Origin: Daejeonella sp.
GTDB lineage: Bacteria; Bacteroidota; Bacteroidia; Sphingobacteriales; Sphingobacteriaceae
Reading direction: 5' to 3'
NCBI RefSeq assembly: GCF_030695525.1
Contig: NZ_JAUYSS010000069.1
Span: 1-64,000 of the forward strand
DNA length: 64,000 nucleotides
The translations under genes and the position numbers were made by a program. The notes under the pieces are model-generated. The model made no database searches and was not told where the DNA came from. It worked only from the letters and a program-made list of their open reading frames with translations. Each line of letters starts with the position of its first letter. Within the stretch, counting starts at the first letter, position 1. This document shows, piece after piece, positions 1-64,000 of the stretch.

Positions 1-713
1 CAGGCAAAGCGTAATCTACAGGTACCTGCATCCCAGCAATAGGATAAATCATCGGGAAGACTTACTGCAATAGCCGCCGGACTCGCTCCTTCTATAAAAA
101 CCCGGTACAGATAGGGTGATACTGGAGTATATGAATGCAAAGGTTTGATCTTTTTAACCTGATCATGATCCTTATGAGAACTGTTTGCTATGGGATTATC
201 CTCAGTTCTGCGATTTGGAGGTATATTAGGATCATTTTTAAGATCCGGCATTTCCCCCCCGGCATTAACATACATTGCACCAAACATGATAAAGCCATGG
301 CCCGGCAGTGTACATACATAAGGGTATACTCCTTCCTGTATTGGTGCGGTAAAACTCAAGGTCCTCAACTGATTTGGATTTACAAGGGGGATTGCCCATA
401 AAACAGAAGAAGATGTAGGAATAAAATCCAATGAAGGACCCTTCTCCCCTAATTTTAGGGCCTCATTTACAACATCAAGCCTTGTTCCGGGTTTTGTGAT
501 GAGAAGGTTATGACTCATATCATCACTATTGCTGAAAATCAGATTTAGTTTTTCGCCCGGCTTCACATTAAACCTAACCAGATCGAATTGAAGGCCAACA
601 AGTACATCTATTTTTATGGTTCTGACTGTACTGGTATCAGATTGCGCATACAACTGTACAAATGCCAAAAAGGCCAGTATTAAGGAAAATATCTTTTTAC
701 CAGGCCTTATCAT
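1..713 (-). CDS. Cupredoxin (plastocyanin/azurin-like) copper protein, 3' end cut by window edge
   Basis: Reading from ATG at 713 the frame stays open to base 1 (about 237 codons), so the C-terminus lies outside the window. Residues 1-24 form a Sec signal peptide ending LYAQ. A cupredoxin domain follows: a His in MSHNLLI and the cluster YVCTLPGHGFIMFG, where Cys, His (+5) and Met (+9) have exactly the azurin/auracyanin type-1 copper spacing. A further segment contains YCWDAGTCRLRF, a Cys pair typical of extra domains fused to such proteins in Bacteroidetes. A run of seven G (248-260 region) was checked and does not break the frame. It lies downstream of the oxidoreductase genes and probably carries electrons in the periplasm; that role is inference. 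Confidence 0.8.
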   Translation of the reverse strand, partial: MIRPGKKIFSLILAFLAFVQLYAQSDTSTVRTIKIDVLVGLQFDLVRFNVKPGEKLNLIFSNSDDMSHNLLITKPGTRLDVVNEALKLGEKGPSLDFIPTSSSVLWAIPLVNPNQLRTLSFTAPIQEGVYPYVCTLPGHGFIMFGAMYVNAGGEMPDLKNDPNIPPNRRTEDNPIANSSHKDHDQVKKIKPLHSYTPVSPYLYRVFIEGASPAAIAVSLPDDLSYCWDAGTCRLRFA

Positions 714-738
714 TGCATAATTGTGTCATATTAAAGAT

Positions 739-2112
739 CTAAAACATTGACTGATAATGAACAGAAGGTTCAAATATCCCTCCGCTCCTTTCATAAAAAT
801 CAGAATTCAGTTCAAATACCCCATTTTTAGGAATCATCCAGGATGCGTGTGCAGCAGGATGATAATTCACCATATTTTTCCAGTTAACATAGTTCATATC
901 TCCGTTTGTCTCCATCATTCCCATATTGATAACAGGAAAAGGAGCGAGATGAGCTGCAAGATTTTTATTCCAGTCAATTAAGATAGGATTCACAGTTAGA
1001 TCAGCACACATACAGGGAACATTTCTGTCAGCGGCAAGTTTGGCAATTTTTACCGATAGACTGAGTGTCTTAGCGATACCTTTCAATACCATGACCTTAT
1101 ACCCCTGATCAAGGCGTTTTATAGCAGATTGTTCATCATGTACACTTTCGTCTGCACCAATCCTGAGGTCAATATCTGCGACACTTTCATCATTATTTTC
1201 ATTCAATGGCTCTTCAATTAACAGAATCTGATCAAAAGCGCCAATCTTTCGGGCATGATCCAGGTATCTTAAGAGTGTTTCTTTCTTCTCATACCGGGCA
1301 TTTGCATCCATTGTGTAGATTAATTTACCGTCCGGAGTCTGCCCGGTTCGCATATTTTTAAGGGTTTCATGAATCAGACTTAGTCTGCTCATATCAGCCT
1401 TTAACATCTCTGATTGGGAACCTGGAGCACCTGTTTTAATCTTAAAAACAAAATATCCCTGTTTTACAGCATTTTTCAGATCCTCCATAGGCATACCGTA
1501 AGGAATCTGATACATGATCGCTATTTTTTCATTTCTGTGGGATAAAGCCTTTTTATACGGCTCCGGGATCATAGTCTCAAAACTGCTGAACTTATTCTCA
1601 GCAGCATAGGTTATCCAGGCAGCATTATCGACACCAACAAGGGCATTATAGACAAAATTGAGGTTCAGATCCTGCTTTCCTGTAATCTTTTTTCCATCCT
1701 GAACTACAAAAGGTAATATTTTATCAATTAACTCAATCGGAGTCTTGAATGGAGTTTTTTTAACATGCTCAAGAGATTTATTGACCAGATCGTACATCAT
1801 TGCATTCCCTACAGTTTCTGAATGCCGGGAGAATAAATCAGCATCCCCATAAAGTACGCTTTGGGTCCCAATTCCGATTCCGGATACACCGGATTCAGAT
1901 TGCATTCTGGATGCGACCTGCCATAATTCAGTTAGATATCCACCCTTAAACCCGAATGGACGAATCAGTTTTTCACGTTCAAAATCTGACTGAGTCCGGA
2001 CAATTTTGATCAATTTTAAAGCGGCAGAATCAGAACCATGAAGATCTGGGAGGTTCATAGAACTTAAGGCAGCCAAAACGCCGGCACTTTTAACAAATCT
2101 TCTTCTGTCCAT
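739..2112 (-). CDS. Enolase-superfamily enzyme (muconate lactonizing/mandelate racemase-like), exported
   Basis: 457 residues. The N-terminus MDRRRFVKSAGVLAAL is a twin-arginine leader. The barrel carries the MLE-subgroup residues: KxK at K224/K226, metal ligands D269 (TMDANA), E300 (IEEP) and D321 (GADES), and the opposite base K344 (VLKG). This family abstracts a proton next to a carboxylate and gives racemases, epimerases or acid-sugar dehydratases; the exact reaction cannot be told. It is 35 bp after the DHDPS-family gene, so a dehydratase/epimerase plus aldolase pair is plausible, although this enzyme appears exported while the aldolase is cytosolic. Dipeptide epimerase activity is the main alternative. 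Confidence 0.8.
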   Translation of the reverse strand: MDRRRFVKSAGVLAALSSMNLPDLHGSDSAALKLIKIVRTQSDFEREKLIRPFGFKGGYLTELWQVASRMQSESGVSGIGIGTQSVLYGDADLFSRHSETVGNAMMYDLVNKSLEHVKKTPFKTPIELIDKILPFVVQDGKKITGKQDLNLNFVYNALVGVDNAAWITYAAENKFSSFETMIPEPYKKALSHRNEKIAIMYQIPYGMPMEDLKNAVKQGYFVFKIKTGAPGSQSEMLKADMSRLSLIHETLKNMRTGQTPDGKLIYTMDANARYEKKETLLRYLDHARKIGAFDQILLIEEPLNENNDESVADIDLRIGADESVHDEQSAIKRLDQGYKVMVLKGIAKTLSLSVKIAKLAADRNVPCMCADLTVNPILIDWNKNLAAHLAPFPVINMGMMETNGDMNYVNWKNMVNYHPAAHASWMIPKNGVFELNSDFYERSGGIFEPSVHYQSMF

Positions 2113-2147
2113 CTTGTAATTTATGAAAATTAATATACCTGGAATAG

Positions 2148-3221
2148 CTATTTAGACAAAAATTCTGAAAGAAGAAGTTCCTTAACAAACTGATCATCAA
2201 TTAGATGAGGATAGGCTTTACACACCCGATCAATCTCTTCCATCTGACCATTTGACAATTCTTCCTGAGGATTCAGACACCAGCGTCCCTCCAATAAGCC
2301 CTGTCTGCGTAAAACCTCGTGGATACCTGGTATACAACCATGGAAATTATTCGCAGGATCAAAGATTGCGGCATTCATATCCGTGACTTCAATTCCTTTC
2401 GTCAGTAATTGCGCAATCCCCTTATTGCCATTTGCTTTACAGGCTTTTATTTCATCCAGCAATTTAACAGCCGCTCTTGTCCATACAGCCCAATGGCCAA
2501 GTAAGCCACCTACAAACTCCTTCTCAACCCTTTTTCCATCGATAGCGAAGCTGTATTTAGTCAAAAGATCAGGTATGATATTATCATCATTTCCGGTGTA
2601 AAGATCAATCTCATTACATCTGGAGGATGCACAGACCGCCCTGACTACATCAAGTGTCTGATAACGGTTAAATGCGGCGACTTTAATTGCCTCTATATTT
2701 TTGATTTCGGCAAATTCCTGCCAAAATTTGTAGGTAAATATACGGCCCCCAACAGAAGGCTGAAGATAAAATCCAATAAGAGGCATTACAGCAGCCACAT
2801 CACGAACACGCTGGAGGATGGCCTCCTCTGTCCAGGATTGAAGTCCGCCCATACTGAGCAGCCCAAGATCAAAACCGTATTTCAATGCCGTTTCAGCCTC
2901 CTTTACCGCCTGATCAGTTGGCCCGCAAATTCCTGCAATTTTTATAAATGGTCTTCCCGGATTTGCTGCATCTATCTCTTCTGAAACAACTCTCAAAACG
3001 GTTTCAAACAGATTAATTTCAGGATCCCTGATCTCAAATTGGGTTGAATGCACTGCAACTGCAAGACCACCAGCACCTGTAGCTACATAATACCTTGCAA
3101 GTCCCCTTTGACGAGCTTCATCAAACTGTCTTGAAGAGTTTAATGCCAGTGGAATTGCAGGTAGAACTGTTCCGCTTTTCAGTAAATTTTTAAGTGCGGG
3201 ATCTAATGTTTGGGTTGACAT
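2148..3221 (-). CDS. Dihydrodipicolinate synthase (DapA/NAL) family aldolase-lyase
   Basis: 357 residues with no signal peptide, therefore cytosolic. It shows the class I aldolase pattern of the DHDPS/N-acetylneuraminate lyase family: Tyr152 in GFYLQPS and the Schiff-base lysine K180 in IEAIKVAAF. It is about 60 residues longer than biosynthetic DapA, with an extra C-terminal helical part, as in catabolic members that cleave or dehydrate keto-deoxy sugar acids. It sits between an epimerase-like gene and an enolase-superfamily gene with spacers of about 30 bp, so the three likely form one operon for a sugar acid. Lysine biosynthesis is unlikely given this setting. Confidence 0.8.
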   Translation of the reverse strand: MSTQTLDPALKNLLKSGTVLPAIPLALNSSRQFDEARQRGLARYYVATGAGGLAVAVHSTQFEIRDPEINLFETVLRVVSEEIDAANPGRPFIKIAGICGPTDQAVKEAETALKYGFDLGLLSMGGLQSWTEEAILQRVRDVAAVMPLIGFYLQPSVGGRIFTYKFWQEFAEIKNIEAIKVAAFNRYQTLDVVRAVCASSRCNEIDLYTGNDDNIIPDLLTKYSFAIDGKRVEKEFVGGLLGHWAVWTRAAVKLLDEIKACKANGNKGIAQLLTKGIEVTDMNAAIFDPANNFHGCIPGIHEVLRRQGLLEGRWCLNPQEELSNGQMEEIDRVCKAYPHLIDDQFVKELLLSEFLSK

Positions 3222-3251
3222 ATATTAACTAAATTATATACAAAAATATAT

Positions 3252-4268
3252 TTAAAACTGGCCTTTTCTTTCCTGAAAATGGGTAGGCTTATTAATCATC
3301 TTACCTCCACCCTGAAGCCATGCTACAGTCATTTCAATCATATCACGGACTGTTACTCTTGGATAGCCAAATAATTTGTGTGCTTTGGATGCGTTATTTA
3401 ATAAAGCATTCGGCTGCGGATCATAAACAAAAAGAGGTTCTTTATCCATTAATAGTCCAAACTGCTCTGCAAGCCATTTTACTGAGAGCGTCTCCGGACC
3501 TGTAACATTCAGAATATTAGCCGGAACTTCACAATGCAACAAAGATCGGATAGCAATCTCATTAGCATCACCCTGCCAGATCACGTTCACACTACCGGTT
3601 GTCAGATCAATAGCCCTTCCTTCATTTACTGACTTTGCAATTTCCAATAAAACACCGTATCGAAGATCAATGGCATAATTCAAACGATAAATCAAGGTTG
3701 GAATCTGGTATCTTTCTGAGAAATACTGAAAAACACGCTCTCTTCCTAAGCATGACTGACCGTATTCTCCTACCGGTGCAGGGTAATGGTCTTCAGAAAG
3801 GCCTCCTGAACCAATTGGAGTAAAGGGATACACATTTCCTGTAGAAAAGGCAACAATGCGTGAATTTTTATATCGCTCAGCAACACGACCCGGCAGATAA
3901 GAGTTCATTGCCCAGGTAAAAGGTTCCTTTCCTGTAGTTCCAAACTTAGTACCGGCAAGATAGATAATATTAGGTGCATCAGGTAAAGCGGCAAGGTCTT
4001 TTTCATTCAGCAGATCTGCAGCTATCGTTTCAATGCCGTCTGCTTCAAGTTCTTCACGTGTACCGGCTTCTGAGAAACGCGAAATTCCAATAATTTTTTT
4101 GTTGATTCCAGCCTGAGTAATTGCTCTGCGAGCTAATTTTGCCATACTCGGCCCCATTTTCCCACCTACACCCAACAGAATTATATCCCCATCGATCTTT
4201 GCAATATCATTGATCAAAGCATCTGTTGGCTTTAATAATTCTTGTTCTAATACTTCTAAATCAGTCAT
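3252..4268 (-). CDS. NAD-dependent epimerase/dehydratase family (extended SDR) protein with altered catalytic site
   Basis: 338 residues, cytosolic. A Rossmann start GVGGKMG (33-39) indicates dinucleotide binding, and the SDR catalytic segment FSTGNVY (141-147) is present. The usual YxxxK motif reads Y169-GQS-C173, so the catalytic lysine is replaced by cysteine; downstream GRERVF matches the family. It could be a modified epimerase/reductase or a binding-only protein. It is the first gene after a 170-bp non-coding stretch and is followed 30 bp later by the DHDPS-family gene, so it probably leads the operon 4268-to-1 that handles a sugar-acid intermediate. Confidence 0.75.
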   Translation of the reverse strand: MTDLEVLEQELLKPTDALINDIAKIDGDIILLGVGGKMGPSMAKLARRAITQAGINKKIIGISRFSEAGTREELEADGIETIAADLLNEKDLAALPDAPNIIYLAGTKFGTTGKEPFTWAMNSYLPGRVAERYKNSRIVAFSTGNVYPFTPIGSGGLSEDHYPAPVGEYGQSCLGRERVFQYFSERYQIPTLIYRLNYAIDLRYGVLLEIAKSVNEGRAIDLTTGSVNVIWQGDANEIAIRSLLHCEVPANILNVTGPETLSVKWLAEQFGLLMDKEPLFVYDPQPNALLNNASKAHKLFGYPRVTVRDMIEMTVAWLQGGGKMINKPTHFQERKGQF

Positions 4269-4439
4269 TTTAAATCTTAATTAAAAAACAATTCATTAAT
4301 CGATCAGCTTTTATAAAGATGATCCGGCAAATAGGGAAAAGCCTCCAGCCAATCCCGAAAAATACAAAACAATTTTTATAAGCTTTATTCTATCTCAATA
4401 AACCTTTACTATTCAATTAAACGATTTAATTCCATTTAA
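4269..4439. other. Non-coding spacer, probable promoter region of the 4268-to-1 operon
   Basis: This 171-bp gap separates the Gfo/Idh/MocA-like gene from the epimerase gene, both on the minus strand. On the minus strand a TATTTTTC sequence resembles the Bacteroidetes -7 element TAnnTTTG (7 of 8). I saw no copy of the palindromic operator found upstream of the other transcription units and no strong hairpin. Confidence 0.3.
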
Positions 4440-5843
4440 TCATTTGGCTTTTGCCATTTCTGCCGCCTTTGTGGTTGTATAATATTTAGCAAGCATATTT
4501 GGCACTTCCCATGCAGGGAGTTCAGTTCCTTTCAAATAAGTCAGGTAATTTTTTACAACTTCAGCAAAGTGTTCCTCATGAGGCACTTTATACTTATCAG
4601 GTATAATTAACTCCCATTCCTTTCCGGCTTTCTTCACAGCAATACCAGGATACACAGTTTGTAACCTTCCAATTGCATCCATTAAATTCTTCTCAGAGTT
4701 TGCACCTGAATTTAGTAGCTCAAGGTAAACCACGGGCTTATAAGCTTGTTCTTTTCCCTGCCTGATTAATATATTGGCTTTGGTTCCACGCATTTTTGCA
4801 AAATGCATATCTCCTGATCCTGCAGGTGCCTCATAATTCCATTTTATCCCTACACGTGCATGAACTCCTTTAATGGTATAATTCATCTCCCCGTTCGACA
4901 TTACATTTAATATACCGTTTTTAATATATTTCTGGAGATAATCCGGGAACTGCTCCTTCATAGTTGATCTTTGAAACTGCTCTAAATTAAGCTGAGTTGC
5001 CCATTCCTTTGCTGAAATCATATTGATATCCTTCTTATAATCAAGAACCACATCGGGGAAACATTCCCATTGGATCAGATCGACCATATGAGTAGTAATA
5101 TCAACCAATCCACGACCCTCCTGTTCCACATCAAAGAACCATGCCGGCCTAACCAGGGGCTTACCAGAAACATTCTTGTAGAAATGGTGAACACTCTCCT
5201 GCATCACCGCAGGATTATCAGGTGTCCCTTTTTCCAAAGAGCCAAAAAATGCAGTATCCTGACTTAATGCTCGCTGAAGAACATAATAAATATTATACCG
5301 TTCTGTCATGATATCGTACAGAACAACATTTTTCTCCTTTGCCTTAGCAAATGCATTTTCCAGTGATTTGAATCCATCCTGGTCAATTGCGAGCGGTTTA
5401 TCAGCAAGTACATTCATGCCTGAGTCGATAGCCCGGCTGATATAGTTTGTCTTCAATTTATTATTACCAGAAATAATAACCACATTTCCCGCCTTCTCAC
5501 TGAACATTTTTTCAAGGTAATCAGGACCGCGGTAAATTTTATGTTTCCATGTTGTTGGATTCTCTTCCCTTGAATTATAGCTATCAACCAATTTCATGTG
5601 ATTATCTAATTCTGATCCGTCTGGAGCATAGATGTGAACCACTGAATCGATTTCTTCATACATTGATTTTTGCAATAAGGCAGCATGAAAATGACCGGGG
5701 TCAAGTGTGATGATGCGAATTTTCTCCTCTTTCATATCATTTGCAACCTGTTTATTTCCACAACTGCTTCCTGCAAGCATAATGGCTGTTCCAAGGATCA
5801 GGAAAGTATTCCCGACGAATGAATAAAACTGTTTGTTCTTCAT
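4440..5843 (-). CDS. Gfo/Idh/MocA-like oxidoreductase-fold lipoprotein
   Basis: 467 residues. The N-terminus is a hydrophobic leader followed by AGSSC28, so it is probably a lipoprotein exported by Sec, not Tat. The fold is suggested by a Rossmann-like start (RIITLDPGHFHAALL, from 43) and by DKP (148-150) in place of the family EKP motif; the rest matches the putative oxidoreductase C-terminal domain type. The GxGxxG nucleotide motif is absent at the usual place, which reads DPGHFHA. Family members oxidise or reduce sugar hydroxyls with bound NAD(P). The DUF1080 gene lies just upstream (25 bp), a pairing known for 3-keto-glycoside chemistry. Whether this member binds NAD is open. Confidence 0.75.
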   Translation of the reverse strand: MKNKQFYSFVGNTFLILGTAIMLAGSSCGNKQVANDMKEEKIRIITLDPGHFHAALLQKSMYEEIDSVVHIYAPDGSELDNHMKLVDSYNSREENPTTWKHKIYRGPDYLEKMFSEKAGNVVIISGNNKLKTNYISRAIDSGMNVLADKPLAIDQDGFKSLENAFAKAKEKNVVLYDIMTERYNIYYVLQRALSQDTAFFGSLEKGTPDNPAVMQESVHHFYKNVSGKPLVRPAWFFDVEQEGRGLVDITTHMVDLIQWECFPDVVLDYKKDINMISAKEWATQLNLEQFQRSTMKEQFPDYLQKYIKNGILNVMSNGEMNYTIKGVHARVGIKWNYEAPAGSGDMHFAKMRGTKANILIRQGKEQAYKPVVYLELLNSGANSEKNLMDAIGRLQTVYPGIAVKKAGKEWELIIPDKYKVPHEEHFAEVVKNYLTYLKGTELPAWEVPNMLAKYYTTTKAAEMAKAK

Positions 5844-5868
5844 AAATGTTTGTTTTTATGTTCAATTA

Positions 5869-6564
5869 TTATAATTCCCTTAGTTGAATATTCTTAAAGT
5901 AAGCCTTATTACCATGATCCTGCAGACCTATCTTACCTTCTGGCGATAGACCATAATCCGGATATTCTTTCCATTTCCCTTCAGTTCTAAGTTTGTGCCA
6001 TGCCTTAGTCCATGCTTTAAATTTAACAATCCGGTTTCCATTGAGCCAATGTTCCACCCTTCCATTCTTAAAGATAATCCGGGAAGTATTCCATTCACCT
6101 ATCGGTTTAAGCACCTTTTTTTCATTTGGAGAATACATTGCATAATCGGCACCTGCCTTTTGCGAGTCTTCAAGTTTTGCAGGGAAATTTTCATCATCAA
6201 TTATCTGATATTCGGGTGAGGTTTCTATTGCTCTTTTGTATTTTGGATCTTCGACAATGTGATAAAAAACCCCGCTATTGCTTCCCTTATCTACTTTCCA
6301 ATCCCATCTTAGCTCAAAATTCCTAAATGAGCGATCGCTGATTATATCTCCGGATCCGCTGGGGCCTTTTGCTCCAAGACATACCAGTGAACCGTCTTCT
6401 ATCTTCCAGTTTGTAATTTCTTTGGTGTTATTAAAGTGGTGCCAACCATTAAGACTGTGCCCATCAAAAAGACTGATCCATCCTTTCCCGGGATCAGGAT
6501 AATTTTCTCCTTTTGAGGTAAAGCTGATAAATATCAGAGCTACAAGCAACAGTATTCTTTTCAT
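5869..6564 (-). CDS. DUF1080 / 3-keto-disaccharide hydrolase family protein, secreted
   Basis: 231 residues from ATG at 6564, chosen because GGAGAATTT stands directly before it and because the signal peptide MKRILLLVALIFISFTSKG starts there; a GTG 21 bp upstream gives no better start. The mature part is one concanavalin-like beta-sandwich of the DUF1080 type, with SLFDGHSLNGWHH, SGVFYHI, YQIIDDE and QDHGN as recognisable family segments. Members act on 3-keto-glycosides made by Gfo/Idh/MocA oxidoreductases, and such a gene follows 25 bp downstream. An operator-like palindrome overlaps the translation initiation region (6572-6591). Confidence 0.85.
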   Translation of the reverse strand: MKRILLLVALIFISFTSKGENYPDPGKGWISLFDGHSLNGWHHFNNTKEITNWKIEDGSLVCLGAKGPSGSGDIISDRSFRNFELRWDWKVDKGSNSGVFYHIVEDPKYKRAIETSPEYQIIDDENFPAKLEDSQKAGADYAMYSPNEKKVLKPIGEWNTSRIIFKNGRVEHWLNGNRIVKFKAWTKAWHKLRTEGKWKEYPDYGLSPEGKIGLQDHGNKAYFKNIQLREL

Positions 6565-6571
6565 AAATTCT

Positions 6572-6591
6572 CCGTTTACGTACACGTAAAT
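6572..6591. promoter_or_regulatory. Operator-like palindrome, copy 1
   Basis: The sequence CGTTTACGTACACGTAAA is an imperfect palindrome centred on a CpG. It matches five other copies upstream of minus-strand units in this locus (see 17546, 17771, 20721, 24895, 27468). Here it lies only about 8 bp before the start codon of the DUF1080 gene, so a bound repressor would also block the ribosome site. Confidence 0.6.
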
Positions 6592-6639
6592 ATAGGGGAT
6601 TTCATCCTGAATATTAATCAGTATGAAACCTATACTAAA

Positions 6640-8010
6640 TTATTTGTTTTTAATCAGTCCGATTTTCTCTGATAGTTTAATTACTTCATTCAATATCCTT
6701 GTCTCGATACCAACCTGCCATTTAGAAGGTAATCCATAAACAGTATGTGATTCTCCTTCATATGAACCTTCTTTTAGTACCAGGGATGAAGGAACATAAG
6801 CCATAACATCGTTGGAATAACCATAAACAAATGCTTCAGCACCCAGCATTTGCTTAATTTTTATCGAATATTCGATCAGAAGTTCACCTCCCAGGCTAAC
6901 AATTGGCTGATCTCCGATAGACCAAACCTGAACCGGAAAAGGATAAGAAGTCATTAACTTCTCCCCTGCCCTGATCTTTCCACGCATACGTTCAGCCCAT
7001 CTCTTTTGATAAGGTACAGTTGTAGAGCCAATGTATTTTGTGTATTCTGCCTCAGTTGGTGGTGTTGCCAGTGGAAGATCCAATTCTGAGTAAGCAGTAC
7101 TCAAACCTGAAGGTAATTTTCTCATATCTTCTTCCAGTACCCGCTCAACTGCTGCAGCGAGTTCCTTTCCATATTGCTTAGCTAAAGGGACGGTATGTCT
7201 GGGTAAAGGATTCTGGTCGGCGCCGGCACTTTGAAAAAAGAGTGCAGTGGCTCCCGGATAGGTTTTTTCAAGCTCTATCTGGGTAAATCCAGGATAATCC
7301 CCCGACCAATTATAATCACTTAAAACTGTGGGATGACAGGCATATCCAAAAGCAATGGCTTTGATATCCCCTTTGGCATTCAAAACTTTGATCACCGGTA
7401 CAGCAAAATCATTAGGACCCTGAAGTTCGGTAAGCTGGGTAAGTAAGTTTGCTGCATTATTGCGGCGATTGACCTGAAATCTGGTAACACCATTCTGAGC
7501 ATATAGCGCGGCTGGTTCCAGATTCTTCAAAGCCTCTCCCACCATATTTACAATCTGATCCTCGAGAACTTTTGTGTATTGCTTAATGCGTTCAATCTGT
7601 TGATTATCAAGAACATAAATATCCATCAGAGCGTCCCCAATTACAGGCCCTGAATGGGTATGGGAACTGTTCAGTATAATCTGAGCACGATCTAATCCAA
7701 ATTGCGATTTTACCCGGTCCCTGATCCGATCAGAAACATCTTTAGGAAAACCCAAAAGATCAGTACTGATCATTACAGCCTTATTTCCCTTAGAATCTTC
7801 CAGAGCCAGGGCTTTTGCCCATAAGGGATGTAAAGTACCTTCTGATGAATGGGTTCGGGAGGCAAAACCTGCCATAGGCATGGCCATCTTAGGGGTAATA
7901 TCAGCCTTGCTAACACCGGCTTTCCATACCAGGGCTGCATTATTCTGTGCCTGAACAGGATTGATAAATGCCAGGAAAACGATTAACAAATTAATAATTG
8001 AAATTTTCAT
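6640..8010 (-). CDS. Neutral/alkaline ceramidase-like hydrolase, secreted
   Basis: 456 residues with a Sec signal peptide (cleavage near AQ, 21-22). It begins WKAGVSKADITP, typical of the neutral/alkaline non-lysosomal ceramidase N-terminal domain, and carries the metal-site segments NSSHTHSG (114-121) and GYACHPTVL. True bacterial ceramidases have 650-700 residues with a C-terminal immunoglobulin-like domain; this protein stops after the catalytic domain. Such short members are common in Bacteroidetes and planctomycete sugar loci and their substrates are mostly unknown. Amide or ester hydrolysis on an N-acyl sugar is as likely as ceramide cleavage. It lies between an amidohydrolase and DUF1080. 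Confidence 0.75.
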   Translation of the reverse strand: MKISIINLLIVFLAFINPVQAQNNAALVWKAGVSKADITPKMAMPMAGFASRTHSSEGTLHPLWAKALALEDSKGNKAVMISTDLLGFPKDVSDRIRDRVKSQFGLDRAQIILNSSHTHSGPVIGDALMDIYVLDNQQIERIKQYTKVLEDQIVNMVGEALKNLEPAALYAQNGVTRFQVNRRNNAANLLTQLTELQGPNDFAVPVIKVLNAKGDIKAIAFGYACHPTVLSDYNWSGDYPGFTQIELEKTYPGATALFFQSAGADQNPLPRHTVPLAKQYGKELAAAVERVLEEDMRKLPSGLSTAYSELDLPLATPPTEAEYTKYIGSTTVPYQKRWAERMRGKIRAGEKLMTSYPFPVQVWSIGDQPIVSLGGELLIEYSIKIKQMLGAEAFVYGYSNDVMAYVPSSLVLKEGSYEGESHTVYGLPSKWQVGIETRILNEVIKLSEKIGLIKNK

Positions 8011-8059
8011 TCTGAAGGTTTTTATGAGGTGTAAAAATTAAGGAATACCCAAAACTTAT

Positions 8060-9055
8060 CTAAATTTTAAATAGTTTTTGTGCATTCCCGTAGAGTATTT
8101 TTCGTTCGATTGATTTATTTGGAGCTAATTTACGGATAGCCGATATGATATTAACCCCAAGGCAGGATTTTCCGGCACCCAGTGAATCAGAACAATCACT
8201 GCCAAAAAGCAATTTATCCTGATGACGCTCTAAAAAGCCGCGGGCGTGATCTTCATCCCGGGTGAGAGATCCCAAACCGGAACCTGCAGAAAAATCACCA
8301 TACAAATTTGGATACTCAGTCAGAAGACGATCAGTAAGTCCGCCCCTGCTGACAGTCCCCTTAGGATATAGAATATTCGGATCGCTGTGATTCTTATCGA
8401 TATCTGCCCACCAGGTCTGCGCATGACCTATAAAGTTCACTTTTGGGTATTTCTTCAGCATGGTATGGAAGCGTTCAATACCCCTGTTATACATATTGTG
8501 CTGCCAGTGCATCAGAACCGGAACATTATAAGAAGTTGCCAGTTCATAAATACTTTGCATAGCAGGTGAATCACAATCAAGCCCGAATTTGAGCTCCCCA
8601 ATAACAGGTGCACCCAGCTTCAGATATTTTTCAATTTCCTGCACTGCACCCGGCATATCAGGGACTTCATTTGCCCCGAAAATAAATTCATCAGAATGAG
8701 TTTTGGCAAATTGATAACATACTTCATTACCGGTAGCTTTCGCCTGCAATCCATTACTATAACCATAATAGGTTGAACCATAACTAAGCGGACGGCCTGC
8801 AGGCAATAAAATTGTTTTGGTTATACCCATTGCACGCTGATGTGGAATCAGCAGATCATTTGATCTGCCACTATAATCTGTATGCTGGTGTATATCAATA
8901 ATTGGCTCTGCCGCATTTCTAAGATCCCGGCCTGCATTATGATCCAGAGTATTTGCAATTAGGGAAGGAACAAATCCCATTGTTAGAGCTGCACCAAGCC
9001 CTGCATATGAATTTTTGATTATAAATTCACGTCTTGAGTATTCTTTTTTGAGCAT
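8060..9055 (-). CDS. Amidohydrolase-2 family metal-dependent hydrolase, Tat-exported
   Basis: 331 residues. The leader MLKKEYSRREFIIKNS followed by a hydrophobic stretch is a twin-arginine signal. The TIM-barrel metal motif HQH (56-58) in IIDIHQHTD is followed by FIGHAQTWW and LLFGSDCSDS, which supply the later His and Asp ligands of the PF04909-type family. These enzymes are decarboxylases, lactonases or hydrolases of cyclic substrates; lactone opening after oxidation of a sugar would fit the locus but is inference. The leader is similar to that of the DegT-type protein at 19273-20661 (AGLGAALTMGFVPSL against AGVGTVLTMGLTPSL). Confidence 0.8.
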   Translation of the reverse strand: MLKKEYSRREFIIKNSYAGLGAALTMGFVPSLIANTLDHNAGRDLRNAAEPIIDIHQHTDYSGRSNDLLIPHQRAMGITKTILLPAGRPLSYGSTYYGYSNGLQAKATGNEVCYQFAKTHSDEFIFGANEVPDMPGAVQEIEKYLKLGAPVIGELKFGLDCDSPAMQSIYELATSYNVPVLMHWQHNMYNRGIERFHTMLKKYPKVNFIGHAQTWWADIDKNHSDPNILYPKGTVSRGGLTDRLLTEYPNLYGDFSAGSGLGSLTRDEDHARGFLERHQDKLLFGSDCSDSLGAGKSCLGVNIISAIRKLAPNKSIERKILYGNAQKLFKI

Positions 9056-9072
9056 TCCGAAAGCTGATTATA

Positions 9073-10158
9073 TTATTTGAATTCAGTAAATCTGGGTGAA
9101 TGACCCAATATTTTATCAATAAAAGCATAGGCTTCCTTACGATTTTCGAGTGGAAAATCGTGTTCATCATCAGGATATCGTACCTGCAGATTACTGATTA
9201 AACTGAGATCGCGGTAAATTGGTTCTACCAAGGCAATTCCGGCCTGAACTCCTTTATAATCAAAATTAGCATCCCTGGTTGGGGAAACGGAAAAGAATGC
9301 CCTGGGTGCTATTGCTGAAATCATCAGATTGAAGTCGAAAGGAACCTTTTTATTGTCGAGATTATACTTTGTTCTTAATAATGGCATATAGCGGGTTTGA
9401 GCCCAGGGACCAAGCCTTCCACCATATTTCTTTTCAGCCTCGGCTCCAATATTATAATAGTCCAGTTGGGTCCATCCGCAACTACTGACAGCCACTTTAA
9501 CACGCTCATCCATTGCTGCCAGAAATATGGAATTATGTCCACCTAGCGAATGACCAAGAACCCCAATATTTTCAATATCTACATCAGCTCTGCTTTGAAG
9601 CAAATCAATACAACGCATATGGTTAAAAATACCTTTCATGGTACCAGATTTATAACGATCAGTATCAAAATTATAATCTTCAATATCTCCGAAACTAGGG
9701 AAATCAGGAGCTATTACAATGTAGCCTCTCTGAGCAAGTTCCCTTGCATGTGCACGGTTTGCCTTATTTCCCTGACCGTCAACAGCCTTTCTACCCAGTG
9801 GGTCAGTCTCGTGTAAAACCAGCATTGCCGGTAATTTTTTTTGGATACCGGTCTGTGATGGAATATACAGATACAAAGGGAGTACTTCATTCTTTGCGAC
9901 TGTAAAAAGTATATTATAACGGGTGAAACCAGCTTCGATAATACTGTCAACTACTTGAATATCAGAACGTTTTAAAGCTGCTCGTTTAGGCAATTTACCC
10001 ATTACCTTTTGCATATTCTTCAGTACTTCCTTTCTGTACTTTTGATGATCCCTCAGAACAGTATTGTCCTGAGCTAAGCCCAATGCCGGAAGGAGCAAAA
10101 AGAGAATTACCAAAATTGGTAAACAGCTTGTGATGGTATGTCTTTTAGTTTTTATCAT
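9073..10158 (-). CDS. Alpha/beta hydrolase (acetyl-esterase/dienelactone-hydrolase-like), secreted, paralog B
   Basis: 361 residues with a Sec signal peptide ending near GLAQ (30). The nucleophile elbow is GHSLGGHN with Ser204, the oxyanion region is VLHETDP, and a late DDEHDFP supplies the His. RAHARELAQRGYIVIAPDFPSFGD is typical of the acetyl xylan esterase/dienelactone hydrolase group (quoted here in part: APDFPSFGD). It is clearly a tandem duplicate of the next gene upstream (10209-11309). Deacetylation of a decorated glycan is a reasonable role in a SusCD locus. Confidence 0.8.
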   Translation of the reverse strand: MIKTKRHTITSCLPILVILFLLLPALGLAQDNTVLRDHQKYRKEVLKNMQKVMGKLPKRAALKRSDIQVVDSIIEAGFTRYNILFTVAKNEVLPLYLYIPSQTGIQKKLPAMLVLHETDPLGRKAVDGQGNKANRAHARELAQRGYIVIAPDFPSFGDIEDYNFDTDRYKSGTMKGIFNHMRCIDLLQSRADVDIENIGVLGHSLGGHNSIFLAAMDERVKVAVSSCGWTQLDYYNIGAEAEKKYGGRLGPWAQTRYMPLLRTKYNLDNKKVPFDFNLMISAIAPRAFFSVSPTRDANFDYKGVQAGIALVEPIYRDLSLISNLQVRYPDDEHDFPLENRKEAYAFIDKILGHSPRFTEFK

Positions 10159-10208
10159 GGAATGGAAATAATTTTAATAAATATAAGATCAAAATAAGCA
10201 GAAACGAA

Positions 10209-11309
10209 TTACTTAACAGGGGAATATAATGGTGTATGTCTTAATGTTCTATCTAAAAAGCTATAGACATCTTTGCGGTTTTCAACCGGAAAATCATGGC
10301 CTGCATCCGGATAACGCACCTGGAGCATCTCAACCGCTCCTAAATTCCTGTAAACCTTTTCAGCCAATTTAACACCCACCCTTACCCCAGTCACATCAAA
10401 GTTACTATCCTTAAGAGGTGAAACAGAGAAAAAAGCCCTTGGAGCAATAGCTGCAATGACATCATCAAAATTGAAGGGAATGCGTTTGGCCTCCAGTTTA
10501 TATTTTGTTCGGATTAATGGCATATACCTTGTTTGTGCCCATGGCCCAAGTTTACCGCCATATTTCTTAGATCCTTCTTCACCGATATTATAATATTCGA
10601 ACTGGGTCCAGCCACTACTGGAAACCGCTACCTTTAAACGGGTATCAAAGGCGGCAACAAACATCGCATTATGTCCGCCGAGGGAATGTCCGATTACACC
10701 AATATTGTCTGGATCTACATCCGTTCTGCTCTGAAGCAGATCAACACAGCGCATATGATTAAAAATGGCCTGCATCGTTGCTGATTCATATCTGTCGGTA
10801 TCAAAATCATGATCCTTTAAATCACCAAAGCTCGGGTAATCAGGTGCAATAACTACATAGCCACGTTCTGCAAGCTCACGGGCATGTGCACGGTTCGGTA
10901 AGGGTCCCTGACCATCTACAACACCTTTTCCGAGTACACTTGTTCCATGTAAAACAAGCATTGCCGGAATTCTTTGGATACTGCCTCTTTGTTTGGGAAC
11001 ATACAGGTAAACAGGCAATCGTTCATTTTCTGCAATTGCAAAATCAAGGGTATACCGGGTAAATTTTTCCTCCTTCAAACTGTCTGTTACCTTAGTATCA
11101 AAAGCAGGTAAATTAGAACGATCAGGAAGTTTGCCCATGGCTTTTTCCATATTTCTAAGAATCTGCTGTCTCTTCTTTTCATGAGAAGAAGAACTAGTAG
11201 CCGGAAGGTCTTTTACTGTAATTATATCTTTAAACCCTTGCCATACCTGAGCAGGTAAAAGATTAAAAGTTAAAAATAGAACTAAAAGAAATTTTGAAAT
11301 TAATGCCAT
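10209..11309 (-). CDS. Alpha/beta hydrolase (acetyl-esterase/dienelactone-hydrolase-like), secreted, paralog A
   Basis: 366 residues with a signal peptide ending near LLPAQ. Ser209 lies in GHSLGGHN, followed by the same YNIG, KYGG and LGPWAQTRYMPL segments found in its neighbour, and by PDAGHDFP near the C-terminus. The oxyanion segment is LHGTSV here but LHETDP in the downstream paralog, which suggests different substrates. It starts about 45 bp downstream of the terminator that closes the SusC-SusD-DUF5017 operon, so it is either read through or has its own weak promoter. Confidence 0.8.
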   Translation of the reverse strand: MALISKFLLVLFLTFNLLPAQVWQGFKDIITVKDLPATSSSSHEKKRQQILRNMEKAMGKLPDRSNLPAFDTKVTDSLKEEKFTRYTLDFAIAENERLPVYLYVPKQRGSIQRIPAMLVLHGTSVLGKGVVDGQGPLPNRAHARELAERGYVVIAPDYPSFGDLKDHDFDTDRYESATMQAIFNHMRCVDLLQSRTDVDPDNIGVIGHSLGGHNAMFVAAFDTRLKVAVSSSGWTQFEYYNIGEEGSKKYGGKLGPWAQTRYMPLIRTKYKLEAKRIPFNFDDVIAAIAPRAFFSVSPLKDSNFDVTGVRVGVKLAEKVYRNLGAVEMLQVRYPDAGHDFPVENRKDVYSFLDRTLRHTPLYSPVK

Positions 11310-11339
11310 ATCCTTTTAATTGTAAATATTGGGACTGTG

Positions 11340-11383
11340 CTATAAAAATAAAAGGATTAACCCGCAATTGCGAATTAATCCTT
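11340..11383 (-). terminator. Intrinsic terminator of the SusC-SusD operon
   Basis: AAGGATTAA (11352-11360) pairs perfectly with TTAATCCTT (11375-11383), and a CGCAATTGCG palindrome fills the loop. On the minus strand the hairpin is followed by a T-rich tail (CTTTTATTTTTATA). It lies between the DUF5017 stop and the start of the first alpha/beta hydrolase. Confidence 0.85.
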
Positions 11384-11402
11384 CTATCTGAATTGAATCC
11401 AA

Positions 11403-12476
11403 TTACGGAGTTATTGTAATCGAAATATCCTTTGTAACTACTTTTTGCTGATCTATATTACCGTTAGCCGCAACAAAGGTAGCTGTATAGGTACCAGGCT
11501 TTAAATAAGTATAACGATACTCAGTCAGAGCCGGATTAGTAAGGCCTTTAATCGCTGTTGACCAGTCAGGACCTAAATCTATTTTATCAATACTTATCGC
11601 TTTACTAACTGCCCAATGCTCACTTTCAGGATCATTATTCGGGCTTGCCGGATCGAAAGGAACAAATGGCTTAAAGACTGCAGTTGGTTGATAAGCTGGA
11701 TCCTGAGGATCGTAAATTCCATTTTTAGGATCAAAAATTGGATTTGCCGGATTAAATTGAGGCAAGCCTGCATGCAAATAGGTATTGCCTTGCAGGGTTA
11801 ACCGGGTAGCGGTAACCGAAGACAGAGCAGGAGCTTTGTCTTTCAGGTCGTCAACAATTCTGAATCCTGTACCAGCCTGATCGGCAATGGTTAGTGTTAG
11901 TGAATTATCCAGCAATTTTTTACTGTTCAAAGTAAATGTCTGAATGAACCACTGACGGGCTAAACCATTGGTGGCCTGCTTCCTGGTATTGTATCGGAAG
12001 GCAAAATAAATTGGCTTACCAGCTACAAGAAGATCCGATATATCAACTGTCTTAGAAGCGAGAAAGGCAGTACCTGTACCAAGATTAAACCTGTTGGTTA
12101 TATCGACCCAGGTTGCAGCTTTTAATTTAGCGACACTACCATAATCACCATTAAAATTTGTGGAGGCAAGAAGTGAGACCTGATTGGTCTGCGTTCCCAA
12201 CTGCACACTGCTGGTAAATTGAAGTGTTGCACCAGCTCCGGCAACATCAGCTACCCTTCCGGTTCTTGATGCATAATCTTTCAGCAACTCCCCTGAGTAA
12301 AAGGCGATTGATTGCGCTTCCCCACCTGTGATCATAAATTTAACAACCTCTCCTGCTTTATAGGTAGATTTTTCAGCCACCACATCAAATGCCGGCGCCT
12401 CAGCTTCAATTGCAGGTTTTTCGCAGGACGCCATTATAAGCGCCGCAGCGAGCATACTATATATTTTTCGTTTCAT
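11403..12476 (-). CDS. DUF5017 domain surface lipoprotein of a SusCD operon
   Basis: 357 residues. The leader MKRKIYSMLAAALIMASC ends in a lipobox Cys18. The mature N-terminus FDVVAEKSTYKAGEVVKF and IAFYSGE match the DUF5017 family, which is found as the third gene after susC and susD in Bacteroidetes. The C-terminal half has a Pro/Asn/Asp-rich stretch (near residues 230-280) and ends with a PKD-like beta-domain (YTYLKPGTYTATFVA). It probably binds glycan at the cell surface. It follows SusD by 19 bp and is the last gene before the terminator. Confidence 0.8.
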   Translation of the reverse strand: MKRKIYSMLAAALIMASCEKPAIEAEAPAFDVVAEKSTYKAGEVVKFMITGGEAQSIAFYSGELLKDYASRTGRVADVAGAGATLQFTSSVQLGTQTNQVSLLASTNFNGDYGSVAKLKAATWVDITNRFNLGTGTAFLASKTVDISDLLVAGKPIYFAFRYNTRKQATNGLARQWFIQTFTLNSKKLLDNSLTLTIADQAGTGFRIVDDLKDKAPALSSVTATRLTLQGNTYLHAGLPQFNPANPIFDPKNGIYDPQDPAYQPTAVFKPFVPFDPASPNNDPESEHWAVSKAISIDKIDLGPDWSTAIKGLTNPALTEYRYTYLKPGTYTATFVAANGNIDQQKVVTKDISITITP

Positions 12477-12495
12477 AATTTCTAATTTTGATTAA

Positions 12496-14310
12496 TTATT
12501 CCCAACCCGGATTTTGAGTCATTTTTAAGTTTGAAGACATTTCGTTGATTGGAATTGGCATCAAAAGATCACGGGTACTAACATTTGAGTAATATTTTAC
12601 AAAATATTGTCCCGGACTTTGTTGCTGTAATTTGTTACCCATATCCTGATGAACTTTCAGGAATGTTCCCCAACGAAGCAGATCGGCCTTTCTGGTATTT
12701 TCAAAGTTAAACTCTCTCATCCTTTCATCCTGAATTGCCTCAAGGAATGCAGCTTTTGAGGCTGGATTGATATTACCATCGGTTGCCCTGTTAATGGTAG
12801 CAGTTGCAGTTGCACCTGAGCCACCACCACCACTGATAGTAATGGTAGGAACAGTAGTATATTTTCCTTCGTTAAAAAAGGTGACTGCCATCGGATCACG
12901 GGCAAGGGTAATTTCAGTTACTCTACCTCCTGAAATAGTTGCGGTTGCAGTAGCACCACCATTTCCACTGAATGTAACGGTTGGAGCTGTGGTATAACCT
13001 GAACCGCCATTTGTTACTGTAATGGTTTTAATACCTGTAGACCAGGCTCTTCTTCTAACTTTATTGAATTGTTCAATTGCATCAGCAGTTGGACCTTTCA
13101 TTTCATTCTCTGCTTCTGCATACATTAACAAAATATCAGAATATCTTAACAGAACCATATTTATTGGAGTAGTAGTCGGACTCTGAGGTTTTAAAGTCTC
13201 ATATTCCCTTCTCCATTTTCCAGGTTTCATAAGGTTCATCGCATTTTCATTGACTGGCAATAAGCTCATGGTTTTGGCGCCTGCAGCTGTATAGGTAAAA
13301 TGAGCAATGCTAAACCATTTACGGTTATCTCCTGGCTCAAATTTATTATAGAACTCAGATGTGATATTCATGTAAGCATCTGCTCTTCCGGTTGAAGATG
13401 CCGCTCCGGCAGCAGGACCATTGATCCAGCCAATATTACCGGTTTCAACATACTGGTCGGTACGGTTTCCATAAAACTCAACTTCCCAGATACTTTCCTT
13501 GATATCATATTGATCAGCGGCAAGTTTCATGAAGATGTCAGGATAACTTGGATTCAAGGAATGACCTGCTTCAGCATCGTCAATTACCATTTTAGCCCAT
13601 TTGCTAGCTTCTGCATATCTGGTTTTATCCTTGACCGGATCACCAGCCATGTGCAAATTAACCCTTGCCAAAAGACCACGAACTGCCGATTTACTGATCG
13701 CTCCACCAAAACCTAACGTTTTAATGCCCGGAACAAGTTTTTCAGCATCTTCCATGTCTTTAATGATTTGTAAATAAACATCCTTAACGGGTGCTCTTTC
13801 CGAATCTACATCAACAACAGAAGTAGTAGGAACTACTTTCAATGGAACACCTCCAAAATACTGCACCAACGTAAAATAATAATAGCCTCTCAAAAACAAA
13901 GCCTCCCCTCTGATTGCGTCACGCTTCTCTTTGGCGATTGCAGGATTCTTATCTACATTTTTAATCAAAACATTCGCTTTATTAATGCCCGACCAAAGGT
14001 TATTCCATAAACCTGCATTATATTGATCTGCAGAGGAATAGAAATAATTCCATGGACCTGTAGTCAATGTAGCTCTGTTCATATAACCTTCATCAGCGGT
14101 CCATGCGAGCAAATAACTTGCATAAGTACCATGTAAACCACCGGCACCCAGGTGATCATAGACACCTGCACGTGCGAATTGTAACTGAGCTTCAGTCTGA
14201 TAGTAATTATCCGGATTCAGAAAATCCGTTGGAGTTGTCTCCAGATATTTCTTACATGAGCCTAAACTCAGTAAGAATAATGTTGCGAGTATATAATATT
14301 TAATTTTCAT
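12496..14310 (-). CDS. susD: RagB/SusD family glycan-binding lipoprotein with an inserted repeat module
   Basis: 604 residues. The leader ends LLSLGSC19, a lipobox. TPR-type SusD features include LRGYYYFTLVQYFGGVPL, the RDAIRGEALF helix, YSDILLMYAEAENE and the C-terminal DERMREFNFEN and NPGWE. Between VRRRAWSTG and NPASKAAF (about 427-512) there is an insertion of two glycine/threonine-rich repeats (GGSGYTTAPTVTFSG and GKYTTVPTITISGGG) that ordinary SusD proteins lack. Without it the length is the usual ~520. It binds the polysaccharide above the SusC channel encoded 20 bp upstream. Confidence 0.9.
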   Translation of the reverse strand: MKIKYYILATLFLLSLGSCKKYLETTPTDFLNPDNYYQTEAQLQFARAGVYDHLGAGGLHGTYASYLLAWTADEGYMNRATLTTGPWNYFYSSADQYNAGLWNNLWSGINKANVLIKNVDKNPAIAKEKRDAIRGEALFLRGYYYFTLVQYFGGVPLKVVPTTSVVDVDSERAPVKDVYLQIIKDMEDAEKLVPGIKTLGFGGAISKSAVRGLLARVNLHMAGDPVKDKTRYAEASKWAKMVIDDAEAGHSLNPSYPDIFMKLAADQYDIKESIWEVEFYGNRTDQYVETGNIGWINGPAAGAASSTGRADAYMNITSEFYNKFEPGDNRKWFSIAHFTYTAAGAKTMSLLPVNENAMNLMKPGKWRREYETLKPQSPTTTPINMVLLRYSDILLMYAEAENEMKGPTADAIEQFNKVRRRAWSTGIKTITVTNGGSGYTTAPTVTFSGNGGATATATISGGRVTEITLARDPMAVTFFNEGKYTTVPTITISGGGGSGATATATINRATDGNINPASKAAFLEAIQDERMREFNFENTRKADLLRWGTFLKVHQDMGNKLQQQSPGQYFVKYYSNVSTRDLLMPIPINEMSSNLKMTQNPGWE

Positions 14311-14329
14311 TTTCTTTCAATTAATTTCG

Positions 14330-17300
14330 TTAAAATCCTGCTTTAATACCAAAGGCAATGGTCGGTGATCTTGGGTAGGATGAATAATCAAATCCCGGTG
14401 TTAAGGTATTATTACGGGTAGATACTTCAGGATCCATGCCTGAATAATTCGTCCATGTAATCAGGTTCTGAGCTGAAACATTTACACTCAAATTACTCAT
14501 ATACGCAGTCTTAATTAATTTTGCCGGTAAATTATAATTTAATGAAACCGTTTTCATACGAAGGAAAGAACCGTCTTCTACAACTCTTGAAGAGTGGAAA
14601 CCAATTGGCCCTTGTCCGCGGGTACGATAGTTTGCATTGGTTTGATTTTCAGGCGACCAACGGTTTGAATAGCTTGCGAACTGATTGATATTTGCCCATC
14701 CATTACTGTTACCCTCCATAATCAGTCTGTTAGCATTATAGATATCATTACCATAAGACCATTGGAAGAACACATTCAGATTGAATGCCTTATAGGTGAA
14801 ATTATTTGAAAAACCACCTGTATGGATTGGCTGACCTCTACCGATGAACGTTAAATCAGCATCATTCATAATCCCATCACCGTTCATATCCCTGTATTTG
14901 ATATCACCCGGCTGAATAGTATTACGAACGGCTCCATTGGTAGCTATGGAAGGCTTCAGGATGTAAACACCCGGAGAAGGATTTTCAAAATCGTCATACT
15001 GATAATTCCCTTCCCAAATAAAACCGATCATCATACCTGCTGGCTTACCAACTTCAGCCACATATAAAGGCTTATTAAATTGAGATACATATTCAGAATT
15101 ACTGTTCAATGAGCGCTGACCACGGGTAAGTTCCATAACTTTGTTTCTGTTGAAACTGATGTTGAAATTACTTTCCCAGATAAAGTCCTTAGACTGAACA
15201 TTAACAGTGTTTAAGGTTAATTCAAGACCATCATTTCTCAATTTACCAATATTTTTTACTGCAGAGGTAAATCCTGTAGATGGAGGCAAAATTGCATTAA
15301 GCAACAGATCCTCAGTTGTTTTACGATATAAATCAACTTCAAAGGTAATCCTGTCCTTTAATATACCTAATTCATAACCCACATCAACAGTATTCACTTT
15401 TTCCCATTGAAGATCAGGGTTACCAACTGCAGAAATGAAATTTGCTGCGATTGGAGTTGAATTATTAAATGAATAACCATTTATGCTTTGCTGCAAACGT
15501 GCATAGGTAGCAAAATCTGCCACTCTATTATTACCATTGCTACCATAACTGGTTCTTAACTTGGATGTTGAAATTCCAGGTAAAACTTTTGTAAAAAAGC
15601 CTTCTTTATGCATATTCCAGGCTAAAGCCGCTCCAGGGAAATAACCCCAGTGATTGATGAATTTAGAAGAACCATCAGCTCTGAAAGTACCGGTTACAAT
15701 GTATTTGGATTTATAGTTGTAATCTAAACGAGCGGCATAAGATGCCATGGTGTTAACACTTGAGTAGGAACCCTGATTATAAGCCAGACCTTCATCCAAT
15801 CCATCCATTCCAAGATTCTCATTCGGCAATAACCTGCCACCATAAGACTTGCCATTTGAATTATTACTATTAATCGCAAATAAGCCAAGGCCTGTAATCG
15901 TATGATCCTGCTTAAATGTTTTCTTGTAATTCAGGGTTGTTTCGTTTGAAAAACTATTTGAGAAAATGTTATTGATGGAACCATTAACTCCATTCACATT
16001 ATTCGGACTTGGTCCGCCCTGAGCTGTTTTTGAATTGTAAAAACGCTCCAGCGTCAATTTATTATGACGGATACCTGCTGTTGTTTTTAAGATCAGGTCT
16101 TTATTTATGTCATAACTAATATACCCGTTTCCTTCAACCAGATTAGTGAGATTATAAGAATGCTGATTCTGAAGATCGATAAACGGGTTAACCCTGAAAT
16201 CGGAAGCATTCATCGCTTCATCATCAACTGCGTCAGCCAGAAGGTCATCGTTTGGATTAGGTGTAATTGGACGGTATAACCAAGTTCTTGCCAAAGCAAA
16301 AGCTGTTGGGTTGCCTGAGGTCACCGCTCCCTGATTAATAATCTGACCGTTTTGTTTGATTCCGCTATAATTAGCAGTTACCCCTGCCTTAATTTTATTA
16401 CTGATTGTTTGGTCAACAGTTACCCGACCTGAATAACGATTAAACCCGGTATTGATGATAGAACCAGCCTGATCAAATAAAGACCCGGAGATGGAGTATT
16501 TAGTTTGTTCATTACCACCTCTTAATGCAAGGTTGTAGTTCTGAACTGTTCCCTGTCTCAAAACATAATCCTGGAAATTAATTCCCTCAACCCCTCTGTA
16601 ATCTTCAAGAGTTTTTCCATTGGCAAAAAATGCCCTTGTAGTTGCAGCATTGGGGTTTAATTCCGTCTGATATTTGATAAACTCATATGGACTCATCAAT
16701 TCCATTGGTTTGGGAACTGCTTGAAGTCCATAGGAGCTGGAAAAACTAACAGTTGATTTTCCAACTTTTCCACGTTTTGTCTGGATCAAAATTACTCCGT
16801 TGGCAGCTCTTGATCCATAGATCGCTGTTGAAGAAGCATCCTTTAATATGGTCATTGATTCGATCTCTTCAGGATTGATCGATGCAGGATCCGGATCTTC
16901 AACCGGGAATCCATCAATAACGTACAATGGAGAGGTACTTTGTGTCAAAGAGCCGGCTCCTCTGATAACGATATTGATACCACCCCCTGGCTGACCATCA
17001 GCTGCATTTACCTTTACACCGGCAACACGACCAGCCAAAGCCTCAGCGAATGTTCCTACCGGAGCTTTCATCATATCATCCATTGGAACAACTCCAACAG
17101 ATCCGGTAAGATCGGGCTTGGCAACTGTGCCATAACCAATTACCACAACTTCACTTAAAGAAGAACTTGAAACAAGTAAAGTAACGTCAATTGTGGTGCG
17201 GTTTCCAACCACAAGTTCCTGGGTTTGCATCCCAAGAAATGCAAACACAAGTGTTTCATTACTTGCAGCCTGAATACTGTACTTTCCATTTGCCAGGGTT

Positions 17301-17506
17301 GTAGTACCTCTGGTAGATCCCTTAACCCGTACGGTCACCCCGGGCAATGGCTGTCCATCCTCGAGAACTGTACCCGTAACATTCTTTAATTGCTGGGAAA
17401 AAGCCTGCTCAGAAAAACTGAGGAAAAGGATCAGCAGCATTACTACCCCTACTCCGGAGGGATAATACCTTTGTTTTTTAAACTTCATCATGTAAATTTT
17501 TAGCAT
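14330..17506 (-). CDS. susC: SusC/RagA family TonB-linked outer membrane transporter
   Basis: 1058 residues. After a signal peptide ending in FSQQ there is a carboxypeptidase-like domain (VTGTVLEDGQPLPGVTVRV, about 43-120), then the plug with SEVVVIGYGT and the SusC signature LYVIDGFPV, SINPEEIESMTILKDA and YGSRAANGVI, and a long beta-barrel. It imports oligosaccharides with the SusD partner encoded 20 bp downstream. The first ATG (17506) and ATGs at 17491 and 17488 are all possible; none has a clear ribosome site. Two palindromic operators lie upstream, one between putative promoter elements. Confidence 0.93.
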   Translation of the reverse strand: MLKIYMMKFKKQRYYPSGVGVVMLLILFLSFSEQAFSQQLKNVTGTVLEDGQPLPGVTVRVKGSTRGTTTLANGKYSIQAASNETLVFAFLGMQTQELVVGNRTTIDVTLLVSSSSLSEVVVIGYGTVAKPDLTGSVGVVPMDDMMKAPVGTFAEALAGRVAGVKVNAADGQPGGGINIVIRGAGSLTQSTSPLYVIDGFPVEDPDPASINPEEIESMTILKDASSTAIYGSRAANGVILIQTKRGKVGKSTVSFSSSYGLQAVPKPMELMSPYEFIKYQTELNPNAATTRAFFANGKTLEDYRGVEGINFQDYVLRQGTVQNYNLALRGGNEQTKYSISGSLFDQAGSIINTGFNRYSGRVTVDQTISNKIKAGVTANYSGIKQNGQIINQGAVTSGNPTAFALARTWLYRPITPNPNDDLLADAVDDEAMNASDFRVNPFIDLQNQHSYNLTNLVEGNGYISYDINKDLILKTTAGIRHNKLTLERFYNSKTAQGGPSPNNVNGVNGSINNIFSNSFSNETTLNYKKTFKQDHTITGLGLFAINSNNSNGKSYGGRLLPNENLGMDGLDEGLAYNQGSYSSVNTMASYAARLDYNYKSKYIVTGTFRADGSSKFINHWGYFPGAALAWNMHKEGFFTKVLPGISTSKLRTSYGSNGNNRVADFATYARLQQSINGYSFNNSTPIAANFISAVGNPDLQWEKVNTVDVGYELGILKDRITFEVDLYRKTTEDLLLNAILPPSTGFTSAVKNIGKLRNDGLELTLNTVNVQSKDFIWESNFNISFNRNKVMELTRGQRSLNSNSEYVSQFNKPLYVAEVGKPAGMMIGFIWEGNYQYDDFENPSPGVYILKPSIATNGAVRNTIQPGDIKYRDMNGDGIMNDADLTFIGRGQPIHTGGFSNNFTYKAFNLNVFFQWSYGNDIYNANRLIMEGNSNGWANINQFASYSNRWSPENQTNANYRTRGQGPIGFHSSRVVEDGSFLRMKTVSLNYNLPAKLIKTAYMSNLSVNVSAQNLITWTNYSGMDPEVSTRNNTLTPGFDYSSYPRSPTIAFGIKAGF

Positions 17507-17545
17507 AGTTTATAGTTAATAGTAAATAAATAGGCAAAGTAACTT

Positions 17546-17563
17546 AACGGGTGCGTACCCGTT
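17546..17563. promoter_or_regulatory. Operator-like palindrome, copy 2 (best match)
   Basis: AACGGGTGCGTACCCGTT is an 18-bp inverted repeat with only the central GCGT imperfect. It is the most symmetrical of six copies and lies immediately upstream of a -7-like element of susC. A central CpG in such a palindrome is usual for LacI/GalR-family regulators. Confidence 0.75.
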
Positions 17564-17770
17564 TTTAATAAACAAAAAATTGCAGTTATTCGTCATTGTT
17601 AAGAAAAATAGTAATAGAATTGGTTTTAGTTTGTGTTAAAAAATGCTTAAATATGAATTTGACAAATTTTAATAATTGGCGGTTTTATATCCAAATAATT
17701 GGTGAAATTATCAATTCATACTGATTATACTAATACATTTTTCTAATGCTGCAACAATAGAGAAATAAAA

Positions 17771-17787
17771 ACCGGTTACGTACACTA
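17771..17787. promoter_or_regulatory. Operator-like palindrome, copy 3 (degenerate)
   Basis: ACCGGTTACGTACACTA keeps the core TTACGTACAC of the other copies. It lies about 265 bp before the susC start and about 75 bp downstream of the propeller gene, so it could be a second, distant operator allowing looping with copy 2 (spacing about 225 bp). Confidence 0.45.
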
Positions 17788-17863
17788 ATATATTAATATT
17801 AATAAAATAATTAAATAATACTTATACTTTTTTTGACTGTTGGTAAACCTACAATAAATAAAA

Positions 17864-19210
17864 CTAATTAAATGGATTAGCAACCTTTATCAGATCCGTA
17901 CGTGTAGATCCATTTTCTGTAATCCTGGCCAGTGCATAAACTTCGCCATCCTTTCCAACAGCAATCGAATTTACATATAAGGGACGGTCTCCGTTCGGGT
18001 AAAATACAGGACCATGATCCTGATACTTACCTTCAGGTATATTATAAGTAATTAAGTGAAGATTTTCAAGAGCTTTTGCAGCACCTTTAGCAATTTCAGA
18101 CTGACCGGTGACTCGTTTCCCATTGCTGTAAACCGGTCCGCCAGTAAGGTAATAAATGGTTTTACCATCAGGGCCAAGTTGAAAACCCAGATAGCCATAA
18201 CTAAACTGATCGAACATACCACTTTTTGCCGAGGGCTCTGAAGTAATACGTCTTACCAATTCAATTTTGGATTTTTTAGGATCAAAACGGAATAAATATC
18301 CGGAATTTCCATGAACTCCATAAGCGACACCCTCGGGTTTATACCAGAAGATTTTTCTCCAGTTATAACCCATACTTCCTGGTCTTGTTGGATCGTATTT
18401 GCCAAAGTAATCGAGCCGGAGATTAACATTTTCAAGTTTAATGATTTGCCCGACTTCAGGATTATAGCTAAAAATATCACCTTCTGAAGTCGAAAAATAT
18501 ACAGTCCCATCAGAAGGATCTACCACAAGTGAACGGCATAATGAGCGAAAATCTTCACCAGCTACACCGCCTTCACCATTTCCGGATATTTGACCCAGAT
18601 CTTTTAGTCTATTATTATCAATATCATAATGTATAAAATTACCTTTCGGCCAGGAAATACCAAAGATTTGGCCACGTTCCCGATCCATTGTCATGGATAC
18701 CATACCTTCTCCATTGGGAACAAGGGCAAGATTTTCGAATACTCTGCTTTGCAGGTCATATGATAAAATCTGACCACCCGGATAGAGCTTGTAACCGGCG
18801 GGAGGGTTAACCGGCAGACGGTCCATTCCATCGATTAACTCATAATACCCCACATGGGTTGAAAAGTAAAGTTTACCGTTCATTTCAAAGAACCGGGCAT
18901 GGCTTTTCCCCTGAGGGATAAACATTTGATCCTTTTCACCGCATATTTCAGTCAAATCTCCAAGCAATTCAGTTTTATCAGTCTCCGGATCATACAGGTA
19001 CAGTTTACCTCCTACATGGATTTGGTCTGATGATAAAACATAATAGATTTTACCATCACTGGCAGCTGTCAAAGCATTGTATGTATCGTGTGCCTCTTGA
19101 AACCCCGAATTATAAGTCTTAGCAGTCAGATATTTTTCCTCAGCAATTTCATCTATAAAAGCAGTAGTATTTAATTGGTTCAACTCAACAATTCCGTCTA
19201 ATTTGTTCAT
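17864..19210 (-). CDS. Beta-propeller repeat protein of unknown function
   Basis: 448 residues. Repeating segments of the form G-x-hydrophobic-Y-hydrophobic (KIYYVLSSD, KLYFSTHVG, TVYFSTSEGDIFSYNP, GYLFRFDPKK, TIYYLTGGPVY, EVYALARI) mark a six- or seven-bladed propeller. No signal peptide is visible, which is odd because nearly all neighbours are exported. Propellers of this kind occur in uronate/oligogalacturonate lyases and sugar-binding proteins, but no catalytic motif can be assigned. It lies 63 bp after the DegT-type gene. Confidence 0.6.
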   Translation of the reverse strand: MNKLDGIVELNQLNTTAFIDEIAEEKYLTAKTYNSGFQEAHDTYNALTAASDGKIYYVLSSDQIHVGGKLYLYDPETDKTELLGDLTEICGEKDQMFIPQGKSHARFFEMNGKLYFSTHVGYYELIDGMDRLPVNPPAGYKLYPGGQILSYDLQSRVFENLALVPNGEGMVSMTMDRERGQIFGISWPKGNFIHYDIDNNRLKDLGQISGNGEGGVAGEDFRSLCRSLVVDPSDGTVYFSTSEGDIFSYNPEVGQIIKLENVNLRLDYFGKYDPTRPGSMGYNWRKIFWYKPEGVAYGVHGNSGYLFRFDPKKSKIELVRRITSEPSAKSGMFDQFSYGYLGFQLGPDGKTIYYLTGGPVYSNGKRVTGQSEIAKGAAKALENLHLITYNIPEGKYQDHGPVFYPNGDRPLYVNSIAVGKDGEVYALARITENGSTRTDLIKVANPFN

Positions 19211-19272
19211 GCAATATTATTTCGTATCAAAAAATTCCAATAATTCAATTGGTTTGTTTGTATTTAGTTTTA

Positions 19273-20661
19273 TTATTTTTCTAATGATTTTTTTACTGAT
19301 TCTGCACTTGCCTGTATCTTGTTGATGGCATAGGCAATCGAATCCATATCTTCCCTGCTACCAAGAAGCAAGTTCTGAGTGAACCACACCATTTCGGTAC
19401 ATAAAAGGTCATTCTCAGGGCACTGATTTTGTTCCATATATTTATCATAATCAAGCATATCTTTATGATACATTCTCTTATAATTTTTTGAAGCAAAAGC
19501 ATCTTTAAGAAATTCCTGTTTATTCAAAGGAGTATAACCGCCAGAACAAGGCACACCTTCTGCGCGTAAAGCCTGTAAAAATGCATTTCTGGATAAGCCT
19601 TTAAAGTCCTCTTTCTTATATCTGAATGAAAACAAATGGAATGAAACGCGGGTTGCACAATCATGTAGCTTATAAGGAACTATCCCTAGAATATTCTGAA
19701 TCTTTGATTTTAAATACTTCGCATTCTCTTCACGAACAGTGGTTTGTGCATCAAGTCTTTGTAACTGAGCTAAACCTATGGCTGCCTGATATTCTGTAAT
19801 ACGTACTTTTGTTCCAATCCTGATGCTTCCGGCATTAAATGTCCCAACTGCGGTTCCAAAAGGCAATCCGAGATTCTGGAAAGAAACACAGCGATCCATA
19901 AAGGAGATATCATTACTTAGAATCGCACCGCCTTCACCAATCGGAATATTTTTTGAGTTTTGAAAACTGAAACATCCTGCATTCCCAATTGTACCAACCT
20001 TTTGATTATTAACTTCAGTAAGTGGTGCCTGGCAGGCATCTTCAACTACATATAGATTATGTTTTCTGGCAATTTCCATTATTCTTGGCATATCTGCCGG
20101 CATGCCTAAAATATGAACGGGCAAAATTGCTTTTGTACGAGGCGTAATCTTTGCTTCTATTTTAGCAGGATCAATCTGGTATGTTTCCGGATCTATATCA
20201 ACAAACACCGGCATAGCTCCGTTCATCAATATGGCCTGAACCGTAGATATAAAAGTATAGGGTGGAACAAGAACTTCATCACCCCCCTTAATATCCAGTT
20301 GATTCAATGCAACAATCAAAGCATTGGTTCCATTGTTTACAACTAAACAACGTTTAGCACCGTTGGCATTTGCCCAGGCTGCTTCAAATTCGTTGACTAC
20401 CCCGGCACGCGACCAAACCCCACTTCTAAGAACTTCAAGAACACGCTTTTCATCAGTTTCAGGTATCCATATTGGCCATTTGATCCATTTGGCTTTATCC
20501 CATGCCGATGGACCACCCAGAATTGCGGGTCTTGCTGAACTATTCAAATCCCCGGCTAACAATGAAGGAGTTAATCCCATTGTTAAAACAGTTCCCACGC
20601 CTGCCATGGAGCTCTGTTTTAGAAATTTGCGTCTCGATGAATCGGTGTTTTTATTTTTCAT
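19273..20661 (-). CDS. DegT/DnrJ/EryC1/StrS-family PLP enzyme, Tat-exported
   Basis: 462 residues. The leader DSSRRKFLKQSSMAGVGTVL is a twin-arginine signal, consistent with export of a folded PLP protein. The fold type I core shows NNGTNAL (109-115), VPPYTF, the PLP-ring aspartate D208 in VVEDACQAP and the Schiff-base lysine K237 in FSFQNSKNIPIGEGG. Classical members transaminate keto-sugars in the cytosol using glutamate; an exported version lacks an obvious amino donor. It may take amino groups from an amino sugar or do other PLP chemistry on a keto-sugar made by the neighbouring oxidoreductases. An operator copy lies 60 bp upstream. Confidence 0.85.
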   Translation of the reverse strand: MKNKNTDSSRRKFLKQSSMAGVGTVLTMGLTPSLLAGDLNSSARPAILGGPSAWDKAKWIKWPIWIPETDEKRVLEVLRSGVWSRAGVVNEFEAAWANANGAKRCLVVNNGTNALIVALNQLDIKGGDEVLVPPYTFISTVQAILMNGAMPVFVDIDPETYQIDPAKIEAKITPRTKAILPVHILGMPADMPRIMEIARKHNLYVVEDACQAPLTEVNNQKVGTIGNAGCFSFQNSKNIPIGEGGAILSNDISFMDRCVSFQNLGLPFGTAVGTFNAGSIRIGTKVRITEYQAAIGLAQLQRLDAQTTVREENAKYLKSKIQNILGIVPYKLHDCATRVSFHLFSFRYKKEDFKGLSRNAFLQALRAEGVPCSGGYTPLNKQEFLKDAFASKNYKRMYHKDMLDYDKYMEQNQCPENDLLCTEMVWFTQNLLLGSREDMDSIAYAINKIQASAESVKKSLEK

Positions 20662-20720
20662 GGTTATTTTTTTGTAGATTAATTTATGGTTTTCTTATAT
20701 AAAGAAAGAAAGATAAATTA

Positions 20721-20738
20721 ACGTTTACGTACCCGAAT
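20721..20738. promoter_or_regulatory. Operator-like palindrome, copy 4
   Basis: ACGTTTACGTACCCGAAT lies 60 bp upstream of the DegT-type start. On the minus strand a TATCTTTC (20708-20715), 7 of 8 to TAnnTTTG, follows after 5 bp, the same arrangement as at susC. Confidence 0.7.
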
Positions 20739-20813
20739 ATATAAAATATTTTTTTCTAAAACAATATTATTGATTGATAATCTATATGTAATATTTTGTT
20801 TTAAAGAATAAAA

Positions 20814-22016
20814 TTACCTGATTACAACTCCAATCATGTCAATAGAAATTCCAGCATGTGGAAAACCAACATCTTTTACCATAGCCTTGGAGGCTGCCGG
20901 CGGACGAAGCGGATCATAGTATTTAGGACGAATTTCATTTAATTTTGCACTGTGTACATCGTTGCTAACATAATATGTGGCCTTCACAAGATGCCTGAAG
21001 TCACTTCCCGTGTTTTTCAGAATTGTACCCATTGATGTGAAAATGGAGGTCAGATCAGAATCTGCATTCCCCGTAATTTGTCCGTATAATCCTGATATAA
21101 ATATCTTTTGCCCATAATTAATCCGGGTAACCTTACAGTAAACAGGTGAAGCTGTCATTCCCGGAGGTGTAATAAAATCCAATTGCTGATTGGACTTAGT
21201 TGCTGCATTTACTGATGAAGCAATTAATTCTATTTCAATAACAGGGTCTGTACTTGTCCACTCCACATTTACAAGTGGTGGAATTGTAGCGCCTTTAAAG
21301 AATTTGGCAAACTCCTGCTCTACAATCTTCAGATCAGACATCGGCCTGATAAAAGATTTAATCTGAACAATATCTTTTTTATCCAATCCAATGGATAGCA
21401 GAGTGGCCTGAAGTTGCTCTAATGTCCCCCGTGTTGCTTCAGCAAGTTCGCCCTTTATAGCCTGGCCTGAAACATAAACCACCGGACCTGCAGGCAAAAT
21501 TGCAGCCCTGGCAGTGCCCTGATCAGATGACAAATCCTCAGGCATGTAATAATTAACACTTTCAGGCCTCATTTTACCTGCAACTGCAACGGCATCCATA
21601 GAAACCAATATATCAGGATGGGACAGATCACCCGCAACAAAACTCAAAGCAGGCTTTTTGCCTGTTTTAAAGCGCTTATTGATATGTGCCTGAACTACAG
21701 TTATCTGGTTTGAATTCCTGAGATAGACATTAAGTTTAACCACCATTTTCAGGTTTGAATCTGCCTTTTTTAAAGCTGAAGAAATATTAGAAAAAATCTG
21801 GCTGATCTGAGCATTGATATCACCGGATCCAACAATATTACCGGATTTATCCAAAGGGAGAAATTGGGTGGTATGAACAAGAGGTACATCATCAACAATT
21901 ACTGCATCAGATGATCCTAAAAGGCTTGAAGTTCCTGAATACTGAATGTGTTGACCTTTTTGGGCAAAAACATATGTACCAAGAAATAAGAAATAAATAC
22001 AGATCAGAGTTCTCAT
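20814..22016 (-). CDS. Secreted protein with three fused RidA (YjgF/UK114) domains
   Basis: 400 residues with a signal peptide ending VFAQ (19). Three RidA-like domains follow at about 25-147, 165-270 and 285-398, each with the VxVxG/FxSG...ALKxxGS...VVKxNVYL pattern. RidA proteins are homotrimers with active sites between subunits; three domains in one chain could form the ring alone. The arginine that binds the substrate carboxylate (the R of PARS in E. coli RidA) is replaced in every domain: L124 (PALS), L248 (PPLV), A375 (PAAS). Enamine deamination as in RidA is therefore doubtful. It is about 150 bp upstream of the exported PLP enzyme gene. Confidence 0.8.
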   Translation of the reverse strand: MRTLICIYFLFLGTYVFAQKGQHIQYSGTSSLLGSSDAVIVDDVPLVHTTQFLPLDKSGNIVGSGDINAQISQIFSNISSALKKADSNLKMVVKLNVYLRNSNQITVVQAHINKRFKTGKKPALSFVAGDLSHPDILVSMDAVAVAGKMRPESVNYYMPEDLSSDQGTARAAILPAGPVVYVSGQAIKGELAEATRGTLEQLQATLLSIGLDKKDIVQIKSFIRPMSDLKIVEQEFAKFFKGATIPPLVNVEWTSTDPVIEIELIASSVNAATKSNQQLDFITPPGMTASPVYCKVTRINYGQKIFISGLYGQITGNADSDLTSIFTSMGTILKNTGSDFRHLVKATYYVSNDVHSAKLNEIRPKYYDPLRPPAASKAMVKDVGFPHAGISIDMIGVVIR

Positions 22017-22022
22017 AAATAG

Positions 22023-22064
22023 TTGTCTGTTGTTAATTGTTAGATGTCTGTTATCTATTGTCAG
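22023..22064. repeat. Degenerate heptameric tandem repeat
   Basis: Six consecutive 7-mers, TTGTCTG TTGTTAA, TTGTTAG ATGTCTG and TTATCTA TTGTCAG, stand in the spacer upstream of the triple-RidA gene. The period and base pattern match the repeats at 48120 and 39474. Confidence 0.55.
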
Positions 22065-22181
22065 TGATATCCTGCTAAACGTGAAAAGAACTGGGAATAG
22101 TCATTATTCTTTGTTTATTGTTCTATAACATTAAGCTTTCAATATACCTAATTCTCCTAATTTCTCAATACTCAACACCCC

Positions 22182-22565
22182 CTAATTATTAATCGGTGCC
22201 CAATAAGCACAATAACCTTCGGCGCGAACCGGTCCTTTAAACAACATACATCCACCACAAGGTTTGTCCTTAGCCGGTGGAAGATAAAGTGCACAATTGC
22301 TGCAATGATTATCCGGAATGGGTGTATCATTCACGTATGCAAGTTTTTTACGTTTTGCAACTTCTTCGGTACTTACTCCAGTAAGATCGTCACAAGGGTT
22401 TTTTTTAACAGGCTGAGGAGTTTTGGGTTGTTGCTGTGAATCTCCTTCTTTAGCCATGCTCATTACTGAACTGCCGGCAATCAACATACCTGTTCCTAAT
22501 GTAACTGAACCGGCAAGTATATACTTACTAATGAACCTTCTTCTTGAAAATTTTTGCTTTTCCAT
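22182..22565 (-). CDS. High-potential iron-sulfur protein (HiPIP), Tat-exported
   Basis: 127 residues. MEKQKFSRRRFISKY begins a twin-arginine leader, the usual route for HiPIPs since the cluster is inserted before export. The ligands are C88, C91 (HCSNCAL), C106 (GGCMLFKGPV) and C119 (GYCAYW); the spacing 2-14-12 is close to the classical 2-14-13. C103 is an extra Cys. HiPIPs are soluble periplasmic one-electron carriers. Being just downstream (41 bp) of the propeller dehydrogenase, it is a good candidate for its electron acceptor, with the cupredoxin at 1-713 as another carrier. Confidence 0.9.
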   Translation of the reverse strand: MEKQKFSRRRFISKYILAGSVTLGTGMLIAGSSVMSMAKEGDSQQQPKTPQPVKKNPCDDLTGVSTEEVAKRKKLAYVNDTPIPDNHCSNCALYLPPAKDKPCGGCMLFKGPVRAEGYCAYWAPINN

Positions 22566-22574
22566 CCTTTTTAT

Positions 22575-22588
22575 TTTAACCGGTTAAA
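22575..22588. promoter_or_regulatory. Perfect 14-bp palindrome before the HiPIP gene
   Basis: TTTAACCGGTTAAA is a perfect palindrome lying 10 bp before the HiPIP start codon, in the 41-bp spacer after the dehydrogenase stop. It could be an operator or simply a chance AT-rich palindrome; it differs from the ACGTAC-type operator. Confidence 0.35.
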
Positions 22589-22606
22589 TATTCTGTAAGA
22601 AAATTT

Positions 22607-24709
22607 TTAATTTTTTCTTAGTAATTGGAATCCTTCCTTAACATCTTCAATTGAACTGGCATTTAATTGCCCTGAAAGCTCTTTTGTATTCTCGTTTTTA
22701 TTTAATCCTGCTTTTAGTCCTTTTAAAGCTGCAATTTGCAGGTTTGGTGCTGAAAGTGCAGCAGTAGAAAGAGTATTTAAATATGCTGAAAACTGTTCCT
22801 TGTTATACCTGGCTCCTATAATATTTGACAAATCCTGAAGAAAACTAAGTTTCCAGGTTTCTTCATTGCTAAAGAATTCCTTATCCTGAACAAGGGAATT
22901 TAGAATTTCAACTGAAGATCCGGCCTCTGAGCTAATTACTGCACTCCTGAACCAATCATTCTGGCCGTATTTCTTAATAACCTCTGCCAAAGCTGCATGC
23001 ACCTTTTTACCTTTAAATTCCCCCAGACTAAGTGCCGCCTGCAAAGCAACGCGCTTTGATGGATCATTAATCATTGAAATTAACTGCTTACTACTTTTCG
23101 GATATCGTTCTGCAAGTATGATGCCATTTTCCCGAACTCCGGGTTCAGAATCAAGCAATGACTGTTTCACAATCTTTTGCGTAAGTGCATTCAAACCTTC
23201 AAGTACATAAAGGGCATGTAGCCTTGTTCTTGGATCAGGACTATTCGAAAATAATGAAATCACAGCAGGAACAACAGTTTTATCCTGACGTTCCAGCAGC
23301 AAACGTTGTGCATTACTTCGATGCCAGCCGTTTTTGTGCGACAGATAGTCCACTAATTGAAGACCAGATGCATTCTTCAGGTCTACTTTTGCACCCTGAT
23401 AGGTGCCATTTTCTGGTAATAGCCGGTAAATCCTGCCCATATCACTACCGGCCATAAAATCCATTTCGGCTTTAAGATCATCAGGTATTGATACGGGGGT
23501 TTCGATATGTTGTCTGTAATAATCAAGAATATATAAATACCCGTCGGGGCCAACTGAGAAGGTAACCGGACGGAACCAGGTATCAGTAGAATAGATAAAC
23601 TCTCTGTCCTTTTCAGTTTCAGCACGTTTTGCGACGAATACAGGACTTGTTTCACTTGGACTTAAAATATCTCTGTGGACAAGGCTTCCCGATACATCAG
23701 TTGTAAATATATTGCCATAAAATTCCTGTGGCAGTGCATCACCATTGTAAATAGTACCTCCGGATGCACCTGTAAAGTGATCTTCTGCCCATTCTATTCT
23801 GTTCAAGTTTGCCTCTTTAAACATCCTGTTTCTACGGGCACTTCTTTCAGCTCTCCAATAGGCCGGCGGAATCTCCTGAAACATGATCTCTTCATGGTCT
23901 GTAATAGATACATTGAACTTACTGCTTGGCATAAATGGATGTCTGTGGGTATATCTCCATGGAATGACAGCTTGTTGTAAGTGAATGGAATTTTCAGTAA
24001 AGAATCGATGTCCCCAGTCGTTAATTGTTTGTCCAAACTGTCCCGGGCCGGTCTCCAGCTCAAAAACATCCCGGTCTAATCTGAAACGGAAATCAGCTCC
24101 CCTAACTTCAACTGGTGCCGCATCAGGGGTTTTACTATAAGTTACTTTACCACTCTGACCACGGTTGTTTGCGTAGATCCAATTATCGATCCCTAATTTC
24201 AAACTGGTAACCTGAGCCTCCGAATTATTCTGAAAGAACCCGGAAAACAAAATTTCCCTGATATCAGATTTCCCATCCCCATTGGTATCTTTAAGGTAGA
24301 GAATATTAGGAGCAGCGGTTACTATTAGTCCGCCTTTCCATGGGAGCATACTGGTAGCTTCTGTTACATTCTCGGCAAATATGATAGACTGATCGATTTT
24401 ACCATCACCGTCAGTATCTTTCAATATCCTGATACGGCCATGGCCTTTTCCAGGCTCAACCTCATAGGGATAATCGGGCATTTCAATAACATAGGTATTT
24501 CCCTGCTCGTCAAATTCGAGTGCTACAGGGTCAAAAACGTGTGGCTCTGAGGCAAACAAGGAAACTTTATAGCCTTTAGCTACATTTAATGTCTTCATTG
24601 ACTCCTCCGGACTTAGAGGTCCGGGATAGCGCTGAGCTATACTGTTTACTGCTAATAAAATAAATGTTAATGATAATATGGCTGATTTGCCATTGAAATT
24701 AGTCTTCAT
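22607..24709 (-). CDS. PVC-type membrane-bound dehydrogenase-like protein (propeller plus HEAT repeats)
   Basis: 700 residues with a signal peptide ending SIAQ. Residues about 30-420 are a sorbosone/glucose-dehydrogenase-like propeller of the PVC family: SLFASEP, PVALEFDEQGNTYVIE, calcium-type loops KDTDGDGKID and KDTNGDGKSD, GPGQFGQTINDWG, TTDVSGSLVHR and GPDGYLYILDYYR. Residues about 430-680 form HEAT-like helical repeats (RLHALYVLEGL, RVALQAALSLGEF). Many relatives end in a CxxCH haem domain; none is present here, so electrons would have to leave through a separate carrier such as the HiPIP 41 bp downstream. Probable periplasmic sugar or polyol oxidation; substrate unknown. Confidence 0.82.
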   Translation of the reverse strand: MKTNFNGKSAILSLTFILLAVNSIAQRYPGPLSPEESMKTLNVAKGYKVSLFASEPHVFDPVALEFDEQGNTYVIEMPDYPYEVEPGKGHGRIRILKDTDGDGKIDQSIIFAENVTEATSMLPWKGGLIVTAAPNILYLKDTNGDGKSDIREILFSGFFQNNSEAQVTSLKLGIDNWIYANNRGQSGKVTYSKTPDAAPVEVRGADFRFRLDRDVFELETGPGQFGQTINDWGHRFFTENSIHLQQAVIPWRYTHRHPFMPSSKFNVSITDHEEIMFQEIPPAYWRAERSARRNRMFKEANLNRIEWAEDHFTGASGGTIYNGDALPQEFYGNIFTTDVSGSLVHRDILSPSETSPVFVAKRAETEKDREFIYSTDTWFRPVTFSVGPDGYLYILDYYRQHIETPVSIPDDLKAEMDFMAGSDMGRIYRLLPENGTYQGAKVDLKNASGLQLVDYLSHKNGWHRSNAQRLLLERQDKTVVPAVISLFSNSPDPRTRLHALYVLEGLNALTQKIVKQSLLDSEPGVRENGIILAERYPKSSKQLISMINDPSKRVALQAALSLGEFKGKKVHAALAEVIKKYGQNDWFRSAVISSEAGSSVEILNSLVQDKEFFSNEETWKLSFLQDLSNIIGARYNKEQFSAYLNTLSTAALSAPNLQIAALKGLKAGLNKNENTKELSGQLNASSIEDVKEGFQLLRKN

Positions 24710-24945
24710 TCCCTGCTTGATTATGTATGATCTGGTAATTTTTTTTTAACCTCTTTCCACATCGACAGAAAAAGGCCTCGGTTAATATTAATTATCTATG
24801 CTATTATCCAGCGTTCTCCTCTGAATAATATTTTTTCTCTACAAGAGTACGTATTAATTAAAAATATATTTCGGGGTACCGATAAATTTACATTACGGTA
24901 ACGTACCCGAAAAGTAGGTATAAAATCTTAATATCCAAATTATAT
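24710..24945. other. Non-coding control region upstream of the propeller dehydrogenase
   Basis: No ORF is supported in this 236-bp gap. It contains the operator copy at 24895-24910 and, between it and the gene, weaker related sequences TCGGGGTACCGA (24871-24882) and GAGTACGTATTA (24845-24856). On the minus strand TAAATTTA follows the operator as a possible -7 element. Confidence 0.45.
24895..24910. promoter_or_regulatory. Operator-like palindrome, copy 5
   Basis: ACGGTAACGTACCCGA has the conserved right half-site ACGTACCCGA and a weaker left half. It lies about 185 bp upstream of the dehydrogenase start, in the gap before the heparinase-like gene's 3' end. Confidence 0.65.
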
Positions 24946-27441
24946 TTAATTAGGGCTTTTACTAAAAACTGTAAAATGTACAGGATCGGAATACTCATTA
25001 TGGGGGAAAGTATGAAAACGAACCCTCCGATCTTTGTCCATTGAAAATCCGGGATCATTCTCCAATTGAATGATGCTGCCGGAAATATGTTTTGCCGGAA
25101 AATACAAACTTGACCGATCGGGAAAATCTAAACGAACATGAGAAACATCAGAGACATCAGCATCGAGTTCTAAATTATACTTACCTGCTGCATGATGTAT
25201 ACCTTTTAATAATCCGGACTGAGACGTGCCTTTATCATACTTCCATCCTGCACTTGATATAAGGCTGATTTTATCCCCTTGCAGACTAATCCGGTCTTGA
25301 ACATTTTTGCCATTTAATTCATAATCAATTAGATAAGTATCACCTTCCGTACGCACTGACTTTATCCAGGGCTGGCTTTGGAAAGGTTCATGAACGGCAA
25401 TAAAACTGGATCTGCCTCCTTTTTGTCTTTGCATGATTCCAATGCGCATATAATTATCGAGTTTATTATCATCTTCAGCAGCAAGCCTGACAGATGGGGC
25501 ACGAAAACTGAAAATCTCAGTATCTTTTTGAGGGATATGATGGGTGCGAAGTCCGGAATTTTGATATTTCCAGGTTGCAGTCCAGGGTTTTACTGCGGTA
25601 CCTGCCTTTATATCTTTCATATAAGAATAGGCATGAATTTTCTTCCCAATGATATCAGAATCATACTGGTTAAGAGGTACACCAGTCCCCCCCCATTCTG
25701 GTACCAGTGTTTTAACCGGGCGTTCCATTGAAATATTCGTTTCCAATATTCCTTCTTCTTCACACATTCCATGCAAAAACCAGTCGTGCGTCTCCCCTCC
25801 TTCCACATCAAAACGATCGATCACATAATCCCTTCCTTCTGCTGCATGAACAAATATCAGCCTTCTCCGGTATTCGCCGGCTATTGAATAGGCTGGAGAT
25901 GCATCAAGATCAACAACCTTTACATGCGGGTTTTGGTCATCATAATACATTAATCGGCCCGTCACAGGTTCTGTTACTGTTCCATGATCCTGTGCTTTCT
26001 GGTCTATAACAACGGTATTATGAGAGGCGGTATGTAATGTCCAGCCACGATATTTGGAATGGGTATAACCAATATCTGAAAGCAATTCAGCACCATTGGC
26101 AAATAAGATAATGGAAGCATTATCATAGTGAGAATGACCATAATTGCCGCTCCAGTTTACATTGATCAGGGTTTGATCCTTTCCGGTACCGGCGGCAAGG
26201 GCTGCATTACCAAGTGAGGGCCAAAGGCGTGAAACAGAAACACCGCTGGTTTTCACTGGTGTAGCCCTGTTAGCCCAGGTATCATTGAGAGGCAGTTTAT
26301 GCCCGTTTGGGAATACTGCATGTTGGCTTACATTGATTGCATTCTTATAAAAAGGCATAGATTCAGTCAGATCAAGGTTTTCAAAACGTTCGCCTTTCCA
26401 ATCCGCAGGATCTGTATAACCTTTTGCGGCCTTTGCCACACTCTCAAGTCCGCCAATTGTCTGATCATGATAAGAAACTGTACCTTCTTTCCACCAGCCA
26501 TCCGCAAAAAAACCAAGTTTTAAAAATTCTCTGAACCGATTCACCCCATCGTGAACAATATCCGGCCTGTTCAGTATCCGACCAAGCCTCACCATATCCC
26601 TGTACATCCCGGGCGACATATTGGTATAAATTTCGGGATTCGCGGCAGTAAACTCATAGCCTGAAATTAATAGGTCCTTTACAATTCTTTGATCAGTATT
26701 TTTACCTATTTGTGAATCCATTCTGCTCCAGTCATAAGCTCCATCCTGTAAATTTTCATATGCCGTAGCGATCTGTACCGGAATATCTCCATAAGCCCAC
26801 CAATTCCATTTGGCTCCCCTATAAGGAACCAGTCCTTCATAAGGCCATTTCTGATTTGCAGGAAAAAACTTTTTTGGAGCACTAGGATAATCATAGCGGA
26901 TCGCATAATCAGGGAAAAGCTGTGCGAAACGACCTGCAATCAGCGCAGCCCTGTCGCCATAGTCAGGATCTTTGGTCTGTGCCCATATCTGAGACAGTTG
27001 AACAGCCATTTGCTGAATCCATTTCCAGCGATCGAACCAGGCATGGGCCTCATAATAATACTGAGTGCCTTGCGCATTTTGATGATAGCGGTAAACCTGT
27101 TTTATGCCGCTGGGAGCTATTATTACTTTTTCGCCATTATGGGGATATTTTTCATTTGGAAAGGTCATGCTGCAGAATTTGCATTTAACCTGATCAGCCA
27201 TTCCCGGCTCCCAATTTAATATCCCCATCTCCTGAGCACCCCCGTTGCAATTCGGACAACCGATAAAAAAAATACCCGATCCGGGTGGTACGAGATTCTT
27301 TATCTCATTGAGGGGCATCTTCATCAAAGCATCAACTGATGCAATTTGAGCCTCAGTAATCTTTGATTTTTGTTGTCCATTAGCAAGTCCGGGAAAAACA
27401 ATTGCCAGAACTAATATTACTTTAAATGCCCCTTTAATCAT
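24946..27441 (-). CDS. Heparinase II/III-like polysaccharide lyase, secreted
   Basis: 831 residues with a signal peptide ending ANGQ. After a Cys4 motif (C62-x2-C65, C87-x2-C90) probably binding zinc, an alpha-toroid domain runs to about 420. The heparinase II/III beta-sandwich follows, with the signature NYGHSHYDNASIILF and LHTASHNTVVIDQ containing the His/Tyr residues used by these lyases. The family cleaves uronic-acid-containing glycans (heparin/heparan, alginate, glucuronan) by beta-elimination, giving unsaturated uronates; which polymer is not clear. It is the first gene of the locus and has its own operator. Confidence 0.85.
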   Translation of the reverse strand: MIKGAFKVILVLAIVFPGLANGQQKSKITEAQIASVDALMKMPLNEIKNLVPPGSGIFFIGCPNCNGGAQEMGILNWEPGMADQVKCKFCSMTFPNEKYPHNGEKVIIAPSGIKQVYRYHQNAQGTQYYYEAHAWFDRWKWIQQMAVQLSQIWAQTKDPDYGDRAALIAGRFAQLFPDYAIRYDYPSAPKKFFPANQKWPYEGLVPYRGAKWNWWAYGDIPVQIATAYENLQDGAYDWSRMDSQIGKNTDQRIVKDLLISGYEFTAANPEIYTNMSPGMYRDMVRLGRILNRPDIVHDGVNRFREFLKLGFFADGWWKEGTVSYHDQTIGGLESVAKAAKGYTDPADWKGERFENLDLTESMPFYKNAINVSQHAVFPNGHKLPLNDTWANRATPVKTSGVSVSRLWPSLGNAALAAGTGKDQTLINVNWSGNYGHSHYDNASIILFANGAELLSDIGYTHSKYRGWTLHTASHNTVVIDQKAQDHGTVTEPVTGRLMYYDDQNPHVKVVDLDASPAYSIAGEYRRRLIFVHAAEGRDYVIDRFDVEGGETHDWFLHGMCEEEGILETNISMERPVKTLVPEWGGTGVPLNQYDSDIIGKKIHAYSYMKDIKAGTAVKPWTATWKYQNSGLRTHHIPQKDTEIFSFRAPSVRLAAEDDNKLDNYMRIGIMQRQKGGRSSFIAVHEPFQSQPWIKSVRTEGDTYLIDYELNGKNVQDRISLQGDKISLISSAGWKYDKGTSQSGLLKGIHHAAGKYNLELDADVSDVSHVRLDFPDRSSLYFPAKHISGSIIQLENDPGFSMDKDRRVRFHTFPHNEYSDPVHFTVFSKSPN

Positions 27442-27467
27442 AATTCTGATATTAAAATCTAAAATAA

Positions 27468-27483
27468 ACGTGTACGTACCCGA
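27468..27483. promoter_or_regulatory. Operator-like palindrome, copy 6
   Basis: ACGTGTACGTACCCGA lies 27 bp upstream of the heparinase-like start. On the minus strand it is followed by TAGATTTT (7 of 8 to TAnnTTTG), again placing the operator next to the probable -7 element. Confidence 0.7.
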
Positions 27484-27589
27484 ATTTAGGCATAATATTC
27501 AGAAATATTTAAAATCGTTCAAAAAAAATAATAAAATTAAATCCATCCCTGGCTACACTTCGTAAATGAGCCCAAATAATAAAAAACAA

Positions 27590-28141
27590 ATGAAAAAAAT
27601 AATAATTCTGGCTGTTGCATTAGTAGCTTCTGTAATCAGCACAACAGGTTTTGCACAAGGAACCAAAATGGTAGGTGGTGCTGAGATGTACCCAAGTAAA
27701 GACATTGTTGACAATGCGGTGAATTCTAAGGATCATACTACATTAGTTGCAGCAGTAAAAGCCGCAGGTCTCGTAGAAACACTAAAAAGTGATGGACCAT
27801 TTACAGTTTTTGCACCAACAAATGATGCATTTAACAAGCTTCCTGAAGGAACAGTTGGTACACTGGTTAAACCTGAGAACAAAGCCACACTTACAAAAAT
27901 CCTTACCTATCATGTTGTGTCCGGTAAATATTCAGCAGCGGATATAGTAAAGGCGATCAAAACCGGTAAAGGAACTGCACAATTCACTACGGTAAGTGGT
28001 GGTACCTTATCTGCTATGATGAATGGTAAAAATGTAGTTTTAAAAGACGAGAATGGAGGCACTTCAACAGTGAGTATTGCCGATGTCAATCAGAAGAATG
28101 GAGTTATCCATGTGATTGACTCGGTTGTTTTACCTAAATAA
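27590..28141 (+). CDS. Fasciclin (FAS1) domain protein, secreted
   Basis: 183 residues from ATG at 27590, where the signal peptide MKKIIILAVALVASV begins; an in-frame ATG at 27566 adds eight residues. The mature protein is one FAS1 domain (DIVDNAVNSKDHTTLVAAV, GPFTVFAPTNDAFNKLP, ILTYHVVSGKY, NGVIHVIDSVVLPK). FAS1 proteins act in adhesion and often accompany ECF sigma/anti-sigma pairs in Bacteroidetes, as here. A strong terminator separates it from the sigma gene. Confidence 0.9.
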   Translation: MKKIIILAVALVASVISTTGFAQGTKMVGGAEMYPSKDIVDNAVNSKDHTTLVAAVKAAGLVETLKSDGPFTVFAPTNDAFNKLPEGTVGTLVKPENKATLTKILTYHVVSGKYSAADIVKAIKTGKGTAQFTTVSGGTLSAMMNGKNVVLKDENGGTSTVSIADVNQKNGVIHVIDSVVLPK

Positions 28142-28160
28142 ATAATCAGTTAAATGTCAA

Positions 28161-28195
28161 AATATCCCCGGAACATATCCGGGGATATTGTTTTT
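28161..28195 (+). terminator. Intrinsic terminator after the fasciclin gene
   Basis: AATATCCCCGG (28161-28171) pairs perfectly with CCGGGGATATT (28179-28189) around a 7-base loop, followed by GTTTTTATAT. Confidence 0.9.
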
Positions 28196-28242
28196 ATATA
28201 TTTGTCTAACAGGTTGAAAACTGAGGTGAACATATTCGAACA

Positions 28243-28794
28243 TTGAGCCCGAGAACAAAAATATCCTTATCTGAAGATGAATTGGTTATGGCTCTCCGTA
28301 ATAAGGAAAAAGCCGGAGCTGAAGCTTTGTATGACATGTATTCATCTTCACTTTATGGTATAATTTTCAGAATTGTTCAGCACGAAGAAATCGCTGAAGA
28401 TCTACTTCAGGATACTTTCGTAAGAATCTGGAATTCCTTTTCTTCATACGATGAATCCAAAGGTCGCTTATTCACCTGGATGGTTAATATTGCACGAAAT
28501 ATTTCGATAGATAAAACCCGTTCAAAAGATTTTCGTAACAGTTCAAAAACCGAAGACATAGAAAATAACGTATTATCATTAGAAATGCAGTCAGGTAATA
28601 CATTAAATCCTGAAACTATGGGATTAAAAGAACTTGTTGCTAAATTGAAGCCCGAACAGAAAATAGTTCTTGACATGATTTATTTCCGTGGCTTTACGCA
28701 TGCAGAGGTCTCGGAAGAACTTGAAATTCCATTAGGAACTGTCAAAACCAGGTTAAGAAATGCTATAATCAGTTTAAGAAAGGTATTTAATTAA
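28243..28794 (+). CDS. ECF RNA polymerase sigma factor
   Basis: 183 residues from a TTG start (28243); the first ATG in frame is at 28288, so the start is uncertain, but conserved-looking sequence precedes the ATG. Region 2 is YDMYSSSLYGIIFRIVQHEE...AEDLLQDTFVRIW and GRLFTWMVNIARNISID, with region 4 LDMIYFRGFTHAEVSEELE and GTVKTRLR. It is stop-to-start adjacent to the anti-sigma gene and so is likely held inactive by it. Confidence 0.9.
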   Translation: MSPRTKISLSEDELVMALRNKEKAGAEALYDMYSSSLYGIIFRIVQHEEIAEDLLQDTFVRIWNSFSSYDESKGRLFTWMVNIARNISIDKTRSKDFRNSSKTEDIENNVLSLEMQSGNTLNPETMGLKELVAKLKPEQKIVLDMIYFRGFTHAEVSEELEIPLGTVKTRLRNAIISLRKVFN

Positions 28795-29604
28795 GTGAAA
28801 AACCTCAAATCATATATGGAGAGCGGCATCCTTGAACAATATGTTCTTGGAGATTTAAGCATTGAAGAGAGGCTTGAGGTTGAAAAAAATGCCCTGAAAT
28901 ATCCTGAGATTAAAGAAGAACTGGTTGAAATTGAATCTGCACTTTTAAGTTATGCGATTTCAAATGCGATTGAACCTTCAGAAGAATTGCGGAATAAGGT
29001 TATAAATTCACTTGAAAATCCGGCAGCAGATGTTCGTCCAATTTATGCTGCTTCATCAAAGCCAGGCCAATTTTATAAATACGCGTTCGCTGCATCCCTG
29101 GCACTTCTTTTTATTAGTATTGCCTTACTGGTAAATCTGAACAATAAACTTAATGATTCTTACACCCAAATTGCGGTCCTGCAAACCGGAAATCAACGTT
29201 TTTCAAATCAGGTGAATTATATTGATGAAGAATTAAGGGATACCCGAAATGCATTACACTTTTATAAAAATCAAGCCGCCTATAAGCTTGTTACACTTAA
29301 AGGATCGGCCAAAGCACCTGCTGCCAGCATGCTGGTTGCGTTCAATCCCGAAGAAGAAGAAGTCATGATCGATCTTTCCTCCGTAAAAATGCCATCTAAT
29401 GATAAAGATCATCAATATCAGTTATGGGCAATGGTCGATGGCAAACCTGTTGACTTAGGGGTATTTGACTCTGATGCAGATAGTACCGGAATGAAGAAAA
29501 TGAAGTCTGTCAAAAATGCTCAGGCATTTGCAGTCACACTCGAAATTCGCGGTGGAAGCGCCAATCCAAATATGGATCAAATGATGGCAATCGGAAGTAT
29601 CTGA
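28795..29604 (+). CDS. Anti-sigma factor (RskA-like)
   Basis: 269 residues from GTG at 28795, directly after the sigma stop codon. The N-terminal part (ESGILEQYVLGDLS) is an anti-sigma domain, without the zinc HxxxCxxC motif. One transmembrane helix lies near 98-118 (FAASLALLFISIALLVNL) followed by a short coiled coil. The periplasmic C-terminal RskA domain ends in YQLWAMVDGKPVDLGVF and FAVTLEIRGGS. It presumably releases the sigma factor after a periplasmic signal. Confidence 0.88.
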   Translation: MKNLKSYMESGILEQYVLGDLSIEERLEVEKNALKYPEIKEELVEIESALLSYAISNAIEPSEELRNKVINSLENPAADVRPIYAASSKPGQFYKYAFAASLALLFISIALLVNLNNKLNDSYTQIAVLQTGNQRFSNQVNYIDEELRDTRNALHFYKNQAAYKLVTLKGSAKAPAASMLVAFNPEEEEVMIDLSSVKMPSNDKDHQYQLWAMVDGKPVDLGVFDSDADSTGMKKMKSVKNAQAFAVTLEIRGGSANPNMDQMMAIGSI

Positions 29605-29699
29605 TTATCTGATCTCACCTCCAACAAAATCGTATTTAAATATTTCAGGTAACCGGGGAAGCGTTTTGCAGAAAATTTTATTTGAAAATTTCATGTCAT

Positions 29700-29875
29700 T
29701 CAATAAAAAAAGGGCCGAATAACTAGTATTCGACCCTACATCTACCTATGAAAAACATGCCCTTTGGGGGGCACTTAAATAAGACAATTTATATGCCATT
29801 TGGCAAACAATGCCAATCGCTCAAAATCAATGCCTTTACAGGACAGGGATTCCCAGATTGAAGATATAATACCCC
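29700..29875 (-). ncRNA. Candidate small RNA
   Basis: On the minus strand a TACACTTTG (29875-29883), near the -7 consensus apart from one extra base, precedes about 170 nt that fold locally (GGGAATCCC; TGGCATTGTTTGCCA; TGCCC-CCCAAA-GGGCA). They end in AGGGTCGAAT/ATTCGGCCCT plus TTTTTTTATT, a convincing intrinsic terminator. The start point and any function are inference. Confidence 0.3.
29711..29737 (-). terminator. Intrinsic terminator, minus strand
   Basis: AGGGCCGAAT (29711-29720) pairs with ATTCGACCCT (29728-29737) with one wobble around a 7-base loop; on the minus strand seven T follow directly. Confidence 0.75.
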
Positions 29876-30001
29876 AAAGTGTAGATATATTTCCCCGGTA
29901 TGATTTTTTTTTAATTAAATTAAGTGCTAATCTCATTTGAGATTTTGAAGGTAAAGAAAGCTGGACAACAGCTGAACCTTATCTGCACTACCGTCAAACG
30001 T

Positions 30002-30535
30002 TCAATAATCAATACTGTATCGCAGTGATATCAAACCGGTATCATAAGTTTTGGATTCCAGCAAACTCATTTTAGTACGACTTTCCTTTTCCCGGAAAAG
30101 AGCTTTGCCACTTCCAAGCAGAATAGGATGTACCGACAACCATAATTCGTCTATCAGTCCTTCATTAAAAAGTGCATCAGTGAGTGATGCACCACCGAAA
30201 AGCCAGATATCTTTACCAGGCTGCTCTTTTATCCTTCGCGCCTTTGTCATACTATCTTCGGATACAAGCACAGCGCCTTCCTTAACTGAAGTAAGTGTTC
30301 TGGAGAACACGTACTCAGTCATTACAGGCATGCCGGGGATCGTTTCCCCATTATTGCTATCTGCGTGCTGCTGAGCTATTTCGTAGCTTTTGCGACCAAT
30401 GAAGATCGTGTCTACACGGGTAAAGAATTCATTTAAACCATAGTCCTGGTCTGTAAAACACCAGTCGTATTCACCATTTGGCCCTTCAATGTATCCATCT
30501 AAAGTAATGGCCAGTCCCAATATAAGTTTTCGCAT
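30002..30535 (-). CDS. RibD C-terminal / dihydrofolate-reductase-fold protein
   Basis: 177 residues from ATG at 30535 (MRKLILGLAITLDGYIEGP, the normal family start; ATGs at 30544 and 30559 are less likely). The NADPH site is indicated by FIGRKSYE and IWLFGGASLTDALF. Such small stand-alone proteins (YyaP/YwjB type) are NADPH-dependent reductases of unknown substrate. It is 67 bp or less downstream of the AraC-type regulator in the same direction and may be its target. Confidence 0.85.
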   Translation of the reverse strand: MRKLILGLAITLDGYIEGPNGEYDWCFTDQDYGLNEFFTRVDTIFIGRKSYEIAQQHADSNNGETIPGMPVMTEYVFSRTLTSVKEGAVLVSEDSMTKARRIKEQPGKDIWLFGGASLTDALFNEGLIDELWLSVHPILLGSGKALFREKESRTKMSLLESKTYDTGLISLRYSIDY

Positions 30536-30601
30536 ACCGTTCATGTTTTTGTCCAACAAAATTGTACTAATCCAATTATTTCTAATTGTACAAAACGGAC
30601 A

Positions 30602-31384
30602 TCAATATAAAATATGTGTCGAAAGAGCGAACTGCCCGGGCGTATGACCTGTAAAAGATTTAAAATCCCGAATAAAATGTGCCTGATCGTAATAAGCACT
30701 TTGGTAAGCTACCTCGGTTAATGAGAGTAAAGGATACTTTTTCAGATGATCAAGTGACCTGATAAACCTGAAGACTCGCAGGTATTCTTTGGGTGACAAG
30801 CCGACAATTTGCTGAAACTTTCGTGAAAGATGGCGTTGGCTGAGGCTGGTATCAGTACTGAGTTGGCTTACAAGGATATGACCAGCTGATCGCTGTATTT
30901 TCCTCAAACATTCAGCTACCTGCTGATCTCGTTCATTTCGTATCAATTGTTGCAAGAGATATTTCTGTAGGATTGCTGAACGTTCCTTATGACTGCAGGA
31001 ATCAGCCAGTTTGCTCTCAATCTCTCCCGCCATACCATTCCATAAATCAGATAATACCAGAGTTTTGTCGGCCAGCTGATGCATAGGTAAATTAAAAAAC
31101 CGGTAAGCCTCTCCGGGATAAAAGCAAATGGCGATACAACCAGCACCTTTGCGCATCTGCACGTCCGAATATCGGCTCATACGGGATGTAACAATGCTCC
31201 GATCGTATAACTCATTTCCAATAATGGCAAGTGGTGTACTGGTGTAGTTCACAAATAGCTCCACACATGCATCGGGTAGTACCCGAATATGATTAGTATC
31301 TGCACCATCATCGCAGTCCATTGTGCATATCAGTTTTACGTAGGGCTGCAGCTCTGGAAGAACTTCAAACTGCTGTATTAACAT
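30602..31384 (-). CDS. AraC-family transcriptional regulator
   Basis: 260 residues from ATG at 31384 (MLIQQFEVLPELQPYV). The earlier start at 31441 adds 19 residues without family support. The C-terminus holds two helix-turn-helix units (SLSQRHLSRKFQQIVGLSP and SLTEVAYQSAYYDQAHFIRD) in the usual AraC/XylS arrangement, and the N-terminal part is a sensor domain of the DUF6597 kind. It probably controls the adjacent reductase gene. Confidence 0.88.
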   Translation of the reverse strand: MLIQQFEVLPELQPYVKLICTMDCDDGADTNHIRVLPDACVELFVNYTSTPLAIIGNELYDRSIVTSRMSRYSDVQMRKGAGCIAICFYPGEAYRFFNLPMHQLADKTLVLSDLWNGMAGEIESKLADSCSHKERSAILQKYLLQQLIRNERDQQVAECLRKIQRSAGHILVSQLSTDTSLSQRHLSRKFQQIVGLSPKEYLRVFRFIRSLDHLKKYPLLSLTEVAYQSAYYDQAHFIRDFKSFTGHTPGQFALSTHILY

Positions 31385-31576
31385 ATGGATAAATATAGTA
31401 TATGTCAATAATTTATGAGCAAAATTGATTAACTGAATCATGCAAAAATTCTGTTAATGGTGTATTGAGAGTTGATAGGAAAAATTGTATTCCTGGGGTT
31501 TATAAAAAAAATTGATCTTTTCAGAACTGCTTTAATCCCCGATTCTCATCAGGAAAGCTATAACCTACCATAAACC

Positions 31577-31611
31577 TAAAAAAAAAGGCCTCAGCTATTA
31601 ACTAAGACCTT
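31577..31611 (-). terminator. Terminator of tRNA-His
   Basis: AAGGCCTCAG (31585-31594) and CTAAGACCTT (31602-31611) form a stem with two wobbles; on the minus strand a run of T follows. Confidence 0.8.
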
Positions 31612-31620
31612 TCTATAACG

Positions 31621-31695
31621 GGTGGCTGATGGGGCTCGAACCCACGACCCTCGGCACCACAAACCAATACTCTAACCAGCTGAGCTACAGCCACC
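31621..31695 (-). tRNA. tRNA-His (anticodon GTG)
   Basis: 75 nt on the minus strand with the tRNA-His pattern GGTGGCTGTAGCTCAG at the 5' end, anticodon loop TTGTGGT with GTG, T-arm GTGGGTTCGAGCCCC and acceptor end CAGCCACC. The extra 5' G (G-1) opposite C73 that histidyl-tRNA synthetase needs is encoded. The CCA end is not encoded. Confidence 0.97.
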
Positions 31696-31885
31696 GTTTT
31701 ATTTCTGCAAAACTAAGCATTTCGGGAGATATTGCAAATTTTTTAAATTAAATTTCCTCATTGATAATCAGCATGATGACGTTCCAGAATAGCTCAAAGC
31801 TCATTTAGCCTCAACCTGATCATGTAAACCTTGTCATATTTTGAACATTATAATCTCTCAATATAAGTTTAGCCTTCATAAGTTT

Positions 31886-31893
31886 TAAATTTG
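31886..31893 (+). promoter_or_regulatory. Promoter -7 element of the copper ATPase gene
   Basis: TAAATTTG matches TAnnTTTG, the Bacteroidetes housekeeping -7 element, 24 bp before the ATG at 31917. This argues against the GTG start at 31893. Confidence 0.6.
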
Positions 31894-31916
31894 TGCAAAG
31901 AACCTATGAAATTGGT

Positions 31917-34016
31917 ATGGAAAAAGAAGAATTAATTGAACTTCAGGTAAGCGGAATGCATTGTAACAACTGTGCATTATCAGTCCATAAATTATTAGAA
32001 AAAAAGGGGCTTAAGGAGATCTATGTAGATTTTGCCAATGACGAGGTAAAATTCAAAACCAATCATCCTTCAGAAACTCCCTTAATCATCAGTGATATCG
32101 AAGGTTTAGGTTATAAGGTAAGTGAGGAAAGTATCCCTATACTTGAAAAATTTCATGAAAAAGTAGAGAACAAATTCTATTTCAGTCTCATTTTTACAAT
32201 TCCCCTCTTCTCACATATGTTTCTGCCTTTCCATTGGCTGCACAATCCTCTGGTTCAGTTAAGCTTATGTATTCCGGTTTATATTTTAGGATGTATCCAT
32301 TTCGGCAAAAGTGCTTTCAATTCATTAAGGAATGGAATCCCCAATATGGATGTCCTCATCTTTATCGGCTCCAGTGCTGCCTTTATTTATAGTTTGTACG
32401 GGACGATTCAGAATTTGGGCCCTGATTATCTTTTCTATGAAACTGCAGCCACCATTATTTCATTGGTCCTGTTAGGAAATGTTTTAGAAAAAAGGTCTGT
32501 TTCGCAAACCACCTCTGCGGTTAAAGATCTGATGAAATTTCAGGAGGCAAAAGCAAATAAACTGGTGAATGGAGAAATACAAATAATAAACTCACAGGAG
32601 GTAGTTACGGGAGATACACTGGTCATCAATTCGGGAGATAAAATTCCTGTTGATGGGGAGATCATCTGGGGCGAAGCCTCAGTCAATGAATCGATGCTTA
32701 CCGGCGAGAGTCTGCCGGTTGAGAAGTCGAAATACGATCAGGTAATTGGCGGTACTTTGATTGAAAAAGGCAGTATACATATTCTGGTAACTAAAACAGG
32801 AAAACATACTATTTTATCACAGATCATTGATCTGATGAAAAAAGCACAGTCGGCAAAACCGCCCATTCAAAAACTTGGAGATCAGGTGGCTGCCATATTT
32901 GTGCCGGTAGTGGTTGGTATTGCCGTTTTAACCTTTGTCCTGGCCTATTATTCCTTTGATCTCACATTCCAAAAATCAATGTTGAATGCAATAGCTGTGC
33001 TGGTTATTTCCTGCCCCTGTGCTATGGGTTTAGCTACACCTACAGCGGTGATGGTTGGTTTGGGCAGGGCTGCTAAAAATGGCATTCTGATCAAGGGTGG
33101 AAATACACTTGAAGAGATCGCCAGGCTAAAATATATGGTCTTTGATAAAACCGGAACACTCACAACGGGGAAATTTAAAATCAAAAAAATTGACAGTATA
33201 AGTATTCCACAAAAGAGAGCTGAATCGATTATTTATGGTATAGAAGCCTATTCCAATCATCCAATTGCACGTTCCCTGGTTTCAGAGCTTAGTGCAGAAA
33301 ATCCTGAAAAAATAATATTCACGAAGGTATCGGAAGAAAAAGGTTTAGGAATGAACGGGACTGATTCAGAAGGCAATACCTATCAATTCGGATCAAGGCA
33401 AATTTTAAATCCGGAAGAAGAACAGGGAGATTTTAGCCTTTTCCTGAAAATGAACGGAACCCTTTTAGCCAGGATTTCGATTGAAGATGAGATCAAACCG
33501 GAAGCATCCGGTCTGATCAAAACTTTAAAAAGTATGGGGATTAAACCGATTTTACTGAGTGGTGATCTGAAAAAGAAATGTGAAGATCTGGCTGCTATTT
33601 TGGGTATTGAGGAAATATATGCCGAAACCCAGCCCCATCAAAAGCTTGAGATTATTGAGGTGATTAAAAAAAGAGGTAAAACGGCAATGGTTGGTGATGG
33701 AATAAATGATGCCCCTGCTTTAACTACTTCTGACGTCGGAATTTCCATGAGTGATTCCAGTCAGATCGCAATTCAATCTGCCGAAGTGGTCCTGTTAAAG
33801 AATGAACTGGGGGTGATAGATCATATGTTAAGAATCGGGAAGCATACACTTTTAACGATTAAACAAAATCTCTTCTGGGCATTTTTCTATAATGTTGTGG
33901 CGATACCTGTAGCGGCATTTGGTTTTCTTAACCCCATGGTTGGAGCCTTAACAATGGCATTTTCGGATGTTATTGTAATTGGCAATTCTATCCGCTTAAA
34001 AACTAAATCACTATAA
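31917..34016 (+). CDS. copA: Copper-translocating P-type ATPase (CopA-like)
   Basis: 699 residues from ATG at 31917. One N-terminal heavy-metal domain with GMHCNNC, the membrane metal site CPC (about residue 367, in VISCPCAMGLATP), the actuator motif TGES, the phosphorylation site DKTGTLT and hinge GDGINDAPAL identify a P1B ATPase. YN in the seventh helix (FFYNVVAIPVAA) and the eighth-helix MAFSDVIVIGNS indicate Cu(I) export; the latter has Asp where many CopA have a second Ser. No copper chaperone or CueR-type regulator is adjacent. Confidence 0.92.
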   Translation: MEKEELIELQVSGMHCNNCALSVHKLLEKKGLKEIYVDFANDEVKFKTNHPSETPLIISDIEGLGYKVSEESIPILEKFHEKVENKFYFSLIFTIPLFSHMFLPFHWLHNPLVQLSLCIPVYILGCIHFGKSAFNSLRNGIPNMDVLIFIGSSAAFIYSLYGTIQNLGPDYLFYETAATIISLVLLGNVLEKRSVSQTTSAVKDLMKFQEAKANKLVNGEIQIINSQEVVTGDTLVINSGDKIPVDGEIIWGEASVNESMLTGESLPVEKSKYDQVIGGTLIEKGSIHILVTKTGKHTILSQIIDLMKKAQSAKPPIQKLGDQVAAIFVPVVVGIAVLTFVLAYYSFDLTFQKSMLNAIAVLVISCPCAMGLATPTAVMVGLGRAAKNGILIKGGNTLEEIARLKYMVFDKTGTLTTGKFKIKKIDSISIPQKRAESIIYGIEAYSNHPIARSLVSELSAENPEKIIFTKVSEEKGLGMNGTDSEGNTYQFGSRQILNPEEEQGDFSLFLKMNGTLLARISIEDEIKPEASGLIKTLKSMGIKPILLSGDLKKKCEDLAAILGIEEIYAETQPHQKLEIIEVIKKRGKTAMVGDGINDAPALTTSDVGISMSDSSQIAIQSAEVVLLKNELGVIDHMLRIGKHTLLTIKQNLFWAFFYNVVAIPVAAFGFLNPMVGALTMAFSDVIVIGNSIRLKTKSL

Positions 34017-34038
34017 TTGCGCCTTAAAAGCATTTTTA

Positions 34039-34506
34039 ATGATCAATATCTATACTGACGGAGCATCGAGCGGAAATCCAGGTCCCGGAGGATTTGGAGT
34101 AATACTCCAGTCAGGTAAGCATTATAAAGAAATTTCTGAGGGTTATCGAAAGACAACCAATAATCGCATGGAATTGCTTGCCGTAATCACCGGACTGGAA
34201 AGCATAAAAAATCCGGGGCAGGAGATCATGATCTATTCAGATTCTAAATATATCATTGATTCAGTTGAGAAAAAATGGGTATTTAACTGGGTCAGAACTA
34301 ATTTTAAGGATAAGAAAAACAAAGATCTCTGGCTGAGATTTCTGGAAGTCTACAAACAGCACAAAATTCGTTTTACCTGGGTAAAAGGCCATAACGGACA
34401 CCCCGAAAATGAACGATGTGATGAACTGGCTGTTCAGGCTTCGAAACAAAAAAACCTGCTTATTGATACGTATTTTGAGAAAGAGGAACTCAGATTGAAT
34501 CTTTAA
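34039..34506 (+). CDS. rnhA: Ribonuclease HI
   Basis: 155 residues, the normal length. The catalytic acids are D7 ([15 protein letters not shown]), the Glu in NRMELLAV, the Asp in YSDSKYI and the Asp in ENERCDELA. It removes RNA from RNA/DNA hybrids. It lies 22 bp after the copper ATPase and ends tail to tail with fbp, the two stop codons overlapping. Confidence 0.95.
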
Positions 34507-35573
34507 TCCAGTCCTCCTATGATTCCTAATTTTTCCATTGTTGCTTCTGCTTTCTCATCGGGGGTTTTTGATGAATAAGTTTGCATCAATTCCTCAATCT
34601 TAAGAACCATGTTCTTTGAACCTATAAAAATTGCAGATCGCTGATGCAGGGAAGTAACATCCTTATCGAGAATTCTGTTAAATCCATCTGTTGCCCGACC
34701 ACCAGCCTGTTCAATAATAAAGGCCATTGGATTACATTCATAAACCAGGCGAAGCTTGCCATTGGGAGCTCCTGATGTCGTAGGATAAATAAATATTCCG
34801 CCCTTAATCATATTACGATGTACATCTGCAACCATAGAACCAATATAACGTGAGGTATATGGGCGTGATGTTTGCTCGTCCTCAACCTGGCAATATTTCA
34901 AATATTTCTTCACTCCTTCGGGGAAATGAACATAATTTCCTTCATTAATCGAATAAATAAATCCATCCTCAGGAACTTGCATTTTGGGATGTGAAAGACA
35001 AAACTCTCCGATAGAAGGATCTAGTGTAAATCCATTTACTCCTTTGCCAGTCGTATAAACCAGCATGGTAGAAGAACCATAAATGATATAACCCGCAGCT
35101 ACCTGTTCAGTACCATTCTGAAGTACATCTTCCAGGGTGGCCCTGCCATCGGTTGAAACCCTTCTGTATATAGAAAAAATGGTACCCACTGCGACATTTA
35201 CATCAATATTTGAGGAGCCATCCAAAGGATCCATTGCAACAATATATTTTGCGTTTTTTGATACTTCACCATCTATCTGAACAAACTCATCATTCTCCTC
35301 TGATGCAACGATACAACACTCCCCTCCACTCTTCAGTGCAGCTATAAATTGTTCATTGGCAAACACATCCAATTTTTTTTGTGATTCCCCCTGAATATTG
35401 ATCGTACCAACATCTCCAAGAATATCCATCAGGCCCGCCTTATTGACTTCACGGTTAACAATTTTTGCGGCAATTCCTATATCTCGTAACAATCGTGACA
35501 ACTCGCCTTTAGCATATGGGAAATCACTTTGCTTCTCAATAATAAATTGTCCTAATGTTAAAATGCCTTTCAT
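34503..35573 (-). CDS. fbp: Fructose-1,6-bisphosphatase, class I
   Basis: 356 residues. The metal/substrate motifs [20 protein letters not shown] (exactly this far) and the C-terminal [15 protein letters not shown] identify class I FBPase, the gluconeogenic enzyme that hydrolyses fructose-1,6-bisphosphate to fructose-6-phosphate. It is 22 bp downstream of the YfcE-type gene and is the last gene of a three-gene minus-strand unit. Confidence 0.95.
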
Positions 35574-35594
35574 ATACTTAGTGTACTTTTTACG

Positions 35595-36089
35595 TTATCT
35601 ATTTGCCAATTCTATGACGTCTAAGTTATGAATTTTTTCTCCTGAAATGCAAAACCGAAGCAATGTGCGAACTTTGTGCCAGCCTTGTTTGCCGGCAGCT
35701 CCGGGATTCAAGTGTAAACAATTAATTTTTTTATCATAAATAACCTTGAGAATATGTGAATGACCGGAGATGAAAAGTCCCGGGGGATTTCGGTAAATTT
35801 CTTCCCTGATTCCGGGGGAATATCTTCCCGGATAACCTCCGATATGAGTGATCCAAACTTTTAATTCTTCACAATCAAATTTTAAATGCTCCGGATACTT
35901 TGACCTGATATCCTGCCCGTCGATATTTCCATAAACTCCCCTTAATGGTTTAAATGCATTCAATCGATCTGCGATTTCAATCGTACCAAAATCACCTGCA
36001 TGCCAGATTTCATCGCAGTTTTCAAAATGCTTAAAAACAGCCTCATCCAGGTATCCATGGGTATCTGATATTAGTCCGATGGTTTTCAT
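35595..36089 (-). CDS. YfcE/MJ0936-type metallophosphoesterase
   Basis: 164 residues. The calcineurin-like metal ligands appear in order: ISDTHG, HAGDFG, VYGNIDG, ITHIGGYPG, ISGHSHI. Members of this small family hydrolyse phosphodiesters; the cellular substrate is unknown. The start is 14 bp after the methyltransferase stop, so they are co-transcribed. Confidence 0.9.
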   Translation of the reverse strand: MKTIGLISDTHGYLDEAVFKHFENCDEIWHAGDFGTIEIADRLNAFKPLRGVYGNIDGQDIRSKYPEHLKFDCEELKVWITHIGGYPGRYSPGIREEIYRNPPGLFISGHSHILKVIYDKKINCLHLNPGAAGKQGWHKVRTLLRFCISGEKIHNLDVIELANR

Positions 36090-36102
36090 TAATGAATATG
36101 CA

Positions 36103-36816
36103 TTAAAAAATTGTAAGATAGTCCTTTAATAGATTACTATAATTGCTGGAATAAACCCCCTGGCTCTGATAAATAACCAGTTCCTGCTGTATTGTAGCCA
36201 GACTTTCAAAACCCATAACCATAATCGTGCGATGGGGTTTAGATTCGGGAAATGAATGAATCAATATCTCCTTCTGGATTTTTAGAATTCCGGAATTCGA
36301 AACCATTTTTTTTACCCGGACAGCTGTTTCAAGAGGAAGAATGACACAAAGATGTCCCGATTGGTTTAAATGTTTTATTGATTCAGTAAGAAGTATATCG
36401 AAAAAAGAGAGATTCGTATGTCGGGCAAGGCCTTTATCCGGGCTTTGAGAACTTAGTGAATTAATAAAAAAGGGCGGATTAGAAATAATCAGATCATATA
36501 GTTCATTAGTATCTGCAAAATAATCTCTTATTGAACTGTGGAATAATTCTATCCTGTTCGAAAATGGAGAATTTGAAAAATTCCCCTCAGCGGTTTTGGC
36601 AGCATTTCCATCTATCTCAACGGCATGAATTAATGCGGATGTATATTTTTGCGCAAGCATTAAAGCGATCAGTCCGGTACCTGTTCCGACATCAAGTATT
36701 TTAGTTGGGCCCTCAAAATCGGCAAGTGCAGCAAGCAATACTCCATCGGTATTTACCTTCATTGCACAATTTGCCTGATCGATACTAAACTGTTTAAAGT
36801 AAAAAATGGTAGACAT
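36103..36816 (-). CDS. trmN6: tRNA1(Val) A37 N6-methyltransferase (YfiC/TrmN6)
   Basis: 237 residues. The N-terminal FKQFSIDQANCAMKVNTDGV segment is characteristic of TrmN6; the SAM site is ILDVGTGTGLIALML and the catalytic motif is NPPF in IISNPPFF. It methylates A37 of tRNA-Val in E. coli. First gene of the trmN6-yfcE-fbp unit. Confidence 0.92.
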   Translation of the reverse strand: MSTIFYFKQFSIDQANCAMKVNTDGVLLAALADFEGPTKILDVGTGTGLIALMLAQKYTSALIHAVEIDGNAAKTAEGNFSNSPFSNRIELFHSSIRDYFADTNELYDLIISNPPFFINSLSSQSPDKGLARHTNLSFFDILLTESIKHLNQSGHLCVILPLETAVRVKKMVSNSGILKIQKEILIHSFPESKPHRTIMVMGFESLATIQQELVIYQSQGVYSSNYSNLLKDYLTIF

Positions 36817-37115
36817 CAGCTCTCGTACAAATCTTCATAATCAGAATATATCAGCTTCAAAATTAGGAAAAAGCTTTGCTTTCATTTGAATGATTATGAA
36901 ATAGGCTAAGCGTAAAGTTAATGCACATTCTGGTGTCGAATAAATAAAAATCACTATATTTAAGAGACATTAGGCCAGAAAACACAATATTTTTATAATT
37001 TTTATGGTTTTCGCTCAAAATTTTTGATTTTTTTATGATTTTTTTGATAATTTTTATGATTATCGCTAGAAAACATTTATTTTTATCAAAATTTTAATCA
37101 AAACCAAGCAAAACG
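36817..37115. other. Control region between trmN6 and glnN with direct repeats
   Basis: A 299-bp, very T-rich divergent spacer. Two copies of a 26-bp sequence (ATAATTTTTATG then TCGCT and AAA), matching at about 22 of 26 positions, start at 36995 and 37047. A third, weaker TTTTTATGATTTTT lies between them. No ORF is supported. Confidence 0.5.
36995..37073 (+). repeat. Pair of 26-bp direct repeats upstream of glutamine synthetase
   Basis: The copies start 52 bp apart, about five helical turns, so bound proteins would face the same side. The second ends 42 bp before the glnN start codon. Regulator binding sites for nitrogen control are a guess. Confidence 0.5.
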
Positions 37116-39290
37116 ATGTCATCTTTAAGATTCCAAGCATTAAATGCGGTACTTTCTAGGACTATTCCTGAAGCTAAATCCCCTACATCAAAACTTTCTG
37201 AACTATATGGTGTCAATGTCTTCGACCAGAAAAAAATGAAGGACACCTTATCGAAAGAAGCTTACAATGGTATTATCGACTCTGTTAACTCGGGAACAGC
37301 CATTGACAGAAGTATTTCGGAGCAAGTGGCCTCAGCAATGAAGTCATGGGCAATGTCTAAAGGCGCAACACATTATACCCACTGGTTCCAGCCTTTAACA
37401 GGAAGTACTGCTGAAAAGCACGACTCTTTCTTTGAACCAGGATCAGACGGTCATGGGATTGAAAAATTCTCAGGCGAAGCATTGGCACAACAGGAGCCGG
37501 ATGCATCCAGCTTCCCGAATGGTGGAATCAGAAGCACCTTTGAAGCACGCGGTTATACTGCATGGGATCCATCATCTCCTGCATTCATTATCGGGTCTAC
37601 TCTATGTATACCTACTGTATTTATTTCCTATACTGGCGAAGCACTGGATTATAAGGCTCCACTATTAAAAGCCATAAGTCTGATGGACAAGGCAGCAGTT
37701 GCAGTGGCTCAGTATTTTGACAAAGGCATTGAAAAGGTGAACAGTTCTCTAGGAATTGAACAGGAATATTTCCTGGTTGACATAGCCTTGTTTAACGCCA
37801 GACCGGACATGTATCTGACAGGCAGGACTTTATTCGGCCACATGTCAGCCAAAAACCAGCAGCTGGATGACCATTATTTCGGATCAATTCCGGAACGTGT
37901 TCTTGCATATATGGAAGATCTGGAAATTGAAGCAATCAAACTTGGTATTCCATTAAAGACCCGTCACAATGAGGTAGCGCCTTCTCAATTTGAATGTGCT
38001 CCTTTGTATGAGGAAATGAACCTTGCTATCGACCATAATTCATTACTAATGGATTTGATGGATAAAGTAGCCAGAAGACATAACTTCAAGGTTTTACTAC
38101 ATGAGAAGCCATATGCTGGTATAAACGGCTCAGGTAAACATAATAACTGGTCCTTAATTACCAATACCGGTAAGAATCTTCTTTCTCCGGGCAAAACCCC
38201 AAAAAACAATTTGATGTTCCTTACATTCTTTGTCAATACGATTAGGGCTGTATACGAATATTCCGATTTGTTAAGAGCATCGATTGCTTCAGTTAATAAT
38301 GATCACCGTCTGGGTGCCAATGAAGCCCCTCCGGCCATTATCTCAACCTTTCTGGGAAGTCAGTTGAGTGATTTACTGGATGAGATCGAAACATCAAGGG
38401 TAACTTCGAAAATGAAGCAGGACTCAGCATTGTGGACTAATATCCCAAAAATACCTTCTATCCTTCTTGACAATACCGACCGTAACCGTACTTCGCCCAT
38501 GGCATTTACCGGGAATAAGTTTGAGCTTCGCGCAGTTGGTTCATCAGCGAATTCGGCAAATCCGATGACCATATTAAATGTTATCGTTGCTGATCAGTTG
38601 AATAAATTTAAAGCGGAAGCTGATAAACTGATCAAAAAAGGCGAAAAGAAAGACGTAGCGATCATGACTATCATTAAACGCTACATCAAGGAATCTAAAA
38701 ACATCCGTTTTGAAGGAAATGGTTATAGCGATGAATGGGCTAAGGAAGCTGCGAAAAGAGGTTTATCTAATATTAAAACTACTCCCAAAGCGCTGGATGT
38801 CTTATTGGATCCTAAAACTGATAAGTTATTTGAAGATACCGGTGTATTCAGCAAACGCGAATCGCATGCACGTCATGAAATCTTACTGGAAAGCTACTTT
38901 AAAAAACTTCAGATAGAAGCACGCGTTATGGGTGATTTGATTGACAATGTGATTATTCCGACTGCAATCAATTATCAAACATCATTGATTGACAACGTTA
39001 AAGGCCTGAAAGAAATCGGACTTGGAGAAGATACTTACACTGCTCAGCTTGAGATCATCAAAAAAATCTCCACGCATGTAAACTTTATCAGGACATCAAA
39101 TCTGGAAATGGTTAACGAGCGCAAAAAAGCCAATAACATTGAAGATATCCGGGATAAGTCCATCGCCTATGATGAAAAAGTGAAATCATATTTTGAACCG
39201 ATACGTTATCACGTTGATAAATTGGAGCAACTGGTTGATGATGCAAAATGGCCTCTTCCAAAGTTTAGAGAGTTGTTGTTTATTAAGTAG
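37116..39290 (+). CDS. glnN: Glutamine synthetase type III
   Basis: 724 residues, the length of GSIII, which is typical of Bacteroidetes. It has HYTHWFQPLTGSTAEKHD near residue 90, GIEQEYFLVD, the ATP/glutamate segment GINGSGKHNNWS, and RNRTSPMAFTGNKFELRAVG (part quoted: SPMAFTGNKFELRAVG). It makes glutamine from glutamate, ammonia and ATP as a dodecamer. It is monocistronic: a divergent gene before and a terminator after. Confidence 0.95.
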   Translation: MSSLRFQALNAVLSRTIPEAKSPTSKLSELYGVNVFDQKKMKDTLSKEAYNGIIDSVNSGTAIDRSISEQVASAMKSWAMSKGATHYTHWFQPLTGSTAEKHDSFFEPGSDGHGIEKFSGEALAQQEPDASSFPNGGIRSTFEARGYTAWDPSSPAFIIGSTLCIPTVFISYTGEALDYKAPLLKAISLMDKAAVAVAQYFDKGIEKVNSSLGIEQEYFLVDIALFNARPDMYLTGRTLFGHMSAKNQQLDDHYFGSIPERVLAYMEDLEIEAIKLGIPLKTRHNEVAPSQFECAPLYEEMNLAIDHNSLLMDLMDKVARRHNFKVLLHEKPYAGINGSGKHNNWSLITNTGKNLLSPGKTPKNNLMFLTFFVNTIRAVYEYSDLLRASIASVNNDHRLGANEAPPAIISTFLGSQLSDLLDEIETSRVTSKMKQDSALWTNIPKIPSILLDNTDRNRTSPMAFTGNKFELRAVGSSANSANPMTILNVIVADQLNKFKAEADKLIKKGEKKDVAIMTIIKRYIKESKNIRFEGNGYSDEWAKEAAKRGLSNIKTTPKALDVLLDPKTDKLFEDTGVFSKRESHARHEILLESYFKKLQIEARVMGDLIDNVIIPTAINYQTSLIDNVKGLKEIGLGEDTYTAQLEIIKKISTHVNFIRTSNLEMVNERKKANNIEDIRDKSIAYDEKVKSYFEPIRYHVDKLEQLVDDAKWPLPKFRELLFIK

Positions 39291-39317
39291 TACAGAGTAT
39301 TGAGTACAGAGTATTGA
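39290..39317 (+). repeat. Two copies of a 14-bp (2 x 7) tandem repeat
   Basis: GTACAGAGTATTGA occurs twice in tandem directly after the glnN stop codon, the first base being the last base of that stop. The reverse complement motif (TACTCAA) recurs at 39474. Confidence 0.7.
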
Positions 39318-39342
39318 GATTTGAAAATTTTGTACTAAGTTC

Positions 39343-39377
39343 AAAAAGAGTCCTCCTTGTTGGGGACTCTTTTTATT
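39343..39377 (+). terminator. Terminator of glnN
   Basis: AAAAAGAGTCC and GGGACTCTTTTT form a stem of about 11 bp around a short loop, ending in a T run. Confidence 0.85.
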
Positions 39378-39473
39378 TATGACCCATTAATATAATACAG
39401 AATTAGCAGATTGTTTTTGATTACAAGTATATAATAATAGTCAAAAACAAAATTTATTGTATTGAGTACTAAA

Positions 39474-39508
39474 TACTCAATACTCAATACTCAATACTCA
39501 ATACTAAG
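39474..39508 (+). repeat. TACTCAA heptamer tandem repeat
   Basis: Four exact TACTCAA units (39474-39501) and a fifth, TACTAAG, stand directly upstream of the PurM-like promoter. TTGAGTAC just before them makes the array partly inverted. Read through as protein it gives the spurious YSILNTQYSIL peptide. Confidence 0.85.
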
Positions 39509-39511
39509 TAT

Positions 39512-39519
39512 TATTTTTG
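39512..39519 (+). promoter_or_regulatory. Promoter -7 element of the PurM-like gene
   Basis: TATTTTTG fits TAnnTTTG and lies 6 bp before the ATG at 39525, implying a near-leaderless message and excluding the upstream ATG at 39462. Confidence 0.6.
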
Positions 39520-39524
39520 TATCA

Positions 39525-40718
39525 ATGTCAGACCTAAAATATAACCAGAGGGGCGTTTCTGCCGATAAAGAAGATGTGCATAATGCAATCAAAAATATTG
39601 ACAAAGGTATTTTTCCGAAGGCATTCTGCAAGATTATCCCGGATATTCTGGGATCGAATGAAGCCTATTGCAATATCATGCATGCCGATGGTGCCGGCAC
39701 AAAATCATCTCTTGCCTATGTATATTGGAAAGAGACCGGGGATCTGTCGGTATGGAGAGGAATTGCTCAGGATGCAATAATTATGAACCTTGACGACCTG
39801 CTTTGTGTTGGTGCTACTGATAATATATTATTGTCATCAACTATCGGTAGAAATAAAAATCTTATTCCGGGTCAGGTCATCGCCGAACTGATCAATGGAA
39901 CTGAAGACATTCTAAGCGAACTACGCAAATTAGGGATAGGAATTTATTCAACCGGAGGTGAAACTGCTGATGTTGGGGATATTGTCAGAACAATCATTGT
40001 CGATTCTACAGTAACCTGCAGAATGAAAAGGTCTGATATTATTTCGAATGATAAAATCCGAAAAGGTGATGTAATAGTTGGGTTATCTTCTTATGGTAAG
40101 GCCAGTTACGAGACAGAATATAATGGAGGAATGGGATCCAATGGTCTGACCTCTGCAAGGCATGATGTTTTTCATAAATACATTGCCGAGAAGTATCCTG
40201 AGAGCTATGATCCTGCAGTTCCATATGAATTACTTTTCTCAGGAAATAAAAAACTGACAGATATGGTTGATATTCCTGCAACTGAATTTAATGAACATTT
40301 AAGCATTAGTGCAGGGAAGCTGGTACTTTCTCCAACCCGCACTTATGCGCCTATCATAAAAAAGATTCTCGATCAATACCGTTCTCAAATTCATGGTATG
40401 GTTCACTGCAGCGGAGGAGCTCAAACCAAAATATTGCATTTTATTGATAATCTGCATATTATAAAAGATAATCTAATGGCTGTTCCTCCTCTTTTCAGCT
40501 TAATTCAGGAACAATCAGGAACAGACTGGAAAGAGATGTATAAGGTTTTCAATATGGGACATAGGATGGAATTCTATGTACCTTCAGAAATTTCTGAAGA
40601 TATTATCCGGATATCCAAGGAATTTAATGTAGATGCCCAAATAATTGGACGGGTTGAGGATTCAGAAAAGAAGCAAGTGACGATTCGCTCGGATTATGGA
40701 GAGTTCGTCTATTACTGA
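39525..40718 (+). CDS. purM: Phosphoribosylformylglycinamidine cyclo-ligase (PurM / AIR synthase family)
   Basis: 397 residues from ATG at 39525 (MSDLKYNQRGVSADKEDV); the longer frame from 39462 only adds translated tandem repeat. The AIR-synthase fold is shown by MHADGAGTKSSLAYVYW, ARD-like NLDDLLCVGA, STGGETADVGDIVR and the C-terminal SGGAQTKILHF. PurM closes the imidazole ring to give AIR in purine synthesis. This version is about 50 residues longer than E. coli PurM, as is usual in Bacteroidetes. No other pur gene is adjacent. Confidence 0.85.
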   Translation: MSDLKYNQRGVSADKEDVHNAIKNIDKGIFPKAFCKIIPDILGSNEAYCNIMHADGAGTKSSLAYVYWKETGDLSVWRGIAQDAIIMNLDDLLCVGATDNILLSSTIGRNKNLIPGQVIAELINGTEDILSELRKLGIGIYSTGGETADVGDIVRTIIVDSTVTCRMKRSDIISNDKIRKGDVIVGLSSYGKASYETEYNGGMGSNGLTSARHDVFHKYIAEKYPESYDPAVPYELLFSGNKKLTDMVDIPATEFNEHLSISAGKLVLSPTRTYAPIIKKILDQYRSQIHGMVHCSGGAQTKILHFIDNLHIIKDNLMAVPPLFSLIQEQSGTDWKEMYKVFNMGHRMEFYVPSEISEDIIRISKEFNVDAQIIGRVEDSEKKQVTIRSDYGEFVYY

Positions 40719-40720
40719 TA

Positions 40721-40744
40721 TTAGGATTGTAGGATTATAGGATT
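40721..40744 (+). repeat. Three tandem octamers
   Basis: TTAGGATT, GTAGGATT and ATAGGATT follow one another directly after the purM stop codon and before the terminator hairpin. Confidence 0.6.
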
Positions 40745-40747
40745 AAG

Positions 40748-40792
40748 AAGAAGGCTGACAGGGTTTGGAACCCTGTCAGCCTTCTTTTTTAA
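40748..40792. terminator. Bidirectional terminator, 18-bp perfect stem of a dispersed palindrome
   Basis: AAGAAGGCTGACAGGGTT (40748-40765) pairs perfectly with 40769-40786 around a 3-base loop, followed by TTTT on the plus strand. It lies between convergent purM and the S46 peptidase gene. The core GGCTGACAGGGTT recurs at 49381. Confidence 0.88.
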
Positions 40793-40847
40793 TAGATTAG
40801 CATTATAAATTGCCGGGCTGGTAAACGGCAAAGGTAACTGACAACAC

Positions 40848-43061
40848 TTACTCCGTCTTCTTCATTATCAATTTATCCTTTGGAACAGGTAACTTATTAG
40901 TTCTGATATCCATTTCATTGATGATATTCTTTGCTCCACCCAAAACATCGATACACCAGAGTACGAAACGAATGTCTACAGAAATTGTCCGCTTGTACTG
41001 CTTATCAAAGGCAATATCTCCGCTCATAGCTTCCCAGTTACCATCAAAGGCAATCCCGATCAGCTCTCCGCTCCCATTCAGAACCGGTGACCCGGAATTA
41101 CCTCCTGTGATATCATTGTTGCTGATAAAACCCACATTAAGGGTTCCATTCTCAGCATATTGCCTGAAATCGCGTTTGGCATAAGCGTCAATTAAGGATT
41201 GAGGAAGATCAAATTCATCATCACCGGGTTGATACTTAGCCATCATCCCATCGATTGTGGTAGTAATGTTATAGGTAATTCCATCCTTCGGACTATAATC
41301 CTGAATTTGTCCGTAGCTGATACGCATGGTTGAATTAGCATCCGGATAAATTAAAGCACCTTTATTTTTTGCCAATAATGCCTTCAGGTAAAGATTATCC
41401 AGACGATTTTTCTCGGCCTGAAACTGACTATATACCGTACCAAAATTATTCTTCACATAATCCTGAGGAATTAGATTCATTGCATATTTATATGCAGGAT
41501 CATTTTGCAGCTCTTCAATTGAAGGTGAACCTAAAAATTTTCTCAGGCTTTCCGGTTCAATTAGTTTGCTGTTTTTCCATAAATGATCGGCATAATTCTG
41601 GAAAGTAGCATCTGCTGAACCTTTCCAAAAATCTTCGGCTATTAACGTAATGAACTTTGGATGCTGTGATTTAGGAACATCCTGGTAAAAGGAGCTTAAT
41701 ATCTGGGCAAAAATCTTCTTATCAGCAGTCTCATTATAGGTCTTCTGATAGCTATTAACCATCGTATTTAAATTCTGATTCAGCTGGGAAATATAGGCTG
41801 CATCATCTTTACGGGCATTCATAGAATTGATTGTATTTCCAAGCTGGGAAACATTTCTAACCCATGGAGAGGCAAGCAGACCTTCATTTAGGTAGGTAAA
41901 ATGAACAGCATAGGGTTCGAATGCCGAATAGGAATTATTATATTCAGTCATTAATTTTGCATATTCTGGTGATGAGGCAGCCCATTGGGTGAATTCATTT
42001 TCCTGCTTTTGTTTCACTTCATATATCTTTAACCTATTTAATTGCTCTGTCTGACCGATAAAATACTTCCAGTAATTTGCAATATTGGCATAGTTTGATG
42101 ATAAGGCAAGTCGGGTATCTGCACTTTTATCCATCTCTTCCTTCCAGGCTTTCAAGCGAATATCACGCAGCTTAACAATTGTTGGGTTTGTTTTTTCAAC
42201 GGCCAACTGCACACCATAAGAGGTTAGATAGCGATCTGTACGGCCAGGAAAACCATAGACCATAGAAAAATCACCATTCTTCACTCCTTTTATAGAAATG
42301 GGCAGTGATTTTTTAGGAGTATAAGGTTTATTGCTGGCAGAATAAGTTGCCGATTTATTATTCTGATCCGCATAAACACGAAAAAGAGAAAAATCACCGG
42401 TTTGTCGCGGCCATTCCCAATTATCTGTATCCCCACCAAATTTACCGATAGACTGCGGAGGCGTACCTACCAAACGGATGTCATTAAATCGCTCATTGAT
42501 AAAAAGCAGGTATTGGTTAGCTTTATATACATCCTTCACATCTGCCTCCCGGGTAGTACCGGCTGTTGCATCAGCACTGATAGTTTTGCTGATCTCAGCA
42601 ATTTTTGCAGCTTTATCTTTTTCTTCAACTCCATTTAATGCAGCCATTACTTTTGGGGTAACATCCTCCATACGGACAAGAAAGCGAACGAAAAGACCCT
42701 GAATTGGCTTCTCATCCTGATGGGATTTTGCATAAAAACCATTATCCAGAATATTGTTCTCTATGGTTGAATTTGAAGCAATTGCCTCATATCCACAATG
42801 GTGATTCGTTAAGATCAAGCCATTTTTTGATACAATTTCACCCGTACAGAAACCCCCGAATGATACAATCGCATCTTTAATACTCGCCTTATTGACACTA
42901 TACAGATCCTCAGGGGTCAATTTGAATCCCTGCTTTTTCATTTGATCGTAATTCTTGCCGATATACATTGGCAGCCACATCCCTTCATCGGCTTTAACCG
43001 GATTTCCAAAACCCAGCACAAATGCCAGCAGCAGCGCTACGGCATAATTCACTTTCTTCAT
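40848..43061 (-). CDS. S46 family dipeptidyl-peptidase, DPP7-like
   Basis: 737 residues with a signal peptide ending PVKA (24). The chymotrypsin-type triad is H88 (TNHHCGY), the Asp in GGDTDNWEWPR and the Ser (about 655) in GGNSGSPVLN. The residue 18 after that Ser, which sets P1 preference in this family, is Gly (FDG), as in DPP7, which accepts hydrophobic P1; DPP11 has Arg there and takes Asp/Glu. It releases dipeptides from oligopeptide N-termini in the periplasm. Confidence 0.92.
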   Translation of the reverse strand: MKKVNYAVALLLAFVLGFGNPVKADEGMWLPMYIGKNYDQMKKQGFKLTPEDLYSVNKASIKDAIVSFGGFCTGEIVSKNGLILTNHHCGYEAIASNSTIENNILDNGFYAKSHQDEKPIQGLFVRFLVRMEDVTPKVMAALNGVEEKDKAAKIAEISKTISADATAGTTREADVKDVYKANQYLLFINERFNDIRLVGTPPQSIGKFGGDTDNWEWPRQTGDFSLFRVYADQNNKSATYSASNKPYTPKKSLPISIKGVKNGDFSMVYGFPGRTDRYLTSYGVQLAVEKTNPTIVKLRDIRLKAWKEEMDKSADTRLALSSNYANIANYWKYFIGQTEQLNRLKIYEVKQKQENEFTQWAASSPEYAKLMTEYNNSYSAFEPYAVHFTYLNEGLLASPWVRNVSQLGNTINSMNARKDDAAYISQLNQNLNTMVNSYQKTYNETADKKIFAQILSSFYQDVPKSQHPKFITLIAEDFWKGSADATFQNYADHLWKNSKLIEPESLRKFLGSPSIEELQNDPAYKYAMNLIPQDYVKNNFGTVYSQFQAEKNRLDNLYLKALLAKNKGALIYPDANSTMRISYGQIQDYSPKDGITYNITTTIDGMMAKYQPGDDEFDLPQSLIDAYAKRDFRQYAENGTLNVGFISNNDITGGNSGSPVLNGSGELIGIAFDGNWEAMSGDIAFDKQYKRTISVDIRFVLWCIDVLGGAKNIINEMDIRTNKLPVPKDKLIMKKTE

Positions 43062-43090
43062 AAAATTGAATTTTAATTAATTGGTTAGGG

Positions 43091-43098
43091 CAAATATA
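43091..43098 (-). promoter_or_regulatory. Promoter -7 element of the S46 peptidase gene
   Basis: On the minus strand TATATTTG fits TAnnTTTG, 30 bp before the start codon at 43061. Confidence 0.6.
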
Positions 43099-43140
43099 CA
43101 GCCAAAACACAGAAAACCTGTAGGTAGATATATTTTTTCA

Positions 43141-43177
43141 AATAAAAAGCTCCGGATAAAATCCGAAGCTTTTTATT
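43141..43177 (-). terminator. Terminator of the Oar-like receptor gene
   Basis: AATAAAAAGCTCCGGAT and ATCCGAAGCTTTTTATT form a 17-bp stem with one wobble around an AAA loop, and the flanks are A/T runs, so it can work in both directions. It lies 14 bp after the receptor stop. Confidence 0.85.
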
Positions 43178-43190
43178 TCATATAAAATTG

Positions 43191-46100
43191 TTACTGGAAA
43201 TTGTAACGGAATCCAAATTGCATGTAATAAGTTGATGCAAAAGTCTGAGTAGTTCCAAAAGTTGAATCAACCGGCTTGTTATCAAAAGTATTTAACCAGA
43301 ATGTAGGCCTGACTGTACCTCCTGGAGTTAGAGCTGCTACGTTCTGTGGTACAAGTACTCCCGCAGTCTTAACAAAATTTACATTACCCCAATTGCTGTT
43401 TAACATATTTCCGAAATTCATAATATCCATTGTGAACTGGAAATTGTTTTTGCTTTTGCCAAAGTTCTTAAAAATCTCCTGAGTTAACCTGATATCGACC
43501 TGATTTCTCCATGGCATCACTCCTCCGTTACGCTCAGCATATTTCCCTTTGTTCTTCTTCAGGTAATCATCCTGCTCAATATAAGCAAAGAATAAATCAC
43601 TTTGTTGCTGTGCTGTGTAAGCTACATTGCCTGTTGCAGTAGAAGCAGGGCGTGCTGCAAAAGTAATTTCACTAGGATCTCTTGGTATATAGATCAGGTC
43701 ATTGGTCTGTCCATCACGGTTAAAGTCAGTAGAATAGGTATAAGAAAATCTACCCTGATGTGAAGCCTCTAAGAACATTGATACTGAAGTAGCAAGATTT
43801 TTGATGTATTCTTTACGGTATGAAATACCAGCAATAACACGATGAGGTATATTAAAGTTTGAATAACTCAATCCCGGATTATTTCCGGTATTTGAATTTT
43901 GATTTAAGGACCAGGTATTAAGCAACTGGTCACCATTTCCATCATAAAGAACTTGCTGCTTACTTCTGGTATAGGATACCTGTGCTGAAAAACCTCTGCT
44001 GAAAGATTTGTTTAATGATGCAGTTAGGAACCATGAATGTCCATCCTGGGCATTAGATAGAACAATGGGATTTAATGCTGCAGTACCAGTTGCACTTGCC
44101 TGACCTGTTGGAGTTAATTTGTTTATGAATTTACTAACGTTAGCAACAGGATACATCGGACGATTATCAGGATATCCTGAAACATTTAGTCCGACAGGAT
44201 CTACTAGATTCACATTAATTCCTTTAGCAATATTAAGATCCTTATTGTAAATACCCTCTAAAGTACCAACTATTCCCCATGGCAACTTAGCATCTAAAGC
44301 TAAACTGCTTTTCCATGTTTGTGGAAATCTAAAATCAGGGTCAATGGCACTGATCGTTGCTGGGATAGATGTTCCGGCTGTTGGTGGTGTTGCAGGAAGA
44401 TATTTCCGGATATCCTGACTGAATGGTCCCGGAGTATTTGCAGTACCATTCCAGTTTTGGGTAAACTGTATTAAACCAGCATCACCCGATTGAGCAACAA
44501 TCCATACAAATGGAACTTTGGTAGTAAAAATACCGGTTCCACCTCTCAATTGTAAAGACCGATCTCCTTTTACATCATAATTGAAGCCAATTCTTGGAGA
44601 CAACATGATTCTTTCCTTAGGTAATACTCCGGTATCCAGTTTTCTGCCTTCAGAAAAAGTTAATGGTGCAATTAATGGATGAGTTTTAATTTCGGGTACA
44701 TCCGGGTAAGTAGGTAATTCAAAACGTAAACCTGCAGTGATGTTCAGCTTCTCTCCTACACGGAAATTATCCTGAAAATAGGCCGAATACTGTTGAAATT
44801 TAAAGGTTGGGAATGCCTGTTCATAACCCGGTGATAGCGAATAAGTGATTGCATAATCATTAGGTTTTGCACCATTCACAAAATCATCCCAGGAATTAAA
44901 ACGGTATGCTCCGGTTCCAAAACGCTGGAAACCATTTTTTGTGGTACTGAAGTCCATTTGCAAACCAAGTGTTAGTTCATGATTTCCTAAACTCATGGTT
45001 AGGTTATCAGTAAAACTATAGGTTTGAACATCTCTTAAGTTTCCATAAGTAAAGGGCTCATATCCAAAAGTTGTAAAAGCCGTTCCATCCTTCATAATAT
45101 CTACCAAAGGAAAAACATCACTTGCAGAGCCTCTTGGGTCATTTTGATGTGTAAAACTTCCCCTTAAAGTATTTGAAATTTTGGAACCAAATGAAGAGTT
45201 CAATTCAGCAGCCAGGGAGTATTGATTAGCTTCTTGTGTATAGTTTGAGTTACTAAAATGCAAGTGACCCGGATTATTCCTGCCCCCATTATTAGGAAAA
45301 TTATATCCTGTTCCACCTGTTGAGGTACTGATAAAGGAAGGAGTAGCACTTTCAACCTGATTATAGCGGATATTAAAACGATGGTCTTTATTAATATTCC
45401 AGTCTAATCTGGCCAGGATTTTATTATTATAGCTTTCGTTTGAATATCCCTGGTAAATACCCGGATCATAATTGTAGGTTCTCATCAAATAGCTGCGAAT
45501 ATCATTAAGTTCAGCAGCCGTTGGGCGTGCAATGTTAGGATTTGAGCCAAATGGTGCGGCAGGTGTAGCAGCTAGCCTATTCTGACCCGGTCTAACCTGA
45601 GCGGTCCGATCGATATTTGCGAAGAAAAAGAGTTTATTTTTAATAATTGGTCCTCCTAAACTAAGAGAATATTGAGTTTCATCAAGAGGTTGTAAAACAA
45701 TGTTGTTAGCACCTACCTTATTACCCTGATTACTCTCATTTCTAAAACCAAAAAATGCATTTCCAAAAAAATCATTTCTTCCTGAGCGTGTAACCGCATT
45801 AATAGCACTACCCACAAAACCAGACATTCTAACGTCATATGGTGTTACATTCACTGAAATCTCTTCTATTGCATCAATAGAGATAGGAGAACCACCTGCA
45901 GGTAAATTACTACCAATTCCGAATTGGTTGTTAAAATCAGAACCATCTACAGTAAAGTTGTTCTGACGATAATTTCCACCACCAATAGAAGCTCCGTTTG
46001 CCTGAGGTGTAAACTTAGTCAGATCGTTTACACTCCTGGTTATGGTTGGAACAGATTGAATCTGAGCTCGGCCAAGGTTTGTTGTTGAGCCTGTACGGTT

Positions 46101-46487
46101 TGCGTTCAATACTGAATTTGGATCCTGAGCTGTAATTACAACTTCCTGTAGCTCCCTTCCGGAGGCATTCAATAATACATTCAATACAAATGGCTCACCA
46201 AGTTTCAGAAAAATTTCACTGAATGACTCAGATTGGTAACCCACATAAGATACCACAATAAGATAAGGCCCCCCTACACGCATGTTAGGAATATTAAACC
46301 TTCCGTCTATGCCGGAAGAGGAACCATAAACAGTCCCTGTTGGCTGATGAGTAGCCTTTATCGTAGCGCCAATAAGTGATTCTTTGGAATCCCGAATAGT
46401 ACCTGATAAACTACTTGTTGTTACCTGTGCATTCAGATTAAATGCAATGAGTAAACCAACAAGCGTTGAGAGTAAAAACTTCTTCAT
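43191..46487 (-). CDS. Oar-like TonB-dependent outer membrane receptor
   Basis: 1098 residues with a signal peptide ending NLNAQ. A carboxypeptidase-regulatory domain (LSGTIRDSKESLIGATIKAT) is followed by a plug-like region with ELQEVVITAQD and the Oar features NNFTVDGSDFNNQFG, VNVTPYDVRMSGFVGSAINA and VTRSGRNDFFGNAFF, then a barrel ending in aromatic YMQFGFRYNFQ. Ligand unknown; Oar-type receptors are often linked to protein or peptide uptake, which would suit the peptidase gene 130 bp downstream, though a terminator lies between them. Confidence 0.88.
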   Translation of the reverse strand: MKKFLLSTLVGLLIAFNLNAQVTTSSLSGTIRDSKESLIGATIKATHQPTGTVYGSSSGIDGRFNIPNMRVGGPYLIVVSYVGYQSESFSEIFLKLGEPFVLNVLLNASGRELQEVVITAQDPNSVLNANRTGSTTNLGRAQIQSVPTITRSVNDLTKFTPQANGASIGGGNYRQNNFTVDGSDFNNQFGIGSNLPAGGSPISIDAIEEISVNVTPYDVRMSGFVGSAINAVTRSGRNDFFGNAFFGFRNESNQGNKVGANNIVLQPLDETQYSLSLGGPIIKNKLFFFANIDRTAQVRPGQNRLAATPAAPFGSNPNIARPTAAELNDIRSYLMRTYNYDPGIYQGYSNESYNNKILARLDWNINKDHRFNIRYNQVESATPSFISTSTGGTGYNFPNNGGRNNPGHLHFSNSNYTQEANQYSLAAELNSSFGSKISNTLRGSFTHQNDPRGSASDVFPLVDIMKDGTAFTTFGYEPFTYGNLRDVQTYSFTDNLTMSLGNHELTLGLQMDFSTTKNGFQRFGTGAYRFNSWDDFVNGAKPNDYAITYSLSPGYEQAFPTFKFQQYSAYFQDNFRVGEKLNITAGLRFELPTYPDVPEIKTHPLIAPLTFSEGRKLDTGVLPKERIMLSPRIGFNYDVKGDRSLQLRGGTGIFTTKVPFVWIVAQSGDAGLIQFTQNWNGTANTPGPFSQDIRKYLPATPPTAGTSIPATISAIDPDFRFPQTWKSSLALDAKLPWGIVGTLEGIYNKDLNIAKGINVNLVDPVGLNVSGYPDNRPMYPVANVSKFINKLTPTGQASATGTAALNPIVLSNAQDGHSWFLTASLNKSFSRGFSAQVSYTRSKQQVLYDGNGDQLLNTWSLNQNSNTGNNPGLSYSNFNIPHRVIAGISYRKEYIKNLATSVSMFLEASHQGRFSYTYSTDFNRDGQTNDLIYIPRDPSEITFAARPASTATGNVAYTAQQQSDLFFAYIEQDDYLKKNKGKYAERNGGVMPWRNQVDIRLTQEIFKNFGKSKNNFQFTMDIMNFGNMLNSNWGNVNFVKTAGVLVPQNVAALTPGGTVRPTFWLNTFDNKPVDSTFGTTQTFASTYYMQFGFRYNFQ

Positions 46488-46534
46488 AAATTGTATTTTA
46501 AGTGAGAATGATTAATTGGTTATTATAATCAGGG

Positions 46535-46542
46535 CAAAGATA
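46535..46542 (-). promoter_or_regulatory. Promoter -7 element of the Oar-like receptor gene
   Basis: On the minus strand TATCTTTG fits TAnnTTTG, 48 bp before the start codon at 46487. Confidence 0.55.
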
Positions 46543-46690
46543 AATAGCGATTCTGAATATTAGGCAGTTAATGTATTAACTTAATGTTAATTTTTGAAGT
46601 ATTTATTGACAATTCACACTTTTCAACATTCTGTTTTCAATTCTGAGAGGATAGTCCATTCAAAAATTTCCAACCCGCTAAGTATTTTGT

Positions 46691-46698
46691 TAGATTTG
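46691..46698 (+). promoter_or_regulatory. Promoter -7 element of lpd
   Basis: TAGATTTG fits TAnnTTTG, 32 bp before the ATG at 46731. Confidence 0.6.
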
Positions 46699-46730
46699 CG
46701 CCGAATCTCTATGTATTAGTAATATAAAAT

Positions 46731-48119
46731 ATGAACTACGATATCATAATTATAGGAAGCGGGCCTGGTGGTTACGTGGCAGCAATTCGCGCATCTCAGT
46801 TAGGCTTAAAAGTTGCTATAGTAGAACGGGAATCCCTTGGGGGAATCTGTTTAAACTGGGGATGTATTCCCACAAAAGCCCTTTTAAAAAGTGCCAATGT
46901 TTTTGAATACATAAATCATGCTTCAGATTACGGCATAAGTGTTAAAGAGGCAAATGCTGATTTTGGTGCTATTATTAAACGGAGCCGTGGTGTTGCTGAC
47001 GGAATGAGTAAGGGGGTTCAGTTCCTGATGAAAAAGAATAAGATTGATGTACTTACCGGAACCGGGATAATAAAAAAAGGCGGAAAAGTTGAAGTTAAAG
47101 ACCCCGATGGCACCGCTAAGGAATACACTGCAAAACATACAATACTTGCTACAGGTGGAAGATCGAGAGAATTACCAAACCTAAAACAGGATGGGAAAAA
47201 AGTAATAGGATACCGTCAGGCAATGGTTTTACCTCAACAACCCAAATCAATGGTTATAGTTGGCTCAGGAGCCATTGGTGTTGAGTTTGCATATTTCTAT
47301 AATGCTTTGGGAACCAAGGTTACTATTGTTGAATATCTTGACAATATTGTTCCTGTTGAAGATGAAGATATATCTAAGCAACTATTGAGAAGCTTTAAAA
47401 AAGCAGGCATCAATGTGATGACCGGAACCAATGTTGAATCTGTTGACACTTCCGGCAGCGGATGTAAGGTGCTCGTAAAAACTGCAGTTGGAAATGAGAC
47501 AATCGAATGTGATATAGTTCTTTCTGCTATTGGAGTAAGTCCCAATATTGAAAATATCGGACTTGAAGAACTTGGTATCACAATTGACAAAGGACGTGTT
47601 CAGGTTGATGATTATTACAAAACCAATATCGATGGCGTTTATGCTATTGGTGATATTGTAAAGGGACAAGCTCTGGCACATGTTGCTTCTGCCGAAGGTA
47701 TTATTTGTGTCGAAAAAATTGCAGGTCATCATCCTGAGCCCTTAAATTATAATAATATACCGGGATGTACATACTGTTCTCCTGAGATTGCATCTGTAGG
47801 ATATACAGAAAAAGCTGCTAAGGCAGCCGGATATGAGATCAAAGTCGGCAAATTTCCATTTTCTGCTTCAGGAAAAGCAAGTGCTGCCGGTGCTAAAGAC
47901 GGCTTCGTAAAAGTAATATTCGATGCCAAATACGGAGAGTTCCTGGGTGCTCATATGATCGGTGCCAATGTTACTGAAATGATTGCTGAGGTTGTAGTAG
48001 CCAGAAAACTCGAGACTACTGGTATGGATATTGTAAAAACAGTACACCCACACCCTACTATGAGTGAAGCGATTATGGAAGCGGCTGCAGATGCTTACGG
48101 AGAAGTGATTCACTTATAA
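46731..48119 (+). CDS. lpd: Dihydrolipoyl dehydrogenase
   Basis: 462 residues. FAD-binding GSGPGGYVAAIRA, the redox disulfide GGICLNWGCIPTKALL, the NAD-binding GSGAIGVEFAYFY and the C-terminal His/Glu pair in TVHPHPTMSEAIMEAA identify E3. It reoxidises lipoamide in 2-oxo acid dehydrogenase complexes and glycine cleavage. E1/E2 genes are not in the window. Confidence 0.95.
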   Translation: MNYDIIIIGSGPGGYVAAIRASQLGLKVAIVERESLGGICLNWGCIPTKALLKSANVFEYINHASDYGISVKEANADFGAIIKRSRGVADGMSKGVQFLMKKNKIDVLTGTGIIKKGGKVEVKDPDGTAKEYTAKHTILATGGRSRELPNLKQDGKKVIGYRQAMVLPQQPKSMVIVGSGAIGVEFAYFYNALGTKVTIVEYLDNIVPVEDEDISKQLLRSFKKAGINVMTGTNVESVDTSGSGCKVLVKTAVGNETIECDIVLSAIGVSPNIENIGLEELGITIDKGRVQVDDYYKTNIDGVYAIGDIVKGQALAHVASAEGIICVEKIAGHHPEPLNYNNIPGCTYCSPEIASVGYTEKAAKAAGYEIKVGKFPFSASGKASAAGAKDGFVKVIFDAKYGEFLGAHMIGANVTEMIAEVVVARKLETTGMDIVKTVHPHPTMSEAIMEAAADAYGEVIHL

Positions 48120-48198
48120 TTGACAGTTGACAGTTGACAATTGATAATTGACAATTACCGGATATCAGTTGTCAACTGTCAATTGTCAACTATCAATT
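48120..48198 (+). repeat. Heptamer tandem repeat forming a large inverted repeat
   Basis: Five heptads (TTGACAG twice, TTGACAA, TTGATAA, TTGACAA; 48120-48154) are followed after 14 bp by four heptads of the inverse sense (TTGTCAA, CTGTCAA, TTGTCAA, CTATCAA; 48169-48196). The whole can fold as one long hairpin between lpd and the SMR gene and may end the lpd message. Confidence 0.85.
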
Positions 48199-48200
48199 AA

Positions 48201-48536
48201 ATGACCATGGCCTGGATTTACCTTATTATCGGTGGATTATTCGAAGTAGCCTTTACAAGCTGTCTGGCTAAAGCAAAGGAAGCAACAGGTATTGAATTTG
48301 TTTTATGGATAACGGGCTTTCTGATCAGTGTATCTATCAGTATGTATCTTTTATTCCTAGCCTCCAAAACCTTACCAATGGGCACATCCTATGCTGTTTG
48401 GGCCGGAATTGGTGCGGCAGGTTCGGTTATTGCAGGAATAATTCTATTCAAAGACCCAACCGACTTCTGGAGGATGTTTTTCCTGTTTCTTTTAATATCT
48501 TCAATCATTGGATTAAAACTTTCAAGCAAAGTCTGA
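48201..48536 (+). CDS. Small multidrug resistance (SMR) family transporter, SugE/Gdx-like
   Basis: 111 residues with four transmembrane helices. The essential membrane Glu is in GGLFEVAF (family EVVW/EVxW; Trp is Phe here), and helix 3 has LPMGTSYAVWAGIGAAG. The overall pattern is nearer to SugE/Gdx (guanidinium export) than to EmrE. Start is ATG 48201; ATG 48207 (MAWIYL) matches the usual SugE start equally well. It precedes the MBL gene by one base, so both are translated from one message. Confidence 0.85.
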   Translation: MTMAWIYLIIGGLFEVAFTSCLAKAKEATGIEFVLWITGFLISVSISMYLLFLASKTLPMGTSYAVWAGIGAAGSVIAGIILFKDPTDFWRMFFLFLLISSIIGLKLSSKV

Positions 48537-48537
48537 A

Positions 48538-49386
48538 ATGAAATTATTTACAATAAACGCAGGATTTTTTAAACTGGATGGTGGGGCTATGTTTGGTGTT
48601 GTGCCCAAATCTATCTGGCAGAAAACTAATCCTGCAGATGAGAACAACCTATGTAACTGGGCAATGCGCTGCCTCCTGGTTGAAGATGGAGATCGCAGAA
48701 TCCTGATTGATAATGGAATCGGATACAAACAGGACGAGCGATTTTTAAAGCATTATTACCTGCATGGTGAAGATACTCTTGAAAAATCCCTCCAAAATAG
48801 TGGTTTTACAAAGGATGATATTACTGATGTATTTTTAACCCATCTTCATTTCGACCACTGTGGCGGCTCTATTGATAGACTTGAAGATGGAAGTCTTGTG
48901 CCTGCATATAAAAATGCTACATATTGGAGCAATAAAGCACACTGGGAATGGGCTGTTCATCCTAATGATCGTGAAAAAGCCTCCTTTCTGAAGGAAAATA
49001 TTTTACCCATCCAGGAAAGCGGTAAGTTAAAGTTTATTGACACCACTGATGGTGTAGACTTTACAGATCATATAAAAATACGCTTTGCATACGGGCATAC
49101 CGATGCAATGATGCTACCTCAGATAAGTTACAAAGGAAAGACCATACTGTACATGGCTGATATGCTCCCTTCTGTCGGACATATTCCAATGCCTTATGTC
49201 ATGTCCTACGATATGTTTCCGCTCAAAACCCTGAATGAGAAGAAGAAATTTCTCACAGAGGCCCTTGAGAACGATTACATCCTCTACCTGGAACACGACC
49301 CAATAAATGAATGTTGTACCCTGCAGGATACAGAAAAAGGCATCAGGGTTAAGGATACCTTTAAATTAACTGATATTAAAGGCTGA
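48538..49386 (+). CDS. MBL-fold metallo-hydrolase (lactonase-like)
   Basis: 282 residues, cytosolic. The zinc motif HLHFDHCGG is followed by the conserved His in AYGHTDAMM and by LEHDP near the C-terminus. The N-terminal layout with CLLVEDGDRRILIDNGIG resembles the N-acyl-homoserine-lactonase-like branch; actual substrate unknown. The stop codon at 49384-49386 lies inside the left arm of the GGCTGACAGGG palindrome. Confidence 0.85.
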   Translation: MKLFTINAGFFKLDGGAMFGVVPKSIWQKTNPADENNLCNWAMRCLLVEDGDRRILIDNGIGYKQDERFLKHYYLHGEDTLEKSLQNSGFTKDDITDVFLTHLHFDHCGGSIDRLEDGSLVPAYKNATYWSNKAHWEWAVHPNDREKASFLKENILPIQESGKLKFIDTTDGVDFTDHIKIRFAYGHTDAMMLPQISYKGKTILYMADMLPSVGHIPMPYVMSYDMFPLKTLNEKKKFLTEALENDYILYLEHDPINECCTLQDTEKGIRVKDTFKLTDIKG

Positions 49387-49428
49387 CAGGGTTCAAAACC
49401 CTGTCAGCCTTTAAACCCTGTCAGCCTT
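49381..49428. terminator. Bidirectional terminator with one left and two right arms
   Basis: GGCTGACAGGGTT (49381-49393) can pair perfectly with AACCCTGTCAGCC at 49397-49409 or with a second identical copy at 49414-49426. It lies between the convergent MBL and aldo/keto reductase genes and shares its core with 40748-40786. Confidence 0.8.
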
Positions 49429-49431
49429 ATT

Positions 49432-50415
49432 CTAAGGAATGATCACCTGAGGTTTAGTTCCTGTAATTTCATCAATTTCCAGCATAATTTCATTGGTGAG
49501 CAAAGGCACTACTTCGAGTGAAGTGAGGTTTTCTTTTAACTGTGCAGTCTTTGAAGCTCCTAAAATAACGGTACTGACATGAGGGTTTTTTAAACACCAT
49601 GCAATAGCGAGTTTAGCTAAAGAGGTATTCAGTCTCTCTGCAATTGCCTGCAATAGTTTAACCTTATGTATGTTTGACTCCACAAGCAGTCTGTTTCTGA
49701 GCCATTCAAGATTATCCATGCTGAAACGGGCATCTTTGGGATCAGCATTGTTGTATTTTCCAGAAAGTAATCCGGAAGCCATTGGACTCCATATAGTAGT
49801 GCCCATACCAAAATCCCTGAACAATAATAAAAACTCCATTTCCATTTTATCCCGCCAAAGCATATTATACTGAGGTTGTTCCATCACTGGTGGGACGAGG
49901 TGATTTTTTTCTGCGAAATAATGAGCCTGCATTATTTCCAGAGCACTCCATTCAGAGGTCCCCCAATACAATGCTTTTCCCTGTTGAATCAGTTGATGCA
50001 TCGCCCAAACAGTTTCCTCAATCGGAGTTTCCTTATCAGGTCTGTGGCAATAGATCAAATCCACATAATCCAGCTGCAAGCGTTTAAGGGCATTATGAGT
50101 CCCCTCAAACAGGTGCTTTTTAGACAAGCCGATCATATTTGGTTTTTTCTCCTCAGCTCCAAAAAAGATCTTACTGGATACAATGTATGAGCTGCGGTCC
50201 CATTTTTTCTTTTTGAGAATGTTTCCCATCACAATTTCCGATTTCCCACCTGCATAGCCTTCGGCATTATCAAAGAAATTCACTCCGCCTTCATAGGCGA
50301 TGTCCATTAATTCTTCTGCAACCTTATCTTCAATTTGCTGACCAAAAGTTAACCAGCTTCCTAAAGAAAGGGCACTAACTTTCAATCCGGATTTACCTAA
50401 ACGTCTGTATTCCAT
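49432..50415 (-). CDS. Aldo/keto reductase, Kv-beta-like
   Basis: 327 residues. The catalytic tetrad is Asp and Tyr in FFDNAEGYAGGKSE, Lys in IVSSKIFFG and His in IYCHRPD. The LALAWCLKNP-type helix (LAIAWCLKNPHVSTVILGAS) confirms the voltage-gated K+ channel beta-subunit/YghZ branch. It reduces aldehydes with NADPH; physiological substrate unknown. It is monocistronic. Confidence 0.9.
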   Translation of the reverse strand: MEYRRLGKSGLKVSALSLGSWLTFGQQIEDKVAEELMDIAYEGGVNFFDNAEGYAGGKSEIVMGNILKKKKWDRSSYIVSSKIFFGAEEKKPNMIGLSKKHLFEGTHNALKRLQLDYVDLIYCHRPDKETPIEETVWAMHQLIQQGKALYWGTSEWSALEIMQAHYFAEKNHLVPPVMEQPQYNMLWRDKMEMEFLLLFRDFGMGTTIWSPMASGLLSGKYNNADPKDARFSMDNLEWLRNRLLVESNIHKVKLLQAIAERLNTSLAKLAIAWCLKNPHVSTVILGASKTAQLKENLTSLEVVPLLTNEIMLEIDEITGTKPQVIIP

Positions 50416-50581
50416 AGTTTTATATATTTTAATTGCACTGTTTGTATCTTAGTTAAAAATACGTTTTGTAAACATAAAAAATACTTACAATTTCATTCTT
50501 TTAATTGTTAATTGATATGGGGAATTTTATAAATTGAACCCTTAAAACTAATCACAATCTGCCCGTAGCGGAAAGAAGAAA

Positions 50582-53500
50582 ATGCAGCTTACACAACTGG
50601 AAATCAAAGGTTTTAAAAGCTTTGGCGATAAAATTACGATCAATTTCAATGATGGTGTAACCGCTATCGTGGGCCCGAATGGCTGTGGCAAATCGAATGT
50701 TGTCGATGCTATACGCTGGGTACTGGGAGAACAGAGTACCCGGATGCTACGCTCCGAGAAAATGGAAAATATCATTTTCAATGGGACTAAAACACGAAAG
50801 CCTTCGAATCTGGCCGAGGTTTCGCTTACCTTTGATAACACCAAAAACATTCTTCCCACTGATTTTACAAAGGTTACCATTACCCGTAAGCTCTATCGTT
50901 CGGGCGAGAGTGAATACCGTTTAAATGATGTTCAGTGTCGTTTGAAAGATATTACAGATTTATTTCTTGATACAGGGATAGGATCAGACTCCTACTCTAT
51001 TATCGAACTGAAAATGATTGATGAGATCATTGCCAATAAGGATAATTCAAGACGGGCCTTATTCGAAGAGGCCTCAGGTATATCCAAATACAAACTAAGA
51101 AAAAGACAAACCCTCAATAAACTAAAAGATACAGAAGCCGATCTTAGCCGTGTTGAGGATCTGTTATTTGAGATCGAAAAAAATCTGAAAACTCTTGAAA
51201 ATCAAGCCAAAAAAGCAGAAAGATATTATCGGCTAAAGGAACAATATAAAACATTAAGTCTGAGCCTGGCCTCCTTTCGTATTATTGGATTCAGGGATTC
51301 CTTAGCTAAACTGGAAGAAAAAGAGCAGCAGCATTCACTGGATAGCATCGGAATAAACACTGAAATAAGCAATCTGGAAGCCTTTTTACAGAAACTAAAA
51401 CTTGAAAACCTGAATCTCGAAAAGAATCTTTCGATTCAACAGAAGGCTACCAATGAGTTTATTGCGAAGATCCGCAGCTATGAAGGTGAGAAGAAATTAA
51501 AAAATGAGCAGTTACGCTTTCTTGAAGATAAAAAAACAAGACTAAGTGATGAACTTGAAAAAGATCAGAATCAGCTTAACCACGTTTTTTACAATCAGAA
51601 GCGTTTAAATGAAGAGCATCTACAGGAAAGTGAAGTTCTTGAGAAACTGCGTATTTCAACAGAAAGTCAGCATCAGGGAATCATTGAATTAAGGTTAGAA
51701 CAACAAAAATCAAAATCCGCACTCGATACCATCAGCATTGAAAATAATGAACTCCAAAATCAGGTATATAAACTTGAAAAAGAGATTGCCATATTGAATA
51801 TCCAGAAGGAAGCGCTTCATCAGGAAAGTAACCGGAATATGGCCGATACTGAATCGAAAGAAATTGAATTAAATGAATTTAATAAAGTAATTACCGAGTT
51901 AAAGCACCGACTGGAAACCAAACAAAAGCAATACAATCAAAATAAGGAGATTGAGGACGAATTGGAGCGACAAATTCGTCGAAGCACTGAGCAGCTAAAA
52001 GATCAAAAAGAAATTCTCAATCAGCAGAGCCGGATCCTAGATTCCAAACAGAATGAATATAACCTGACCAAGTCGATGGTTGATAATCTGGAAGGATTTC
52101 CGGAATCTATCCGTTTTCTAAAAAAAAGTGCAGGCTGGACAAAGCAGGCTCCGCTTTTTTCGGACATACTTTTTTGTAAGGAAGAATACCGGGTAGCGAT
52201 TGAAAACTACCTCGAACCGGTCATGAATCATTATGTCGTAGAAACACAGTCCGAGGCAGTTCAGGCAATTCAATTACTCAGCGATTCCTCAAGGGGGAGA
52301 GCTAATTTCTTCATACTTGAGTCTTTAAGTATGGCAGGGAAGCGACCTTCAGTAAATACTGACCGTAAAGACCTCGTTTCGGCTTTGGAAATTATTGACA
52401 CCGATGCCAAATACCGCCCTTTATGTGAAATGCTTCTTTATAATGTTTATCTGTTACTATCGGGGGATGAGAATGAATTACGTTCGCCCATGCCCTCAGA
52501 ACAGGTTGTCATTTTAAGTAAGACAGGGATGTTTACAAAGACAAGGATCGGAATGTCGGGTGGGTCTGTCGGACTATTTGAAGGTAAGCGTATTGGAAGG
52601 GCTAAAAATCTCGAAAAACTTTCAAAAGAGATTAATAGCGGCGAGGCTTTAATTTTTAAACTTAGGAATTCAATTGCAGCAGAAGAGATCAAATTAAAAA
52701 ATCTGATAGATTCTTCACAAAAAGAACTGCTTCAGGAATCTCAGATCGAAATTAACAACTTAAGTAATGAATACATCTCTGTTAAAACAAAACAGGAGCA
52801 ATATCTGACATTTATTGAAAACAGCCTCAACAGAAAACAGGATATCGGGCAAAAAATAGCAAGTATCAGTAATGAACTACTTGCATCGGAACCACTTCTT
52901 ATTGAATTAAAGGTCAACAAACAAATTAAGCAGGATCAACTTCTTAATGATCAGCAAAGCTATAATGAGCTTGCTGAAACCTTGAATTCAAAGTCGGCAC
53001 TCTATAACCAGGAAAATATTCGTTTCCATCAGCAGCAAAACAAAGTATCGGGAATAGAAAAAGACCTTGAATACCGTGAAAGTCAGCAGAAGAACCTTGA
53101 ATCCCGTATAGAGTTAAACCAGGCAGAACTTGAAAAAACACAAATTGGAATTAAGGAAATTCTTCAGCATGCCGATTTTTCAGATGAAGATCTGATTGCA
53201 ATGTATGTTCAAAAGGAGGAATTTGAAACAGCTGTAAGCGAGGCTGAACAGAGCTATTATGCTTCCAGGGTTCAGATCACAGAAATAGAAGAAAAAATAA
53301 GCTCCCTACGCAGGAATAAAGAACAGGCTGAACTGATTTCCAACGAATTAAAAGAACAGAAAACCACAATAAAACTGGAATTAAATGCCTTAAAGGAAAG
53401 ACTATCAGTAGAATTCGATGTTGATATATCAATATTACTGGATGAAGAAATTAATCATCAGGGAATTGATAATGAACATGATATCCGTGAAAAGACTGAG

Positions 53501-54130
53501 CGGATTAAAAAACAACTGGATGAATTTGGGGCAATCAACCCGATGGCCATGGAAGCGTATCAGGAAATGAATGAACGGTATAATTTTATTCAATCTCAGA
53601 AAAAAGATCTGGCTGAAGCCAAATCATCATTATTACAAACAATAAAAGAAATAGATGATACAGCGAAGGAAAAGTTTATGGCCGCATTCAGCGATGTAAG
53701 GACTCATTTTATCCAGGTTTTTCGTTCTCTTTTCAATGAAGAAGATAGCTGCGATCTGGTACTTGTTGATCCTGGCAACCCACTCGAATCTGACATTGAT
53801 ATTATTGCCCGTCCGAAAGGTAAACGGCCACTATCCATCAATCAATTATCAGGAGGTGAAAAAACGCTGACGGCCACTGCACTGCTTTTCTCACTATATC
53901 TTTTAAAGCCAGCCCCCTTCTGTATCTTTGATGAAGTGGATGCACCACTGGATGATACAAATATTGATAAGTTCAATAATATTATCAGGGAATTCTCAGA
54001 CCAGTCACAGTTTATTATCGTTTCGCATAATAAACGAACCATAGCCAGCACAGATATTATTTACGGTGTGACTATGGCAGAACAGGGTGTTTCAAGGGTT
54101 GTGGCTGTTGACATTCGTGAAGTAGCTTGA
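50582..54130 (+). CDS. smc: Chromosome segregation protein SMC
   Basis: 1182 residues, full length. The Walker A is GPNGCGKSN (32-40), then a coiled coil to about 500, the hinge with SIRFLKKS..GWTKQAPLF and GMSGGSVGLFEGKRIG (about 500-690), the second coiled coil, and the C-terminal ABC signature LSGGEKTLTATALLF and Walker B CIFDEVDAPLDD. It forms the condensin core with ScpA and ScpB, whose genes are not in the window. Confidence 0.96.
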   Translation: MQLTQLEIKGFKSFGDKITINFNDGVTAIVGPNGCGKSNVVDAIRWVLGEQSTRMLRSEKMENIIFNGTKTRKPSNLAEVSLTFDNTKNILPTDFTKVTITRKLYRSGESEYRLNDVQCRLKDITDLFLDTGIGSDSYSIIELKMIDEIIANKDNSRRALFEEASGISKYKLRKRQTLNKLKDTEADLSRVEDLLFEIEKNLKTLENQAKKAERYYRLKEQYKTLSLSLASFRIIGFRDSLAKLEEKEQQHSLDSIGINTEISNLEAFLQKLKLENLNLEKNLSIQQKATNEFIAKIRSYEGEKKLKNEQLRFLEDKKTRLSDELEKDQNQLNHVFYNQKRLNEEHLQESEVLEKLRISTESQHQGIIELRLEQQKSKSALDTISIENNELQNQVYKLEKEIAILNIQKEALHQESNRNMADTESKEIELNEFNKVITELKHRLETKQKQYNQNKEIEDELERQIRRSTEQLKDQKEILNQQSRILDSKQNEYNLTKSMVDNLEGFPESIRFLKKSAGWTKQAPLFSDILFCKEEYRVAIENYLEPVMNHYVVETQSEAVQAIQLLSDSSRGRANFFILESLSMAGKRPSVNTDRKDLVSALEIIDTDAKYRPLCEMLLYNVYLLLSGDENELRSPMPSEQVVILSKTGMFTKTRIGMSGGSVGLFEGKRIGRAKNLEKLSKEINSGEALIFKLRNSIAAEEIKLKNLIDSSQKELLQESQIEINNLSNEYISVKTKQEQYLTFIENSLNRKQDIGQKIASISNELLASEPLLIELKVNKQIKQDQLLNDQQSYNELAETLNSKSALYNQENIRFHQQQNKVSGIEKDLEYRESQQKNLESRIELNQAELEKTQIGIKEILQHADFSDEDLIAMYVQKEEFETAVSEAEQSYYASRVQITEIEEKISSLRRNKEQAELISNELKEQKTTIKLELNALKERLSVEFDVDISILLDEEINHQGIDNEHDIREKTERIKKQLDEFGAINPMAMEAYQEMNERYNFIQSQKKDLAEAKSSLLQTIKEIDDTAKEKFMAAFSDVRTHFIQVFRSLFNEEDSCDLVLVDPGNPLESDIDIIARPKGKRPLSINQLSGGEKTLTATALLFSLYLLKPAPFCIFDEVDAPLDDTNIDKFNNIIREFSDQSQFIIVSHNKRTIASTDIIYGVTMAEQGVSRVVAVDIREVA

Positions 54131-54199
54131 GGTCAAAAATCACCGGCTTTTTAAAACAGCATGAATAAGATGAATTCTGTGCTTGATTTTTAGTCTAAT

Positions 54200-55099
54200 A
54201 TGAAAAAACTCTTATTAATTCTGGCTCTATTTTCCGTTTCCAGTGCCAATTCCCAAAATATTGACCGGAAAATATTACTTAAGGATATAGAAACACTTTC
54301 ATCCGATAAGTATGAGGGCAGGAAAACAGGTACTCCCGGAAATTTCATGGCTGCCGAATATATCATTAATCGATTTAAGGAAACCGGGCTGGATGCATAC
54401 AACAAGGATTATAGGCATCCTTTCACTTTCAGTGACAGAAGTAATAAGGAAATCAGAGGAGTTAACCTGATTGGCTATGTAAAAGGAAGATCTAATGAGG
54501 TAATTATAGTTTCTGCACATTATGATCATGTTGGAATAAACAATTTTGTGATCTTTAATGGTGCTGACGATAACGCCTCAGGAGTTGCTGCTATGTTATC
54601 CATTGCAAAATATTTCAAAGAAAATAAACCAAAAAACACCATCTTATTCATCGCATTTGATGCAGAGGAAATGGGCTTACAGGGTGCTTATTCCTTTTTA
54701 AAAAAACCAGTCCCTTCAAGGAAACAAATCAAACTCAATATTAATCTGGATATGGTTTCGCATAACGATAAGTCTGAACTATATGCTGCCGGAACCAATA
54801 AAACCCCGCTTATAAAAGATATTATAAAGTATGCAGATAAGAACACGGGTATCTCTATCAGATTTGGGCATGATGAACCCGAATCAGGTAAAGATGACTG
54901 GACAATGCAAAGTGATCATGGACCATTTGCGAAGGAGAATATCCCCTTTCTTTATTTCGGTGTTGAAGACCATGTTGATTACCACAAAGCAAGTGATGAT
55001 TTTTCTAATATCAACCCTGACTTCTTTTATTCTGCCAGCAAAGCTATCCTGAAAAGTATCATCAGCCTTGACAAAAATCTTGCCCGCATCCAGCCTTGA
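54200..55099 (+). CDS. M28 family aminopeptidase, secreted
   Basis: 299 residues with a signal peptide ending SANSQ. The two-zinc site is present: His in SAHYDHVG, Asp in GADDNASGVA, the Glu pair in FDAEEMGLQG, Asp in LNLDMV-like NLDMVSH, and the last His in DHVDYHKASDD. Members remove N-terminal residues or act as glutaminyl cyclases; the DDNASG and AEE motifs favour the peptidase. It follows smc by 69 bp. Confidence 0.9.
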   Translation: MKKLLLILALFSVSSANSQNIDRKILLKDIETLSSDKYEGRKTGTPGNFMAAEYIINRFKETGLDAYNKDYRHPFTFSDRSNKEIRGVNLIGYVKGRSNEVIIVSAHYDHVGINNFVIFNGADDNASGVAAMLSIAKYFKENKPKNTILFIAFDAEEMGLQGAYSFLKKPVPSRKQIKLNINLDMVSHNDKSELYAAGTNKTPLIKDIIKYADKNTGISIRFGHDEPESGKDDWTMQSDHGPFAKENIPFLYFGVEDHVDYHKASDDFSNINPDFFYSASKAILKSIISLDKNLARIQP

Positions 55100-55110
55100 T
55101 AACAAATCAC

Positions 55111-55118
55111 TATCTTTG
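55111..55118 (+). promoter_or_regulatory. Promoter -7 element of rnpB
   Basis: TATCTTTG fits TAnnTTTG and lies just upstream of the RNase P RNA 5' end. Confidence 0.7.
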
Positions 55119-55120
55119 TA

Positions 55121-55510
55121 ATGCAAGCCGTTCTATCGCTCTCCCGCATTTGCGGGTGAGAGGAAAGTCCGGGCAACACAGAGCATCCTGCTTCCTAACG
55201 GGAAGGCATCGCGCAAGCGGTGACGGACAGTGCCACAGAAAACAAACTACCCCCAAACTTCGGTTTGAGGGAAAAGGTGAAAACGTGAGGTAAGAGCTCA
55301 CGGTTCTGTATGGTGACATGCAGTGCGGTAAACCCCAGGAGTTGAAAGACCAAATAGGTTCCGGAAGTGAAGCTGCTCGCTTCCTTATGCCGCAAGTGCG
55401 GCATTATCCGGGATGGGTAGGTCGTTAGATCACGTAAGCAATTGCGCGACCAGATAAATGATAGAAGTCCCGCATATGCGGGATACAGAACCCGGCTTAC
55501 AGGCTTGCAT
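55121..55510 (+). ncRNA. rnpB: RNase P RNA (bacterial type A)
   Basis: ATGCAAGCC at the 5' end pairs with GGCTTGCAT at the 3' end. Universal core segments are present: GAGGAAAGTCCGGGC near the start, the region GTGCCACAGAAA, AAACCCCAGG-like, GGTAGG, and ACAGAACCCGGCTTACAG at the end. About 390 nt. It processes tRNA 5' ends. Short ORFs overlapping it on both strands are not genes. A T-rich stretch follows as terminator. Confidence 0.96.
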
Positions 55511-55625
55511 TTTTTATTTTTCAAAACCTCTGAATAATAGGGTTTTCGGCATCCTGTTTGTTATAGCAGACAGGATTCCGATATTCGGTACTTAAAGAAG
55601 TATTTTAAAAATCTGCTCAATACTT

Positions 55626-57005
55626 ATGGCAAAAATATTAATCATTGATGACGAGAGGGCAATCCGAAGTACATTGAGGGAAATTCTTGAATATGAAGAG
55701 TATCAGGTTGAAGATATTGATAATGGAATAGATGCATTGGAGCTGATCAGGAAAAATGAATATGACCTGGTTCTTTGCGATATAAAAATGAATAAAATGG
55801 ATGGACTGGAGGTGCTCACCGATGCACTAAAAATTCAGCCGGATCTGCCATTTATAATGATCTCCGGACATGGGACCATTGAAACAGCAGTAGAAGCCAG
55901 TAGAAAAGGCGCCTATGATTTTATTTCAAAACCACCTGATCTTAATCGCTTACTGATTACTGTAAGAAATGCATTGGAGCGTAAAACTCTGGTAACAGAA
56001 ACCAAGGTTTTAAAGCGTAAAGTCAGCAAGACCCGTGAGATTCTGGGAAATTCTGCAGCCATTGAACGAATCAAAGCTACTATTGAAAGAGTAGCGCCCA
56101 CCGATGCAAGGGTACTTATTACAGGTGCAAATGGAAGTGGTAAAGAACTTGTTGCGCGTTGGCTTCATGAGAAATCAAATCGGGCCAATTCAGCACTAGT
56201 GGAAGTAAATTGTGCTGCAATACCTTCTGAACTGATAGAAAGCGAGCTTTTTGGTCATGAAAAAGGATCTTTCACTTCAGCAATCAAGCAGAGAATCGGA
56301 AAATTTGAACAAGCAAGCGGGGGCACATTGTTTCTTGATGAAATCGGGGACATGAGTCTTTCAGCACAGGCAAAGGTTCTGCGTGCACTTCAGGAGAACA
56401 AAATTACCCGGGTTGGCGGCGAAAAAGAGATAGAAGTTGATGTCAGGGTAGTTGCTGCAACAAATAAAGACCTGCAAAAGGAAATTGAAGCAGGAAACTT
56501 TAGAATGGATCTCTACCATCGTTTAAGTGTAATATTGATTCATGTACCTCATTTAACTGAGCGTAAGGAAGATATACCACTTATCGCACAAAACTTTTGT
56601 GAGGAGATCTGCAATGATTATGGTATGCCGGTTAAAAAAATCAGCGATTCGGCAATGAGTTCATTACAGGAAATGAACTGGACAGGTAATATCAGGGAGC
56701 TTCGTAACATGATTGAGCGACTGATTATTTTGAGCGATAAATTAATTACAGAAGATGATGTTATCAACTTTGCAAATCCATCTTCTTTTTCATTAGGCTC
56801 TGAAAATACCCCTGCTAAGCCACATACAAATTTTGATCAGTTTACAAACTTTCAGGAATATAAGGATGGTGCTGAACGCGATTATATCAAGTACAAGCTC
56901 GAAAAAAATAACTGGAATGTATCTAAAACGGCAGATGATATTGACATCCAACGGAGCCACCTCTACAGTAAAATTGAAAAATATGGCCTGAAGAGAGCCG
57001 ATTAG
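55626..57005 (+). CDS. Sigma-54-dependent response regulator, NtrC family
   Basis: 459 residues. Receiver domain with acidic pair D8/D9, phosphoacceptor D52 (LCDIKMN) and K102; AAA+ domain with Walker A GANGSGKE (167-174) and Walker B FLDEIG (237-241); Fis-type HTH at the C-terminus (NVSKTADDIDIQRSHLYSK). The sigma-54-contacting GAFTGA loop reads GSFTSA (214-219), a variant. No histidine kinase is adjacent, so the signal is unknown. Confidence 0.92.
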   Translation: MAKILIIDDERAIRSTLREILEYEEYQVEDIDNGIDALELIRKNEYDLVLCDIKMNKMDGLEVLTDALKIQPDLPFIMISGHGTIETAVEASRKGAYDFISKPPDLNRLLITVRNALERKTLVTETKVLKRKVSKTREILGNSAAIERIKATIERVAPTDARVLITGANGSGKELVARWLHEKSNRANSALVEVNCAAIPSELIESELFGHEKGSFTSAIKQRIGKFEQASGGTLFLDEIGDMSLSAQAKVLRALQENKITRVGGEKEIEVDVRVVAATNKDLQKEIEAGNFRMDLYHRLSVILIHVPHLTERKEDIPLIAQNFCEEICNDYGMPVKKISDSAMSSLQEMNWTGNIRELRNMIERLIILSDKLITEDDVINFANPSSFSLGSENTPAKPHTNFDQFTNFQEYKDGAERDYIKYKLEKNNWNVSKTADDIDIQRSHLYSKIEKYGLKRAD

Positions 57006-57056
57006 GAAGCTTAAAACAGAAAGCTATCCTGCTTTATCCTTTCAGCTTTTAACTTA

Positions 57057-58463
57057 CTAGAGTGTTTTGATCTCAGTGACAAGTTGCTGAAGCACTGATT
57101 TAGCATCTCCAAATAGCATTGAAGATTTAGGCTGAAAGAAAAGTTCATTTTCTATACCCGCATATCCGGGATTCATGCTTCGTTTATTGATGATCACAAG
57201 CTTGGAAAGTTCTACATCCAAGACAGGCATACCATAAATTGGTGATCCAGGGTCTGTTTTTGCTGCCGGGTTAACTACGTCATTGGCACCTAAAATCAAA
57301 ACCACATCAGTCATAGGGAATTCTTCATTTGCCTGCTCCATTTCGAGTAATTTGGCATAATCAACATCTGCTTCAGCAAGGAGAACATTCATATGCCCTG
57401 GCATACGTCCCGCAACCGGGTGAATAGCATAATTTACCTCTACACCTTTATCACAGAGTAATTTCTCCAGTTCATGGCATACATGCTGTGCCTGTGCCAC
57501 CGCAAGACCATAACCCGGTACAATCATTACCCGTTTAGCATAACTCATGACCACAGCAGAATCACTAATGCTTATTTCTTTGTATGCTCCCTGTTCTTTA
57601 CCAGATGATCCGGCAGAAGAACCACCAAATGAACCAATTAGTACATTACTCAATGGGCGGTTCATTGCTTTACACATTAAAATTGTCAGAATAGTACCCG
57701 CGGATCCAACGAGAATACCACCTGTTAACATTACCGGATTATCATATAGAAAACCTCCGAATGCCGCAGCAACTCCTGTAAATGAGTTTAGTAATGAGAT
57801 AACAACCGGCATGTCTGCACCTCCAATTGGAAAAACGAATAGCAGTCCGTAAACCACCGATAAGGCGAATACGACATAGAATAAAGTATTGGCGGCCGTA
57901 TCCAGTGAAATGATCAGATAAGCAGAAAGTGCAATAATTACACCGAATATAACCAGGTTTACGATGTGTTGCCCATTGAAGGAGAAATCCTTGATCTTTC
58001 CGTTTAATTTGCCCCAGGCTACCATACTTCCAGCAAACGAAATCGTCCCGATAATCAATCCCGCAAAAATAATCAGTAATATTCCGCGGTCAGCGGTAGC
58101 ACCTGCCTGGATTTGATGAGAAAGGTGGTCAAATTCTACAATGGAAATCAAGGCAGCACAAGCCCCTCCCATTCCGTTGAACAAACTAACCATTTCGGGC
58201 ATAGCTGTCATTTTTACCCTTTTAGCGGCCATTGTACCTAAGATCGTACCAATGATCAGTGCAGAAAAAATCCAGATATAATTACCTAATTTGAGTCCCT
58301 CCTCCTCATACAGGAAGATGGTAGCAAAAATAGAAATAGCCATACCAGCAGCGGCAATAAGATTTCCGTTTCTCGCACTCTCCGGATGACTTAACATCTT
58401 TAAACCAATAATGAAGGTTACGGAACCTATCAGGTAACAAATAATCAAGATATTTAATTCCAT
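57057..58463 (-). CDS. pntB: NAD(P) transhydrogenase subunit beta
   Basis: 468 residues. About nine transmembrane helices are followed by the NADP(H)-binding domain III (MIVPGYGLAVAQAQ, YAIHPVAGRMPGHMNVLLAEA, VLILGANDVVNPAA). With the two alpha subunits it couples hydride transfer from NADH to NADP+ to proton entry. Last gene of the pntAA-pntAB-pntB unit; the spacer to pntAB is 62 bp. Confidence 0.95.
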   Translation of the reverse strand: MELNILIICYLIGSVTFIIGLKMLSHPESARNGNLIAAAGMAISIFATIFLYEEEGLKLGNYIWIFSALIIGTILGTMAAKRVKMTAMPEMVSLFNGMGGACAALISIVEFDHLSHQIQAGATADRGILLIIFAGLIIGTISFAGSMVAWGKLNGKIKDFSFNGQHIVNLVIFGVIIALSAYLIISLDTAANTLFYVVFALSVVYGLLFVFPIGGADMPVVISLLNSFTGVAAAFGGFLYDNPVMLTGGILVGSAGTILTILMCKAMNRPLSNVLIGSFGGSSAGSSGKEQGAYKEISISDSAVVMSYAKRVMIVPGYGLAVAQAQHVCHELEKLLCDKGVEVNYAIHPVAGRMPGHMNVLLAEADVDYAKLLEMEQANEEFPMTDVVLILGANDVVNPAAKTDPGSPIYGMPVLDVELSKLVIINKRSMNPGYAGIENELFFQPKSSMLFGDAKSVLQQLVTEIKTL

Positions 58464-58525
58464 TGTACTCTGTCTCTGAATTTTATAAGGATTGAACTAA
58501 AACTGGTCTGAAATATTCAGGTTTA

Positions 58526-58834
58526 CTATTTTTTCTTTTTAAACATTTCAAGCATTCGATCTGTCACCACAAAACCACCCACAACATTTAAAGTGCCCAG
58601 TATTACGGCAAGGAAACCAAGAACAAGGGCAAGCAAATTTTCGCTTTCTGCCTTTCCCATCACAATAATAGCCCCTATTATAACTACGCCATGAATCGCA
58701 TTGGCACCACTCATTAATGGTGTATGCAAAACGCTGGGAACTCTACCTATGACCTCAATTCCAAGAAATACACTCAGAATCACAATGTAAATCATTTGCT
58801 GATGCTGGCTAAGCCAGTTTAATGTCTCATCCAT
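58526..58834 (-). CDS. pntAB: NAD(P) transhydrogenase subunit alpha part 2 (membrane)
   Basis: 102 residues with three transmembrane helices (VHTPLMSGANAIHGVVIIGA, the family signature). In E. coli this segment is the C-terminal part of PntA; here it is separate, as in Rhodospirillum rubrum. Confidence 0.93.
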   Translation of the reverse strand: MDETLNWLSQHQQMIYIVILSVFLGIEVIGRVPSVLHTPLMSGANAIHGVVIIGAIIVMGKAESENLLALVLGFLAVILGTLNVVGGFVVTDRMLEMFKKKK

Positions 58835-58893
58835 AGTATGAATTATCTTTTAAAAATTATGATTTAGTTGTTTGGAGTTATTGTCAAAACTTA

Positions 58894-58931
58894 ACTTACA
58901 ACTTATTACTTACAACTTATTACTTACTATT
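58894..58931. repeat. Tandem repeat of 14 bp (two heptads) overlapping the pntAA stop
   Basis: ACTTACAACTTATT occurs twice (58894-58907, 58908-58921), followed by ACTTACT. The pntAA stop codon (58920-58922) falls within it. Confidence 0.8.
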
Positions 58932-60053
58932 CCCAGTCAATTCCTTCACCCGATCATTGCATACTTCACCATTGTTTGTAATACAGGTTCCTTTCACAAG
59001 ATCATCCTCAAAATTTAAATTGAGCTGTCCCTCTGTCCCGATGATGAGTTGAAGAAAATTCAGAATATTCTTGCCATATAGTTTACTGGCATCTGAAGGC
59101 ATGGTTCCGGGCAAGTTTGAATTACCAATAATAGTTACATTTTTATAAACAACAGTGTCACGGTCTTTGGTTCTGCTGGTATTTCCCCCGGTGATCGAAG
59201 CCAGGTCAATAATAAGCGATCCGGTCTTCATATTATCCAAAATACTGTCTGGTAATAAAATTGGTGCTTTTTTGCCAGGTATCTGTGCGGTTGTAATAAT
59301 CACATCGGCTTTTGATGCAACCTCTGCTATGCGTGCCTGTTGCTTTTGCTTATATTCTTCGGTCTGATCAACTGCATAGCCACCAGCCTTTGAAGCATCA
59401 AGGGCACCTTCAACTTCTATAAACTTGGCCCCCAGGCTCATTACTTCCTCTTTAACCGCAGGACGGGTGTCGAAAACTTCAACAACAGCACCCAATCTTT
59501 TGGCGGTTGCAATAGCCTGAAGTCCGGCAACCCCTGCTCCCAGTATCATCACTTTTGCAGGCGCAATACTTCCTGCTGCTGTCATGAACATAGGAAAATA
59601 CTTCGGAAGTTGCATTGCGGCTAGAATTACTGCTTTATACCCGGCAATATTAGCCTGAGAACTCAGGATATCCATACTCTGAGCCCTGGTAGTACGAGGA
59701 AGCATGTCCATACTGAAGGTAGTAAATCCGCGCTCCGCCCATTTTTTTATTAATTCAAAATTGGCAAGTGGATTAAAAACACCCAGAATCACTGCAGTTT
59801 TTTTTGCCTTGCCAAGATCATCCTCAGTCAGCGGATGTATACTCAATAAAATATCTGAATTATTTAAAATATTTTCTCTGGAACTAATTTCTGCACCCTG
59901 ATCAGAATAGAGTGTGTCAGGAGCAAATGCCTTAACACCGCAATTGCTTTCAGCTAATACATTGATATTGTGTTTCTTCAGGATTGAAATATGTTCGGGA
60001 ATTAATGATACCCGCGTTTCCGGGATAGGCTCAAGCAAAATACCAATAGTCAT
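58920..60053 (-). CDS. pntAA: NAD(P) transhydrogenase subunit alpha part 1 (NAD-binding)
   Basis: 377 residues, soluble. The alanine-dehydrogenase-like NAD domain carries MILGAGVAGLQAIATAKRLG and the RPAVKEE segment, plus SMDMLPRTTRAQSMDILSSQ (RQD-like loop). It binds NAD(H) as domain I of the proton-translocating transhydrogenase. First gene of the unit; a tandem heptad repeat lies in the spacer before pntAB. Confidence 0.94.
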   Translation of the reverse strand: MTIGILLEPIPETRVSLIPEHISILKKHNINVLAESNCGVKAFAPDTLYSDQGAEISSRENILNNSDILLSIHPLTEDDLGKAKKTAVILGVFNPLANFELIKKWAERGFTTFSMDMLPRTTRAQSMDILSSQANIAGYKAVILAAMQLPKYFPMFMTAAGSIAPAKVMILGAGVAGLQAIATAKRLGAVVEVFDTRPAVKEEVMSLGAKFIEVEGALDASKAGGYAVDQTEEYKQKQQARIAEVASKADVIITTAQIPGKKAPILLPDSILDNMKTGSLIIDLASITGGNTSRTKDRDTVVYKNVTIIGNSNLPGTMPSDASKLYGKNILNFLQLIIGTEGQLNLNFEDDLVKGTCITNNGEVCNDRVKELTGNSK

Positions 60054-60226
60054 GAATTCTTTAATATTTATTAATGATTGTTTCCCAAAATAGAAAAAAA
60101 AATTAGCTATAAAGAAAGGTGCATTAAAAAAATTACAAATATTTTCGGGTGAACTTCAAGTTCAAGCAAGATAATTAATCCGGATCATGAATTCTTTAAT
60201 TGGAATAAAATTTGAGCTTAATAAAC

Positions 60227-60234
60227 TATATTTG
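60227..60234 (+). promoter_or_regulatory. Promoter -7 element of lepA
   Basis: TATATTTG fits TAnnTTTG, 8 bp before the ATG at 60243; the message would have a very short leader. Confidence 0.6.
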
Positions 60235-60242
60235 CGCCTCAA

Positions 60243-62030
60243 ATGAAGTATATACGTAACTTTTGCATAATTGCTCATATTGATCACGGTAAAAGCACCC
60301 TGGCTGACCGTCTTCTTGAGTATACTAATACAATCACCCATCGTGAATCGCAGGCTCAACTGCTTGACGACATGGATCTTGAACGTGAACGCGGAATTAC
60401 CATTAAGAGTCATGCAATCCAAATGGATTACATTCAGGATGGGCAGGCTTATGTGCTTAATCTAATAGATACACCGGGCCACGTCGATTTTTCTTATGAG
60501 GTTTCCCGCTCGATTGCTGCCTGTGAAGGCGCATTACTAATCGTAGATGCTTCACAGGGGATACAAGCACAAACCATATCCAATTTGTACCTCGCACTTG
60601 AGCATGATCTTGAAATCATCCCAATCCTAAACAAAATGGACCTGCCCGGAGCCATGCCCGAAGAAGTGAAAGACCAAATCATTGAACTAATTGGTTGTAA
60701 GCGTGAAGAGATTATTCCAGCATCCGGAAAAACCGGATTGGGTGTTGATAATATATTAAGAGCAATTGTTGAACGTGTTCCTGCTCCAAAGGGAAATCCG
60801 GATGGCGAATTGCAGGCTCTGATATTTGACTCTGTGTTTAATTCTTTCAGAGGAATTATTGCGTATTATAAGGTACTTAATGGTGAAATCAGAAAGGGTG
60901 ATAAGGTGAAATTTGTCGCGACCGATAAGGATTATATCGCAGAAGAAGTAGGTACCTTAAAGTTAACCCAGAAACCAAAAGATGTGATTAAAACCGGTGA
61001 TGTGGGTTACATCATTTCGGGGATAAAAGAAGCAAGGGAAGTAAAAGTCGGAGATACCATTACTCATAAGGATAAGCCAAGTTCAGAACCAATCAAAGGT
61101 TTTGAGGAAGTTAAGCCAATGGTATTTGCAGGTATCTATCCGGTAGATACTGATGAGTACGAGGAGCTTCGTGAAAGCATGCACAAGCTGCAACTAAACG
61201 ATGCTTCAATTGTTTTTGAACCCGAATCGTCAGCTGCTTTGGGATTTGGCTTCCGCTGTGGTTTCCTTGGTATGCTCCACATGGAGATTATACAGGAGCG
61301 ACTGGAAAGGGAATTCGATATGACGGTGATTACCACTGTTCCGAACGTATCTTATAAGGCTTTTACTTCGAAAGGTGTGGAGATCGATGTACATAACCCA
61401 TCCGATCTGCCTGATCCAAGTAAACTGGATCATGTGGAAGAACCTTATATTAAGGCAAATATCATCACTAAATCTGAATTTGTAGGGCCTATAATGTCAT
61501 TGTGTATTCAGAAACGTGGAACCATAATCAATCAGTCCTACCTTACCTCCGACCGAGTTGAACTGATCTTCGAAATGCCAATGGGAGAAATAGTGTTCGA
61601 TTTTTACGATCGCTTAAAAACAATCTCCAAAGGATATGCATCATTTGATTATCATCAGATCGGCTACCGGCAGTCTGACCTTGTGCGTTTAGATATACTC
61701 CTGAACAGTGAACCTGTTGATGCGCTTTCCTCATTAATTCATAGAACAAACTCCTATAATTTTGGAAAAAAAATCTGTGAGAAACTTCGGGAACTTATTC
61801 CGCGCCAGCAGTTTGAGATTATTATTCAGGCATCAATCGGTGCGAAAATTATTGCACGCGAAACGGTAAAAGCCTTACGTAAAGATGTAACCGCAAAATG
61901 CTATGGTGGCGATATTTCGAGGAAACGCAAGCTTCTCGAAAAGCAGAAAAAAGGTAAGAAGCGAATGAGACAGGTAGGAAATGTGGAAATACCCCAAACA
62001 GCCTTCATGGCAGTGCTCAAACTAGATTAA
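60243..62030 (+). CDS. lepA: Elongation factor 4 (LepA), back-translocating GTPase
   Basis: 595 residues, normal length. G motifs: [10 protein letters not shown] (G1), RGITIKS (G2), DTPGHVDF (G3), NKMDLPGA (G4). The C-terminal LepA-specific domain contains [20 protein letters not shown] (20 residues). It acts on ribosomes after defective translocation and in initiation/assembly. Confidence 0.97.
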
Positions 62031-62037
62031 TTTATAA

Positions 62038-62063
62038 ATTTCGCATTACGCGAATTGCGAAAT
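62038..62063 (+). repeat. Inverted repeat between lepA and folD
   Basis: ATTTCGCA (62038-62045) and TGCGAAAT (62056-62063) form an 8-bp perfect stem with a 10-base loop and no T run; possibly a weak terminator or a regulator site. Confidence 0.4.
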
Positions 62064-62114
62064 ATAAATGTTGAAAAGCCTTTAAATGTTAATAAATACA
62101 AGTTTTAAATAAAC

Positions 62115-62993
62115 ATGCAGTTACTCGACGGAAAATTTGTTTCAGAGAAATTAAAAGAAAGAATCGCAATCGAGGCGGCCGAAATTTTAAAAAAAACGGG
62201 TCGCAAACCCCATCTGGTAGCCATACTTGTTGGGCATGATGGTGGTTCTGAAACCTATGTAGCCAGTAAAATAAAAAACTGTGAAAAGGTAGGTTTTAAT
62301 TCAACATTGTATCGGTTTGAGAATACAATTACTGAAGAAGAATTGCTCCGGAAAATTGATGAGGTAAACAAAGATCCTGAAACAGATGGCATCCTTGTTC
62401 AACTCCCTCTTCCAAAACATATTTCTGCAGATAAGGTCACTGAAAAAATTTCTCCTGAAAAAGATGTGGATGGCTTCCATCCGGTTAACCTGGGCCGAAT
62501 GCAACGTAACCTTCCCTCCTTTCTTCCGGCTACTCCATATGGTATTTTATTGATGCTTCAGGAATATGGTATCGATACTGCAGGTAAACACTGTGTGGTT
62601 GTTGGCAGAAGTAATATCGTGGGTTCACCGATGAGCATTCTAATGGCAAGGAATACTAATCCCGGAAATTGTACAGTAACCATCTGCCATAGTAAAACCC
62701 CGGATATTAAAAAATACAGTCTGGATGCTGATATTTTAATCGTCGCAATTGGTAAAAAGAATTTCATAACAGCCGACATGGTAAAAGAAGGTGCCATTGT
62801 CATTGATGTGGGTATGAATCGCGAGACTTCCACAGAGACCAAATCAGGTTTCAAACTTTACGGCGATGTAGATTTTAAAAATGTAGCACCCAAAAGCTCA
62901 TGGATCACCCCTGTTCCGGGAGGTGTGGGTTTGATGACCATCGTAGGCTTACTCAAAAACACCCTGGCTTCTGCAAAAAAGGAGATATATTAA
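62115..62993 (+). CDS. folD: Bifunctional methylene-THF dehydrogenase/cyclohydrolase
   Basis: 292 residues. Catalytic Y48 and K52 (ETYVASKIK), [15 protein letters not shown] and the NADP site [18 protein letters not shown] identify FolD, which interconverts 5,10-methylene-THF and 10-formyl-THF. It follows lepA by 84 bp. Confidence 0.96.
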
Positions 62994-63033
62994 ACAATAC
63001 GTAATTTTATTTTAAATTATACGTAATATATAT

Positions 63034-63041
63034 TACTTTTG
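63034..63041 (+). promoter_or_regulatory. Promoter -7 element of the toxin-antitoxin pair
   Basis: TACTTTTG fits TAnnTTTG, 25 bp before the ATG at 63066. Just upstream the pair of ATACGTAAT sequences (about 62998 and 63019) may be an autoregulation site. Confidence 0.55.
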
Positions 63042-63065
63042 TGTCATAATATAAGGGAGTTAATT

Positions 63066-63320
63066 ATGAATGCTAAATTAACGCTTAGCTTTAATGAAGA
63101 GGTTATCAACAAAGCAAAAAAATACGCAGAGAAAAACGATATCAGTTTATCAAGGCTTATAGAATTTCTTTTAACAAAGGTTACTTCAACTGACTACCAA
63201 TCCCTCGAGCAATACCCCATTGCTGATTGGGTAAATCTGATAGCAGAAGGTAAAGCTGAGTATCAAACCAAAAGAAGCAGGAAGTCGGCTAAAAAAGAAT
63301 TTTTCGAATCAAGGAAATGA
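63066..63320 (+). CDS. DUF6364-family antitoxin-like protein
   Basis: 84 residues from ATG at 63066, chosen because GGGAG lies 6 bp before it; the GTG at 63039 overlaps the promoter. The N-terminus MNAKLTLSFNEEVINKAKKY is ribbon-helix-helix-like (beta strand then helix), and the C-terminus is basic (KRSRKSAKKE). Members are found before PIN-domain genes. It overlaps the PIN gene by 4 bp (ATGA), so translation is coupled. Confidence 0.8.
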   Translation: MNAKLTLSFNEEVINKAKKYAEKNDISLSRLIEFLLTKVTSTDYQSLEQYPIADWVNLIAEGKAEYQTKRSRKSAKKEFFESRK

Positions 63321-63742
63321 ACATTTTTCTGGATGCGAATATTCTGGTTTCTGTATTGAACAAAGAATACCCCACTTTCTCGAATTCAGCGAGAATATTT
63401 AGTCTGGCCGGAAACAAAAAATTCAGTTTACTGACTTCCCCTATATGTCTGGCTATTGCCTATTATTTTGCAGAAAAAAAGCATAAAAGCAGTGTTGCAA
63501 AGTCTAAAATAAAAATCCTTTCAGAGCATATCAGCATTGCATCAAACTCATGTGAAGCTGTTTTAAAATGTATTGAGAATTCATCCATTCATGATTTTGA
63601 GGATGGACTTGAATATTATGCAGCTCTGGAAAGTAATTGCGACTGCATCATCACCGAAAATAAATCAGATTTTTATTTTTCAGAAATCGAAGTTCTGAAC
63701 AGTGAAGAATTCTGCAAAAAATATCTTTTCATACAGGATTAA
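63317..63742 (+). CDS. PIN-domain protein, probable toxin
   Basis: 141 residues. D6 (IFLDANIL), D93/D96 (HDFEDGLEY) and D118 (ITENKSDF) form the acidic site of the PIN nuclease fold. The second acidic residue usual near position 45 is not seen; the segment reads SPICLAIAYYFAEK. With the overlapping upstream gene it looks like a type II VapBC-like pair; RNA cleavage is inferred. Confidence 0.8.
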   Translation: MNIFLDANILVSVLNKEYPTFSNSARIFSLAGNKKFSLLTSPICLAIAYYFAEKKHKSSVAKSKIKILSEHISIASNSCEAVLKCIENSSIHDFEDGLEYYAALESNCDCIITENKSDFYFSEIEVLNSEEFCKKYLFIQD

Positions 63743-63746
63743 AAAT

Positions 63747-64000
63747 TTACCAGAATTTCCACCAGGGCTCTGAAATTCCGATATAAAGTCCGTCCTCTCT
63801 CAGTTCAACCGGATACGTATCGATATAATTACCCTGGCCTGCTGCACCACGCCCGGTTTTAAGATCAAATTCATGCCTGTGATAAGGGCAAACCAGCTTA
63901 CCTGACTCACACCATCCATTACTCAGATCAGCACCTGCATGAGGGCATTTGTTTTGCACGGCATAATATTCCTTTCCTACCTTCACAATACACAGTTTTC
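63747..64000 (-). CDS. Rieske [2Fe-2S] ferredoxin-like protein, 5' end cut by window edge
   Basis: The frame is open from 63986 on to base 64000 (KLCIVKVGKEYYAV), so the GTG at 63986 is internal and the N-terminus lies outside. The Rieske ligands are Cys/His in CPHAGADLS and CPYHRHEF. At least 84 residues; such small proteins are electron carriers for oxygenases or nitrite reductases. Partner genes are outside the window. Confidence 0.88.
   Translation of the reverse strand, partial: KLCIVKVGKEYYAVQNKCPHAGADLSNGWCESGKLVCPYHRHEFDLKTGRGAAGQGNYIDTYPVELREDGLYIGISEPWWKFW

Follow-up and report, generated by a model that had tools for sequence, protein, structure and literature searches.

The question raised by this locus is whether a predicted exported oxidoreductase that lacks a haem domain passes its electrons to the HiPIP encoded next to it. 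The window, that is, the whole analysed stretch of 64,000 nucleotides from Daejeonella sp., carries the two genes in the following arrangement.

22607-24709, minus strand: haem-less PVC-type (DUF7133/TIGR02604) propeller protein with HEAT repeats, 700 aa
22182-22565, minus strand: Tat-type HiPIP (PF01355), 127 aa

Photosynthesis, iron oxidation and alternative complex III are the main settings in which HiPIPs have been described; a HiPIP devoted to a single substrate-oxidising enzyme, if true, would be a new use. Among the matches listed in the open-licence literature, no earlier description of a HiPIP beside a PVC-type dehydrogenase was found, nor was any biochemistry for the pair found in that literature.

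The 700-aa protein scores 388.3 bits against PF23500 (cut-off 27) and 272.9 bits against TIGR02604 (cut-off 122.2), and the profile search recovered both DUF7133 (6.1e-116) and HEAT_2 (1.7e-11); its whole translation contains no CxxCH, so the HEAT repeats and the missing haem motif noticed in the sequence-only reading are both real. Export is predicted from a Sec-type signal read by eye, and the AF2 model of the protein has a pLDDT of 92. A C-terminal CxxCH was likewise found in none of the 79 scored close relatives, the dehydrogenase of locus L190 having been left out of the 80 on account of an in-frame stop. Given that the frames of these 79 relatives span 666-793 aa, a truncated cytochrome c form was ruled out. 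Absence of c-type cytochromes from the genome was also ruled out (43 Cytochrom_C places); among the paralogues encoded there, seven contain CxxCH and one has a fused cupredoxin.

The HiPIP gene begins beyond a gap of 41 bp (22566-22606), exactly as first read. Its product exceeds the PF01355 cut-off (29 against 22 bits), and its best match in a sequence search of the PDB is 3h31 (3.7e-19), which we take to be the HiPIP of Rhodothermus marinus. The complete ligand set reported earlier corresponds to Cys 88, 91, 106 and 119, presumably the cluster ligands judging from the alignment and the known HiPIP pattern; all four are kept in 89 of 89 distinct HiPIPs, and Cys 58 and 103 make up an extra pair. 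An RRRF stretch lies close to the N terminus, and an in-frame RRx[FLIV] motif in 90 of 92 HiPIPs suggests Tat export; three genes are represented twice (L024/L140, L026/L142 and L028/L152) in the counts of 92 and once in those of 89. The HiPIP of locus L205 has a start that is more lipoprotein-like than Tat-like.

The conservation of the gene pair, which had been put forward for checking, was assessed in two samples. Among 300 genomes of the order, 13 possess the HiPIP, with one Pfam match per genome, and close copies of the dehydrogenase subfamily (49-100% identity, >690 bits) are present in exactly the same 13, the next listed relative in the order reaching 36% identity and 339 bits; in these 13 genomes, window included, the HiPIP follows the dehydrogenase in 14 of 14 copies. 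In a GTDB-wide scan, a HiPIP was found near 76 of the best 80 of 139 dehydrogenase relatives: directly downstream in 69 loci, one gene further in five and convergent in two, with offsets taken to where the stop-to-stop frame opens rather than to a start codon. Culturable hosts such as Dyadobacter and Larkinella are among the carriers of the pair. In loci L186 and L205, the pair is inverted yet kept. Because the 80 relatives were chosen by similarity, the pairing figures, like those for the clade described below, pertain to close relatives. For the four remaining relatives, no HiPIP was present in the stretch read: L170 has a paired copy (L181) on the same contig, L200 and L202 have paired counterparts (L213 and L189, respectively) in the records of the same isolate, and in L173 the contig ends 1.1 kb downstream of the dehydrogenase. 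Dehydrogenase homologues without a HiPIP, which the sequence-only reading had named as evidence against a partnership, thus occur at the edges only, as these four close relatives and as distant paralogues with a fused cytochrome c or cupredoxin-like end.

Clustering of the ORFs from 81 loci (window included) gave the HiPIP as the commonest neighbour (71/81), followed by a cluster of Amidohydro_2 homologues (30/81; four members checked). Distances among the dehydrogenases correlate with those among their HiPIPs (r 0.832, 89 distinct pairs, with 0 of 999 permutations as high), and shared ancestry alone may be the cause. The sample tree was built from tips selected by homology, namely 58 HiPIP-type rows of the dehydrogenase profile A3 plus 26 further proteins, one of which is truncated by a contig end, and was rooted arbitrarily on one tip; in it, the HiPIP-linked proteins form one clade (58/58, SH-like support 0.956), with a sister group that is mainly cytochrome c-fused (support 0.94). 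The pairing is a conserved rule, and because the pair is conserved, its adjacency exceeds chance.

The sequence itself establishes this pairing, the missing haem, the retention of the cluster ligands, the fused carriers of the paralogues and haem-copper oxidases at three places in the genome; redox chemistry by the propeller and passage of electrons to the HiPIP and then to an oxidase are inferred. It appears likely that the 700-aa propeller is an exported DUF7133 (PVC-type) oxidoreductase with no built-in electron outlet and that the HiPIP is its dedicated one-electron acceptor. The HiPIP would then stand in for the domain, cytochrome c or cupredoxin-like, at the C terminus of the paralogues; once reduced, it would deliver electrons from the periplasm to a caa3- or cbb3-like terminal oxidase of aerobic respiration. 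More generally, an exported propeller enzyme of this haem-less kind has, in many Bacteroidota, almost always a small exported iron-sulfur protein encoded beside it that probably takes its electrons. As for the original proposal of a HiPIP serving a sugar dehydrogenase, the partnership is strongly supported by both samples, whereas the identity of the enzyme as a sugar dehydrogenase is unproven.

The candidate substrate is suggested by the surrounding genes.

24946-27441, minus strand: heparinase II/III-like protein, upstream of the pair; cluster in 9/81 loci, window included
20814-22016, minus strand: RidA-like protein (Ribonuc_L-PSP, by profile), matched over three stretches, with a signal at the N terminus read by eye
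19273-20661, minus strand: PLP aminotransferase of the DegT/DnrJ type, its N terminus with a Tat-like RR; cluster in 20/81 loci, window included
17864-19210, minus strand: predicted propeller of 448 aa, no Pfam/NCBIfam match; cluster in 16/81 loci, window included
12496-17506, minus strand: putative SusC-like (14330-17506) and SusD-like (12496-14310) pair, named for its sequence features
8060-9055, minus strand: Amidohydro_2 protein (by profile) with an RR N terminus
6640-8010, minus strand: Ceramidase_alk-like protein; several loci have a homologue adjoining the pair
5869-6585, minus strand: 3-keto-disaccharide hydrolase domain (PF06439, old DUF1080; by profile)
4440-5843, minus strand: Gfo/Idh/MocA-type oxidoreductase (by profile)
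1-713, minus strand: plastocyanin/azurin-type cupredoxin, open at the contig start (PF00127, 29.1 against 21.2 bits)

The last of these is the cupredoxin gene already noted in the locus. A RidA-like homologue adjoins the pair in L024, L026, L027, L028 and L029. The model of the 448-aa protein (pLDDT 79.9; top row 2qc5, streptogramin B lyase, Z 26.8) fits many propellers equally well, and no function was therefore assigned. The substrate of the 700-aa enzyme is most likely, if on weak support, a sugar or glycoside of this polysaccharide-utilisation-like locus, as indicated by the 3-keto-disaccharide hydrolase domain, the Gfo/Idh/MocA protein and the heparinase-like protein.

Whether the propeller is a redox enzyme bears on the first alternative, which we consider rather unlikely, namely that it is a glycosidase or lyase and no oxidoreductase, the HiPIP being used for another redox step, sensing or protection. 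The fold search with the dehydrogenase model gave 3a9g as the best match (Z 24.5, rmsd 3.2, 284 aligned), with near-equal scores for the hedgehog-interacting protein HHIP (23.0) and for hydrolase-type propellers (DFPase about 21, Drp35 20.2); the modelled fold thus appears closest to PQQ sugar dehydrogenases, with non-redox propellers nearly level. PF07995 (GSDH), which has 17 matching places elsewhere in the genome, does not match the 700-aa protein at E 0.001, and PDB sequence searches with the dehydrogenase alone and with profile A3 returned no PQQ enzyme but mostly designed alpha-repeat proteins, via the HEAT part. In the by-eye register of the MAFFT alignment A5, which is uncertain because hhalign of profile A3 against five GSDH proteins of the same genome covered 92 columns only, in the last blades (E 4.4e-6), the positions for the catalytic His (His144 of sGDH) are occupied by E164 in 57/58 and A165 in 51/58 sequences and by His in 0/58, and the canonical GHRN is GHRF. 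The Arg of the WFRP motif is kept in 57/58 HiPIP-linked dehydrogenases, and E164 and R380 would lie at the candidate cofactor pocket. On the cofactor site, the lack of which the sequence-only reading had named as evidence against its proposal, the findings point both ways: the fold appears closest to PQQ sugar dehydrogenases, but the canonical His base and Asn seem not to be kept. PqqE exceeded its cut-off in 0 of the 300 order genomes (238 scored below it), and its controls exceeded it in none either; PqqC gave no match, nor did its control. PQQ may be scavenged. A hydrolytic propeller is also in line with the lactose hydrolysis (Km 1.8 mM) described for a family member, Lac161_ORF7 (TIGR02604, HEAT and cytochrome c; PMC5342196); for the DUF7133 family, with its many members, one bench result was found among the matches listed in the open-licence literature. 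Nevertheless, the family recurs with cytochrome c, cupredoxin and HiPIP, redox modules that are unrelated to one another, and this is difficult to account for unless electrons flow; moreover, formation of a 3-keto sugar by oxidation could mimic glycosidase activity, hydrolysis of 3'-ketolactose by a DUF1080 protein having been proposed (PMC9007349).

The second alternative concerns the carrier, which could be a general respiratory HiPIP that is beside the dehydrogenase incidentally. Its nearest solved relative, 3h31, points in this direction, and two reports describe the R. marinus HiPIP as taking electrons from alternative complex III (PMC5928083, PMC8552683); a cluster resembling this complex, with a haem-copper oxidase, is present on another contig of the genome. 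In addition, a HiPIP occurs without the dehydrogenase in 30 of 32 phylum genomes (by profiles, only one of the 31 other HiPIP-bearing genomes, with 32 stretches, has the dehydrogenase, and it belongs to the same class) and in six of nine credible class-wide genomes. The latter derive from profile A2 matches in 12 of 395 genomes, of which three weak ones were dropped (E 5.0e-4 to 9.3e-4, covering at most positions 3-81 of 124), leaving three paired (the window, G542 and G456) and six alone. However, the HiPIPs that stand alone show less similarity to the paired type (76-106 against 150-181 bits in the class-wide sample), in the 300 order genomes the HiPIP is found only with the dehydrogenase and adjoining it, and the pair survives both inversion (L186, L205) and one-gene spacing (5 loci), which makes an incidental position improbable.

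Finally, it is highly improbable that the dehydrogenase partner is the cupredoxin encoded at 1-713, with the HiPIP serving another enzyme of the locus: the cupredoxin belongs to the same gene run, 21 kb from the pair and further down the same strand, and paralogues have fused cupredoxin-like ends, but in G231 the gene immediately after the cupredoxin encodes a second DUF7133-like protein, of 502 aa, which is a more natural partner, and 81 neighbourhoods (about 6 kb per side) yielded 0 cupredoxin ORF matches at E 1e-4 against 71 for the HiPIP, a comparison that is limited because the window's own copy lies beyond this range.

The dehydrogenase with its neighbouring HiPIP is a variant of the already known modular DUF7133 family. 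A wider scheme is more tentative and, in our estimate, possible but somewhat doubtful: a hitherto undescribed periplasmic sugar-oxidising respiration of Bacteroidota in which a propeller with a changed site (Glu for the His base, possibly a non-PQQ cofactor) would feed a dedicated HiPIP, while cytochrome c, cupredoxin and HiPIP would have replaced one another as the outlet within one enzyme family. Such carrier exchange within one family amounts to a natural experiment on electron-outlet swapping, and since the partner is separate, soluble and coloured, activity, cofactor and substrate could be assayed directly by spectroscopy.

Four known systems can be compared with this pair. The lactose 3-dehydrogenase LacABC is flavin- and cytochrome-linked, and its dehydrogenase is unrelated to the propeller protein. 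The resemblance lies in periplasmic sugar oxidation near a DUF1080 hydrolase (PMC9007349), a domain that is encoded in the present locus as well. The PQQ soluble sugar dehydrogenases (Asd, sGDH and the AA12 pyranose dehydrogenase) gave the nearest propeller in the fold comparison and share the Arg of WFRP, whereas the protein analysed here has no PF07995 match, has added HEAT repeats and apparently does not keep the His base and its Asn partner. With the PVC-type haem-binding dehydrogenases, such as Lac161_ORF7, it shares the N-terminal domain, well over the cut-offs, and the HEAT repeats; they carry a C-terminal cytochrome c, in place of which a separate HiPIP gene is found here. The R. marinus-type HiPIP (3h31), the closest solved relative of the carrier, has the same six-Cys pattern in the alignment, but the HiPIP described here is tied to a dehydrogenase gene.

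The PVC-type dehydrogenase gene has DUF7133, HEAT and TIGR02604 matches and no CxxCH motif in its 700-aa translation, and lies 41 bp upstream of a gene with a PF01355 match above the cut-off; a cupredoxin gene is present in the same locus (1-713), on the strand of the pair. All three elements of the sequence-only reading (a haem-less dehydrogenase with HEAT repeats, a neighbouring HiPIP and a cupredoxin nearby) are thus confirmed. The closest solved relative of the HiPIP is 3h31 (3.7e-19), and the dehydrogenase has its nearest named relatives, at up to 92% identity, in Daejeonella and other Sphingobacteriales. The genes considered here are the following:

1-713, minus strand, plastocyanin/azurin-type cupredoxin, open at the contig start
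739-2112, minus strand, enolase-superfamily protein, twin-arginine-like start (by eye)
8060-9055, minus strand, amidohydrolase, twin-arginine-like start (by eye)
17864-19210, minus strand, 448-aa protein, predicted propeller, without a Pfam or NCBIfam match
19273-20661, minus strand, PLP aminotransferase, twin-arginine-like start (by eye)
22182-22565, minus strand, HiPIP, 127 aa (PF01355, 29 bits against a cut-off of 22)
22607-24709, minus strand, PVC-type dehydrogenase, 700 aa (DUF7133, 6.1e-116; HEAT repeats; TIGR02604, 272.9 bits)

The two-gene arrangement is genuine and its conservation strong. In a Pfam profile search of 300 genomes of the order, PF01355 was detected in 13, at one place each, and the dehydrogenase query found 14 close copies (49-100% identity), spread over precisely the same 13 genomes; the next-best relative among the matches listed in the order is at 36% identity (339 bits). 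According to the ORF table, the HiPIP gene is located directly 3' of the dehydrogenase in 11 of the 12 other neighborhoods, and in the twelfth (L033) it was recognized in the same position on reading the three forward frames. Behind the second dehydrogenase copy in one genome (G231) there is likewise a HiPIP, which is absent from the Pfam search output. Altogether, counting the window, a HiPIP follows all 14 copies in the order.

A scan of GTDB genomes with a profile built from these 14 dehydrogenases yielded 139 relatives, of which the best 80 were retained; all are titled Bacteroidota or belong to groups that we take to be members of this phylum. A profile derived from the HiPIP alignment detected a HiPIP near 76 of these 80, at most 250 bp away on the same strand in 69 loci, about 2 kb downstream behind a single ORF of 630-668 aa in five (L159, L184, L192, L194, L197), and within 60 bp on the opposite strand in two (L186, L205). 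The possibility that homologous dehydrogenases occur without a HiPIP is realized in the four remaining loci (L170, L173, L200, L202), where the profile found none in the stretches read, but three of these isolates have a paired copy among their own records, and in the fourth locus the contig stops 1.1 kb downstream. Among the 79 relatives scored, none has a C-terminal CxxCH and 78 have no CxxCH at all, the single motif in L169 being at residue 6, within the signal region. The locus left out of this scoring (L190, Kriegella sp. EG-1) carries one in-frame stop in the dehydrogenase frame, either a sequencing error or recent decay; the following HiPIP frame is open in the stretch read. When neighboring ORFs were clustered across 81 loci including the window, HiPIP was the commonest cluster (71 loci), followed by the amidohydrolase (30); the DegT aminotransferase was found in 20 and the 448-aa protein in 16. 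Eight aligned homologs of the latter are 60-78% identical to the 17864-19210 product.

The association does not extend to HiPIPs at large. In a phylum-wide draw, HiPIPs were found in 32 of 395 genomes, at 33 places; of 32 stretches (6-15 kb each) from the 31 HiPIP genomes other than that of the window, all matched the HiPIP profile and one, L132 of G542, from the same class, encodes the dehydrogenase, tblastn and profile agreeing. When the HiPIP profile was run on a class-wide draw, nine credible HiPIPs emerged, three of them paired and six, of lower similarity, stand-alone. From these draws, HiPIPs in general are not tied to dehydrogenases, and the pairing joins one HiPIP lineage with one dehydrogenase lineage. 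Within it, HiPIP and dehydrogenase distances are correlated (r 0.832 for 89 distinct pairs; none of 999 permutations as high), which shared ancestry alone could produce. The ligand cysteines 88, 91, 106 and 119 are kept in all 89 distinct HiPIPs; the additional Cys 58 and Cys 103 occur together in 84 and are jointly missing from five, namely those of the one-gene-apart loci, and this joint loss suggests a disulphide between them. An RR motif is present in 90 of 92 HiPIP frames, three genes being counted twice.

Other members of the DUF7133 family point to different electron outlets. At 12 places the genome of the window matches DUF7133, which we count as 11 proteins. The window protein aside, seven contain CxxCH, one has a fused C-terminal cupredoxin (C2:88079; PF00127, 33.2 bits), one is truncated by the end of its contig, and the last is a 498-aa form. 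Nine members from related genomes (1001-1189 aa) have a cupredoxin-like motif at the C-terminal end; in L057, the sole one scanned, Pfam does not report PF00127, and the assignment of that protein is based on the motif. L057, L058, L060 and L061 encode 1163-aa PVC-type proteins with this motif; in L057, the only one of the four scanned, a ThuA domain is present at the N-terminus as well. In an arbitrarily rooted tree that combined 58 HiPIP-linked proteins with 26 others, all 58 form a single clade (support 0.956) whose sister group (0.94) comprises 11 cytochrome c-fused proteins and one cut by a contig end; ten cupredoxin-type proteins fall outside both. The simplest history would be a single loss of the fused cytochrome c and gain of a separate HiPIP. 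In G231, a homolog of the window cupredoxin (L029:9817-10986) directly precedes a 502-aa DUF7133-like protein (10991-12499) with no HEAT repeats in the Pfam output, a gene order suggesting that another haem-less dehydrogenase has a copper protein as its separate partner. The 498-aa protein of the window's own genome (contig C39, L043:5010-6506) has a start resembling that of the 502-aa protein.

The AlphaFold2 model of the dehydrogenase (pLDDT 92) is closest in fold to PQQ-dependent sugar dehydrogenases (3a9g, Z 24.5, rmsd 3.2 over 284 residues; 2ism, 23.2; 7cgz, 22.9; 2g8s, 22.5), with non-PQQ propellers nearly as close (hedgehog-interacting protein, 23.0; DFPase, about 21). His144 of sGDH is described as catalytic and as conserved in a fungal enzyme (excerpts of PMC6881789); its apparent equivalent in the MAFFT alignment, read by eye, is E164 (E in 57 of 58) or A165 (A in 51 of 58). 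In the same alignment the GSDH motif GHRN is GHRF, and the WFRP Arg is retained in 57 of 58. PqqE was over the cut-off in none of the 300 order genomes, in a search run without a positive control. Given the apparently non-canonical site residues and this result, PQQ is a possible cofactor, and so is a different one.

The pair belongs to a series of genes that are all on the minus strand between 27441 and 1; this series also encodes heparinase II/III-like, RidA-like, DegT-type, SusC/SusD-like, amidohydrolase, ceramidase-like, Gfo/Idh/MocA and enolase-like proteins as well as a 3-keto-disaccharide hydrolase domain. Judging from the twin-arginine-like starts read by eye, export in the folded state is conceivable for several of these enzymes. 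DUF1080 proteins have been proposed to hydrolyse 3-keto sugars produced by a periplasmic dehydrogenase (excerpts of PMC9007349), and a plausible candidate substrate is a glycoside or uronide that would undergo oxidation in the periplasm. A cytochrome c-fused family member is reported to hydrolyse lactose with a Km of 1.8 mM (excerpts of PMC5342196), the one bench result on the DUF7133 family found among the matches listed.

No earlier description of a PVC-type dehydrogenase/HiPIP pair was found among the matches listed in the open-licence literature. The best reading, which we consider probable, is that the HiPIP is the dedicated acceptor of the dehydrogenase: the dehydrogenase would reduce the HiPIP, which an oxidase would then re-oxidise, giving a putative path from dehydrogenase through HiPIP to oxidase. 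Haem-copper oxidases are encoded at three places in the genome; from sequence features, we take one to belong to a cluster resembling alternative complex III with caa3 and another to be cbb3-like. The alternative complex III of R. marinus is described as a reductant of HiPIP (excerpts of PMC5928083 and PMC8552683).
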